From IMG/VR virus record IMGVR_UViG_3300017971_000421, positions 1-44,039 of that record: a DNA stretch of 44,039 bases; one strand, written 5' to 3'. This document shows, one piece after another, positions 1 to 44,039 of this stretch. Both the position numbers and the translations under genes were made by a program. Position 1 is the stretch's first letter. Every line of letters starts with the position of its first letter. The notes beneath the pieces were generated by a model. The model was not told the DNA's origin. It ran no database searches and saw nothing but the letters and a program-made list of their open reading frames with translations. Source of the stretch: a virus.

Positions 1-1
1 A

Positions 2-1225
2 GAGATTCGAGTAGCTGGGACTACTGATAAATATGTTCACCCATATGTCAATACTCAGGAGAATCACTGTGCTTTTGATCAATCGCTTGATAACGATCAA
101 TATGCTGAAGTTGAGATTAAAAGTATGGACTTTAGTGAACTTATTGGTCCTGCTGTTAGGGTGTCAGGAACAGGGGCAGGTGATTTAAATAGTTATGGTA
201 TTTATTGGGATGATGGACATGCTTATTCTTGGAAAAATGTTGATGGTGAGTGGACAGAATTTGAATTTATTGAACATAGTCTTGAAGTAGGGGATGTAGT
301 TAAAATTCAAGTAGATGGTACAACTCTTTCAGCTTATATAAACGATGAACTTTGGACTGATATTTTAAATCCTCCTTCTGGTTATCTTACTGATTCAGAC
401 TTATCAAGTGGAAAAGCTGGTATAGCTGGTTGGGATAATGGTCCTCTTTCACAAGTTGATAATTTTGAATGCGGTGATCTTGGTGGAACTCAATATGTTT
501 CAGGATCCAGTGATTTTGAATTGGCTACTTCTTCTGTACTTAAAGGTAGAGGTACACTACATTCATCTTCAGATTTAACTTTAGAAACGGTTTCTATTCT
601 AAAAGGAATTGGTACTCTTCATAGTTCTTCTGATCTGTCTTTAAGTACTTCTTCTATATTGAAGGGCATTGGAACTCTTCATAGTTTAACAGAAATATCT
701 TTAGATACAGTCGGAGACATTTTAGCCTATGGTGTTTTATCTGGCTTATCGGATTTAGATCTTGCTACTTCTTCTATACTTAAGGGTCGAGGTAACATAC
801 ATACTAGTTCGGATTTAGATTTTTCTTTAAGTGGAAATCTAATAAATGCCATTAATGATTATATTTCTGGAATAACTAGTTTAGATCTTTCAACATCTGG
901 TGTACTTAAAGGTCGAGGACGAATTCAGAGCGCAATTGATCTAATTTTAGACAATGTTGCGGTATTAAAGGGTCGTGGTAGAATCCAAGGCAGTTCTGAT
1001 CTTGATTTTGAAACAGTTTCTATTCTAAAAGGAATTGGCAGTATTTTAGGTAGTTCTGATTTAAGTTTATCTACTATTTCCTCAATAACAGGTATAGGTT
1101 GTTGTGTTGGATTATTAGATCTGGAACTTTCTACTCGTGGTAAATTGATTGATCCTATTTCGGGGTCAATTTGGAATTTATTGTTTTCGAAACGTCCTCA
1201 CATAGGTATTTATGTTTATAATTAA
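2..1225 (+). CDS. Fibre-like virion protein, 5' truncated by the window edge (lectin-like domain plus 20-residue repeats)
   Basis: The frame is open from base 2, so the ATG at 125 is probably internal and the gene begins outside the window. The first ~160 visible residues read like a concanavalin A/LamG-type jelly-roll: alternating beta strands with GPAVRVSG, YGIYWDDGHAYSW, VVKIQVDGTTLSAYIND and a closing GKAGIAGWDN...VDNFECGD. From base 506 the protein turns into 11 short repeats, likely a beta-solenoid or stalk. Lectin-like beta-sandwich domains on repetitive stalks are common in phage tail or head fibres that bind surface glycans. The position just before the connector genes supports a virion role. 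I see no catalytic motif. The C-terminus after the repeats is short (about 30 residues) and ends at TAA. The fibre assignment is inference; the domain architecture is visible. Confidence 0.6.
   Translation, partial: EIRVAGTTDKYVHPYVNTQENHCAFDQSLDNDQYAEVEIKSMDFSELIGPAVRVSGTGAGDLNSYGIYWDDGHAYSWKNVDGEWTEFEFIEHSLEVGDVVKIQVDGTTLSAYINDELWTDILNPPSGYLTDSDLSSGKAGIAGWDNGPLSQVDNFECGDLGGTQYVSGSSDFELATSSVLKGRGTLHSSSDLTLETVSILKGIGTLHSSSDLSLSTSSILKGIGTLHSLTEISLDTVGDILAYGVLSGLSDLDLATSSILKGRGNIHTSSDLDFSLSGNLINAINDYISGITSLDLSTSGVLKGRGRIQSAIDLILDNVAVLKGRGRIQGSSDLDFETVSILKGIGSILGSSDLSLSTISSITGIGCCVGLLDLELSTRGKLIDPISGSIWNLLFSKRPHIGIYVYN
506..1160 (+). repeat. Eleven tandem ~60-bp coding repeats
   Basis: Units start at 506, 566, 626, 686, 746, 806, 872, 932, 992, 1052 and 1112. 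Ten are 20 codons and one (806-871) is 22. The consensus protein unit is SSDLxLxTxSILKGxGTLHS. Some units share long identical DNA stretches, such as 590-612 and 1016-1038 (23 nt), which points to recent unit duplication. Alternating hydrophobic residues with a Gly turn suggest a beta-solenoid stalk. Confidence 0.9.
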
Positions 1226-1231
1226 AAACCA

Positions 1232-1966
1232 ATGGTTGAATTTATTTCACTTAATGCAATTGTTACGGATTTACTCAATATTGTTCGTGGTGCACAGATA
1301 TCTCAATCTGAGCCTATATCGAAGCGTCAATTAGAGGGATGGGTTCACCAATATCGTGCATTTTTACTTAAGCGTGATTTGGATAAGGGTAAAATGCCCA
1401 ATCCAGATTATATACAGGAAATATCAGGGTTAAAATTGAGTCCTGTTGATGAAGCTGTTGATCTTTTAAGTCTTTCTTTTGGTGAGTCAATAATGAAATC
1501 TGATTTACAGATACCCAAGACTATAGATCTTAATCATAAACCGGGGCTTACTTACATTGGCACTACTGATGGTAAAGAAATTTTATTTACATCTGAAACT
1601 CGTAGAACCTGGCAAAAGTATAAAAAATACACTGCAAATGATGCTCTTGTATTTCTACGTGGTGGATATTTGTATTTAGTTGGTAATAGTAATTTACCCA
1701 AATATTTAACAATTAGAGGAGTATTTGAAATTCCAACAGAAGTAAGTAACTTTATAAATTCCAGTACTTCAGCAGTTTCTGCGGGATTAGATGATCCATA
1801 CCCTGTACCTGCTAATTTAGTTCCTGTATTAAAAGAATTAATTTTGAAACAAGAATTAGGCATTGAGTCGCGAGCCTGGTCTGATGATAAAATGGATGCT
1901 GATTTTAAAGTAGAGCCAAATGTCGAAAGAACAACCCAAACCAAGGAGCAAAAACAGAGTTCGTAA
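1232..1966 (+). CDS. Putative crAss-like tail ring/connector protein
   Basis: A 244-residue protein with no motif that I can name with certainty. The N-terminal ~70 residues are helical, with a region of the type SKRQLEGWVHQYRAFLLKRDLDK. A beta-rich middle follows (IGTTDGKEILFTS, FLRGGYLYLVGN, LTIRGVFEIPTEV), then a helical C-terminus. This alternation is typical of the small ring or adaptor proteins encoded just upstream of the crAss-like muzzle gene. The next gene starts inside its 3' end (47-nt overlap), suggesting translational coupling and stoichiometric production. No Shine-Dalgarno sequence precedes the ATG, which lies 6 nt after the previous stop. The family assignment rests mostly on context. 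Confidence 0.55.
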   Translation: MVEFISLNAIVTDLLNIVRGAQISQSEPISKRQLEGWVHQYRAFLLKRDLDKGKMPNPDYIQEISGLKLSPVDEAVDLLSLSFGESIMKSDLQIPKTIDLNHKPGLTYIGTTDGKEILFTSETRRTWQKYKKYTANDALVFLRGGYLYLVGNSNLPKYLTIRGVFEIPTEVSNFINSSTSAVSAGLDDPYPVPANLVPVLKELILKQELGIESRAWSDDKMDADFKVEPNVERTTQTKEQKQSS

Positions 1967-2405
1967 TCCATATACTTTCGTTGATATGTATGAGGATTAT
2001 ATAGCAGATATAAATGAAGATTCTCCTTATCATGTAACATATAATGAATATGTATCAATATGTGAAGATTACTATAAAATTGCTATGGACAACGTGCTTA
2101 AGAAAGGGTGGAGATTTAGGTTGCCTTTCCGCATGGGGGATGTTATGGTAATCAAAAAGAAATTAAAAAAATTTGATAAAGACCATTTGCCTATCGATTG
2201 GGAACTAACTAAAAAACACGGTCATTATATTTATCATACAAATGATCATTCCAATAATTATAAGTATAGGTTTAGGTGGTCAAAGAAATTGATAAGGAGT
2301 ACACCAAACATAGGTCAATACCGTTTGGTGCTTACTCGTGCAAATAAGCGGGCGCTGGCTGCTTGTATAAAGTCTGGCGATTATGATTATATTGAACAAA
2401 GGTAA
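1920..2405 (+). CDS. Conserved small virion protein, possibly with an IHF/HU-like fold
   Basis: A 161-residue, basic and Tyr-rich protein in the connector cluster. The centre (LKKGWRFRLPFRMGDVMVIKKK) resembles the HU/IHF pattern of a helix followed by a beta hairpin (compare KGERVELPGFGTFSVRKRK in HU). After it comes a conserved-looking stretch IDWELTKKHGHYIYHTNDHS followed by YKYRFRWSKK. I recall a gene labelled 'IHF subunit' in the structural block of crAss-like genomes, and this could be it, but the match is weak and the protein may be a purely structural ring component. The start overlaps the previous gene by 47 nt. The next ATG is 2 nt after its stop. Alternative reading: an internal DNA-organising or portal-associated protein. 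Confidence 0.5.
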   Translation: MSKEQPKPRSKNRVRNPYTFVDMYEDYIADINEDSPYHVTYNEYVSICEDYYKIAMDNVLKKGWRFRLPFRMGDVMVIKKKLKKFDKDHLPIDWELTKKHGHYIYHTNDHSNNYKYRFRWSKKLIRSTPNIGQYRLVLTRANKRALAACIKSGDYDYIEQR

Positions 2406-2407
2406 CC

Positions 2408-3340
2408 ATGATATATAATTTAACGAGCATAAAACGTGTCATTGCTAAAGTACTTACTGATCGTGATGCGAAAGAAGGTGACCATCGGATTAGTGATATG
2501 GTGGAGTGGGCTGGCGAGGCACTTGAGAAAATTGGGGCTTACCCATATTTTGTTACAAAAGTTGCTGGTAAAGAGGGCGAACCCTTGTTAGAGTTAGTCA
2601 ACTACCAAGCTAAATTACCTTCAGGTTTTCATCGGCTTGTGCAAGTTGGTTACTCTTCAACAGAGGACGGTTCTTTTTATCCCATGCGATATGCGACTGG
2701 TAGTTTTGAAGCAGCTCATGGTCTTACTAGTGACGAGGAGTCAACCTCATTAGATGATGTCGTTTCTACCGCTGATATCGTTACTTTAACTATGACTTTG
2801 TATAGTATTGATTATGATGCTGCATTATTGAAAATTAACAATGATCCTGCATTGCGAAGTGTAATTGCTGGATTGGTATTGGATAAGCGTGCTGCAAGTG
2901 AGGGTAGTACCTCGCGAACAGTGGATTATGTATATGTAATTACACCTGGTGGTTGGATAAAAACTAATCAAGAAACAGGATATTTAATGATGGCTTATCA
3001 AGCTATTCCTTTGGATATTGATGGTTATCCGTTGGTTCCTGATGATCCATCTTTTTTAGATGCTTTGTATTGGTATATTAATATGAAATTAATGTATCCG
3101 GAGTGGGTTGCCGGCAGGGTGCGTGATGCAGTTTATTATGATGCCAGACGTTCATGGAATTATTATTGTAAACAAGCTTATGGCAACGCTATGATGCCCG
3201 CAGCTGATCAGCTTGAATCGTTTAAAAATTCGTGGTTACGACTTGTTCCTGAAATACGTGAACATTCTGATTTCTTTTCAACGCTTGGACAAGAGCAAGT
3301 TATTTATAATAAAGACAATATTGTTAATCCCAATACTTAA
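2408..3340 (+). CDS. Putative crAss-like tail tubular/ring protein
   Basis: A 310-residue protein. The N-terminus (TSIKRVIAKVLTDRD... RISDMVEWAGEALEKIGAYP) resembles the helical start of podovirus tail adaptor/tubular proteins such as T7 gp11 and P22 gp4. It is followed by beta-rich segments (LPSGFHRLVQVGYSS) and a C-terminal helical bundle containing PEWVAGRVRDAVYYDARRSW. These features and its position directly before the muzzle-like gene suggest a ring that joins portal and tail. The stop and the next start share one base (TAATG at 3338-3342), a strong coupling signal. Identity is inferred from architecture and synteny; I cannot run a profile search. Confidence 0.6.
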   Translation: MIYNLTSIKRVIAKVLTDRDAKEGDHRISDMVEWAGEALEKIGAYPYFVTKVAGKEGEPLLELVNYQAKLPSGFHRLVQVGYSSTEDGSFYPMRYATGSFEAAHGLTSDEESTSLDDVVSTADIVTLTMTLYSIDYDAALLKINNDPALRSVIAGLVLDKRAASEGSTSRTVDYVYVITPGGWIKTNQETGYLMMAYQAIPLDIDGYPLVPDDPSFLDALYWYINMKLMYPEWVAGRVRDAVYYDARRSWNYYCKQAYGNAMMPAADQLESFKNSWLRLVPEIREHSDFFSTLGQEQVIYNKDNIVNPNT

Positions 3341-6300
3341 TGGCTAGTAAATCTATTTTAAATACTTTCACAAAGGGGATGAACAAGGACATAGATAAGT
3401 CTATGCTTCCTCAAGGCGCATATAGGGAGGCCCTTAATATGCGTGTGTCCTCTGATGATGGAGGTACTAGTGGAGCTATTGAGAATATCAAGGGTAATGA
3501 AGCACTTTGGTATGATGAAATAATGGCTGGTCAGTGGATTGTTGGTACTGCAAAAGTTAGGGATTGGCTTGTTGTATTCACCACCAATAATGCTGAACAG
3601 AGTGTTTTAGATACACCAATAAACGGTACTTTTACAGGTGCGGCTAATCCTGGGGGCGGCGAAGTTCAGTTAACTGGTGCCACAGGCTGTGGTGTATTAG
3701 ATGATTTTGGTACTCCCACTTGTGTTACGATCACTGATTCTTTAAATTATGATGGGACTTATGAGGTTAGCACTGTAACGAGTAGTACTTTTAATATTGA
3801 AGCTACTTATGGTGGTACAGATAGTGGTAAATGGTATTGGTCAAGAAATCAAATCTATGCTTTTAAAATATCAAAAGAAGGTGAGTTAGTTGATAATAAC
3901 AATGTGTATATCAATCCAACTTTAAATTCTGATTATCCCGCTCTTATATATGATGATATTGCTACAGATTCTACTGATAATTTAGATTTTCTTTTTCATC
4001 ATAGGTTTAAAACGGTTGGTCGTTATGAAACTGAAGATATTGCAAAAGTTTATTGGACTGATGGTTATAATCCAGTTCGTTGGGTGAATATATTTGATAC
4101 TGATGTGGCGAATCAAAATGCTGATAGATTTGATATGATTCCCAACGCTACATTAGATAAAGCTAATATTAGTTCTTTGATTACTGGTTACATACCTGTT
4201 GGATCCGTCCAGTATACTTATCAACTTTATAAATCTAGTGGTTCTGAAACTTTGTTTGCCCCTTTGAGCCATTTAATTAGTTTGACAGCAGATAATGAGA
4301 ATTTAGCAGATTCACAACATTATGAGGGATTTGAGCAAGGCGTAAGTAGTGGTAAGGGTGTTAAGCTTACTGTTGATAATACAAATACGGGTTATAATTT
4401 TATTAGGGGTATTGCAATTCATTATGATTCTTTGAATGGTACTCCAACTATTAGGGTATTTGAAGAAAAATCAATTGATTCAGATGTTTCTTCTACAATA
4501 ACATTAACAGATATTGGGGAGACACTAGGAACTTATACTGCAGTTGAACTTAGTGTTGCTGATCGTTCATTATTTAAAGCTGAGGATTTAGAAACAAAAG
4601 ATAATTATTTATTTGCAGCTAATATACAAGAAGATTATTTTGATATAGGGGATTGGGATGCTAGATCTTACAGATTTGAGGCATCAGATGATACAAAACT
4701 TTATCATGATTATGTAGACTCAGATAATTATACTTATTTAGATATTACAAGTGGTACCACATTAGAGACATATACGTGGACTGAATATACTGTTACTGGT
4801 GGGGGTGCCCCGGTTGCGACAGGAAATACCTATTTAACTGAAGATATACCTGAAACTTATGATTGTATAAATAGGTTTAATGATTATGACAATGATGGGA
4901 GTGGTAGTCATCAACATAAATACCAATCTGATGGAAGTACTCTAGGTGCAGAAGGATTGAATATAAGTGTTGATTTTCAAACAAAAGCTATTCTTATTGA
5001 TGACGATGTTACACGATTTGATCACACTAGTACAGATCCAGCAAGTCCACATTATCAGGTAACCGAATCTGAATCTGATAACACATCGTACACTGGTTTT
5101 GCGAGTCCTTATATTTCCTCTCAATATGTTGGCTACATGCGTGACGAGATATATAGATTTGGTATAGTGTTTTATGATAGTAAAGGTCGTCGTTCATACG
5201 TACGCTGGATATGTGATCTACGTATGCCAAATGCAAACGATTTGAAGATTACTGAAATTAGCTCTGGAGATGTTCAAGCGAATACTGTTATTCCTCGTTT
5301 TAATGTTCACGGTGATTTGCCTAGTAATGCGGCTGCTTATCAAATTGTACGAGTCAAACGTGAGGGTTTTAAAGATAGAAATATATTAGCACAAGGTTTA
5401 TTGACATCAACTAGACTTGTCACTACCCACGAATTTCCAGAATTTTTAGCAAACAGTGATGCAAATGCAAATGCGAATCACGAATATGTTTATTTAAATT
5501 CTCCAGAAATTTCTATAAATAAGAATTTAACTTATAGTAGTGGTGATGAGCTTGTTGCTGTTGCACAGAATGTTATTGGTGGTAGTGTTATTGGTACAGC
5601 AACAGATGGGGGAACTGGAACGATATTTGAAGTTACGGATTCAAGTGGTTTTGTTGATGATGAAAGTAGTATAGTTGTTTGGGGAACAACAGATTATAAT
5701 GGAACTTGGGCAATTACTGATATACCGGATGCAACTCATGTTACTTCTACAGATGTTGCGTTTACAACTAATCAATCGGGTAGTTATGTAAAATACGGTG
5801 GTTTCTATAAAAATACTGGTCAGGGTAGTTATATAACTATAAGTAAAGTTTCTGAATGGGAAGGCCATTCTTTAGCAACAACTTCAATAGATTCGATAGA
5901 CACGTGTAGAATTATTTCTCCGAGTTCAGCAACGTATAATTTAGGGGGTACAAATTCTGCTCATATTTTAGATCATACGGCTGCAGATACGTTTTTTAAA
6001 GGTACTTCTTTATTGGTTAAACATAGCGGAAGTGGTACTTGGTATCCGGCTAATGATTCAAATAGTGACAAGTATAGGTTTTTGTGTAATTATCGTCGTA
6101 ATAATTGGTTGAGTCAATATGGTGGTAACACATATGAAGATAGATCTAGAAATACTTATCAAGCTGCTGGTAATATTGAAATATCAAAAGGTCAAGATAA
6201 TGTGTACGGAGGAGATACTTACATCTGTTATTTTGATTATTTTAATTTAATTGGTGATTTATCACAACTTACTGATGATTATCAGATGGAAGGAATTATG

Positions 6301-7953
6301 TTTCCTGTTGAAACTACCATTAATTTAAATTTTAAGCATAGTAAGAGTGATTTAAATAAGTTACTTCCGGCGTCTACGTCTTCGCAGGAACTTAAATTAG
6401 AAATGACTCAAGAAACAGGGGGTACTCAAGTTGATAATAGTGATCGTGAATATGAGCAAGAAACTGATTTGTATTTATATAACACTGTTTATTCTCAAGA
6501 AAATATTCTTATTCCCTTTTTAGCAAAACCCGTTGATGATTTATATTCTATTGAAAGTAAGTATGATACTAGAATACGCTATTCAGATTTGAAGATTGAT
6601 GGTGAAGTATCGGATAGTTGGTTTAAATTTAGGACTAATAATTTCATAGACTTAGATAAAGCCCCAGGACCGATTAACAATATTGAAGCTTATAAGAATC
6701 ATCTCATGTTTTGGCAGGACCATGCATTTGGCATAGTTTCAGTAAATGCAAGAACAGTTTTGTCTACGGAGGAAGGTACTGGTTTGGTATTGGGTACTGG
6801 TGGATTACTTGATCATGTTGATTATATTTCAGATGATATTGGTAATGCTAATAAATTTGGTGTTGTTGTAAGTGACGAAGCTTGTTATTGGCTTGACAAC
6901 TACAATAGGGAAATTTATAGATTTACTACTGGTGTACGTGGTGTTTATAGTCGCGGAGGCGGTAGCAATTCATTAGCTACGGCAAAGGGTATGTCATCGT
7001 ATTTAAAAAATTTTGATAATATTGCAAATGTTCATGCAGTTATTGACCGTAAAAATAGGGGTGTAACATTTACGATATGGCCTGGCAGAAGTGGAACTCT
7101 TGGTGGTGCGCCAGGTTATAATATGGGAGGCAATGTAACTGGTATGAGTGCACCCTGTGTGATATCTATTAATGGTCGATATTATGTTATGAAGTCTATT
7201 TTTCAACCATTGGGAATAGAAAATTATGAAACACCCGGTGATGCTTTATATTTTGCTCCTGAAGTTGATAAAGTTACATTTAATTTTAATGAGACTATAG
7301 ATGCCTTTGATTCATTTTATTCGTTTACACCTGGTCACTATATAGATTTTGATCATCATTTTTTTACTACAGAAAATTCTTTATCTAATAGATTGTTTAG
7401 ACATAATACCGGAGTGTACGGGGCTTTTTATGAAACAGATGATGATTTTGCATTTTATGATTCTTATTTAATAACTGTTTTTAATCCTGATTATCAGTTA
7501 ACCAAAGTATTTGATAATTTTGAATGGGTTACAGAAGTTTATTATGCTCAAGGTCAGGAAGATCATTGGGAGGATTTTGGAAATTATTTTTATAACAGAT
7601 TTGAGGAAACTTGGAATAAGATACATTGTTATAACGACTATCAGAATACAAGTGAATTAGATTTAGCGTTTCGTACTACTACTTTAAATACTGAAGTTCC
7701 GTACGATAGACGAGAACGAGGATTTACTATGGCTGTTCCTAGGAATGCTTTTGATAGGGATGTTTCAGATAATTATCCTTTATTTAGTGATAGTTATTTA
7801 GATTTGGCACGCGCATTTCGCGAACGCATGCGCGATAAATATTTGACGGTTAAATTTACTTATGAAAATAATTCTGCAACAAACTCATATAAAAAATATT
7901 ATAGGTTTTCATGTCCATTTATTGGGCTGACCTATAGACACTCAATAAGATAA
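3340..7953 (+). CDS. Large tail muzzle/stabilisation-type protein of crAss-like phages
   Basis: A 1,537-residue protein. The N-terminus (SILNTFTKGMNKDIDKSMLP, then GAYREALNMRV) is the hallmark start I associate with the crAss-like stabilisation or muzzle protein, which closes the tail end of the particle. The body is beta-rich with many Tyr, Asp and Asn residues and looks like stacked propeller-type blades (DDLYSIESKYDTRIRYSDLK; KNHLMFWQDHAFGIVSVN; ACYWLDNYNREIYRFTTGVRG). Two inserted beta-sandwich-like modules are visible, near residues 93-167 and 740-823, each with a YDGTYEV or YNGTWAI core. The start overlaps the previous stop by one base, and the 58-residue gene starts 3 nt after its stop. 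A virion location is inferred from family and context. No catalytic motif was seen. Confidence 0.8.
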   Translation: MASKSILNTFTKGMNKDIDKSMLPQGAYREALNMRVSSDDGGTSGAIENIKGNEALWYDEIMAGQWIVGTAKVRDWLVVFTTNNAEQSVLDTPINGTFTGAANPGGGEVQLTGATGCGVLDDFGTPTCVTITDSLNYDGTYEVSTVTSSTFNIEATYGGTDSGKWYWSRNQIYAFKISKEGELVDNNNVYINPTLNSDYPALIYDDIATDSTDNLDFLFHHRFKTVGRYETEDIAKVYWTDGYNPVRWVNIFDTDVANQNADRFDMIPNATLDKANISSLITGYIPVGSVQYTYQLYKSSGSETLFAPLSHLISLTADNENLADSQHYEGFEQGVSSGKGVKLTVDNTNTGYNFIRGIAIHYDSLNGTPTIRVFEEKSIDSDVSSTITLTDIGETLGTYTAVELSVADRSLFKAEDLETKDNYLFAANIQEDYFDIGDWDARSYRFEASDDTKLYHDYVDSDNYTYLDITSGTTLETYTWTEYTVTGGGAPVATGNTYLTEDIPETYDCINRFNDYDNDGSGSHQHKYQSDGSTLGAEGLNISVDFQTKAILIDDDVTRFDHTSTDPASPHYQVTESESDNTSYTGFASPYISSQYVGYMRDEIYRFGIVFYDSKGRRSYVRWICDLRMPNANDLKITEISSGDVQANTVIPRFNVHGDLPSNAAAYQIVRVKREGFKDRNILAQGLLTSTRLVTTHEFPEFLANSDANANANHEYVYLNSPEISINKNLTYSSGDELVAVAQNVIGGSVIGTATDGGTGTIFEVTDSSGFVDDESSIVVWGTTDYNGTWAITDIPDATHVTSTDVAFTTNQSGSYVKYGGFYKNTGQGSYITISKVSEWEGHSLATTSIDSIDTCRIISPSSATYNLGGTNSAHILDHTAADTFFKGTSLLVKHSGSGTWYPANDSNSDKYRFLCNYRRNNWLSQYGGNTYEDRSRNTYQAAGNIEISKGQDNVYGGDTYICYFDYFNLIGDLSQLTDDYQMEGIMFPVETTINLNFKHSKSDLNKLLPASTSSQELKLEMTQETGGTQVDNSDREYEQETDLYLYNTVYSQENILIPFLAKPVDDLYSIESKYDTRIRYSDLKIDGEVSDSWFKFRTNNFIDLDKAPGPINNIEAYKNHLMFWQDHAFGIVSVNARTVLSTEEGTGLVLGTGGLLDHVDYISDDIGNANKFGVVVSDEACYWLDNYNREIYRFTTGVRGVYSRGGGSNSLATAKGMSSYLKNFDNIANVHAVIDRKNRGVTFTIWPGRSGTLGGAPGYNMGGNVTGMSAPCVISINGRYYVMKSIFQPLGIENYETPGDALYFAPEVDKVTFNFNETIDAFDSFYSFTPGHYIDFDHHFFTTENSLSNRLFRHNTGVYGAFYETDDDFAFYDSYLITVFNPDYQLTKVFDNFEWVTEVYYAQGQEDHWEDFGNYFYNRFEETWNKIHCYNDYQNTSELDLAFRTTTLNTEVPYDRRERGFTMAVPRNAFDRDVSDNYPLFSDSYLDLARAFRERMRDKYLTVKFTYENNSATNSYKKYYRFSCPFIGLTYRHSIR

Positions 7954-7956
7954 GTG

Positions 7957-8133
7957 ATGGCTAAAAAGAAGAAATGGATAAGGAAAGCCGCAGCATCTGT
8001 TAAACGTAGAGGTACTAAAGGCAAATGCGGTCCCAATTGTGATAGACCTGGCTGTACTGGTCGGGCTTTAGCGTTGTGCCGTGCATTTCATACTATAGCA
8101 AGGCGGCGTAAAGCCAGAAAGAAAAAGAGATAA
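7957..8133 (+). CDS. Small Cys/Arg/Lys-rich protein (58 aa)
   Basis: This reading frame fills the gap between the muzzle-like gene and the first cargo gene, with an ATG 3 nt after one stop and a TAA 2 nt before the next ATG. The product starts MAKKKKWIRKAAASVKRRG and ends RRRKARKKKR. The middle holds C24, C28, C33 and C41 (KCGPNC, PGC, LALC), compatible with a small zinc-binding knuckle flanked by basic arms. The same K-C-x3-C pattern appears as RKCARGC in the protein encoded at 9107-10117. A role as a packaged DNA-binding or cargo-tethering peptide is plausible, but I do not recognise a family. The exact fit between its neighbours makes it a likely real gene. Confidence 0.75.
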   Translation: MAKKKKWIRKAAASVKRRGTKGKCGPNCDRPGCTGRALALCRAFHTIARRRKARKKKR

Positions 8134-8135
8134 CT

Positions 8136-9107
8136 ATGGCAAGGAAATTAACATCAAGCAAAGCTAAGGAAATATTACGCCACGGTTCTGTACATAGTAA
8201 ACCTTTGACTGATAAGCAAAAACGATTTTTTGGTGCAGTTGCTGGTGGTGCTAAACCACAAATGAAAGGGGGTGGTAGTTTGCCTAAAAATATTGAGAAA
8301 GCTCGTAAAAGACCTGGCGGTAGTAATGTTGGTAAAAAACGTAAAACTTCAGGTGCTAAGGAAGGTCCATTTGTTGGTCCAGCTGGTGGTGCACCTAAAG
8401 GCTCATACCCTGTTACTAATAAAAAACAATGGCGTGCTGCTAAAGCTTATGCTCGTCATGCCCCTAACCCAGCGGGCATAAGGGCAGCTGCCGATCGTAT
8501 AGCTAAACGTAAAGGTTGGAAGAAACAGTATGGTGGCTATTTAATGAGTCCCGAAGAGTATGGCCTTGGTGGTTGGTTAAAAGATAATTTGCAGGGTGTA
8601 TGGGGTGGTCTTAAGACAGCTGGTGGTATTGCTGCTACAATAATATCAGGTGGTGCTGCTTTGCCTGCAACTTTACCCCTTATAACAAGTGGTATTGGTG
8701 ATATAACTGGGGAAGTTACTGGTGACATAGCAGCTAATAAACAAGAAGATTTATATGAACAGCAAATGGGGGCATTAAGAGCACAAAAATCTGCAGCTAG
8801 GCAGGAATCTTATCTTAATTCGTTAGAGGGGCAATCGAATAATCCATATACTCCAACATTTCCTATGGGTGGATCAATACCTTATGCTCAAGCTGAGATA
8901 GAAGGTGGTGAGGTCGTGCAATTTCCTAATGGTACGATGGATAGACCAAAAGGGCCTAGTCATAGGGAAGGCGGAATTAATGTTACTGCCCAAGAGAATA
9001 CTAGGGTATTTAGTGATGAATTAAAATATGATAAAAAAATGACGTATGCTGACAAGGCTGATGAAATAAAAAAACAAATAGAGAAGTATAAGAAATTATT
9101 ATCGTAA
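8136..9107 (+). CDS. Putative virion cargo/ejection protein 1
   Basis: 323 residues in three parts. Residues 1-130 are highly basic and Gly-rich, including KAKEILRHGSVHSKPLTDKQ and a YPVTNKKQWRAAKAYARHAP region that I have seen in Bacteroidota phage structural proteins. Residues ~145-210 contain a glycine-rich hydrophobic stretch (GGIAATIISGGAALPATLPL), likely membrane-interacting, followed by a helix. Residues ~254-323 contain AEIEGGEVVQFPNGTMDRPK then GPSHREGGINV, a recurrent C-terminal module of these phages, and end in a Lys-rich helix. Such proteins are probably packaged in the capsid and released with the DNA. The stop overlaps the next ATG (TAATG, one shared base). The cargo role is inferred from composition and location. 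Confidence 0.6.
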   Translation: MARKLTSSKAKEILRHGSVHSKPLTDKQKRFFGAVAGGAKPQMKGGGSLPKNIEKARKRPGGSNVGKKRKTSGAKEGPFVGPAGGAPKGSYPVTNKKQWRAAKAYARHAPNPAGIRAAADRIAKRKGWKKQYGGYLMSPEEYGLGGWLKDNLQGVWGGLKTAGGIAATIISGGAALPATLPLITSGIGDITGEVTGDIAANKQEDLYEQQMGALRAQKSAARQESYLNSLEGQSNNPYTPTFPMGGSIPYAQAEIEGGEVVQFPNGTMDRPKGPSHREGGINVTAQENTRVFSDELKYDKKMTYADKADEIKKQIEKYKKLLS

Positions 9108-10117
9108 TGGCTACAAGAATTCAAAAACAAACAGCGCAACGTATGATTGATAAGCTTAACAAGCAACTTGATGATTTGTTTGAAGAGCAAGAAATGTCAA
9201 AAGGTGGTCGCGTTGGTCGCAAATGCGCAAGGGGTTGTAATTTACGCAGGCCTAAAGCTCAATTTGGTGCGGCCCTTACTGGGGGGCTATCGCAAGCATT
9301 GTCAACTCATCCTACTTTGGGGGTAACACCTGGTACAGAGGGGGTTTTATCTAATTTGATTAGTGGACTTACTGGGGGTATTGGTAATTTAGGTAGTAAC
9401 ATACTTGGGACAGAAGATATCAGTGGTCAAGGTCATGGTCAAGGCCATTATAAATCCCGTATAGGCAGGTTTTTAGGCAGCCCATTAGCTGGTAAGATTG
9501 GTAAAGGCCTCGGAGAGATTGGGTACATGGGTGCAGCTTATGCTCCAGCTATGTATAATTTGATTCAAGGATTGCGTCCGGCTGATCAATTATCTTATGC
9601 TGATTACAGGAATCCGGAGTATAACCGTGCAGTCAGTTTAATGGCTGGTAGACGTTATGATCCTCGTGAGGAGCTTGCTGCTGCTGAAGAAGCAGATGCT
9701 GTTTATAGGCAAGCATTACGTAATATTGGTGCCCAATCAGCTGGTACATTAGCAAATAGGTTAGCTGGTGCATCAACAAGGAGATTGCGTAATAGGGCTT
9801 CTGCACTATCGAGGGCCCAAAGAGAAAATCTCGGTTTACGAGGTGAAGAAGCGAAATTTAGGGCTGGACTTGGTGCCGAAGATGTTGGTACTAGGTTTGC
9901 TATTGAAGATATCAATGCTAGGACTAGAGCAGCTCGTAGACGGTATATGTCTGAGGCAATGTCTAATTTATCGAATATTGCACAAACAAATAGACTGACA
10001 AATAGACTGATGCGCAACCAGCGTTTGCGTGATGAAAGGCTTTATGAGTTGGCAAAATCAATGGCATCTCCATATGCATTTGATGAGGATTATAGATTAC
10101 GATTTGAAGTTGATTAA
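9107..10117 (+). CDS. Putative virion cargo/ejection protein 2
   Basis: 336 residues. The N-terminal ~30 residues form a charged amphipathic helix. A C40-x3-C44 motif sits in a basic patch (GRKCARGCNLRRPK), echoing the 58-residue protein upstream. Residues 52-170 are Gly/Ala/Leu-rich and low in charge, as expected for a membrane-inserting ejection protein. Residues ~180-336 are a long Arg/Ala/Glu-rich helical region, probably coiled coil (REELAAAEEADAVYRQALRN, RRLRNRASALSRAQRENLGL). The start is coupled to the preceding gene by TAATG. The next gene begins 2 nt after its stop. I do not recognise a named family; context with the vRNAP genes suggests packaged cargo. Confidence 0.55.
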   Translation: MATRIQKQTAQRMIDKLNKQLDDLFEEQEMSKGGRVGRKCARGCNLRRPKAQFGAALTGGLSQALSTHPTLGVTPGTEGVLSNLISGLTGGIGNLGSNILGTEDISGQGHGQGHYKSRIGRFLGSPLAGKIGKGLGEIGYMGAAYAPAMYNLIQGLRPADQLSYADYRNPEYNRAVSLMAGRRYDPREELAAAEEADAVYRQALRNIGAQSAGTLANRLAGASTRRLRNRASALSRAQRENLGLRGEEAKFRAGLGAEDVGTRFAIEDINARTRAARRRYMSEAMSNLSNIAQTNRLTNRLMRNQRLRDERLYELAKSMASPYAFDEDYRLRFEVD

Positions 10118-10119
10118 TT

Positions 10120-11976
10120 ATGGCTAATGGTATTACACGATATGATACACCGGCTCAATTGGAGTTGGAGTTGTTAAATACTTATGTACCAATTCCTTTT
10201 GAACAAATGGTTGCTGCTAGTCAGCTTAAACGGCAGCAGTATGAACAGACAGCAGCTTCTTTGGACCAAAAGATTGCAGAAGCAGCTGAATTAAAAGCTA
10301 TACCAAATTCTATTGATGAGGATTACTTATCTAATGTCCGTAGAAATTTATCTGATATTGTAGATAGGTTTTCAGATCAAGATTTAGGGAGTCCAGTTAT
10401 AAGGCGACAGCTTAATGCGGAAATACGTAGGACTATAGATCCAGAGAGAATAAATAGGATACAGTCAAGTTACACAAATTATTTGGCTAGCCAAAAAGCT
10501 AAAGCTCAATTGAAATCGCGTGGATTGTATAATGAAATGCTGGAAGGTGTTACGGATCCTGCTTTAATGGGGAGATATGATACTAGTACTATGGGTACTT
10601 ATGAGTATTTGCCTAGTGCATATGAAGATCCAACTCAAGCCATGCGTACTTATTTTACGGATATCCAAGAGAGAATATTGCCAACCAGTGAAATGTCTCC
10701 AGAAGCTAAAGCTAAAAGTGCCGAAGGCTTTACTATAATGGGTATAACAGATAAAGATATAGATCGTGTGATTGAAGAAGAATGGCGTGATTTTGCTGAT
10801 ACTGTTATTGGTCAACGTGAATGGAAATTATATAAGTTACGTAACCCTGATTGGCAAGAAAAAGGAATAACGAAAGAACAGGCAATAAAGGGTATGCTTC
10901 GCGATATAGGGGAACGTTTTAAAGCAGAGGATGTTACAGGTCAAAGATATCCTGCGGGTCGCAAATCTGAAGATGATGATTATGTGAGACCAGAAATTTC
11001 AGAAACACCATTGTGGAGTTTGTCGGGTCAAGGTCCAACTAGCAGACAAATACGTAGAAACATTCCTACTATTGCAGAGCTGACGGGGGCTAAGACTACT
11101 GGTGGAGTTAGTAGGTTTTTGAGAAAAGTAGGAAAATTTGGAGATCCAGATTTTGACAAAGCTCAATTTGAAGCTGAGGAGTTAGCTCGATCGATTCGTG
11201 GAGACGATGAAGCCATGCAAAGATATGGTAAAATAAAAGATCAAGCAGTTGAGTATTTTGGGGCCAACGAATTTAAAGGTTTGAATGAAATTGAAGAGTA
11301 TGAAAAGGTCCAACAATATGTCGAGGAGTTTTACACCAGTGGATTCTCTGTACCTGTTCGTACACTTCCTGTTACAAAACAGCAGCGTGAAACCCAGAAT
11401 ACTTTTTTTGCAGAAGATCAGGAAGGTAATGTTGCTGCGGTAAACAGAGAATTTTATGATCCTATTGATCCATTTACTCAGACTATGGGTTTTGAAGAAT
11501 TATTGGGAGAATATCCAATGGATCAATATCAATGGAATATTATTGGTAGTTTGGGGAATAATAATCCTGTATTTCCAGGTGGCAGGCAAGTTGGTATATT
11601 TAAGGTTGATAACAAGGGAAATTTAGTTGGTGAAGCTAAAACAGTATATATGTCTCCAGATAAAATAGAGGCGAGTGAAAATCGTTTTCCGTGGAAAGTT
11701 CATCAAGCTAATTATCAGCTATCGGATACATATGAAGTAGAAGATGAATTTGTTATGCCAAGCGGTGAGCGAGTTCCAATAAAAGGAGTTATTGAAAGGT
11801 CGGATAAGAAGATTAATGGAGCTAGACATTCGGCGTTCATTGCTAGATTTAAGTTTCAAGGTGAGAATGGTCCTGTTACAATAAATGTTGGTAGTAAAGA
11901 AAATCCTGTGAGGACTACTGAAGATATACTTAAGGGTTTATTATTAGAATTACGTAGTCATCTTGGTATAGAATAA
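10120..11976 (+). CDS. Conserved virion protein upstream of the virion RNA polymerase
   Basis: 618 residues. The N-terminus contains RYDTPAQLELELLNTYVPIP followed by FEQMVAASQLKRQQYEQTAA. This looks like the conserved opening of crAss-like proteins encoded just before the RNA polymerase polyprotein. Residues ~30-140 are predicted coiled coil. The middle has alternating helical blocks with many charged residues, and residues ~420-618 are more beta-rich (VGIFKVDNKGNLVGEAKTVY). No catalytic motif was found. It could be a further cargo protein or an accessory RNAP subunit; I cannot distinguish these. It is followed after 13 nt (AT-rich, no Shine-Dalgarno) by the giant gene, so co-transcription is likely. 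Confidence 0.55.
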   Translation: MANGITRYDTPAQLELELLNTYVPIPFEQMVAASQLKRQQYEQTAASLDQKIAEAAELKAIPNSIDEDYLSNVRRNLSDIVDRFSDQDLGSPVIRRQLNAEIRRTIDPERINRIQSSYTNYLASQKAKAQLKSRGLYNEMLEGVTDPALMGRYDTSTMGTYEYLPSAYEDPTQAMRTYFTDIQERILPTSEMSPEAKAKSAEGFTIMGITDKDIDRVIEEEWRDFADTVIGQREWKLYKLRNPDWQEKGITKEQAIKGMLRDIGERFKAEDVTGQRYPAGRKSEDDDYVRPEISETPLWSLSGQGPTSRQIRRNIPTIAELTGAKTTGGVSRFLRKVGKFGDPDFDKAQFEAEELARSIRGDDEAMQRYGKIKDQAVEYFGANEFKGLNEIEEYEKVQQYVEEFYTSGFSVPVRTLPVTKQQRETQNTFFAEDQEGNVAAVNREFYDPIDPFTQTMGFEELLGEYPMDQYQWNIIGSLGNNNPVFPGGRQVGIFKVDNKGNLVGEAKTVYMSPDKIEASENRFPWKVHQANYQLSDTYEVEDEFVMPSGERVPIKGVIERSDKKINGARHSAFIARFKFQGENGPVTINVGSKENPVRTTEDILKGLLLELRSHLGIE

Positions 11977-11989
11977 TAAATATTTTATT

Positions 11990-14900
11990 ATGGCTCAATT
12001 TGATCCCCTTACGGGGTTAACAATAGAGGATGAGCCGCAACAGTCCTATGAAGAAAGATTAAATCAATCATTATTAGGTACGAATTATTTCGGAGTTCCG
12101 TCAACTGTAAGTGGCGGTGATTTTATCACTTCTAAGTACGATCAAGATTTATATCGATTTGAAGATCAGTACGCTCAAAGGGCTAGAGAACAATCGAAAT
12201 GGGCACAGCTTGGTAACATGCTTAATCAAGCTATTGTCGGTGAGATTATAGGCGGTACAATAGAAGGTGTAGGTTACCTTTTAGATTTTGAACAGTACGG
12301 CAATTTAATTGAAGGTACTGAACAAGAATTTGGCAACTGGTTTAGTGATTTAGGTCGAGGACTTAAAACGTGGACTCAGGAAGTAACCCCCATCTATACA
12401 GATTACAAGCCTGGGTCGTTTGCTCCAGGCAATTTTAGTTGGTGGATGTCTAATGCTCCATCGGTAGCATCAACATTAAGTTTGATGATACCTTCGGTTG
12501 GAGCAGTTAGTGGGTTAAGTGCTTTGGCTAAAGGTGCTGGTATAGCTGCTAAAATGGGTAAAGCTGCTAGATGGGCTGGTAGAGGTCTTACTCAAGCTTT
12601 CATGTCTCGTCACATGGAAAATATAATGGAAGCTGCCCAGACCTATGAAGAAACTGAAAAATTATCTATTGCTGCAGGTAAAAGCGCAGAGGAGGCTCGG
12701 CAGTTAGCTGCTATTGCTGCATCTGATTCCTATAATAGGAATTGGGTTATGATAGCTCAGGATATTCCTCAATATCTATTATTGGGTCGAGCATTTGGTA
12801 AAGCTAGTAGTCCAGCTACTGTTGAAGTAGGTAAACGTTTGGGTTACGATTTACTTCCTATTGTTGGCAAAAAAGCTGCTGCTATAGGTTGGGACATGCT
12901 TGGTGAATTTGGTGAAGAAGCATACCAATATGTAACAGCTGAAGAGTCAAAATATTTAGTACAGAGAATGTTAAATCCAGAGTTGGATTCATCGTTTGGG
13001 GATCGTATGCGTGAATACATACGTGACGGTGAATTGTGGACTGCTGGATTTTTTGGTGCTTTAGGTGCTGGTGCCATGCAAACTGCTGGTCGTGCAATTA
13101 ATGATGCTATAGCTGGCACCGGACATTCAGCTAGTGCTAGACGTGTTGCCGCTATAAACACTTTTGCCCCACTTGTCAAGTACTGGAATAATCAAGTTAG
13201 GGAAGCTGAAGATAGGGGAGATGTTGAAGCATCAGCTGATGCAAAATTAGGTTTAGTTTCGTCTTTGGCTGGTCAAGCAGTTATGATTGGTGGTCTTGGT
13301 GATGCTATTAATTTTGTTGAAACTATCACCAAAGAGGGTGGTCCTACTCAAGAAGATTTGGATAGGTTTGGTTTAACTGAGGAAGACGCCAAAACTATGC
13401 GTGATAATTTTCCAGATGTAGCTAGACATTTGCAAGAGATAGGGTCACTATATGATACAAATATTAAGAAATTTGATTCTGATATTGCAGCTGTTTTATC
13501 CAGTGGAGAATTTATAAGGAAACAACTTGATAACCGTCGATCTGACCTTGAAAGTCAAATTGAACAGCAAAAAGGTGAAATTGTAAATTATAATCGGGTA
13601 TCAAATATTAAACGTCAGTTACTGGAAAATGAGGCTAGAATTCGGTCACGGAAGAAATTTATAAAATCATCTGAAGAACGTTTAAAAAAAGACCCAAATC
13701 TAAAGGATAATGAAAAGGGCCAAGCGGATATTGAAAATCAAATACGTGTTGCTCAATTAGAGTTAGACGATTTTGATAAACTTAAAAAAGAGCTTGATGA
13801 ACATTATACCGCTGAAGAAAAAGCAAAAGATGCAAAATATCCTATTAAAGGTGCTGAATTAGATAAGTTAATTGATTTAGAAGGACGTTTAGGTAATACT
13901 GAATTTGCTATTCGTTCTTATGAGCGCCAGATGGATATGCTGGAACGGGGTCAAAAAGCCCGTCGAGCTAGAATAAAGGAGGAGCCTGAACCTCCTGTAG
14001 TTCCAAAACCTCCTACTACTGAAGAAGAAATACCTACGGCTGAAGTAGAAACGACTGAAGACAAAGCTCAGGAAACTAAAAAGCGGCAGAAAGATCGTAA
14101 AACCGAAATAAAGGAAACAACTGCTGCTGAAGATAAAGTACCTGATAAAAGGTTCGTTAACATAAACAGTAGAGATTTACAGGTTAGCGATTTAACCACA
14201 GCTGGTCCTACACAGTTTATAGGTTTTCTTAGGGGGGAACCTGGTATATTTTATAGTGAAGAAGGCCAACTTAAATTCAAGGATAATAAAACTAATACTG
14301 AAACTATTGTTGATGAGGAAACGTCGACTAAAACTCTACGTGCTCATGGGGCTGAATTAGCTAAATATTCCCTGTTTAACGTTGGTATAAATGCTAAAGG
14401 CGAAAATATTGTTATTACTATTGGTTCGCAAGATTTTACGATACCTATTGTTGAACCGTATAGTGCCATAAAAGAACGTAATAATTTAGCTGAATCAGTT
14501 ACATTGAAACGAGCAGATGGAAAGTCTGTTACGTTTACAGCAGTTCCATTAGTTGAAGAGTTATCTTCTACCTTAGTATTGTTTGATGTCGCTAAAAATG
14601 CAGTTATACGCAAATATTTTCAAATTGATGAGAATAAGGGGGCAAGGGCTAAGGACCCCAAAACTCAGAAAGAGTATCAAGTTTATAGGCGGGAAGATCG
14701 TTGGGTTGTAGTTGACATTGAAACAAATAAAACGTTACCTGCCGATGATGATATAACTAAACGAGTTATGTCAGCAGTTAATGCAGATTTACTTAGTTTG
14801 ATTGAATTTGGTCTGCAACATGTTGCTGATATATCCAATAAGGAGGAATTAAGAAATGAAATTAGAAAACTTGTTGATAACATTACCCCAGCAACTCCAG

Positions 14901-17900
14901 AGCAAACTAACAGGAGTACCGATGTCTCAAAGGTATCAGATTCTAAGGGAGTACCAGAGGAAACAACTGAACAGACAGCTGAATCCGTTGAACGCGGCAA
15001 GCAAGTTGAAGACAAAGCAATAGATGAGTTTGCTGAAGAGCGGTCTAAAGAGGAAGTAGCCGCTGAAATGGCTGAAGAGGAAACAGCTGAAGAACCACAA
15101 ACTATACAAGGTCGATCAACTGTTGTGGAGCCATTAGGGCCCTCAGAATCAATTCAAAGGGATGGGCAGTACTATGACACCACTGAAGACCAAAGACACG
15201 TCAGTGACTCTAAAAACATCGTTTTTGGGCTTCCTGATTCGTTTGTAGCTAGGTGGAGTCCAAAATTTCAAGAGGATCTCAATAAAGTATTGTCAAATCC
15301 TGAAACAGACATAGATAACTTTTCTGCTGAAGTTGAAATTGGGGTGTTTAATGAAACTAATAAGACATTTACAGTTGAAGCAGTTAAAGATAATTTATCT
15401 GATGAAGAGATTGCCAAATTGGATATGCGTATTACACTTCGTGATGCGGAAAATAAAGTTGTATCAAATGATATTTATGTTCCTATAGCTGGTGATCGTA
15501 TTGCTGATGACCAAGAACGGGCACATTTGCTTGAACATCGTAAACAAATTGTATCAAATGCTTTAAAAAATCAACCAAATATATTTAAGGTAAGACGAAC
15601 GGCTGGTGAACCACATAACACTGGTACTAATCAAAATATACTTAAATTTCTTACTAGTGTTGGCAAAGAGCTAACTGATGTTGATTTTGCATATGGTGAT
15701 AGTAACCGTATACCAAGAAGTTTACATGGTCTAGAAGATAACCTATCCCATAGGAGCCCATTACAACTTGGACCGGGTGATATAGCTATGTTGCATAATG
15801 CGACACCTAGTGGTGATTATGTTGCCAGCAAATTAAATCCTGCTAAACTTGGTCGCGAGTATGCTCAGGTGTTGTGGAAAGCTTTTCAAACTGCTGCAAA
15901 GAAAAAAAGTGTTAAAGCTAGATATGAAGGTAAGGAGGTTACTGGTGGCTTAACGTGTCATCAAGTTATTAATACTTTAACTTTTGTGGGTCCAGCAACC
16001 AAAAAGAGTGTTGAAAATGGGGCCACTTACTTAGCTAATAAAGTTGTTGCGTATGATTACAATAAAGGCAACCCATTTGTAGAATACAGTTTTGATACCA
16101 GAGATGGTTCAACCAAAAAAGTTTATATTAATAAAGCTACTGATTCTGAAATTAACGATTTTATTAATTATATTGCTAATAATAAGAATTTCTCGGTTGA
16201 TTTCAGTTCATTAGAAAATATAGTTGAAATACCATTTACTATATTAGGTAAAAAGTTTGAAAAAGGACAAACTGTATTACATGAATATTTAAAGAATGAT
16301 TGGCTACAAACAGATCTTGGGACATTTTCTGGTAATTCTGCTTATAAATCTCCATTGTTGATTGTTGACATAGGACAGCGAGTTGAAAAACCAATTGTTG
16401 AACCTGAAAGAGCTGAAAAAGAACCTGTATTTTATCAAGACGATATTGTTGGCAAAACTGTTGAATACAAGGGAAACGAATGGAAAGTTATTTCCGCTAA
16501 TCCCATATTTGAAGAGTATGATGCAGAAAAAGAATATTTAAGTGCTGCGGAAAGTGGAGAACAGGATATGGCTGGAGCTGAAGCGGCTTTTATGGATCCG
16601 GAAGAACTTGAACGTCTTGAAGAAGAAAGAGCTAAACGTGAGGAAGAAAAAAAGGCAGAAAAAGCTGATTTTCAAGTTGTATTAGAAAGGTATATAGAAG
16701 TTAAGGGCACTAAAAAACGAGAAGAAATTGCAATTGATAATTCTGCTGGGAATAAAGCTGCTTTTAATGCTGCAAAAATTATTGGTGAAGAGCCGGGAGA
16801 AGAACCAGGAGAGAGTTTTGAAGATATATTTGATGATGGTATACCGCTTAGACACAGATCAATTGTAAAAAATGTTCAAGAAAAAATTGATCTCACCGAA
16901 GAACTTGGTTGGTTACGCGAAAAATTAGGTAATGTCAGTGTTTTACAATTCAATGAAGTTGTTCGTATGGCCATTGAAAAGGGGAAGGACATATTTGGTG
17001 CTTTTTACAATGGTTCTATCGTACTTTTGTCGGACAGCGCTAAAGGTACTGTATATCATGAGGCTTTTCATAAAGTTTTTGGTGATTTTTTAACTGCGAA
17101 ACAACAGCAAAGGGTACTAAAAGAAGTACGAACCCGTTATTCTGATGAACTAGCAGCACAATATGGAGACAAAGAATTAACGGATAGAAGAGTTGAAGAT
17201 TTTCTTGCTGAGCGATTTAGTGAATTCGTAGCAAGTGATGGTGAAATCAAACCTGCAGGTCCACAAGCTAGGAATTGGTTCCAGAAATTACTCGATTTTA
17301 TAAAGGCTATAGTTCAGTTTAATAGATCCGAAATTGATAAGTTGTTCGATGCAATACAACGAGGTGATTTTAGGAATAGGGCTGAAACATTTACTAGTGA
17401 AGAGCAAAAAACAATTGTACAAAATCTGGCATATTTACTTTTGACTACCAATAATGTTGATAAATTTGATAATATAAAAGAATTAGATTATGGTTTGGTT
17501 CGTGAGCATCTTAAAAATCGATTAGAAAAATTTCATAAATATGCGGCTAAAGAGGAAAATGTAAAAGAAAATCCAGATAAGGTTATTAAAGCTACAAAAT
17601 TGATTGACGTTTATGAGCGTATACTTATGGAATTCGATCAATTTATAGGTATGACTGATGATTATTTGGGTACGTTTAATATAACTAGAAAAGATGGTGA
17701 TTTAGTTTATAAAAAACGTGAACAAGATTTTGTTGGAGATAACGAGGACGAGTCAATAGATAATGAATTTGAAAGATTTGAAAAAGCTCCATATGAAGTT
17801 TCGGCTAAAGACAATGCTTTAACTGAAATAAAATTATTGTTAGCAACACTCCCACATGGTGAAATAACTAAAACTGGTGCACATAAGGGATTACTTGATC

Positions 17901-20900
17901 CCCTTACGGGCATGCGTAAATTTGTTGATTTCAATACTATGTGGGCTGATATCATACGATTAGTACATGATGCACCCACCATTGAGGAGATGATTAGTCG
18001 ACTTGAAGAGAAAGCTGTAACTTCTCTGCCCTATCATGTCTTGCTAAATGGTTTAGAGAAAACAAACAGACTAGGTTTAAAAACTGGTCCCGATTCGTTG
18101 CGTATTAAGTTTTTTGTAACTATGCGCAAACATTACAATGATTTTATTGATTTTAGATATACAACAAATCAACGTGGTGACGTTGTTAATGCCGCTGCAA
18201 GAAGTTCATTTGTTAGGACTGAAGCTAGTAAGTACTTGAATATATGGTCACAGGAAATGTTGACCAACAGTCAGTTGTTTAATAAAACAACAACTGCACC
18301 TAATAAAGATTTTGCCTTTAGGTTGCTGGATAAGTACAAACAATTATTAAGAGATGTAAGAAAAGAATATCACGGTAAATTACCAAATAAGGACACATAT
18401 GAAGATTTAAAATGGCGTATAATTGGGTTATATAATAATATAGGTATACCGCTTGATTCTGAAACGTTAGATGGATATTTTGAAAATATGAGGGGATCCT
18501 CGCAGCAAAAATTACATGATTTTGTTGTTAAAAAGGGACATATGATTGGTATATTTGGTGTTGATAGTTTAATCTCCAAATTAGCCAAAGGTCAACAGGT
18601 TGCCAGAGGACAAGATATACTTCCCCCAGAAAAATATTTATCTAACGAAAGTAATGTACGCGGACTTGCAAGAGCATATGCCAATGCGCGACCTAGTGTA
18701 TCGGAGAGTGCTGTTTTAGGCCCCGGAGGTAATATACATTTTACTTATTCTATGCCTTCACCTATTACAGATTTTATTAGTAAGCTTAAAAGTAGCCCCA
18801 AATTTGTTGACCAATTATCCTCTGTTTTGTTTAATCAAAATTCACAGTATTTAAAACAAGTACGAGAAGGAGCTGAATTAGGTGTACACACATTTAGTGT
18901 ATTTACTGAAGAAAATGTTGGAGACACTGGTCGTGGATATCTTGAAATTACAGACTTGGAAGATTTTATATTTAAACTTTCATTTGTAATGGATGATGTT
19001 ATTCCACTTCCAACACTAGCTGACAGAAAAAGTTTTTATGCTTGGACTGGATTAAAGAAAATTAATTTTATAGGTAAAACTACAATTGAAAAAAATAAAT
19101 TACGCATACCACAAGAAATAATTGATATATTTGAGGGATATAAACGTGATGAGATAAATACCTCTAGAGAGGCTAGACGTGCAGTTGATGAGGCTATAGA
19201 AACAGAGGATTACAGTAAATTAGTTGAGGGATACCATTATAAGGTTGGAAAAAATGGTTTGCCCATCTATAAACAAAATGGACAATATACTGGTACTGCA
19301 ACAAATAAATTTAGACATTTTGACAGGGGTACATCTATTACTCAATTAATACAAAATGCCATAGATGACACTTTTGAATATGCTAAAGAATTAGGTGTCA
19401 TAAGTGAAACTAATGGTATTGTTTTAAATAGACATTTGCCCAAAAGACTGATTGATTCTGTCAAAGAAGAATTTAAAACTGATGATGACCAAATTGCCAT
19501 ACGTGCATTGATTGCCGAATTTACAGTTAATACAATGATGTCAACTATAGAAGCTGAAAAATTGCTTGTTGGTGACGCGGCTTTTTATAAAATTGATGAG
19601 AAAAAGGGAACTGTACACGATGATCGTGTTAAAAGGATTGGTGTAGTTGCAGCTGCTGGTGATAAAGTTGCCTCAAATATTTCAAATCCGCAAGATCCAT
19701 CTCTACGCAGAAATAAATATACAACTGTAACTTTTAATACGCAAAACTATGTAAGTAAATTTTATGATGAGCTAGTTGAAAAACATACTGCTAGATATAA
19801 AGAATTGGGTTTTGAAGATAGCGTAGCGTCAGCTATGGCTAAGACAAAACTTGCTGGTTATAAAGAAGTTGATCAAACTGATGCCCAAGTTTATATATCG
19901 CCCGAAATGTATAGGCAAATCAGTATGCGGTTAGGGGAATGGTCTGATGAAAAACAAGAAGCATTTGAACTTCTTGAAAGTGACAAAGAATTAACAACTG
20001 AAGAAGAGATTAGAACTTTAAATGTTGTTATGCAGCCATTAAAGCTAGTTTATTTCAATTTACATTTTGAAAATGGCTTAGCTATACCTGTTTATGATAA
20101 AATGTCATTAGCCACTGTGTTTAAAAAAGTGGCAAAAGGCACACAGTTAGAACCAATGTATAACCGTATGACCGACAAAAAACGGCCGTTAGATATGGTT
20201 AAATTTGATTCTGCTGTAAAAGCTGGCAATAGACAACAAATTAATTATTTTAAACGAACACAAGAAGGAGAAGATGTAGTAGATGAGTCGGCTTTACACA
20301 ATTCTATAGTATACGAGCAATTTTTTGATGGGCTGTATAGACAAGTTGTCACTGATCCACATGAAATTAAACGACAATTGCTTGGTACTCAAATGAAGAA
20401 AGTTTCTATCTCAAATATAGTACTTGGCGGAGAATATGTATTAGGTGGCAAAAAAGTTAAAGGTTCAGATGTTGTTGATGCTGCAAATAAGGCATTAAGA
20501 AACTTGTCCAATCGTGGAAAACGTAAATTGTTAGAGCGGCTAGGTGTTAATGAAGACGACCCACAAATACGTGATCCGGAGAATTTGGTTACGATGTTAC
20601 GTAGAGAAGCCAAATTGGCTGGAATGCCTGATAATATAGTAGATGCTTTATATGTAGATGAAAATGGCGAATTATATGTAGAATTTGATGCTCTACCAGA
20701 TCGCATGTGGATAGAAAATAGACTGATGTCAATAATTTCCAAGAATACGGTAGACGTGAAAACTGCTGGTGGTGGGTTTATACAAATGTCTAATTTCGGT
20801 TTAAAAAAGGTTAATGCTTTGAAAACCAGTGAACTGAAATTCTACAATGATGAGGGCAAAATGGAAATTATGGTTTCCGTTGGATTATTCAGAGATGTTA

Positions 20901-23900
20901 TACCCGGTTATAAAGAGGGTAAAGTTACATTTGAACAAGCTCGAAAATGGTTAAAAGAAAATCTTGACGGTATTGGTTATAGGATACCCACACAAGGATT
21001 AAATTCTGTTATACCTTTCACAGTAAAAGAATTTTTACCTGAAAATGTAGGAGACACTGTAGTACTTCCAGCTGAATTTACTAGACTTACTGGTTCTGAT
21101 TTTGATATTGACAAATTGTTTATAGCGCGATATAATTATAGAATTACTTTAAATAACGAAATCCAACGAATTAAATTTATTGATGTTGACACATCTTCTA
21201 AAGAAGGTTTAACTGAACTTTATCATGAGCGTTATGATAGAACAAAAAATCTACTTGAAAAAATGGATCGGGTTATCATAGAAGCCGAACGTGATTTTGA
21301 AGAAGATTTAGAACGAAAAGGAGGTGATCCTGAAGTTGTTAGTTTGATTACCGCTATGATGGGGGAAATGCCAGAATATTTTAGTGATGCTGAACTTGAT
21401 GAAATTCTACAAGAATATAATGGCAGATTTACTTTAAAACTTTATAATGAAATAAAAGAACGAGTTGAGAAAATTCCTACTTTAGAAGAATTTATCAAAG
21501 AAAATCATGGGAAGGATATATATGATTTAAATAACAGACTAGCAGTTGAGAACAGATTGTTAGATGCTTTTACAGCTGTTACTACTAGTCCATTACATCT
21601 AATTGATAATACAACACCACTTGGTGTTCACACGGGGACACTTAAAGATATATCTGAAGTTGTTAAAAAAGCTGAAGGTAAAGATATTAAGTTGCGTGCT
21701 TTAATGGGTACAACGCCTAGATTCCAGTCAGAAACAAAATCTAGATTTACCGATAGTATGGGTGGTATTGGTCCATTTGCATTAAATAATGTACACCATT
21801 CTCTTGGTCAAATTGTTAAATTAGGTTTGAAAAGTGCAAATGTATTACCGGGTTTAATTCACTATGATGAAGAAAATTCTGTTATAGATTTGTCACAAGT
21901 GCGTGATGTTGATAAAAGAGTTGCAATACTTAGTTGGTTATCCGCATTTATTGATGCTCATGTGGATGCAGCTAAGGATCCTTATATTACTGATCTTAAT
22001 ATTGGTCCGGCTACTTATAATGTCGCCAACTTGTTATTAAGAGCTGGTGCTGGTGCGGAATTTGTTGGGTATTTATTATCACAACCGATTATAAAAGAAT
22101 ACGCTAAATTACGAAGTAGGTATGACGGGAATATTGGTGGAAATCCGAATGCTAATATAAATAAAATAGTTAGGAAAAAATATTGGGCAAATACCAGTAA
22201 ATCTGCAGTGGAGAATGTAGACGTTAAGTCGTTGTTAACGCCTTCTGGTCTCATGAAATTGTTGAGTGCACCTAAAAATAGTGATTGGTATGCTAAACAA
22301 ATTGCATTGTCACGATTTTTTACGGAATTAAATAGTTTATCGTTCTCATTGAATGAAGCAGTTCAGGCAAGTCAAATTGATACCAAGCGTTATGGTTCTA
22401 ACATTGTACAAGTTAGAGCGTTTATGAATCGATTTAATAGGGTCATAGAATCTGATCTTGTATATAATTTTGACAAACTTATTAATGAATCGTTTTTAGG
22501 TACATTATTAGAGAATAGTGTAGATTTGGCTCAGGATATGCTTCGCAATCTCACTATATCATCTACAGATAAGTTTGATGATATGATGAATTCGTTGCTG
22601 TTACAAACTGGTAAGAAATATAGTAGTGACGATAAGTTAATCAATAGATATGCAAATATACTGCATGCAACTATTATAAGTGAATATTTCACTAGTCCAA
22701 AAGGCATGGGATTGACAGCTGATATTGTTAAACGTATGTTTTTTGGCAAGAAAAGTTTAGCTAGATGGATACACGCAATTCAACGCGGTAAAACGTTTCC
22801 ACATTTACAAAATAATCTGTTTATACAATCACTTACGCCTGTTTTATCCGATAAAAAAGAGATTCCTGATACTTTGCAAATGTTAAGTTTTGGTAAATTG
22901 GATAGATGGAGCAAAAATAGTCTTTCAAATGCTTGGTTAGATTTGTTTAATGATAATTCTAAAGATAGCGAGAAGATTCGTAGGTTAGCTATGAACCTTA
23001 TGGCATATAGTTTTATTATATCTGGACGTAGATTTGGACTTAATGCTTTTCACCAATTTTTACCTATCGATGCTGCTAAACAAATTCCACAACATATCGA
23101 CGAAGCTATTTCATTTAGTGATGGTGTCAAGCAAATTAAAGAGGAATTACAGGAAGGCGAACGTGATATTGATATATTACGTGAATTGTATCTTAATAAT
23201 TGGCCCGATGATTCTCTAGTTCCATCTGTATCTCCAGTTGCAACAAAAATTGCTGTAGAACCAAAAACAAATAAATCCTTAAATTACCCCTATTTATTTA
23301 CTGTTGCTGGTAATTCGTCTTGGTATGGTACTAACCATAAAGGACAACCTTTGTATCAACCATTTGTTAAAATACGTAATAATAAATATGGGTGGTTAAT
23401 AGGTGAATATATTGGTTATCGTGTTGATAACGAAGATAATGTCTTACCAGTTTATAAAGTTGTTAATAAGAAGGGATATTTTACTAGAAATATAAAAGTT
23501 TATGAATATAATCTAGATACATCATTTGAAACAGAGAACAATTTACCACGATTGTTGTCAGAAGCAAAAGAACCGGAAGTTATTAAACTTAAGGGATATG
23601 AAAATTTTCAACATGTTCCTAAAGAGGATCGGATAGCAAATTACTATAATCCTGTACAAGTATCAGAAAAACGTCTTGAACAACCTGTCAGTATTTCTGT
23701 AAAGAAAAAGATGACCATGACTTTTGCTGGTCAATTTGATAATGTAATATCCGGTAAAAAAACCCAAACTACCAGGCAAAATAGAAATAATTACAAAGTG
23801 GGAGACGTGGTGACTATTGTAAGTGATGATAATCGATCTGTCAGAGCTAGAGTAACATACGTTGAACCAGTAAATATTGAACAAATACATGCTTTACCGG

Positions 23901-26900
23901 CAACTGATTCCTATTTTACTCTTGAAGGTAGGGACAAAGAATATTTTGTAAAAAACACTCAGTATCTTAAAGGAAAATCTAATGTTGTTAAAATAGGGTT
24001 TGAATTGCTTGATGAAAGTGTTGTATCACAAGAACCGGAACAGGGTAAATTATTTGAAATTCCGGTGGATACTTCGAAATTTGTAAATGTGTATGCTGGT
24101 GCAGGAGAAAATTTTGAATTATCTAATTTAGCTTGGAGACCGTTTAATTTAAGGGGGGGACAAACAATTGCTATGACCCATCTTGATGAATTACTAGACA
24201 AAATAAAAAAAATGTTTCCACATTTACAAAATAATCTGTTTATACAATCAATTGACGATGTACCTGAAGTATTAAACGAAATATTTAACATTCAATTTCC
24301 CGGTGAGAAAGCTAGAGGACACGATATATATGATATAAGGTTTACGTCGGTTGAACAATTTTTTCAGGCTATGAAATTTCAGTGGTCCACTATGTCAGAT
24401 CCTAAAAATAAGGAACTGTTAAGACAAATTATGACTACTAAGAAAACTGGTGAAATTAAGAAATTAGGTAGACAATTTACTTTAGAAGAGCAGGCTGATT
24501 GGAATGAGGTTGCTTTTGATCTCATGAAATTTGCTGTGTATGAATCATTTAATCAAAATATAGAAGCGAAAGATAAATTATTAGCTACGGGTAGTAAAAA
24601 AATAACACATGTACAGGATAAAACTAGATGGAAAGAGGATTTTCCCGAAATTTTAGAGGAGGTACGATTTAGGTTAGCCAGAGATTTGGGTCCATACAGT
24701 AAATTACCAATACCAATAGATTATGAACAACGTATAGGTGCTCCACAAAAGGAAACTAGCCGATTAAAAGAAATACTAGCATTACTTAATAAACAAGATC
24801 TTTCGCCAGAAGAGCGTCAAGGACTTGAAGAAGAATTGCATGATCTTTACTATAAAGATCCGACTGAACGTGTAACTATCGCTGAAAAAAGAGCAGCTAG
24901 AGAAACTAAAGAAAAACCTAGTAGAGGTGTAACCAAAGAATCCATTATTAAGTATCTTAGAGATACTGAAGCTATGAACACAAAAGAATTTAAGGGTTTC
25001 GATAATTGGATTAAAATTGGTCGGGATAGATCCGCATTACCAGCTAGTCGCAGGGTTATATTTAAACTTAATAAAAAATATGAAAAATATGGTAAATTAA
25101 TTACATTGATACCACGCAATGATTCATGGCTAATACAAATTAATCAAGATGTTATTGACAAGCTCAATGCACGTGAACAACGTGTCACAAAGGGTGAGCC
25201 TTTAACTAGAGCTGAATTTGAAGAGCAACGACAAATATTGCAAAAAACTTTTCCAGGTGTCAGAATTGTTGAGGATTTTACATTAGATATCCCCGGAAAA
25301 TTAATGTCAGGTGGAGAAGAAATTCATGTAAATCCAGTTTATTGGTTACGTGATACATTAGGTCACGAATTTGGTCATTTGCTTATTGACCTTATTGGTG
25401 GTGTTAACAATAGATTGGTAAGACAGGGATTGCGTTTCCTGGATGGGACTGATTTACAAAAAGATGTTTATAATAAGTATTCAGATCTTATAGAACGTGG
25501 AGAATTTGATAGAGTTCAAAAAGAAGTTCTTGCCCAAGCTGTTGGTTTAGAAGCAGCTAAAATTTTTAAAGAAGAATTTGAAATGGGTCGTTGGGAACGG
25601 TGGCTTGTACGGTTCTTCAGACGTATAAGACAATTGTTGGGTATTGAGTCTTCAGCTGTACGTAAATTAGCTAAAACTCTTGTTCGTGGTACACCAGTAA
25701 AAGCTGAGGATTTACATGGACAACCCTCTACTTATGAGCAAGAGCAACGTATTGATCCAAAGGAAGCGGAAGATGTCCTTAAGTTGGAAGAGGAGCCAGA
25801 AACTGATCTCAATAAAATACGTAAGAAAGCTATCGAAGCCTTAGAGAAAAAAATTGGTATTTACCAACAGAGAGGTAAGAAGGCTGCAGTTGAAGCCATT
25901 GAAAAAGGTCTCAATGAAGTACAAGAAGGGGATAATCCATATCGATCTATACGAAGGTTTATTGAAGTTGCTAGACGGCAAACGAATAGTGTTATACAAG
26001 ACATACATAGATTTGAATCAGAAGCTGGTCTAGGCATTGAAGAAGATCCGTTTAATGCTGATCGTTTGTCTAAGTGGAAAGATTATGTTGCTGCCTATGC
26101 CAATGTATTATATGATATTAGAAATGCATTAATTGAACTTAAAAATGCACCAATTGAAGTTGGGGATAAATTTAGGAAAGGCAGAGATATTCGCATGCAA
26201 GCTAGAATTGAAGAAATTGATGAGATTTTAGCAAATAAAACATTTATTGAGAGACTGTATGTGCGAAAAGGTGTTAACATAGTTTCTAAATTTTTAGCAC
26301 CATATTCTACTAGAATTGCTGGGGAATACAAAGAAGCGCTTGAAAGGCGGTGGAATAGACTTAGTAAAAAAGAGAAAGAAGAAACACCATTAGAAGAATA
26401 CCAAGCTAAATATCTTGCTGCAAATGATGAACAAATAAAACTTAAAACTGAAGAATCGATACGCAAAGAGTTGTTAAAAGCTGAATGGGATATTAATTTT
26501 TTGGGCCGGTGGTTAGACAACTTGCTTGATTCACCTGATCTTGTTGTTCAAGCAATGGTTAAAAAATTTAGTTTAACTGATGAACAATCTAGATATGAAT
26601 CAATAGGTGCACGTAACCGTATAGTTGCAGCTAAGAAAAAGCTTGAAAAATTTCTGGGTAGTATGGCGGATCAAACTAAGTTCTATGGTTTTATGCTAGA
26701 ACGCGATAAAAAAACTGGTTTGTTGACGCAACATTATGTAACACCTTATCTTAGTTCAATGTGGGACGAATATAACGATAAAGTTACTGAATGGACCAAT
26801 GACCCGGATATTAGTGATCTAGCTTTACGTGCTAAAAAAGAGAGCTGGATTAATGAAAATTATGGTCGTTCAAAAAAAGATAAAATTGCTTATAACAAAG

Positions 26901-29023
26901 CTCGTGCTGAATATTTACGGAAAATGAAAGAAGAAGGGCAGTTAACTGATGCTGAGTGGGCTGTAATTGATTCCTGGGAAGCCAATCGGAATTCTCGTTA
27001 TAGTTTTGTATTGCGTGAACATGTACGAGAAGAAACTGCCGAAAAATATTTTGAATTCTTAGATACTTCTAGATGGGAATACAGAACACCGGCAGAACGA
27101 TGGAGAAATCCACAATGGAAAAAATTGTTAGAAATAGCTGATATTGATCCACAATTAACAGAAACTGAACAACGTGAATTATTAAAACTTAATGAAAATA
27201 AAGATCCAAGAATTGAATTTTATAACTTAATTGTTGAATTATCTGAAGAAGCAGATAAGATGTTGCCATATAGATTTAGGCTCCGTGGAAAATTACCAGC
27301 TATTGCGGCGAAATTGGGTGAACGTGTGCTCCGCAAACAAAAACCCAGCACTATTGCTAGGGAAGAGACTAGGCTAGGATTAGTAAAAAGACCTGAAGAT
27401 ATTGAAAAGGGTCAACTTGATATTACTAATGAAGCTGGAGATCCTATAAACTTTGTACCTATTTTTTATACTTATGATATCGAACCACAAAATCAATCAT
27501 ATGATATAGCTACAATCTATCAGAGATATTGGTCTATGGCTCGGGATTACTCACTAAAGAGTGAAATTTTACCGGAAATGGAAATGGCTAAGTATTTCGT
27601 AGAAAATAGAGAAGTACTACGTCGAGATGAAAGAGGCAATATTATAAAAGATGGTCTTAGTAGAATTGGGGATCGAATGTTAACTAAAAAAGGAGTGCAA
27701 TCATTTGTATCACAACAATTAGGAGATTGGTTCAAGTCAATTATCTATGGTCAAAGAGTAAGAGATGAAGGAGTTTTACCATTGTTTGGTGCAAATGTTG
27801 ATATTGCTAAAGGCGCTGACCTACTTAACCGGTATACATCATTCAACTTGCTAGGTCTTAATATGGTACAGGGAGTAGCTAACGTATTGCTCGGTGAAAC
27901 AATGCAGTGGGCTGAAGCTTTTGGTGGCGAATACTATGGTGTAAAAGATTTTGTTAAAGCAGGAGTATATTATACAAAAAATCTCCCGGGTATATTAGGA
28001 GATATTGGCGAAAGAGTGCCAACTAATATTATTTCTCTAATAAACGAAGAATTCAATACATTAAATGAATATGAAAATGGCGAATATAGAAAAAATTCTA
28101 AGTTCCAACAATTGATGTCATCTAATACCCTCTTTTTTACTACTCACGCTGGTGAACATTTAATGCAAACTAGAGTTGTACTAGCTATGCTTAATCGCAT
28201 GCGAGCTAAAGATAAGAATGGTAAAGATATGGGTACTATGTTAGACAATTTAACTATTGGTAAAGACGGCAGACTCGATGTTAAAGAAGGTGTGGCTAAT
28301 TTTGGACGAGAAAAAAGAGCAAAATTTGGACTGCAAGCACGTAGAATCTTATCAGCAATGCATGGGGAATATTCGAGGAATGGTATGGCAGCTGTCCAAA
28401 GATATGCCTTGGGACGACTTGGTATAATGTTTAGGAAATTTGTTGTACCAGGGTTTAAACGCAGATATGCCAAGAAAAAGTATAATGAATTGCTTGAAGG
28501 TTGGACTGAAGGTAATTATAGAACTACGGGTAGATTTTTCAGGAATCTTATGAAAGATTTGCGCATATTTAGATTGGCCGCTTGGTCAGAAGAATGGACA
28601 GACCTTACTCGCATGGAAAAAGGTAACATAAGAAAAACCATGGCAGAAGTGGTATTCCTTGCAACTGTTATAATAATGTCAACTATATTTATTGGGAAAA
28701 TGGAAGGAGAGGACGATGATGAGGAATGGTTGTGGTCATTTATGGCTTATCAAGCTCTTAGATTACGTACCGAGTTGTTATTCTTTTCACCTAAATTAAA
28801 TGAAGCTCTTAGGATATTACGGTCACCAGCTGCTAGCATGTCCGTTGTAGAGAACATAATTAATTTAACTAGTCAAATGTTTGATCCATTTGAAAGGTAC
28901 GAAAGGGGAAATTGGAAAGGTAAACCTAAAATTACAAAAACTATGATAAATTTTGTACCTGGTGTTAGACAAGTGTATAGAATGAAATATGTAAATGACC
29001 AAATAAGCTGGTTCCGCAATTAA
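11990..29023 (+). CDS. Giant crAss-like virion RNA polymerase polyprotein with protease, ASCH and NADAR modules (5,677 aa)
   Basis: This single frame takes up 39% of the window. The N-terminal ~400 residues contain hydrophobic Gly/Ala helices, then coiled coil (~500-660) and Pro/Glu-rich acidic linkers (~660-715 and ~965-1050). An HEAFH zinc-protease motif lies at 1690-1694. The polymerase signature is DFDID at 3037-3041, preceded by GYRIPTQ (2996-3002), like the RxPT...DFDGD region of cellular RNAP and the motif of phage phi14:2 gp66. An ASCH-like domain (~3905-4005) contains ISGKKTQTTRQ and YKVGDVV. A NADAR-like domain (~4030-4235) contains FELSNLAWRPF, FTSVEQFFQAMKF and DKLLATGSKKITH. A second zincin motif, HEFGH, is at 4459-4463. 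The C-terminus is helical, with one likely membrane span (~5550-5572). In known relatives the enzyme is packaged and transcribes early genes after entry. Whether it is cleaved is unknown. Confidence 0.88.
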   Translation: MAQFDPLTGLTIEDEPQQSYEERLNQSLLGTNYFGVPSTVSGGDFITSKYDQDLYRFEDQYAQRAREQSKWAQLGNMLNQAIVGEIIGGTIEGVGYLLDFEQYGNLIEGTEQEFGNWFSDLGRGLKTWTQEVTPIYTDYKPGSFAPGNFSWWMSNAPSVASTLSLMIPSVGAVSGLSALAKGAGIAAKMGKAARWAGRGLTQAFMSRHMENIMEAAQTYEETEKLSIAAGKSAEEARQLAAIAASDSYNRNWVMIAQDIPQYLLLGRAFGKASSPATVEVGKRLGYDLLPIVGKKAAAIGWDMLGEFGEEAYQYVTAEESKYLVQRMLNPELDSSFGDRMREYIRDGELWTAGFFGALGAGAMQTAGRAINDAIAGTGHSASARRVAAINTFAPLVKYWNNQVREAEDRGDVEASADAKLGLVSSLAGQAVMIGGLGDAINFVETITKEGGPTQEDLDRFGLTEEDAKTMRDNFPDVARHLQEIGSLYDTNIKKFDSDIAAVLSSGEFIRKQLDNRRSDLESQIEQQKGEIVNYNRVSNIKRQLLENEARIRSRKKFIKSSEERLKKDPNLKDNEKGQADIENQIRVAQLELDDFDKLKKELDEHYTAEEKAKDAKYPIKGAELDKLIDLEGRLGNTEFAIRSYERQMDMLERGQKARRARIKEEPEPPVVPKPPTTEEEIPTAEVETTEDKAQETKKRQKDRKTEIKETTAAEDKVPDKRFVNINSRDLQVSDLTTAGPTQFIGFLRGEPGIFYSEEGQLKFKDNKTNTETIVDEETSTKTLRAHGAELAKYSLFNVGINAKGENIVITIGSQDFTIPIVEPYSAIKERNNLAESVTLKRADGKSVTFTAVPLVEELSSTLVLFDVAKNAVIRKYFQIDENKGARAKDPKTQKEYQVYRREDRWVVVDIETNKTLPADDDITKRVMSAVNADLLSLIEFGLQHVADISNKEELRNEIRKLVDNITPATPEQTNRSTDVSKVSDSKGVPEETTEQTAESVERGKQVEDKAIDEFAEERSKEEVAAEMAEEETAEEPQTIQGRSTVVEPLGPSESIQRDGQYYDTTEDQRHVSDSKNIVFGLPDSFVARWSPKFQEDLNKVLSNPETDIDNFSAEVEIGVFNETNKTFTVEAVKDNLSDEEIAKLDMRITLRDAENKVVSNDIYVPIAGDRIADDQERAHLLEHRKQIVSNALKNQPNIFKVRRTAGEPHNTGTNQNILKFLTSVGKELTDVDFAYGDSNRIPRSLHGLEDNLSHRSPLQLGPGDIAMLHNATPSGDYVASKLNPAKLGREYAQVLWKAFQTAAKKKSVKARYEGKEVTGGLTCHQVINTLTFVGPATKKSVENGATYLANKVVAYDYNKGNPFVEYSFDTRDGSTKKVYINKATDSEINDFINYIANNKNFSVDFSSLENIVEIPFTILGKKFEKGQTVLHEYLKNDWLQTDLGTFSGNSAYKSPLLIVDIGQRVEKPIVEPERAEKEPVFYQDDIVGKTVEYKGNEWKVISANPIFEEYDAEKEYLSAAESGEQDMAGAEAAFMDPEELERLEEERAKREEEKKAEKADFQVVLERYIEVKGTKKREEIAIDNSAGNKAAFNAAKIIGEEPGEEPGESFEDIFDDGIPLRHRSIVKNVQEKIDLTEELGWLREKLGNVSVLQFNEVVRMAIEKGKDIFGAFYNGSIVLLSDSAKGTVYHEAFHKVFGDFLTAKQQQRVLKEVRTRYSDELAAQYGDKELTDRRVEDFLAERFSEFVASDGEIKPAGPQARNWFQKLLDFIKAIVQFNRSEIDKLFDAIQRGDFRNRAETFTSEEQKTIVQNLAYLLLTTNNVDKFDNIKELDYGLVREHLKNRLEKFHKYAAKEENVKENPDKVIKATKLIDVYERILMEFDQFIGMTDDYLGTFNITRKDGDLVYKKREQDFVGDNEDESIDNEFERFEKAPYEVSAKDNALTEIKLLLATLPHGEITKTGAHKGLLDPLTGMRKFVDFNTMWADIIRLVHDAPTIEEMISRLEEKAVTSLPYHVLLNGLEKTNRLGLKTGPDSLRIKFFVTMRKHYNDFIDFRYTTNQRGDVVNAAARSSFVRTEASKYLNIWSQEMLTNSQLFNKTTTAPNKDFAFRLLDKYKQLLRDVRKEYHGKLPNKDTYEDLKWRIIGLYNNIGIPLDSETLDGYFENMRGSSQQKLHDFVVKKGHMIGIFGVDSLISKLAKGQQVARGQDILPPEKYLSNESNVRGLARAYANARPSVSESAVLGPGGNIHFTYSMPSPITDFISKLKSSPKFVDQLSSVLFNQNSQYLKQVREGAELGVHTFSVFTEENVGDTGRGYLEITDLEDFIFKLSFVMDDVIPLPTLADRKSFYAWTGLKKINFIGKTTIEKNKLRIPQEIIDIFEGYKRDEINTSREARRAVDEAIETEDYSKLVEGYHYKVGKNGLPIYKQNGQYTGTATNKFRHFDRGTSITQLIQNAIDDTFEYAKELGVISETNGIVLNRHLPKRLIDSVKEEFKTDDDQIAIRALIAEFTVNTMMSTIEAEKLLVGDAAFYKIDEKKGTVHDDRVKRIGVVAAAGDKVASNISNPQDPSLRRNKYTTVTFNTQNYVSKFYDELVEKHTARYKELGFEDSVASAMAKTKLAGYKEVDQTDAQVYISPEMYRQISMRLGEWSDEKQEAFELLESDKELTTEEEIRTLNVVMQPLKLVYFNLHFENGLAIPVYDKMSLATVFKKVAKGTQLEPMYNRMTDKKRPLDMVKFDSAVKAGNRQQINYFKRTQEGEDVVDESALHNSIVYEQFFDGLYRQVVTDPHEIKRQLLGTQMKKVSISNIVLGGEYVLGGKKVKGSDVVDAANKALRNLSNRGKRKLLERLGVNEDDPQIRDPENLVTMLRREAKLAGMPDNIVDALYVDENGELYVEFDALPDRMWIENRLMSIISKNTVDVKTAGGGFIQMSNFGLKKVNALKTSELKFYNDEGKMEIMVSVGLFRDVIPGYKEGKVTFEQARKWLKENLDGIGYRIPTQGLNSVIPFTVKEFLPENVGDTVVLPAEFTRLTGSDFDIDKLFIARYNYRITLNNEIQRIKFIDVDTSSKEGLTELYHERYDRTKNLLEKMDRVIIEAERDFEEDLERKGGDPEVVSLITAMMGEMPEYFSDAELDEILQEYNGRFTLKLYNEIKERVEKIPTLEEFIKENHGKDIYDLNNRLAVENRLLDAFTAVTTSPLHLIDNTTPLGVHTGTLKDISEVVKKAEGKDIKLRALMGTTPRFQSETKSRFTDSMGGIGPFALNNVHHSLGQIVKLGLKSANVLPGLIHYDEENSVIDLSQVRDVDKRVAILSWLSAFIDAHVDAAKDPYITDLNIGPATYNVANLLLRAGAGAEFVGYLLSQPIIKEYAKLRSRYDGNIGGNPNANINKIVRKKYWANTSKSAVENVDVKSLLTPSGLMKLLSAPKNSDWYAKQIALSRFFTELNSLSFSLNEAVQASQIDTKRYGSNIVQVRAFMNRFNRVIESDLVYNFDKLINESFLGTLLENSVDLAQDMLRNLTISSTDKFDDMMNSLLLQTGKKYSSDDKLINRYANILHATIISEYFTSPKGMGLTADIVKRMFFGKKSLARWIHAIQRGKTFPHLQNNLFIQSLTPVLSDKKEIPDTLQMLSFGKLDRWSKNSLSNAWLDLFNDNSKDSEKIRRLAMNLMAYSFIISGRRFGLNAFHQFLPIDAAKQIPQHIDEAISFSDGVKQIKEELQEGERDIDILRELYLNNWPDDSLVPSVSPVATKIAVEPKTNKSLNYPYLFTVAGNSSWYGTNHKGQPLYQPFVKIRNNKYGWLIGEYIGYRVDNEDNVLPVYKVVNKKGYFTRNIKVYEYNLDTSFETENNLPRLLSEAKEPEVIKLKGYENFQHVPKEDRIANYYNPVQVSEKRLEQPVSISVKKKMTMTFAGQFDNVISGKKTQTTRQNRNNYKVGDVVTIVSDDNRSVRARVTYVEPVNIEQIHALPATDSYFTLEGRDKEYFVKNTQYLKGKSNVVKIGFELLDESVVSQEPEQGKLFEIPVDTSKFVNVYAGAGENFELSNLAWRPFNLRGGQTIAMTHLDELLDKIKKMFPHLQNNLFIQSIDDVPEVLNEIFNIQFPGEKARGHDIYDIRFTSVEQFFQAMKFQWSTMSDPKNKELLRQIMTTKKTGEIKKLGRQFTLEEQADWNEVAFDLMKFAVYESFNQNIEAKDKLLATGSKKITHVQDKTRWKEDFPEILEEVRFRLARDLGPYSKLPIPIDYEQRIGAPQKETSRLKEILALLNKQDLSPEERQGLEEELHDLYYKDPTERVTIAEKRAARETKEKPSRGVTKESIIKYLRDTEAMNTKEFKGFDNWIKIGRDRSALPASRRVIFKLNKKYEKYGKLITLIPRNDSWLIQINQDVIDKLNAREQRVTKGEPLTRAEFEEQRQILQKTFPGVRIVEDFTLDIPGKLMSGGEEIHVNPVYWLRDTLGHEFGHLLIDLIGGVNNRLVRQGLRFLDGTDLQKDVYNKYSDLIERGEFDRVQKEVLAQAVGLEAAKIFKEEFEMGRWERWLVRFFRRIRQLLGIESSAVRKLAKTLVRGTPVKAEDLHGQPSTYEQEQRIDPKEAEDVLKLEEEPETDLNKIRKKAIEALEKKIGIYQQRGKKAAVEAIEKGLNEVQEGDNPYRSIRRFIEVARRQTNSVIQDIHRFESEAGLGIEEDPFNADRLSKWKDYVAAYANVLYDIRNALIELKNAPIEVGDKFRKGRDIRMQARIEEIDEILANKTFIERLYVRKGVNIVSKFLAPYSTRIAGEYKEALERRWNRLSKKEKEETPLEEYQAKYLAANDEQIKLKTEESIRKELLKAEWDINFLGRWLDNLLDSPDLVVQAMVKKFSLTDEQSRYESIGARNRIVAAKKKLEKFLGSMADQTKFYGFMLERDKKTGLLTQHYVTPYLSSMWDEYNDKVTEWTNDPDISDLALRAKKESWINENYGRSKKDKIAYNKARAEYLRKMKEEGQLTDAEWAVIDSWEANRNSRYSFVLREHVREETAEKYFEFLDTSRWEYRTPAERWRNPQWKKLLEIADIDPQLTETEQRELLKLNENKDPRIEFYNLIVELSEEADKMLPYRFRLRGKLPAIAAKLGERVLRKQKPSTIAREETRLGLVKRPEDIEKGQLDITNEAGDPINFVPIFYTYDIEPQNQSYDIATIYQRYWSMARDYSLKSEILPEMEMAKYFVENREVLRRDERGNIIKDGLSRIGDRMLTKKGVQSFVSQQLGDWFKSIIYGQRVRDEGVLPLFGANVDIAKGADLLNRYTSFNLLGLNMVQGVANVLLGETMQWAEAFGGEYYGVKDFVKAGVYYTKNLPGILGDIGERVPTNIISLINEEFNTLNEYENGEYRKNSKFQQLMSSNTLFFTTHAGEHLMQTRVVLAMLNRMRAKDKNGKDMGTMLDNLTIGKDGRLDVKEGVANFGREKRAKFGLQARRILSAMHGEYSRNGMAAVQRYALGRLGIMFRKFVVPGFKRRYAKKKYNELLEGWTEGNYRTTGRFFRNLMKDLRIFRLAAWSEEWTDLTRMEKGNIRKTMAEVVFLATVIIMSTIFIGKMEGEDDDEEWLWSFMAYQALRLRTELLFFSPKLNEALRILRSPAASMSVVENIINLTSQMFDPFERYERGNWKGKPKITKTMINFVPGVRQVYRMKYVNDQISWFRN
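22795..22831 (+). repeat. 37-nt direct repeat, copy 1 (RNAP C-terminal region)
   Basis: Identical base for base to 24214-24250, in the same frame, encoding FPHLQNNLFIQS. The copies start 1,419 nt (473 codons) apart. This copy lies in a context that looks native to the RNAP (RGKTFPHLQNNLFIQSLTPV). Confidence 0.95.
24214..24250 (+). repeat. 37-nt direct repeat, copy 2 (inside the NADAR-like domain)
   Basis: Second exact copy of 22795-22831. It sits in a ~60-residue insertion between the LSNLAWRPFNL and FTSVEQFF elements of the NADAR-like fold, so it is likely the derived copy. Confidence 0.95.
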
Positions 29024-29046
29024 ATAACTTATTAAATAGATGAGTC

Positions 29047-30165
29047 ATGAAAATCTTTAATCTTTTAAAACCAATATTAATAGTATCTATTTCAGCTTTT
29101 ATTTCATTTGCTATTATATGTGGTCATTGGTTACAGCAACATTTAAGCGAGCCAAGACAAAAATATGCCGTTTTAATTTCTTGCGGCAATACAATGAAAG
29201 ACGACAGAATTGTACATTCTGAATATTGGTATGATCTTATAATGTCATATAAAAGTCTGATTGACCAAGGTTATACCCATAAAAACATATTTGTATTTTA
29301 TGGTGATGGTCCTAATTCTGACTTTAACTCTAAATATAAACATTATAATATCAAGCATCTGTTTCCCAATATGAACACTATAATTGATTACGATAATCAA
29401 TGGGAAACAATACAAGATGGCTTAAAAGATATAGATTTTTACACAACAAGAAAAGATAAAATACTACTGTATTGGATTGTAGGTCATGGAGGTATTCCTT
29501 ATTGGGACGGTTCTCCCAGTCAATATAGGGTATCTTTTGAAGATTGGTCGATAACACAAGATTCATCTTATCAAAGGAAATGGCGTAGTTATCCAAAAGA
29601 TACAATTAACATGGTTATCAATTTGATTGATGATTATAAACAAAGGGAAATATATTGGATGACCTGTCACTCTGGTTGTATGGTTGAAGGTAATCATATC
29701 CCATCAAATTTACGTACTACTATTATTACATCATCTCATTGGAAGCAATCGTCATTTTCTTCTTGCCCTACCGGATATGATTATTGGTCTAATAGTTGTT
29801 TAGATTATATATCTGGTGAATTTAATTGGACTATATATGGTGTGTTCAATAGAACATATTTTGATGGAACTGCATATAGACCCTACAATTTGAAGTTAGA
29901 GTACCCGATTAATCCATCAAAACTTTATTATGAGTTAAAGAATTCTGATTATATGTCTTCTCGTGTACAAATTGGGGGCAAATCACCGTTTGCAGTTTAT
30001 TGTTCTGTTAAAGACTGGAAGATAGAAAAAATAGATAACGTAAAATCAAAAGTTCAAAAAACTAAACTAAAGATTAAACGGTTTTTCCAAAACATTAAAA
30101 ACTTTTTTACCCGTGTGACAGACGAGATGTTTTATAAATTAGGCTACGAGCGTATTTCAGACTAG
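29047..30165 (+). CDS. Membrane-anchored caspase/legumain-like (clan CD, C13-type) cysteine protease
   Basis: 372 residues. Residues ~7-27 form a hydrophobic N-terminal anchor (LLKPILIVSISAFISFAIIC). The fold follows the clan CD pattern: a first strand KYAVLISCG with a following helix, then NIFVFYGDG. Next is strand plus catalytic His KILLYWIVGHGG (H147), then strand plus catalytic Cys REIYWMTCHSG (C207). Legumains have the equivalent DHG and EACESG elements. The C-terminal ~60 residues are very basic. It follows the giant vRNAP gene by 23 nt and is the last plus-strand gene before the terminator, so it is a late gene. Possible roles are processing of the polyprotein or other virion proteins, or attack on host envelope proteins. 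The protease class is well supported; the substrate is unknown. TAG stop. Confidence 0.75.
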   Translation: MKIFNLLKPILIVSISAFISFAIICGHWLQQHLSEPRQKYAVLISCGNTMKDDRIVHSEYWYDLIMSYKSLIDQGYTHKNIFVFYGDGPNSDFNSKYKHYNIKHLFPNMNTIIDYDNQWETIQDGLKDIDFYTTRKDKILLYWIVGHGGIPYWDGSPSQYRVSFEDWSITQDSSYQRKWRSYPKDTINMVINLIDDYKQREIYWMTCHSGCMVEGNHIPSNLRTTIITSSHWKQSSFSSCPTGYDYWSNSCLDYISGEFNWTIYGVFNRTYFDGTAYRPYNLKLEYPINPSKLYYELKNSDYMSSRVQIGGKSPFAVYCSVKDWKIEKIDNVKSKVQKTKLKIKRFFQNIKNFFTRVTDEMFYKLGYERISD

Positions 30166-30187
30166 TATAAGGGTAACAAACAAGGGT

Positions 30188-30198
30188 TCCTATAAAGC
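30188..30198 (+). repeat. 11-nt direct repeat, copy 1
   Basis: TCCTATAAAGC, repeated exactly at 30346-30356 in the same 268-bp intergenic region. This copy ends 2 nt before the plus-strand terminator hairpin. Confidence 0.7.
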
Positions 30199-30200
30199 AA

Positions 30201-30236
30201 AAAGGGGGTGGAAGCAATTTCACCCCTTATTTTTTT
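30201..30236 (+). terminator. Intrinsic terminator ending the virion gene block
   Basis: Stem AAGGGG(G)TG pairs with CACCCCTT (30221-30228) around a ~10-nt loop, with one bulged G, and is followed by a run of seven T (30230-30236). It lies 35 nt after the TAG of the protease gene. On the opposite strand the hairpin is followed by TTTTT, so it may act in both directions. Confidence 0.8.
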
Positions 30237-30331
30237 GTATTTTTACCAATTTTTGATTTAAGGTACTTTTTAAGCTTGCTGTTGAGTTGACCCCCCAAAG
30301 TGGAGGTACCATATTACCCATATAGAGATCG

Positions 30332-30345
30332 TGCATTAGAATGCA
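30332..30345. repeat. 14-bp inverted repeat
   Basis: TGCATT-AG-AATGCA, two perfect 6-bp arms around two bases. The loop is too short for an RNA hairpin, so a DNA-protein site is the more likely reading if it is functional. It abuts copy 2 of the 11-nt direct repeat. Confidence 0.5.
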
Positions 30346-30356
30346 TCCTATAAAGC
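30346..30356 (+). repeat. 11-nt direct repeat, copy 2
   Basis: Exact copy of 30188-30198, starting directly after the 14-bp palindrome. Confidence 0.7.
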
Positions 30357-30376
30357 CGTTTTTTGGAAAAGTCCTT

Positions 30377-30410
30377 AAAAAAAGTTAGGGAGCCGTTTTG
30401 ACCCCCTAAC
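30377..30410 (-). terminator. Intrinsic terminator ending the replication gene block
   Basis: Read on the minus strand: GTTAGGG (30410-30404), a 13-nt loop, CCCTAAC (30390-30384), then seven T (30383-30377). The 7-bp stem is perfect and the U-tract immediate. It lies 23 nt after the last minus-strand stop. Confidence 0.88.
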
Positions 30411-30433
30411 TTATTATATATGATTGAATATCG

Positions 30434-30841
30434 CTATTTCATACCTTCTATAAGGTATTCTGTTAGTTCACTACTCCAAAATTTTAGTACACACCATTTG
30501 TAGCTAGCACTAAATTTGTTGTAGCGACCCTGTTTATATTTAACATAATCAGTATATAAATGTTCAGGGATTTTAAAATAGTACATTACTGTTGGCATGC
30601 TGCTATCATATCTCATGTCATCTAGACATTCGTTTTGTTTTAGCAGGCGCTCAAATCTTATGAACCTGGGTGTTCGTGAGTAGTGATATTTTAAGACAAT
30701 CCTATCGTGATAATCTGGTTCACCACTATCTCCAATGTAAGCATTTATAAAACTGTTGTTAACATAAAACCAATCTCGGTGGTACCGATCACCTAACATA
30801 GGCAATAGTAGCATCGTTCGCAAGGATAAGTTGGTTTCCAT
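30434..30841 (-). CDS. Conserved phage protein of unknown function (135 aa)
   Basis: I place the start at ATG 30841-30839, one base after the stop of the preceding nuclease gene (TAA-T-ATG). A longer frame back to 30904 would overlap that gene by 62 nt and adds a low-quality N-terminus. The product begins METNLSLRTMLLLPMLGDRY and has strings of aromatic and charged residues (FYVNNSFINAYIGDSGEPDY, DRIVLKYHYS, MPTVMYYFKIPE). The pattern looks like a conserved small phage protein I have seen unnamed, but I cannot assign a role. It is the last gene of the minus-strand block, followed by a strong terminator. Confidence 0.7.
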   Translation of the reverse strand: METNLSLRTMLLLPMLGDRYHRDWFYVNNSFINAYIGDSGEPDYHDRIVLKYHYSRTPRFIRFERLLKQNECLDDMRYDSSMPTVMYYFKIPEHLYTDYVKYKQGRYNKFSASYKWCVLKFWSSELTEYLIEGMK

Positions 30842-30842
30842 A

Positions 30843-31883
30843 TTACTCAAGTTTTTCTGCTCCGTCACCTTCGTAGTATGCTCTTGTATAGTCCCATAGA
30901 TCATTCTCTACGTGCCAATAGAGCTCGCGTGTGATTTGCAGTATCTCCTCGAGTCCTTCGTTTAACGATTTGTCAGTTATAGTATATACTTTACATTCGT
31001 TGATCCCCCTGGTTTGAAGAGCAATAATGTACGTATACTTTTGATATTCCCAGAAATCAGCCTCGGGGAAATCATTTTGAAACATCCACGCGACAGCCAG
31101 CCAATAGAAGGCCAGCTGCCGGTGGTAACCAAATTCAAGAAAATGAACATCAAAATCTTTAAGACTATAAGCTGTCTTTAAATCAATCAATTTGATGGTT
31201 TTATTCTTGTGGTCTATGATTAGCCTGTCCAATAAGGATTTGCAAGGAATTGTTGTTTCCTCATCTAAATTAAAATCCCAATAGATAGGAAGCTCGTTGT
31301 TTACCAACAGATTGCCACCGTCAAATACGCCATAGTCATTTTCAAAGAGTAAATTATTTGCAAGCTTGTGCTGTTTTACAGTTTCAACAATATTTTGTAT
31401 CAATTCCCATGTTGATGTTGGTAATACGACCTTATACTTTTTGCTTTGTTTAAGGTATTTAACGTATTTTCTAAATTTCCTATACAAAGCATTTGCATCT
31501 TTCTTCACACGTTCTGCAGTTTTTCGCTTAGTTTCATATACTTGTTTATACGCTTGTTCAGCTTTTTCACCGACTGACAAGCGTTTTTTATTTTGAGCTA
31601 CCAATTTGCAGAATTCTTTTTGTTTTGGGTTAACAGGTGTTTCGTATTCTAAATGGATTATCTCCTTTTTAAACCGTATTGGTTCTAATATAGCCATATG
31701 AATCTGTTTACCAAGATCGAAATAGGCCTTGCTTTCCTCTTCTATCTCTTGGTCAAATCTCATACGGTAATATTTTGGAGATACTTTAAACCAGCCTAGA
31801 GATGATGCACTCACCCGTTGAACCGCATAATAATCTTCCACTTTATTTCTCACGTTTTTTGAGGATTTTCTCAACGACCTCAT
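30843..31883 (-). CDS. PD-(D/E)XK exonuclease (RecB/lambda-exo-like)
   Basis: 346 residues. Motifs in order: GKQIHMAILEP with H62; LLDRLIIDHKNKTIKLIDLK with D219 and D234-x-K236; then YHRQLAFYWLAV with Q256 and Y260. This is the RecB-family exonuclease layout (His, Asp, DxK, QxxxY). A long charged helix (~85-150) separates the first two elements. Such enzymes resect double-stranded ends to feed a single-strand annealing protein, and a Sak4-like ATPase and SSB are encoded in the same cluster. The first 41 nt overlap the upstream nuclease gene. GTG codons at residues 11 and 15 are possible alternative starts that would nearly remove the overlap. Confidence 0.82.
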   Translation of the reverse strand: MRSLRKSSKNVRNKVEDYYAVQRVSASSLGWFKVSPKYYRMRFDQEIEEESKAYFDLGKQIHMAILEPIRFKKEIIHLEYETPVNPKQKEFCKLVAQNKKRLSVGEKAEQAYKQVYETKRKTAERVKKDANALYRKFRKYVKYLKQSKKYKVVLPTSTWELIQNIVETVKQHKLANNLLFENDYGVFDGGNLLVNNELPIYWDFNLDEETTIPCKSLLDRLIIDHKNKTIKLIDLKTAYSLKDFDVHFLEFGYHRQLAFYWLAVAWMFQNDFPEADFWEYQKYTYIIALQTRGINECKVYTITDKSLNEGLEEILQITRELYWHVENDLWDYTRAYYEGDGAEKLE

Positions 31884-32280
31884 CTACCTCGCGTGGATTA
31901 TGTGGCAAGTATAAGTCATATTTGATATTATTGGTGTGCAGATAGTATTTAAATATCTTCCACCGTAGAGGGAAGGATTCATTTGCATAACCCTTACACT
32001 CTACAACATAATCTTCACCAACAAAATCTGGTGTAAAAGTAATTTTACGAACCTTTGCATCATTGTATGTGAAGTTTGGCAAAATTGTAAAAGTCTTTTT
32101 TTCATACTTTGGCATTAATTTATACTTCAAGAGCTGTTTGTAGCAATAAACTTCTAACTTGCTCTTGAACGCAATGCCATTGTATTCGTTTGGTGTGGCA
32201 TTTCGTACTTTTCGATTATGGCTTCTTCCGTGAGGTACTGTTTTCTTTTTTCTTTTCCTCTCTGTTTTAGCCTTGGCCAT
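31843..32280 (-). CDS. Small PD-(D/E)XK nuclease, DUF1064-like
   Basis: 145 residues. A basic N-terminus (AKTERKRKKK) leads to YNGIAFKSKLEVYCYKQLL with E43, then KITFTPDFVGEDYVVECKGY with D85 and E94-x-K96. This is the compact E...D...ExK core of DUF1064-type nucleases, related in fold to T7 endonuclease I and resolvases. Likely role: cutting branched DNA or another step of phage recombination/packaging; the exact substrate is unknown. There is no in-frame ATG, GTG or TTG between the ATG at 32280 and the catalytic Glu codon. The 127-nt overlap with the end of the peptidase gene therefore seems real. Confidence 0.8.
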   Translation of the reverse strand: MAKAKTERKRKKKTVPHGRSHNRKVRNATPNEYNGIAFKSKLEVYCYKQLLKYKLMPKYEKKTFTILPNFTYNDAKVRKITFTPDFVGEDYVVECKGYANESFPLRWKIFKYYLHTNNIKYDLYLPHNPREVDEVVEKILKKREK

Positions 32281-33473
32281 GTACTACTGTATAATTTTAG
32301 CCACCAGCTTTTACTGTCTTTAAACCATACGGCATATTTTTTGTCAATCCATTCATACAAAAGCCAGCTGAAAACGAATTCTTTACCATTGTCTTGAACA
32401 ACCATATCTTTGTAAACACTTTTTGCTACACTAGGATCGTCAACATATTGTTTGGTTTCCTTATCATAAAGAAGACGTTTTTCTGGTATAAATAAATATC
32501 TGTCTTTGTGTGCGAAAGGTACTTTAGATTTGCAATAATACAAATGTGGATAATACGAGCCGGGAAATTTGCGGAATAAGTTATATTCTATTTCTCGATC
32601 TTGCTCATTCTCTTCTGTTCCAAAAGCAGGATTATTCCACTTTGCATTTCCAAATAATGGCATTATATGTGAATATTTGCTTCTGAGATTTTCCCTTCGC
32701 GTTATAATGGGTGGGTCATATTTATGTTCAAATCTGGTTTCGCCATGTTTTGATATAATGTCATGAGCTAATGAATAAGCTCTATTGACATCTTCAATTA
32801 ATACAACCTCCGACCTAGAATGTGGGTAGTAGTAGCCACAACTGATATTAGTTGTACATACTTCTAATCCACGTTGCTTCAGGGTCATGACGTCAGTGAC
32901 CGATGTAAATATCTCATTGTACCCCCATTTTCTTAATAATGGTTTTAAAGTTTTACGAAATTCTTTTGAATTCAATTCTACGCCTGCCGCGTTAATTGAA
33001 AAGTCCTGGTATTCTTTTCTATCAAGTTGTAATACAAAGTTACAATTTTTAAAAAATTTCATATCAGCGGCATTAGAACCTAAGCACCCTACTTCTTCCT
33101 TTCTGAAAAATACGACTTTTATTCGGGGAAAGTCTATGAGCGCTTGTAAGCATGCATAAACACCAACTTTATCATCTCCGCCTATGCCAACTTGTTGACA
33201 TCCATCGGCTGAGTATGCAAATAATGATCCCTGATGTTCAAAAACTTTAAAGTCTTTATAAGTTTTATGTACCGTATCTACATGAGACACCATACAGGGA
33301 TAGCCATGTTTTGATTTGCCTTTAGTAATATAAAGATTACCAAAAGTGTCTCTGTCAACCTTTAACTTGTACCTACTTGCAAAATTGCGAATGTATGATA
33401 ATATTTGAACATCATTTTCTGACGATGATTGAACGGATAGCACACTTTTTAATAAATCTTTATTTACTTTCAT
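32154..33473 (-). CDS. M20/M28-type zinc metallopeptidase with C-terminal extension
   Basis: 439 residues. Residues ~1-240 show the co-catalytic zinc peptidase set: MVSHVDTVH (H64, D66), GIGGDDKVGVYACL (D100), FFRKEEVGCLGS (E126/E127), LQLDR (D151) and YYYPHSRSE (H218). This matches aminopeptidases of the M20/M28 (PepT-like) superfamily, with all expected metal and catalytic residues present. Residues ~250-439 are an added Tyr/Trp/Lys-rich region without recognised motifs. The gene sits among replication genes, overlapping the upstream gene by 14 nt and the downstream nuclease by 127 nt. Possible roles are processing small peptides, or amidohydrolase-type activity on a metabolite or defence signal. 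The substrate is unknown. Confidence 0.8.
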   Translation of the reverse strand: MKVNKDLLKSVLSVQSSSENDVQILSYIRNFASRYKLKVDRDTFGNLYITKGKSKHGYPCMVSHVDTVHKTYKDFKVFEHQGSLFAYSADGCQQVGIGGDDKVGVYACLQALIDFPRIKVVFFRKEEVGCLGSNAADMKFFKNCNFVLQLDRKEYQDFSINAAGVELNSKEFRKTLKPLLRKWGYNEIFTSVTDVMTLKQRGLEVCTTNISCGYYYPHSRSEVVLIEDVNRAYSLAHDIISKHGETRFEHKYDPPIITRRENLRSKYSHIMPLFGNAKWNNPAFGTEENEQDREIEYNLFRKFPGSYYPHLYYCKSKVPFAHKDRYLFIPEKRLLYDKETKQYVDDPSVAKSVYKDMVVQDNGKEFVFSWLLYEWIDKKYAVWFKDSKSWWLKLYSSTWPRLKQRGKEKRKQYLTEEAIIEKYEMPHQTNTMALRSRAS

Positions 33474-35277
33474 TTTCCGGTGTTACTTTTTCAAGGGCTG
33501 TAAATGGTATAAAATAATCTTCAAGATAGATACCAATTGGAGATTCTAAATCTTCTGCTTTTAACTTTACCTTTGAGCCAATCAGAAGTTTCATAGTTGG
33601 TTCATAATAGATTCCAGCTTGTTTACACTTTTTCTCTAATTTATCGGATACTACAAATTCACCATTTACATAAACATATCTTATATCAGTAGCATAATCG
33701 TCAAATTCTGGTATATATACTGCGTGTTCTCGGGGTATATACTCTTTCATGCACTTGCTGTATACCGCCTTATCTTTCAGAATTGCAGTTTTTCTGTTTA
33801 GAAAATCAACACCAATCACGATATTATTTATATCATCTACTGTAACAAACTCGCGATTGTAGAGTAAGTGTAGGGCTTTGGTAAAATGGCATCGTTTACC
33901 TGCATGTTTGCCGGAATCAACGTTTATAAGCTCTGTCGAGGTAAATTCCTTTTTAGTTACGCAGCACTCACCTCTTTTAATACCTCTAGATATAGCAGAA
34001 TCGTAGTAGGTTGCACCCGAGCTGAGACGAAGAAAGGTGTCATAAGTATTGTACCTGATATTTGACATAATACTCTCTCTTACGTTAATATAACGCATCG
34101 AATCCATGAACGGCACTTCCATATCTGCCCATCTTTGCAATTTCACTTTCACTACGGCAGTTTCATCAAGCGGCAAAATTTTATTATTACTGCAGCTAAT
34201 ACTGATAAAATTGTTTTTCTTCGCGTATGCTGCGATTTGGACAACTGCTTCATTATTAGCTGCATATATACGATCGATGTAAGTTTTACCATTTGTACTT
34301 TTCCATAGCAAGGCTCTGCCTGCAATTTTTCTTTTGTCTTCTGAATCTTTATAAATAAGTAAAGATATAGTTTCGGGGTTATTCCCATAAAATGCCGTGG
34401 ATCTGCTACAGCTACTGCCTCTCATACAACTGTGACCTAGACTACCGCACCCTTCTATATCTTCTTCTTCGTTATTGGCATTTAAAAGTCCCATGCCTCC
34501 TGCACCCATACCTCCTGCAGCTACAAGCATGTTTATCCAACGAAGTGGTCTTCTAGTCCTCTTCGACGTAATATATTGAGAAACATTATAATAATAGGGA
34601 ATTTCTTGACCGCATACAATTTCTATGTTATTTTCTCTTTCAGATCTTTCCTGAGTTAAAGCTACTCGCACTATATCAACAAATTGTTCAACGGCTTGAA
34701 CATCTTTTTTGTTGAACAACTTATTTATACCCTTGCCCAATTTAGCTGTATTTTTAAATTCTTCGGCAGCATTCTTTTCCAACTTTTCACTGTGGAATAA
34801 ATTGTACATCAAATGGAATATCCTAGGAAACGGTGTTCTAATGAATCTCATACCGCTCCTTATGCCTTCTGTATTTCTGCCTATACTTTTATTACGCAGC
34901 TTTTTTATCTGATCGGATAAATAAGCATTTGCGCCTTTTTCAGTTAATAAATCATTTCTAGCGAGAAAAGACCTTATACTTTTTTTCAACGATTCAAGGG
35001 TTACATAGTTCAAAACAATGTTTTTCCCATCGGTATCGTAATTTGCACTAATAAAATTTATGTGATCATCATTTAAATATGAAGCTTTGATTTTCTCGGT
35101 ACCCAACAATTTATTGATTATATGATTAGTGTTTATACCAGAATCTTCCAATATTTTTCTTAGTGTTGGATGGATAGATACCTTTATCGATTTCCGTTCG
35201 GGGGAAAGTTGCTTAAAATAGACGCCTCCCCCTAATAGACATATTATGGTTTCAATTTTGCTATCGTCTATTTTCAT
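33460..35277 (-). CDS. Conserved phage protein with SCMR...RALLW...DRIY signature (605 aa)
   Basis: The function is not known to me. The N-terminal ~240 residues are mainly helical and charged, followed by a short Gly/Met-rich hydrophobic stretch (INMLVAAGGMGAGGMGLLNA). From about residue 270 comes GSLGHSCMRGSSC, then ISLLIYKD and AGRALLWKSTNGKTYIDRIY (~322-340). I associate this arrangement with a widespread but uncharacterised phage protein. Further on, Cys/His pairs (GECCVTKKEF, GKHAGKRCHF) could form a zinc site, and the C-terminus is beta-rich. It overlaps primase by 17 nt and the peptidase by 14 nt, so the three are probably translated together. A replication or recombination accessory role is a guess from location. 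Confidence 0.65.
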   Translation of the reverse strand: MKIDDSKIETIICLLGGGVYFKQLSPERKSIKVSIHPTLRKILEDSGINTNHIINKLLGTEKIKASYLNDDHINFISANYDTDGKNIVLNYVTLESLKKSIRSFLARNDLLTEKGANAYLSDQIKKLRNKSIGRNTEGIRSGMRFIRTPFPRIFHLMYNLFHSEKLEKNAAEEFKNTAKLGKGINKLFNKKDVQAVEQFVDIVRVALTQERSERENNIEIVCGQEIPYYYNVSQYITSKRTRRPLRWINMLVAAGGMGAGGMGLLNANNEEEDIEGCGSLGHSCMRGSSCSRSTAFYGNNPETISLLIYKDSEDKRKIAGRALLWKSTNGKTYIDRIYAANNEAVVQIAAYAKKNNFISISCSNNKILPLDETAVVKVKLQRWADMEVPFMDSMRYINVRESIMSNIRYNTYDTFLRLSSGATYYDSAISRGIKRGECCVTKKEFTSTELINVDSGKHAGKRCHFTKALHLLYNREFVTVDDINNIVIGVDFLNRKTAILKDKAVYSKCMKEYIPREHAVYIPEFDDYATDIRYVYVNGEFVVSDKLEKKCKQAGIYYEPTMKLLIGSKVKLKAEDLESPIGIYLEDYFIPFTALEKVTPENESK

Positions 35278-36274
35278 CTAATAATTTTGTTATTAATTTG
35301 TTACCTTTAGATAATGAATATTTTTTAACGTAGTCTGAGATATCCTTAACGTTGCTTTCTCTTGGTATAAAAATTTGGCCAAATCCATATTTGTTCTTTA
35401 ATTTGTCTGATCCCTTCTTACCTGCTTTATCCCAATCATAAAGAACAACAATGCGATCAAATCTGGATTTCAAGTTTTCTAAGATATTCTTTGGTATTGC
35501 ATGATTTTCTCCATGTGGAGCTATGGCCAGATACCTCATTTCATGTAGTACCATTATATCTTTTAAGCTCTTTGTAATAATTAGTAACTTTCCTGTATCA
35601 GGCAGTTGTTTTAAACCTTGTACATCGTGCCGTCTGCAACTCGACATCCATTTTTCTGAGCGTTTAGCAAAGGGTCTATAGATTTTCAGTCCATTGTATA
35701 TTTTGTATACATATATAGGATTGTCCATTCTATAAACCCATGTAATTATATCATTGAGAAATACATATTGTACTGGACTTACGTTAAACTTTGAGAGCGT
35801 TTGAACTGGAATATTATAAGAGTTCCAGTAGTCCAAATCTTCTTTAAGCCAACTTCTTCTTTTGACGCCCAACGGTGTTTTATCTGATCGGCAGACATTG
35901 CGGATCTTTTGTGATAAAACATGTCTTGTCATAGCGGTAAAACCGTTCCCATTTTGGATTAAATCAGTATAGATTCGCTCTAATGCTAATTTGTACCCGT
36001 ATTTGGTATCAGGTAGTCCTACCATGCGCTGAACAAAACTGACACAGTTCCCGGAGTCGCCAGTGCCAAAGTCTTTGAAGAATAATGAACCACTGTCACC
36101 CTTAAATATTCCAAATGAAGGGTTGACATCTCGCCTAAAGGGGCTACTAAATGGTATGCCGATCTGGAAGTTAGCCCCCAAATAGTAGGCGTAGATATCA
36201 TACTCTGTTAACCTACCCAATATGTCTTCGAGCGCTAAACTACGTGGTTTTATACGTGAAGAACTGTAGATCAT
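35261..36274 (-). CDS. Toprim-domain DNA primase
   Basis: 337 residues. The N-terminal part (IPFSSPFRRDVNPSFGIFKG ... FKDFGTGDSGNCVSFVQRMV) aligns by eye with the DnaG-type zinc-finger region (CPFHxE..PSF....CFGCG.GGD...FV), but the zinc-binding cysteines are mostly absent. The Toprim core follows: GKLLIITKSLKDIMVL (~229-242), then RIVVLYDWDKAGKKG with DWD at 280-282. The acidic residue usual at the first strand is replaced by TKS, a variant I recall from other phage primases. It would make RNA primers for the DnaB-type helicase and polymerase A encoded nearby. There are 11 nt between the SSB stop and this ATG. Confidence 0.82.
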   Translation of the reverse strand: MIYSSSRIKPRSLALEDILGRLTEYDIYAYYLGANFQIGIPFSSPFRRDVNPSFGIFKGDSGSLFFKDFGTGDSGNCVSFVQRMVGLPDTKYGYKLALERIYTDLIQNGNGFTAMTRHVLSQKIRNVCRSDKTPLGVKRRSWLKEDLDYWNSYNIPVQTLSKFNVSPVQYVFLNDIITWVYRMDNPIYVYKIYNGLKIYRPFAKRSEKWMSSCRRHDVQGLKQLPDTGKLLIITKSLKDIMVLHEMRYLAIAPHGENHAIPKNILENLKSRFDRIVVLYDWDKAGKKGSDKLKNKYGFGQIFIPRESNVKDISDYVKKYSLSKGNKLITKLLDENRR

Positions 36275-36285
36275 AGGTTAATATA

Positions 36286-36933
36286 TTAGAATGGCAAGTC
36301 TTCCTTATTGGTAGAGGTAGACTCGCTCTTTGTTGAGCTATTATCGAAAGGGTTGGAATCAACCGGCTCTCGATCAGGTCGCGTCCTTTCCATCTTATCG
36401 ATACTTAGGATGCGCATTTTGGATTCTTCCGAAGATATACTCATCGGTTCGATCCAAACATACCTGGTATAGCTCGGGAGAGAAGTAAAATTGTTTCTAT
36501 CATATACTACTTTAATTCTTACTTTTTTACCTTTGTAACTATCATTTAATATATCAATGATAGACTTGGCAAATTTTTCAAAAGTATCAGCCTCAAACAC
36601 GAATTTGTCGTTTTCTACGTAACCCGAATCAACACAAATATGTTTTATCCGTGCCATCTGATTAGTCACCATAGATTCGTACATATTCTTGAGTTTTTCA
36701 CGGTCTTCTTCGTTATCGACCTTGTCATAGTCTGGTTCACGAACAGGCCATTCAGTCTTTGAGACTTGTGCCCCACTAGCGTCTTTGAAATAGAAAGCAA
36801 TAAATTCATTACCTTTATCACTCTTACCATATTCAACTCTGTCCATTTCTACATTTTCATGTATGCCAGAATCCATATATGGAGTTCCATCAAAGCTACC
36901 CTTGAGGTCTTTATCCATTTTATATAATGCCAT
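36286..36933 (-). CDS. ssb: Single-stranded DNA-binding protein
   Basis: 215 residues. The C-terminus is a Ser/Thr/Asn-rich flexible tail ending EDLPF, the acidic aromatic tip typical of SSBs that recruit partner proteins. The N-terminal ~165 residues have an OB-like beta pattern (IHENVEMDRVEYGKSDKGNE, FIAFYFKDASG, KKVRIKVVYDRNNFTSLPSY). The gene lies 26 nt after the Sak4-like ATPase and 11 nt before primase. Sak4 annealing proteins work with a cognate SSB, so this neighbourhood is informative. The tail is the strongest evidence; the OB fold is inferred. Confidence 0.78.
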   Translation of the reverse strand: MALYKMDKDLKGSFDGTPYMDSGIHENVEMDRVEYGKSDKGNEFIAFYFKDASGAQVSKTEWPVREPDYDKVDNEEDREKLKNMYESMVTNQMARIKHICVDSGYVENDKFVFEADTFEKFAKSIIDILNDSYKGKKVRIKVVYDRNNFTSLPSYTRYVWIEPMSISSEESKMRILSIDKMERTRPDREPVDSNPFDNSSTKSESTSTNKEDLPF

Positions 36934-36959
36934 AGTTATCCGTATTATTCGTTAGTACT

Positions 36960-37670
36960 TTAAGAACTGGTTCCGTTCTCATACTCCTGGATTTTTCCTA
37001 TGACATATTTGTAATCGTTTGGTATTTTTTCTTCATTAAACATTCCTTGGGGAGATTTACACGTATTTTTACCATTATTCTGCGTTAAAAGAGAATATTT
37101 GGGTGTACCATCTTCAATTATTACTTCTGTATACAGTACAGTAGTAAACAACTCTTCGACAGTCAATTTTTCTTTCAGGATTTTACCTGAAGGAACCCTA
37201 AATGAACTCTTTAGCACCCCGTCTGAATCATAGTTATCTTCAATATGACCTATTACAATTACAGTGAGATCGTCACGTAATGCATCAATCATGTCGAGAA
37301 TCTTATACGCGTCAAGAGCCATGTCAGTAAATTTCTCATAACCCTTGTCTTTAGCTGTTTTCATAAATTGATCAACTAACATTAGCGTGATCGTATCTAT
37401 AACAACAGTTTTAGTCTCGGGTTTGTTATCAGAAATTGCATTTAGCAACTGAGCAACAACTCTAGGATCATTAGTACGATAAAAATTTGTTTTTGAAAGG
37501 TCGACTTTACCATCTGATTTGTAAGTTGTTATGTAATCTTTTCGCCAACCTTTGAATGGCAAAGCTTTCTTGTCTGGTGATATAATGAAAGTATTTTTCG
37601 GATCCAGCGTACGAGCTGCATACGATTTACCAGTACCACTAGTACCTAAAACAAGAAGCTTATTTGCCAT
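36960..37670 (-). CDS. Sak4-like RecA-fold ATPase / single-strand annealing protein
   Basis: 236 residues, a minimal RecA core. Walker A LGTSGTGKSYAA (G9-S16), Walker B KTVVIDTITLM (D92) and a later strand LTVIVIGHIED fit the AAA_24/Sak4 family of phage ATPases, whose members are about this length and are used for homologous recombination with SSB. The next gene downstream is the SSB. The upstream leader contains an 8-bp hairpin (37692-37721), so expression may be uncoupled from the gene before it. It could also be a replicative ATP-binding accessory protein, the generic name often used in crAss-like genomes. Confidence 0.75.
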   Translation of the reverse strand: MANKLLVLGTSGTGKSYAARTLDPKNTFIISPDKKALPFKGWRKDYITTYKSDGKVDLSKTNFYRTNDPRVVAQLLNAISDNKPETKTVVIDTITLMLVDQFMKTAKDKGYEKFTDMALDAYKILDMIDALRDDLTVIVIGHIEDNYDSDGVLKSSFRVPSGKILKEKLTVEELFTTVLYTEVIIEDGTPKYSLLTQNNGKNTCKSPQGMFNEEKIPNDYKYVIGKIQEYENGTSS

Positions 37671-37691
37671 AATTTAAGTTTAGTTAGAAGA

Positions 37692-37721
37692 GGGTTGAGA
37701 TACATTATTATACCTCAACCC
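37692..37721 (-). promoter_or_regulatory. Intercistronic hairpin upstream of the Sak4-like gene
   Basis: On the minus strand GGGTTGAG pairs perfectly with CTCAACCC around a 14-nt AT-rich loop, followed by TCTTCT. It is the only gap of this size (60 nt) inside the tight minus-strand cluster. The T-tract is weak, so attenuation, RNA processing or mRNA stabilisation is as likely as termination. Confidence 0.6.
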
Positions 37722-37730
37722 AATTATTGT

Positions 37731-38459
37731 CTATAACAGGAACAAATAGTCCCGGCGTTCTTCACAGATGGGCTTTTCAACTTTATAAAAATTGTAGCCT
37801 ACCTTGATAAAATCATCGTGAAGACGAGCCCGGATCCCCCTACAGTCTTCGACTTCATAAATGCGCTTGGGCTTGCAAGTGCATTCATCCACTCTGGCAT
37901 ACATCCTTTTACGGGATGCTTCTTTCAGAGCTTTGAAGGCCAGACCATCTGTATTGTAGTAATACAGTTCGTCCTGCAGTTTGTTTTTTTCCTTCGCAAA
38001 AGCCTTTAAAGCTTTTGTAACTGTATCCCAATCGGAAATTTTGTGAATAGGGATGATAGACCGTTCGCAGGCATATTGACTTCGCTTGATCCAGTTAACA
38101 TCAAACCGAGTGGAGGTACCGAAGGTGACGATGTCGCCATAACCAGCGTTGATAATACTGCCGCCGGTTGTCCGTGCTGTTTCGTCCCCGGAAACGGTAA
38201 GACCCCGCTTCTGGGCTTCCTTAACAAGCTCTTCCAGATAAACGGTGGGCTCATCTAGAAGGACAGCGAAACTGCCATCAACCTTGTTACGGGGCTGCTT
38301 TTTTGAAGAACGAATCTTCTCAGCAACATCTTCGGGAATTGCGTAAGGACGGAAAAACCTACTTACGGTCCTCCCCGTACATGGACTAGCAACTGATCTC
38401 CGTACAACAACATCAGCGTTGTTATCAGAGATATCAAAACAGATCCTTCTTGTACTCAT
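37731..38459 (-). CDS. Unknown protein, higher GC than neighbours (242 aa)
   Basis: No recognised family. The N-terminus has Arg-rich beta segments (STRRICFDISDNNADVVVRR) and the middle contains TARTTGGSIINAGYGDIVTF. The C-terminal third has several cysteines (DECTCKPKRIYEVEDCRG) that might bind metal. Hand counts give about 37-65% GC across 60-base lines of this gene (65% at 38161-38220), against about 30% in a helicase-gene line (38881-38940). The gene is flanked by a 26-nt gap before it and the 60-nt hairpin gap after it. Recent acquisition is a reasonable inference. It may also encode something with different codon pressure, such as a highly expressed early protein. Confidence 0.7.
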   Translation of the reverse strand: MSTRRICFDISDNNADVVVRRSVASPCTGRTVSRFFRPYAIPEDVAEKIRSSKKQPRNKVDGSFAVLLDEPTVYLEELVKEAQKRGLTVSGDETARTTGGSIINAGYGDIVTFGTSTRFDVNWIKRSQYACERSIIPIHKISDWDTVTKALKAFAKEKNKLQDELYYYNTDGLAFKALKEASRKRMYARVDECTCKPKRIYEVEDCRGIRARLHDDFIKVGYNFYKVEKPICEERRDYLFLL

Positions 38460-38485
38460 ATATTGTTAATTAATTGATTTGTAAT

Positions 38486-39481
38486 TTATGTGGAGTTATT
38501 TTCATCATGCTGGTCAATTCTATTGTGCTTTAGATTATTCTTAAATTTTATAATTGCAGGTTTTCCCTCTCTGTTCTTAAGGATATGCATGTATATTAAG
38601 TTGGGCACATCCCAACCGCTTGGTCCATACTCCTTAATACCTAATAGTTCAGGTCTATGCAATACAAATAAATAATCTGAGGCTTGAAAAATAGATTCAC
38701 TTCCGAAAATATCTCTTCGGATTGGGAAATGTAAATTGGGTTTTACTATCCTTTCTGTTGTTTCTATTTCACGATTCAATTGACTTAGTTGAATCACTGT
38801 ATTAGAACCATATTTCTTTATTTCCATAAACATATGTTGCAGATCAGACAGTGTCTCACGCTCAGAATTCCCCAATCGTCCCTTAGTTAAAAGGGTGTGA
38901 TCAAGAAAAATTACTATCCATTTTCCTTTTATTTCTGGTAACTCCATAAAATGAAGTATCGTTGTTTTAATTTCATCGACATTGCCTGGTACATCTACAT
39001 AGTAGATAGGATATCGTTCAATCTTTCTGGCTTCCTCAAGTACGGCATGATACTCGGCTTCGTTGAGTTTTTCTTTACCAGAACCATACAGTTGCTGAGT
39101 GGTTTTAGCCAATTTATATGAAATCTTTCGACCTACCTGACGCGATGAAAGCATCTCAAAATTGAATGATAGCACCACAAATTCGGTCTCTGGGTTTAAA
39201 TCAAATAAATCAGTTTCTAAGGAATTTGCGAATGCGGATTTACCACTGCCACTTATACCCGCTACAGTATAAATCGTATTTGGTTCAATGCCACCCATGC
39301 ACTGTTCGTTAAATTTGGGCCAACGAGTTTTCAAAGATCTTACGATTCCAGCTCGTCTATCTGCAATATATTTGACAATCTCGTTAGTTGGATCCTTGAT
39401 ATTTCGTAATGGCAGTATTTTGTTAGATAAGTTCATTGCCATATCCCATATCCTCTTCTGTCTCACCGTGGCTCTGTTCAT
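38486..39481 (-). CDS. DnaB-type replicative helicase
   Basis: 331 residues, essentially the C-terminal RecA-like motor of DnaB without the usual N-terminal collar domain. Walker A is GISGSGKS (75-82), Walker B is KWIVIFLDHTLL (D194), followed by VIQLSQLNRE (motif H3-like) and FQASDYLFVLHRPE. It unwinds DNA ahead of polymerase A and pairs with the Toprim primase downstream. The ATG at 39481 overlaps the upstream gene by 59 nt. An ATG at 39442 is preceded by AGAGG at good spacing and would give a 318-residue protein. I cannot choose between them firmly. Confidence 0.85.
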   Translation of the reverse strand: MNRATVRQKRIWDMAMNLSNKILPLRNIKDPTNEIVKYIADRRAGIVRSLKTRWPKFNEQCMGGIEPNTIYTVAGISGSGKSAFANSLETDLFDLNPETEFVVLSFNFEMLSSRQVGRKISYKLAKTTQQLYGSGKEKLNEAEYHAVLEEARKIERYPIYYVDVPGNVDEIKTTILHFMELPEIKGKWIVIFLDHTLLTKGRLGNSERETLSDLQHMFMEIKKYGSNTVIQLSQLNREIETTERIVKPNLHFPIRRDIFGSESIFQASDYLFVLHRPELLGIKEYGPSGWDVPNLIYMHILKNREGKPAIIKFKNNLKHNRIDQHDENNST

Positions 39482-40010
39482 CTAACATCCTTTCATGGAA
39501 TACTCTCCATTCTTCGGAGGCAAGCCATTTAGGCAAGCGTTTCATATATGCCATACTTCCATCCCGTTTCCTAGCTTCAGTTTCGAAACGAAGAGCATTC
39601 ATTATACGCTCATGTTTGCTTATGTTTCCACCAGTTAAACGTTTATAGATTTTCCGACATCTTTCCAAATCGGTACGCAGGTAATCCTTCACTCCATCAG
39701 ACCGAATGACTTTAACAGGATAAATGTCAATTAATTCCTGAAACCAATCACGGTCCATGCCCAAAAGTTTGTAACCTTTGGTTAAAACAACAAATTTTGA
39801 GAAATCTATAGTTTCTCCTTCATTAAGACTAGCCAGAAATTCTAGTTCAATGAGTTGACGTAATTCTTGACCAATGTTAAGATTGTCAATTGATTCATAC
39901 CATTCTTTTAGGATGATATAATTTTCTTCAATTAATAATCTTAGTATGAAAAATTGTGTTGGCGTTAACTTTTCATTTGCTAACACCTGTGTGTCAATCT
40001 CTATAATCAT
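39423..40010 (-). CDS. Putative winged-helix replication accessory protein
   Basis: 195 residues. The N-terminal part (NEKLTPTQFFILRLLIEENY ... LRQLIELEFLASLNEGETI) resembles a winged-helix unit: a TPTQ-started helix, a second helix, and a wing-like strand region with FVVLTKGYKLL. The C-terminal half is charged and helical (RTDLERCRKIYKRLTGGNIS, then RIMNALRFETEARKRDG), followed by LPKWLASEEW. It is directly upstream of, and overlapping, the DnaB-type helicase. A helicase-loader or replication-initiation role is therefore plausible but unproven. A transcription regulator is the main alternative. Confidence 0.6.
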   Translation of the reverse strand: MIIEIDTQVLANEKLTPTQFFILRLLIEENYIILKEWYESIDNLNIGQELRQLIELEFLASLNEGETIDFSKFVVLTKGYKLLGMDRDWFQELIDIYPVKVIRSDGVKDYLRTDLERCRKIYKRLTGGNISKHERIMNALRFETEARKRDGSMAYMKRLPKWLASEEWRVFHERMLDEQSHGETEEDMGYGNELI

Positions 40011-40053
40011 TATTTAAAAGGTATTGGACCATAGAGACATTATTTGACAAATA

Positions 40054-40377
40054 CTACATCTTAAGTTCGGTGAATTTAATCCACTGTCTCTTTGGATGTA
40101 TGTAATCCTCTTTATCCCGGTAGTAGTTGACCATATCTAGAAAATCCTCCGGGTCAGGATTTCCGGCCTTTAATATTTTTATTCTTTCCTTGTGCTTACC
40201 TCTGGCCATATGCACATCCAGTTCAGTGCAGTTACAATCAAAGGCTAATGATATTAAAGAAGCTAATTCTCTATCAGTAGGCTTGCGCTTCTTTAAGTCG
40301 TAAACACCGTTACTATCAGCCTGCATCCAGTGATATGGATATTTATCCTCAACCATATCAATTAACAAACGCAACAT
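40054..40377 (-). CDS. Hypothetical protein (107 aa)
   Basis: I start it at ATG 40377-40375, one base after the stop of the preceding gene. A longer frame beginning at 40569 would run across most of that gene in another frame, with a Ser/Lys/Leu-rich sequence that looks like a shadow. The product begins MLRLLIDMVEDKYPYHWMQA and contains KKRKPTDRELASLISLAFDC and NPDPEDFLDMVNYYRDKEDY. It is acidic-basic mixed and mostly helical. No family recognised. The sequence quality and tight spacing support a real gene. Confidence 0.65.
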   Translation of the reverse strand: MLRLLIDMVEDKYPYHWMQADSNGVYDLKKRKPTDRELASLISLAFDCNCTELDVHMARGKHKERIKILKAGNPDPEDFLDMVNYYRDKEDYIHPKRQWIKFTELKM

Positions 40378-40378
40378 T

Positions 40379-40627
40379 TTAGGCTGCGATTCCAGGTGCC
40401 CGACGTGCAGCGCGTGCAGCAACGACTTGCATTGGATTGAAATTAGGTCTCGCTTCCATACGAGCTCTGAACCGCTCTTCTTGCTTTCTCTTAAGTTTTT
40501 CCTTAAGTTCGGCGAGTTTTTGCTTGTGCTCCTCTGGTGTAAGAGTTGGTTTCTCATGTTTTCTGGCATATTTTACAGGTAAACATCTGGAATGGCTATA
40601 ATAAACATAGAAATTATCGTCGTTCAT
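40379..40627 (-). CDS. Hypothetical basic coiled-coil protein (82 aa or longer)
   Basis: The first ATG is at 40627, giving MNDDNFYVYYSHSRCLPVKY, then a Lys/Glu helix (PEEHKQKLAELKEKLKRKQE) and an Ala/Arg-rich end (VVAARAARRAPGIAA). The same frame stays open for 53 codons upstream, to a TGA at 40789-40787. Those codons read like genuine protein (FNFLRDRPFSEQEKTKFSKI), yet contain no ATG, GTG or TTG. The true product may therefore start at a rare codon or arise by frameshift from the gene upstream. Function unknown. Confidence 0.6.
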   Translation of the reverse strand: MNDDNFYVYYSHSRCLPVKYARKHEKPTLTPEEHKQKLAELKEKLKRKQEERFRARMEARPNFNPMQVVAARAARRAPGIAA

Positions 40628-40758
40628 TATTTCGTGAACTGATACGGTATCTTTACTGTTCCATTTTTTCCTTATCTGAGATGCAGCTTCATGCGAGATT
40701 TTGCTAAACTTCGTTTTTTCTTGTTCAGAAAATGGACGGTCACGCAGAAAGTTAAATA

Positions 40759-41523
40759 TTACATCATCAAAAGTCCATAGAATTGTTCAACATCACGTTG
40801 ATATCCCCTATTAATAGCTGATTTATGAATATAATAAATGTTTTTTGGTCTCTTTGCGCCCTTTATAGAAAAGAAAATCATTGAACCGGCACCTCTATCA
40901 TTTTGATAGATTTGTTTTTGCAGATAATCGGAAAATCGCATACTTCTGTTTACATCACTGAGTACGCTATTGACTCTATTACAGTGTTCTTTTATTTTCG
41001 ACTCTCTGTTTTTTAATGTATCAAAAGTAAAATGAGATAAGATTGCTTGAAAATCCTCGTTATTCTCTTTAATATTCTTAGACTGCTTGGAGAATAATTC
41101 TCGAATATATTGTTCATCTCGTCCATACGGTTTTTCATCAAGTTTTCCTGGATATGACGAAATTCCATCAATGGTCATTTGAGTAGCTATTACTCCGGAT
41201 AATTTTAGATCCTTATTCTTTATTTCGTTTGGCAAATATAACTTTGTGGTTTTTCGACATTTATTTAAAAATGAAGTCACATCACCCTCTTTACCTATCC
41301 ACCAACCATGACTGCGTTTATAATCTTCATACAAGCTATCCAATCCTTTCTTGTGAGTGGACACCAATTCATTTACATTTAGATACATCATCGAACCATA
41401 ACCTGTCCACATATGCTTATGTTCTGAAAGAATATTACGAATTTGTTCTCGCTTTATGAGAGCTGCAAGCCAATTTAGCTCTTTTCCATTATTATAGTGT
41501 ATAATTTTTTCAATATTAAACAT
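40759..41523 (-). CDS. Hypothetical protein (254 aa)
   Basis: No family recognised. It starts 9 nt after the polymerase stop. The N-terminus is helical with KELNWLAALIKREQIRNILS. The middle contains HGWWIGKEGDVTSFLNKCRK and a TIDGISSYPGKLDEKPYGRD loop. The C-terminal part is GAGSMIFFSIKGAKRPKNIY followed by a helical end, QRDVEQFYGLLMM. The TAA overlaps the open upstream frame of the next gene in another register, which raises the possibility of a frameshifted longer product. A replication accessory role is only suggested by position. Confidence 0.6.
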   Translation of the reverse strand: MFNIEKIIHYNNGKELNWLAALIKREQIRNILSEHKHMWTGYGSMMYLNVNELVSTHKKGLDSLYEDYKRSHGWWIGKEGDVTSFLNKCRKTTKLYLPNEIKNKDLKLSGVIATQMTIDGISSYPGKLDEKPYGRDEQYIRELFSKQSKNIKENNEDFQAILSHFTFDTLKNRESKIKEHCNRVNSVLSDVNRSMRFSDYLQKQIYQNDRGAGSMIFFSIKGAKRPKNIYYIHKSAINRGYQRDVEQFYGLLMM

Positions 41524-41532
41524 AGTTTTACA

Positions 41533-43524
41533 TTAATGACACCAATATTTTTCTACTGTAGGTTCAGCTGGCACTTCCATGCTATGAACGAATGTTCGGC
41601 CTGCTTGCTCCATACTTTCTTGCTGAATTTTTGTGTATTTTTCAGCTAAATCCTTGTCCATTTCTAAAGAACATTCATCATGAACAACATTAACGATTTT
41701 TACAGGGGCATCTTCAAAAGGCAAAACATTTTCTTTCAGTAACCTGTCGCGTAATATGACTAAAGCCGCTTTGGTCATATCACCGGCTGTTCCCTGAATT
41801 GGAGTATTCATCGCCCGCCTTTCAATATTACCACGAATAATTACAAATTTACTTCGATCTTCATTGGTCCGCAGTTCATACGGAATTTGCTTTAGACGCT
41901 TATATTCAGACCATTCTTTGAACCATCGTATACGGTTGGTTACATTATTAGTCCTTATAAATCCATTGTCCAAGGCAAATCTTTTGCTTTCTTCAAACAT
42001 ATCCCTAAGAGATGGGAAACCCTTGTAAAAAGCATCGATCAACTCTTGAGCTTCTTTCTCAGGTATTTTCAATGTTCGGGATAACGTATACGCAGAACCG
42101 CCAAAACTTATAAAGAAATTTATAATTTTACCCTTGTACCGATATGCTTTATTTTTGTTGTCTTTTGTTACCACAAACTTCTTGCCAAAAGATGCAGAAA
42201 ACATCACTGTTGCTACAAAAGAATGTATATCCCCGTCACCGGTCTTGAAGAAATTAATGTAATTCTCATCTCCAGACTTATCAGCCATTATTCGAGCTTC
42301 TTGTTGAGCATAATCAGCTGTTGAGATGACTTTTCCATCTGGCGCCTCAAATGCCTCCCTAAACAATCGAGTATCCAAATCATCTTCATCATAATTTGGT
42401 ATTTGTTGAAGATTAGGTTTTCTCGAACTCATTCGACCGGTTTCGATTACTTGATTGTATGTAGTACGTATCCGACTGTCATCACTTACATACTTGCCCA
42501 AGTAATCTATACCGAACGATGTTATTACTTTTTCTTCTTCCCTGTATCTTAATATTAGATCTGTGATGGGATAATTTTTTTTCAGTGCTCGGATTGCTTC
42601 AGCACCAGATGATGGTTTACCATGTTTGTCAACGGGTCTTATGCCGTATATGTTTTTGAGTATGTCATATACTTGTTTATCGCTGCTCCAATTGACTTTA
42701 CATTCTCTCGTGTCCATATATGCTGCATTAAACAGATCTTGCTGAAAAGCATCTATTTTATACTGCGGGGCACACTGCAACAATAAATCATCTAATTCTT
42801 TCGTAGTTTTTTTCAACCGCTCAGAATACTTAATAGTAATATTTCGCCATTTATTTTTGTTGATATGCAAACCATTATGTTCCATATCACCGACTACCAG
42901 CACTAGCTTATTTTCTAGGCGAATACAATTCTGTAATTCGTATTGAGAAATCAGTCGTTCTTGTTCTTCTTTTATTTGAAATGGGTATAAAACATCATTG
43001 GCACCATACATTACTTGTGAATGTGTGTACGGTTTGCTGCCAACTGTGTGGAATTCATCACGTACAGATTTAATTACATCTTCACCAAAATAATGTTTGT
43101 AAACACCAGCTAGTGAATAACGTTTTGCTTTCATAGCCTCTACCGCGTTATACATACCGTTATACAAAACATTCTCTGCAATCATCGTGTCATACACGTT
43201 ACGCAGTAATATTTTGTATGGTTTCAGCATATTATAATCAAATCTAATGTTGTGACCGATGAAAGTTTTGTTAGGGTCGTTTAAAATATCTTTAAATAAT
43301 TCAACTGGATAATCGCGAACATCGATTACTATTTGGTCGAATTCCGGTGTACCAAATTGTAACATTATTATGTTCTTAGTTTTGTAGAACATACTGTTGG
43401 TTTCGCAATCTAAAGCAAGCACAGGTTTATCTTTAAGCATCTCTAAGACATCCTTGATGCTTATGTCAGTACGTACATCTACATCGAAAAATACACTACT
43501 CTGTTTGCTCAGATAAAAAACCAT
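41533..43524 (-). CDS. Family A DNA polymerase with 3'-5' exonuclease
   Basis: 663 residues. Exonuclease motifs: ALDCETNS (D39, E41), FIGHNIRFDYNML, and MYGANDVLY. Polymerase motifs: A, STADYAQQEARIMA (D404); B, YKGKIINFFISFGGSAYTLS; C, VVHDECS (HDE at 615-617). Both active sites look intact. In the O-helix the Klenow pattern KAINFGLIYG becomes KIINFFISFG, so a Phe replaces the usual Tyr before Gly. It is the replicative polymerase of the phage, with helicase and primase in the same block. Some crAss-like lineages carry family A and others family B at this role. It overlaps the upstream small gene by 29 nt. Confidence 0.95.
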   Translation of the reverse strand: MVFYLSKQSSVFFDVDVRTDISIKDVLEMLKDKPVLALDCETNSMFYKTKNIIMLQFGTPEFDQIVIDVRDYPVELFKDILNDPNKTFIGHNIRFDYNMLKPYKILLRNVYDTMIAENVLYNGMYNAVEAMKAKRYSLAGVYKHYFGEDVIKSVRDEFHTVGSKPYTHSQVMYGANDVLYPFQIKEEQERLISQYELQNCIRLENKLVLVVGDMEHNGLHINKNKWRNITIKYSERLKKTTKELDDLLLQCAPQYKIDAFQQDLFNAAYMDTRECKVNWSSDKQVYDILKNIYGIRPVDKHGKPSSGAEAIRALKKNYPITDLILRYREEEKVITSFGIDYLGKYVSDDSRIRTTYNQVIETGRMSSRKPNLQQIPNYDEDDLDTRLFREAFEAPDGKVISTADYAQQEARIMADKSGDENYINFFKTGDGDIHSFVATVMFSASFGKKFVVTKDNKNKAYRYKGKIINFFISFGGSAYTLSRTLKIPEKEAQELIDAFYKGFPSLRDMFEESKRFALDNGFIRTNNVTNRIRWFKEWSEYKRLKQIPYELRTNEDRSKFVIIRGNIERRAMNTPIQGTAGDMTKAALVILRDRLLKENVLPFEDAPVKIVNVVHDECSLEMDKDLAEKYTKIQQESMEQAGRTFVHSMEVPAEPTVEKYWCH

Positions 43525-43765
43525 ACTCTAATTGTTCTTCAAATTCCAGTTCTTCGAGAGTTTTAGGCTCTATAACTTTTTCTTCAATTTGACTGGGAAA
43601 AACTATAGCGGATTCACCTGGGTAATAATTGCTATCGCATACATAATATGACGTTCCTAACAATAATACTTTCATGAATTCCCCTGCTCTCGCATGAACC
43701 CGCTGTTTTTTACCAGATTGACCATTAACTCCCGTTATATTTCTACTGAGTTTTAGTCTCATCAT
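43496..43765 (-). CDS. Hypothetical protein (89 aa)
   Basis: Starts 23 nt inside the previous gene and ends 29 nt inside the polymerase gene, so it is embedded in a coupled operon. The N-terminus is basic (RLKLSRNITGVNGQSGKKQR). The centre (FMKVLLLGTSYYVCDSNYY) suggests a small beta barrel, and the C-terminus is strongly acidic (PKTLEELEFEEQLEYG). An internal ATG at residue 31 is an alternative start. No family recognised. TAG stop. Confidence 0.55.
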   Translation of the reverse strand: MMRLKLSRNITGVNGQSGKKQRVHARAGEFMKVLLLGTSYYVCDSNYYPGESAIVFPSQIEEKVIEPKTLEELEFEEQLEYGFLSEQTE

Positions 43766-44024
43766 TTTCAGTTTGTTTGGGAAAATAACCGTAGGTCTTT
43801 CGCAATCTTCTTTCCTTGGTTCCCTTCAAAACGTTAATTACTCTCATGTACGACCATCCGTTTTTTATTCCGTGTAACAATGTTACTGCAAGAATGTATT
43901 CTCCCTTGTTTATGTGATCTGCAAGTGCAAGCAATATATGTTCATCCAAAGCTTTGATTCCTTCATCAACCTTATTGTTGTCAATGTCGCTGTAATTATA
44001 CCATTTTGGGTCTATTTGTTTCAT
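43743..44024 (-). CDS. Hypothetical protein (93 aa)
   Basis: The first minus-strand gene in the window; the block probably continues beyond the right edge. The product is helical and Ala/Leu-rich in the middle (DEGIKALDEHILLALADHIN), then GEYILAVTLLHGIKNGWSYM and a basic segment (KGTKERRLRKTYGYF). A GAGAG run lies ~5 nt before the ATG and could act as a ribosome-binding site. No family recognised. TAG stop, overlapping the next gene by 23 nt. Confidence 0.6.
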   Translation of the reverse strand: MKQIDPKWYNYSDIDNNKVDEGIKALDEHILLALADHINKGEYILAVTLLHGIKNGWSYMRVINVLKGTKERRLRKTYGYFPKQTENDETKTQ

Positions 44025-44039
44025 TATTCTCTCGTCAAA

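Follow-up and report, generated by a model that had tools for sequence, protein, structure and literature searches.

A 5,677-codon frame as the probable, fully fused RNA-polymerase cargo of a crassvirus, and a cysteine rule at gene splits in its relatives

A single reading frame of 5,677 codons, carried on a 44,039-base partial virus record that was analysed over its whole length (the window), appears from homology to be the virion RNA-polymerase (RNAP) cargo of a crassvirus, with three modules, here called A, B and C, fused. In relatives, these modules are spread over two or three genes, and nearly every split has a cysteine close to the end of the piece on either side. We think it likely that the frame represents this cargo in its fully fused form, and that A, B and C always make up one functional chain, joined where the genes are split by disulphides, bonds that we infer. 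Giant, fused crass RNAP genes were known already; new is the all-in-one layout with an inserted NADAR domain. Among viruses of the human gut, crassviruses are the most abundant; at stake is how polymerase cargo of megadalton scale is packed, ordered and passed through the tail.

One frame, three modules

The frame runs on the plus strand from an ATG at 11990 to a TAA ending at 29023 and has no internal stop in the standard code (table 11), as the initial annotation had claimed for these 17 kb. Given the base composition, a frame this long would stay open by chance only at a log10 probability near -208, and the other five frames contain 172 to 892 stops over the same interval. The same frame also lies on a second IMG/VR contig, 3300017963_000497 (loci L004, L005 and L040, with the frame in L005), at 100% identity over 23,172 bp; this is a separate assembly record, perhaps of the same population as the window, and not a fully independent confirmation. 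It is highly improbable that an assembly or frame artefact has merged two or three genes here. The contig is metagenomic, and its closest relatives, L018 and L020, stop short of the B/C joint (in L018, the nearest at about 70% core identity, the contig end falls inside B). Against an artefact, however, stand the exact agreement of the two records, a GC content by codon position that is steady along the whole frame and over both module joints, and a divergent contig, L034, with the same three-module fusion. Genuine split ends would, in addition, show the cysteine pairs described below, and the window frame has none.

The computed mass of the product, 648.7 kDa, agrees with the roughly 0.65 MDa given for it earlier. 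It can fairly be ranked with the larger proteins of phages, yet relatives have frames of 6,078 aa (L039) and 6,506 aa (G012 C148), both measured stop to stop, and a 2023 review gives ~6,000 aa as the upper size of RNAP genes (PMC10136315), so that sheer size is ruled out as a novelty.

A gene for the crassvirus muzzle protein at 3340-7953 (Pfam crAss_MUZ, E 1.1e-199) puts the frame near crassvirus structural genes and thus identifies the phage as a crassvirus. Together with the DFDID core and the module homology, this neighbour bears out the earlier reading of the frame as crassvirus virion RNA-polymerase cargo with fused regions. A tblastn search with the middle third of the frame found 120 phage records, nearly all crass-like; Pfam and PHROG searches recognised little beyond NADAR. 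The frame and its parts are as follows.

11990..29023, plus strand: whole A-B-C fusion, 5,677 aa, 648.7 kDa, one Cys (aa 1323); identical frame in L005
11990..17359, plus strand: module A, aa ~1-1790, the N-terminal cargo, with homology to p-crAssphage gp45 and split A genes; zincin 1 at its end; approximate border with B
13967..14173, plus strand: acidic linker, aa 660-728, inside module A; 25% D+E, 12% P
14882..15154, plus strand: acidic linker, aa 965-1055, inside module A; 26% D+E, 7% P
15956..15958, plus strand: sole Cys codon, aa 1323, away from any joint
16907..17539, plus strand: putative zincin 1 region, aa 1640-1850; HEAFH at aa 1690-1694 (17057-17071); HExxH in 70/78 AB fusions
17357..23539, plus strand: module B, aa ~1790-3850, predicted virion RNA polymerase; borders approximate; 22.9% identity to phi14:2 gp66 over 1,895 columns
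19475..21181, plus strand: RNAP core, aa 2496-3064, from the core alignment; catalytic DFDID at aa 3037-3041 (21098-21112)
23711..24031, plus strand: ASCH-like domain, aa ~3908-4014, a marginal call; Pfam E 0.005 (under the cut-off); E 2.6e-4 to PHROG 986 (RNA-binding)
24095..24676, plus strand: NADAR domain, aa ~4036-4229; Pfam E 6e-13; E4122, K4129 and H4207 (phage-type His)
24827..29020, plus strand: module C, aa ~4280-5677; N-terminal border approximate; 29% identity to the cr4_1 C gene over 1,123 aa; homologue of phi14:2 gp65 and crAss001 gp49
25130..25789, plus strand: putative zincin 2, aa 4381-4600; HEFGH at aa 4459-4463 (25364-25378); homologues with E down to 2.5e-48; HExxH in phi14:2 gp65
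27167..29020, plus strand: C-terminal domain of C, conserved, aa 5060-5677; with a single hydrophobic helix, aa 5549-5573 (28634-28708)

Module A matches p-crAssphage A over aa 38-385 (BLASTP E 7e-26), and aa 1-390 are common to 27 loci. The two linkers that had been proposed as spacers or cleavage regions between blocks are real and acidic, but both lie within A and none is found at the A/B or B/C joint; they are ruled out as module borders, and cleavage between blocks at these sites is unsupported. For module B, a profile of the RNAP core family finds PDB 6VR4 (E 1.1e-166), so that a crass-type core with DxDxD is present. This structure is that of phi14:2 gp66, a protein of 2,180 aa (about 2,200 had been quoted), to which B aligns over the whole core, the window DFDID at aa 3037 corresponding to that at 1361 in gp66.

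The two protease regions of the initial annotation are recovered as two putative zincin metallopeptidase sites whose HExxH is conserved in homologues, and neither of which has a Pfam family match. Its NADAR region likewise stands. The ASCH region is less secure: it has the PHROG match listed above, but no Pfam match above the cut-off (18.0 bits vs 21.2), and its structure model is of low confidence. The model of the C-terminal domain of C has a pLDDT of 76 and a TM score of 0.81 against the predicted fold of phi14:2 gp65; a PDB fold search with this domain gave nothing below E 0.2, and there is a weak match to polyvalent-protein-associated domain 3 proteins. Separately, we observed a repeat of 49 bp, nearly exact (94%; 36 bases identical), at 22790-22837 and 24209-24257, encoding the peptide FPHLQNNLFIQS, one copy being in module B and the other within the NADAR domain, in an extra loop, which suggests a recent internal copy.

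Comparison across crass-like genomes confirmed that other phages split these regions over several genes, and showed that the order A-B-C is kept. Roughly 200 loci, drawn from genomes in IMG/VR and GTDB, were reduced to 166 non-redundant genomes at 90% core identity. Only two of these, the window and L034, have A, B and C in one frame; this is a rough frequency, as many loci are fragments or are cut by the 10-kb flank. The L034 frame is 5,549 aa long, with 38% core identity to the window, and NADAR was not found in it. What is notable about the fusion is therefore its completeness, which is rare, but not fusion as such, since AB and BC fusions are common in relatives. Among annotated genomes, phi14:2, Dulem virus 41 and crAss001 (with A elsewhere) have three separate genes; the Suoliviridae have an AB gene of 4,272-4,946 aa followed by a C gene of 1,381-2,007 aa; and p-crAssphage (BC of 4,070 aa in its family) and Rudgehvirus have A apart from a fused BC. 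On the RNAP core tree, the window and L034 are not sisters and each lies amid genomes of the AB-plus-C layout, so that the B/C fusion probably arose independently in each. A third candidate, L061, in which TAG readthrough might have produced a three-module fusion, was ruled out: its A+B frame ends in a Cys at the stop and C is a separate frame.

Cysteines at the ends of split modules

Cysteine is scarce in all three modules, making up 0.07% of A, 0.16% of B and 0.15% of C as compared with 0.56% in the other long ORFs of the loci. At that latter rate, 32 would be expected in the window frame, which has one in 5,677 residues (P about 4e-13). Where the modules are split, the few cysteines sit at the split. 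Across the 166 non-redundant genomes, an A/B split has a terminal Cys at the C-terminus of A in 60/62 cases and at the N-terminus of B in 62/62, and a B/C split has one at the C-terminus of B in 120/124 and at the N-terminus of C in 118/124. In contrast, outer ends rarely have one: it was seen at the N-terminus of 2/59 AB and 2/43 split A proteins, and at the C-terminus of 4/101 C and 0/27 BC proteins. Fused joints are without Cys. The placement is tight, with 120 Cys in the final 10 residues of B genes against a single one in positions 11-60, and exactly one Cys is present in 72/99 complete C genes and 35/41 A genes. In some genomes, including crAss001, the C-terminal Cys of B lies 7-9 residues from the end.

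The outer-end exceptions that we inspected trace to unusual split points or to interrupted genes. L163 and L184, which count as outer ends, start at another split point, with zincin 1 fused to B, and the piece upstream in L163 ends in its only Cys; in L075, C is cut in two, with a Cys on either side. Judging by their lengths, L133, L050, L167 and L196 seem to be interrupted genes, and a few splits (L091, L064, L068) lack one Cys partner. The state of the joints has changed repeatedly, at least 7 times for A/B and at least 5 times for B/C, or at least 12 fusion or split changes in all, these being minimum counts on one quick core tree with many weak branches. Throughout, Cys state and joint state disagree in only 4/119 (A/B) and 2/146 (B/C) cases.

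A second feature marks the split points. The first ~60-70 residues of split B and of split C form N-terminal caps that are homologous to each other (best E 1e-13) and for which no Pfam family was found. A cap profile matches 23/62 split B and 41/118 split C proteins and 0/57 outer N-termini, with a best value of 0.006 in the shuffled control. The cap also occurs at the unusual split points and is absent inside fused genes; a relic of a cap or Cys was looked for at the joints of the window frame and not found.

The rule does not extend to the rest of the cargo block. The gene directly upstream of A has a terminal Cys in 0/87 and 0/62 cases. We also noticed that the window ORFs at 8136-9107 and 9107-10117 match different parts of one ~670-744-aa Suoliviridae gene, an upstream cargo-block gene that is split here. 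This split in another ejection gene has no Cys pair, which indicates that the cysteine rule is specific to the A-B-C chain. As a further observation, the cyanobacterial Leptolyngbya phage Lbo-JY46 (L014) has a module C homologue whose only Cys is in its starting MSNC, and the only Cys of the preceding gene is its last residue; the rule may thus reach beyond phages of Bacteroidota. In the literature searched, we found no mention of the rule, and the word 'cysteine' is absent from the main text of PMC10172136 and PMC7886860; the primary papers, Yutin 2018 and Drobysheva 2021, were beyond this search and may contain a prior mention. The rule is new as far as this search goes, and we do not claim priority.

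A proposed single chain, and other readings of the cysteines

Cysteines on both sides of the splits and not elsewhere suggest that the pieces always enter the bacterium as one linked chain, split A, B and C being re-joined by disulphides. We lean, with somewhat less conviction than for our reading of the frame, toward a general form of this proposal: all crassviruses would deliver their RNAP cargo as a single head-to-tail chain, with terminal Cys and cap re-joining split pieces in the virion and the reducing host cytoplasm releasing them. Boundaries would be free to move, and the 5,677-residue frame would be the version with no split. Weighing against the proposal are the few splits with only one Cys partner, the B cysteines set back from the end and the lack of any cap or Cys relic at the fused joints. 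The A-B-C links would be peptide bonds in the window and end-to-end disulphides in split relatives. Nearly free of Cys, the chain would be kept in the capsid and then threaded through the tail A first, partly unfolded, where having few other cysteines might avoid wrong bonds in a protein that must unfold. The reducing cytoplasm would open the disulphide links, the delivered polymerase would transcribe early genes, and the NADAR domain at the B/C joint, most likely arriving with the chain, would remove ADP-ribose placed on DNA or small molecules by host defences.

Several of these steps have counterparts in print, and it is from this literature on homologues that we take RNAP activity, virion location and ejection. 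Homologous cargo is present in the virion and the polymerase acts early after ejection (PMC10172136, PMC10136315). In the crAss001 virion, disulphides link subunits among the proteins of the tail and portal vertex, other than the cargo, and the tail has constrictions of <50 Å that require partial unfolding of the cargo (PMC10172136). A beads-on-a-string ejection model exists for the ~3,500-residue N4 RNAP (PMC12633501), and the 5,002-residue gp96 of P23-45 is full-size in virions (PMC10770324). How such a chain passes through the tail, posed in the initial annotation as an open question, is thus partly addressed already.

Two other explanations of the terminal cysteines concern what they do. 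They might be an RNA-level signal at gene junctions, for translational coupling or start/stop context, and it is true that intergenic gaps are mostly a few bases long and overlaps are common. Yet the codons are mixed, TGT as well as TGC, and vary in their distance to the stop or start, the rule holds over gaps of >300 bases (L046, L079, L082), and in crAss001 the A gene (gp47, ending in RCNS) is on the opposite strand from, and not adjacent to, the B gene (gp50, starting with MSKRC). The mixed codons and the crAss001 gene order argue that the signal acts on proteins, and we give an RNA-level cause almost no credence. Alternatively, the cysteines might bind metal or anchor the pieces to another virion component, with the split proteins travelling separately. 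The A-B and B-C bonds are, after all, predicted rather than observed, and the caps, as small domains, might dock at some other place. Against this stands the pattern, with Cys at internal cut ends only, on both sides, even at unusual splits (L075, L163), and not at outer ends; nor is any further conserved Cys/His pattern evident near the terminal Cys in the ends listed. We regard metal binding or anchoring as unlikely.

Equally doubtful, in our estimate, is a polyprotein, in which the chain's own zincins would cut it into A, B and C before packaging or after delivery and fusion would only equalise amounts. The positions are suggestive, zincin 1 being just ahead of the A/B joint and zincin 2 just past the B/C joint; the zincin 1 HExxH, so frequent in AB fusions, is found in just 1/39 genomes with all three genes separate, and the zincins of polyvalent proteins are predicted autoproteases, with DdrB of phage P1 being processed (PMC5512222). 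On the other hand, HExxH is kept in 17/23 already separate A genes of genomes with a fused BC, and in crAss001 gp47, while L018 has HEGFE in its place although its A and B are fused; these two observations weaken the idea of zincins as required joint cutters. Zincin 2, moreover, is rare in BC fusions (3/25), and the N4 RNAP, although it has a zincin, enters the virion unprocessed (PMC5512222), as P23-45 gp96 is full size in virions (PMC10770324).

Delivery as one linked chain predicts a link at every gene split, which makes it biochemically testable in two cultured phages, and partly in published mass spectrometry data on reduced and non-reduced crAss001. If true, it would bear on the variable boundaries of RNAP proteins among related crassviruses, a variability pointed out for the Zeta group (PMC7886860), and would represent, as far as we know, a new way of joining ejection proteins.

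Known relatives and the NADAR domain

Among characterised phages, phi14:2 offers the clearest parallel, its gp67, gp66 and gp65 lying side by side in A-B-C order and being recorded as virion proteins on the basis of mass spectrometry. It differs in having three genes with 1, 2 and 1 Cys, all at joint ends, in a gp67 that is without the zincin 1 HExxH, and in that no NADAR was found. The nearest annotated relatives are the Suoliviridae cr1_1, cr4_1 and cr118_1, with 28-29% identity over B and the same module order; unlike the window, where C is in the same frame, they have an AB of 4,491-4,946 aa, a separate C gene of 1,667-2,007 aa and a Cys pair at the B/C ends. In p-crAssphage, gp45 carries the annotation of an RNAP-associated protein with a fused zincin protease and gp44 that of the RNAP catalytic subunit joined to another subunit, so that A is separate and B and C are fused, with Cys at the end of A and the start of B. 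The crAss001 proteins gp47, gp50 and gp49, found in virions (PMC10172136), sum to nearly the mass of the window protein (262.5 + 276.9 + 154.5 kDa), yet are three proteins with Cys at the joint ends and A encoded on the other strand.

More distant systems share the giant chain. The virion RNAP of N4-like phages (Schitoviridae), compared by description only, is an ejected single chain with a zincin, but has a T7-type fold and ~3,500 residues (PMC5512222, PMC12633501). P23-45 gp96 (5,002 aa) combines a two-barrel RNAP and a metallopeptidase (PMC10770324), but is joined to the tail tape measure of a phage with a long tail. Polyvalent proteins, which occur in phages and in conjugative elements, are injected multidomain chains with zincins and host-conflict domains; the window frame has such domains and is putatively injected, though its chain is built around a crass RNAP, and crAss phages go unmentioned in the text of the 2017 survey of polyvalent proteins (PMC5512222).

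The NADAR domain, which like the ASCH-like domain sits at the B/C joint, is not confined to the window: it is present in the RNAP gene of at least 8 other crass genomes (L039, L117, L062, L069, L094, L072, L208, L008), mostly near the end of B and, in cr126_1 (L008), near the start. An alignment of L069 shows, by eye, an ASCH-like segment ahead of NADAR. The structure model of the window domain finds 8bau (E 1.3e-4) and 2b3w (E 5.7e-4) by Foldseek. E4122, K4129 and H4207 are invariant in an alignment of 8 crass NADARs and, by comparison with PMC11543638 and PMC11125620, would correspond to the NADAR Glu, Lys and phage-type last-strand His. The domain most likely counters an ADP-ribosylation-based defence; a role as phage counter-defence packaged in the virion has been proposed for NADARs (PMC9503650), and their recurrence in polymerase genes suggests that counter-defence enzymes enter along with the polymerase. 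Counting against this role, an assayed phage NADAR could hydrolyse guanine-ADP-ribose in vitro, yet cells facing DarT1 were not rescued by it (PMC11125620).

Two further observations concern the reach of these genes. A structural protein of Tenacibaculum phage Gundel_1 (Pachyviridae; L017, 10050-17498) contains the second zincin with its HEFGH, a possible exchange between unrelated phages. Crass-like RNAP genes also occur in assemblies labelled Neisseriaceae, Campylobacteraceae, Pseudomonadales and Sphaerochaeta (L109/G012 contig 148, L116, L117, L098), which are probably binned phage contigs rather than evidence of hosts.

Follow-up and report, generated by a model that had tools for sequence, protein, structure and literature searches.

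The giant gene and its carrier domains

The window, by which we mean the whole 44,039-base stretch of one virus record analyzed here, is an incomplete contig that carries a giant open reading frame (ORF) on the forward strand. This ORF fuses the homologues of three proteins of Cellulophaga phage phi14:2, and its main parts outside the NADAR domain are listed below.

11990–29023, forward strand: giant ORF of 5,677 amino acids, the fused homologues of phi14:2 g067, g066, and g065 in that order
17057–17071, forward strand: first HExxH motif, HEAFH, residues 1690–1694, zincin-like (read from the sequence, no Pfam match)
20000–22700, forward strand: stretch of the virion RNA polymerase core, crAss type (tblastn match to phi14:2 g066)
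21098–21112, forward strand: catalytic DxDxD motif of the polymerase, DFDID, residues 3037–3041
23735–24007, forward strand: ASCH domain, residues 3916–4006, just upstream of NADAR (PF04266, 27.0 bits against a cut-off of 21.2, E=7e-6)
25364–25378, forward strand: second HExxH motif, HEFGH, residues 4459–4463, zincin-like (read from the sequence, no Pfam match)
25667–29020, forward strand: C-terminal part, residues 4560–5677, a gene of its own in most relatives and fused here

The original prediction, made from the letters alone, had placed a NADAR-like domain inside a virion RNA polymerase polyprotein. This carrier is right in kind, as judged by homology to phi14:2 g066 and the DxDxD motif, and its type, by that homology, appears to be crAss rather than N4. 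In a tblastn search, the stretch 20000–22700 matched phi14:2 g066, annotated as ‘Catalytic RNA polymerase subunit’ (E=2e-40, 96% of the query), as well as many crAss-like phages, and the upstream structural gene (1,537 amino acids) likewise matches Crassvirales. A T7/N4-like polymerase was considered and appears unlikely: we found no T7-like motif pattern and no Pfam or PHROGs polymerase match, and the homology is to the crAss type.

Aligning the giant protein to its relatives revealed that several of them conserve the residues before ~3880 and after ~4560, with a variable stretch in between. This variable stretch contains, in most relatives, a stop codon that splits the polymerase gene from the next gene; in the window, the two are fused. 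One polypeptide holds NADAR, ASCH, and two HExxH motifs, a possibly polyvalent-type combination that is presumably injected. The two HExxH motifs are possible self-processing proteases. A general pairing of ASCH with NADAR was rejected, as a Pfam ASCH domain adjoins NADAR in only 2 of 39 members; an AlphaFold run on ASCH plus NADAR gave poor confidence across ASCH. Scanning the window for Rfam families and tRNAs gave no hits.

Identity, fold, and boundaries of the NADAR domain

24080–24685, forward strand: NADAR domain, residues 4031–4232 (Pfam, PHROGs, PDB sequence matches, AlphaFold2/Foldseek)
24146–24340, forward strand: lineage-specific insert in the NADAR domain, residues 4053–4117 (~65 residues)

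The domain had been proposed from the order of five NADAR/YbiA-type motifs between 24079 and 24700. All five lie in the frame of ORF 11990–29023 and the region is correct, but position 24079 is one base out of codon phase, the in-phase limits being 24080–24685. The Pfam family PF08719 (NADAR) matches the giant ORF with 52.8 bits against a cut-off of 35.1 (E=7e-14), phrog_1017 matches the NADAR region with E=8.5e-15, and sequence matches in the PDB comprise 8bau (E=2.6e-6), a NADAR with ADP-ribose, and 2b3w (YbiA). The score against PF08010 is 22 bits, below the cut-off of 36. An AlphaFold2 model built from 39 sequences (the window and viral contigs) has a pLDDT of 78.6, with core blocks at 90–96, and a Foldseek search of the PDB returned a probability of 1.00 for 2b3w and 8bau only, all other entries scoring ≤0.04. 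Profile and structure searches thus agree on NADAR/YbiA, and the Pfam profile, the AlphaFold2 model, and Foldseek together rule out a chance motif match. On sequence and model, we take the domain to be a confirmed member of the NADAR family with a NADAR fold. It also contains a feature absent from the original prediction, namely the insert, located between RPF and FTSVE.

Active site

The key residues of NADAR proteins are E88 and K95 of the E. coli C7 NADAR (E43 and K50 in the oomycete protein) and the last-strand D171 (PMC11543638). Their counterparts in the window are as follows.

24353–24355, forward strand: Glu4122, equivalent to catalytic E88 (E. coli C7 NADAR) and E43 (P. nicotianae NADAR)
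24374–24376, forward strand: Lys4129, equivalent to K95 and K50 (phosphate coordination, essential)
24500–24502, forward strand: Trp4171, equivalent to the ADP-ribose-contacting W89 of P. nicotianae NADAR
24608–24610, forward strand: His4207, the last-strand charged residue

An enzyme of the kind first proposed should retain the family residues, and the window NADAR does (Glu4122, Lys4129, and His4207). The last-strand residue separates the families, being Glu in YbiA, Asp in DarT1-linked NADARs, and His in phage gp30.3 (PMC11125620); in the window NADAR, neither the Glu of the YbiA subfamily nor the Asp of the DarT1-associated, BC4488 type is present, and His occupies the position instead. 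We compared 61 distinct polymerase-linked NADARs (distinct meaning <95% alike), in which the Glu, the Lys, and the last-strand His are each found in 61/61. T4 gp30.3 has His at this position too, and stand-alone phage NADARs (L196–L210) have Glu. The window NADAR is accordingly predicted, from sequence and model, to be a catalytically competent enzyme of the His type, although the recently acquired insert with its copied polymerase sequence might impair it.

That copied sequence is a 37-nt exact repeat, present twice in the giant ORF.

22795–22831, forward strand: donor copy, in frame, in the polymerase segment, where the encoded motif is conserved in relatives
24214–24250, forward strand: second exact copy, in frame, inside the NADAR insert

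Both copies encode FPHLQNNLFIQS and are offset by 1,419 bp; no exact repeats of 37 nt are expected by chance in the window. Because the polymerase copy matches a motif that relatives conserve, the direction of copying was from the polymerase into the NADAR insert. The repeat also led us to consider misassembly, which was rejected on the grounds that a second record, possibly not an independent assembly, is 100% identical over 20.4 kb, both repeat copies included. This matching record and the many unrelated phages with the same polymerase–NADAR arrangement argue that the fusion is real.

Recurrence and position of the fusion

NADAR is a minority cargo of crAss-type polymerase chains: among records picked by their polymerase, it scored above the cut-off in 3 of 80, one of which is a copy of the window. 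Scanning viral contigs with five crAss NADAR seeds gave 46 loci, and a second seed gave 54; the two NADAR-seeded scans share 30 contigs and together hold ~70 distinct ones, from which the 61 distinct NADARs derive. Nearly all 61 sit within giant polymerase-chain proteins, and the DxDxD motif lies in the same ORF in 54, the remaining seven being explained by cut contigs, a split polymerase gene, or another chain protein. Since the seeds are crAss NADARs, the scan finds that clade by design, and these counts do not give the fused fraction among all phage NADARs. One locus, L185, is unresolved by motif search. The polymerase–NADAR arrangement is a recurrent one.

The position of NADAR along the chain varies. 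Relative to DxDxD, it is downstream in 47 of the 61, upstream in six, and within 200 residues in one, with no DxDxD in the ORF of the other seven. In L095, a polymerase HMM runs on either side of the NADAR (about 9740–10450), which indicates an insertion into the polymerase core, ~70 residues after the catalytic DxDxD.

In a phylogenetic tree with few cellular outgroups, stand-alone and cellular NADARs separate on a branch with 100% SH-aLRT support; T4 gp30.3 forms a long branch and is too divergent to place. A bacterial donor was sought and rejected, the genome scan yielding just two contigs, both metagenome-assembled and with giant ORFs of a phage-like kind. These two, L142 (Bacilli MAG) and L143 (Pseudomonadales MAG), are crAss-type NADAR giants in bacterial bins and probably represent mis-binned phage.

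Cassette exchange and the cargo slot

Pairwise distances of the polymerase core and of the NADAR are essentially uncorrelated over 52 sequences (Spearman rho 0.055). Two pairs of loci illustrate this at the DNA level. L096 and L157 are 97.7–98.6% identical over 17.5 kb, the NADAR core excepted, where one block of 60 columns has a protein identity of about 31% (L096 9947–10208); in the DNA alignment, the ends of the NADAR are near-identical (INIYAGTGENAELSN... and ...TGNA.LTHTQDKGKWGKEFP) and the interior is replaced. Conversely, L165 (10007–10453) and L166 have only 447 bp in common, at 92.6% identity and exactly covering the NADAR, in phages that are otherwise dissimilar. These sequence comparisons show NADAR behaving as a mobile cassette among related phages. 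An arms race would be expected to produce allele swapping below the level of the gene, though such swapping does not prove one.

Other cargo found in the variable tails of relatives includes RNase H, SLOG (cpYpsA, DprA), DUF7831, ART-PolyVal, AAA/zeta-type kinases, and PIF1-like helicases, and NADAR-bearing tails also show a 2OG-Fe(II) oxygenase and DUF1848. A cargo slot after the polymerase core is seen in the tails of L008, L011–L028, L059, L072, and L093–L135. In L068 and L074, a stretch early in the tail after the polymerase core (FKTAEQAFEFYKG...) looks like the Glu/Lys motif of NADAR, with no Pfam match, and is possibly a degenerate NADAR. L012 is another natural chain fusion, a single ORF of 6,767 amino acids with ART-PolyVal and a zeta-type kinase in its tail.

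Junction cysteines of the polymerase chain

We surveyed the cysteines of 123 distinct polymerase ORFs in related loci. A Cys lies within the last six residues in 112 of 114 closed polymerase ends and within the first ten residues of the following protein in 110 of 112, both junction cysteines occurring together in 109 of 112; at the C-terminal end of the protein that follows the polymerase, Cys is found in 7 of 91. In 13/13 cases with a C-terminal Cys in the large ORF before the polymerase, the polymerase itself begins with Cys. Internal Cys is rare in polymerase-chain proteins, at a frequency of 0.063% versus 1.18% in other ORFs of these loci. For instance, in phi14:2 (L138), the only Cys of g067 is its final residue, g066 carries two (residues 3 and 2179 of 2180), and g065 one (residue 3). 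In crAss001 (L137), gp47 has one (2339 of 2341), gp50 has Cys at 5, 1334, and 2404, and gp49 one (residue 5); gp47 is on the opposite strand despite its terminal Cys. Each of the two fused giants, in the window and in L012, has a single Cys; that of the window is at residue 1323, off the junction.

Possibly, then, the proteins of the polymerase chain are joined head-to-tail by disulfides into one threadable string for ejection, and we infer that the window replaces this linkage by gene fusion. A structural paper reports virion disulfides at other sites, not at these junction cysteines.

Comparison with known systems

T4 gp30.3 (PF08010/PF08719) resembles the window domain in its NADAR fold, catalytic Glu and Lys, and last-strand His, but it is a small, stand-alone, and very divergent protein, whereas the window domain is part of a virion polymerase chain. 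E. coli YbiA (2b3w) and the P. nicotianae NADAR (8bau) share the fold and the Glu/Lys pair and differ in having a last-strand Glu and in being cellular and stand-alone. The DarT1-linked NADAR antitoxin (E. coli C7 type) has the Glu/Lys equivalents E88 and K95; unlike the window domain, it carries a last-strand Asp and is encoded next to a DarT1 toxin gene. Beside the giant ORF, the PHROGs scan, which covered all but a few small ORFs, showed phage virion and replication genes and no DarT gene.

The carrier resembles the crAss-type virion RNA polymerase (phi14:2 g066; crAss001 gp49/gp50), with which it shares DxDxD homology, gene order, and, by extension, probable packaging. In the window, unlike phi14:2 or crAss001, three chain proteins form one polypeptide of 5,677 amino acids, in which NADAR and ASCH occupy what was once a gene junction. 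Polyvalent proteins (Iyer et al. 2017, PMC5512222) are similarly large, multidomain, and probably injected, with zincin motifs and ASCH plus an effector domain; the window differs in that the carrier is the catalytic virion RNA polymerase of Crassvirales, and NADAR goes unmentioned in that paper (PMC5512222). Phage NADARs are typically stand-alone according to a 2022 survey (PMC9503650). Full-text searches of the open-access literature found no paper on a NADAR–polymerase fusion in crAss-like phages; one crAss protein is already labeled DUF1768 in GenBank.

Delivery, mechanism, and target

Delivery of the NADAR with the genome, as originally proposed, is supported by homology. The proteins gp47, gp49, and gp50 of crAss001 were detected in virions by mass spectrometry (PMC10172136), and phi14:2 g065–g067 are annotated from virion MS/MS; we infer that the window's chain is likewise packaged and ejected. 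In the mechanism that we favor, the NADAR would be packaged in the virion as part of the crAss-type RNA polymerase chain and threaded into the host along with the polymerase, ahead of genome transcription. Inside the cell, it would cleave ADP-ribose off guanine bases in DNA or RNA, thereby undoing a host ADP-ribosyltransferase defense at entry. As hosts would differ in their ADP-ribosylation defenses, the module would be traded between phages as a cassette. The proposed counter-defense role gains only indirect support, from the cassette swapping seen in the sequences.

The link to DarT drawn in the original prediction has to be narrowed, with DarT2, which modifies thymidine, argued against and DarT1 not favored (PMC11125620). 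All NADARs assayed, T4 gp30.3 included, cleave guanosine-ADP-ribose in DNA and RNA, and none of those tested cleaves thymidine-ADP-ribose, the DarT2 product (PMC11125620, PMC11833690). Hydrolysis of guanine-ADP-ribose by the window NADAR would follow from this family biochemistry. T4 gp30.3 removes guanosine-ADP-ribose in vitro, yet cells were not rescued from DarT1 (PMC11125620), and it is a weaker enzyme than the DarT1-linked NADAR (PMC11125620, PMC11833690). Since this weaker enzyme with the same His does not rescue from DarT1, DarT1 itself may not be the target. Taken together, guanosine cleavage, the lack of thymidine cleavage, and the failure to rescue from DarT1 suggest that the target is a host transferase directed at guanine, whether in place of DarT1 or in addition to it. 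The best overall explanation, to which we assign slightly less than an even chance, is that the window encodes a predicted injected His-type guanine-ADP-ribosyl hydrolase that counters host ADP-ribosylation.

Soluble signals, the second option of the original prediction, are a serious, if unlikely, rival to a nucleic-acid target. The injected NADAR would then break down toxic NAD products or small immune signals derived from ADP-ribose, such as cyclic ADP-ribose variants. Iyer et al. 2022 hold that what phage NADARs encounter is mostly soluble derivatives of ADP-ribose (PMC9503650), and SLOG (cpYpsA, DprA), predicted to sense or process such derivatives (PMC9503650), occurs with DUF7831 in the same tail region of relatives. 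However, the NADARs tested act on guanosine-ADP-ribose in nucleic acid (PMC11125620, PMC11833690), and attachment to a polymerase, as well as insertion into its core in L095, suits a nucleic-acid substrate better. The substrate might instead be RNA, the NADAR guarding either the phage polymerase's own RNA or the host's tRNA/rRNA against an ADP-ribosyltransferase that targets RNA, as a repair step at entry. Of the hydrolases tested, only NADARs reverse the ADP-ribosylation of guanosine in RNA (PMC11833690), and some giants carry nucleic-acid cargo (ASCH, an AlkB-like 2OG-Fe(II) oxygenase, RNase H, helicases); but nothing direct favors RNA over DNA and the cargo list is mixed; we consider RNA repair quite unlikely.

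The remaining two rivals are both improbable, the latter marginally more so. An antidote to an ADP-ribosyltransferase of the phage itself or of a rival phage would account for ART-PolyVal in 3 of 37 scanned NADAR-bearing tails, and also in L012; most NADAR-bearing tails, however, lack a transferase by Pfam, which detected none in the window's giant either. Alternatively, NADAR could serve the polymerase chain as a structural or ligand-binding module without catalytic activity. Its varying position along the chain means that no special site is needed, but such a module is hard to reconcile with a catalytic Glu, Lys, and His invariant in 61/61 and with the swapping of core alleles.

Implications

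We put forward, as a speculative and rather doubtful generalization of the favored hydrolase explanation, that crAss-like phages eject their polymerase as one chain, held by junction disulfides or by fusion, with a swappable counter-defense slot, and that otherwise unrelated phages trade a dedicated clade of His-type NADAR erasers of guanine-ADP-ribose through this slot, at a scale below the gene, keeping pace with the ADP-ribosylating defenses of their hosts. The junction cysteines provide a simple testable model for the ordered ejection of several giant cargo proteins, and L096/L157 a natural allele panel for mapping substrate specificity. A NADAR eraser that is part of an injected polymerase and is swapped between near-identical phages would amount to genomic evidence that these phages face ADP-ribosylation defenses in the first minutes of infection.
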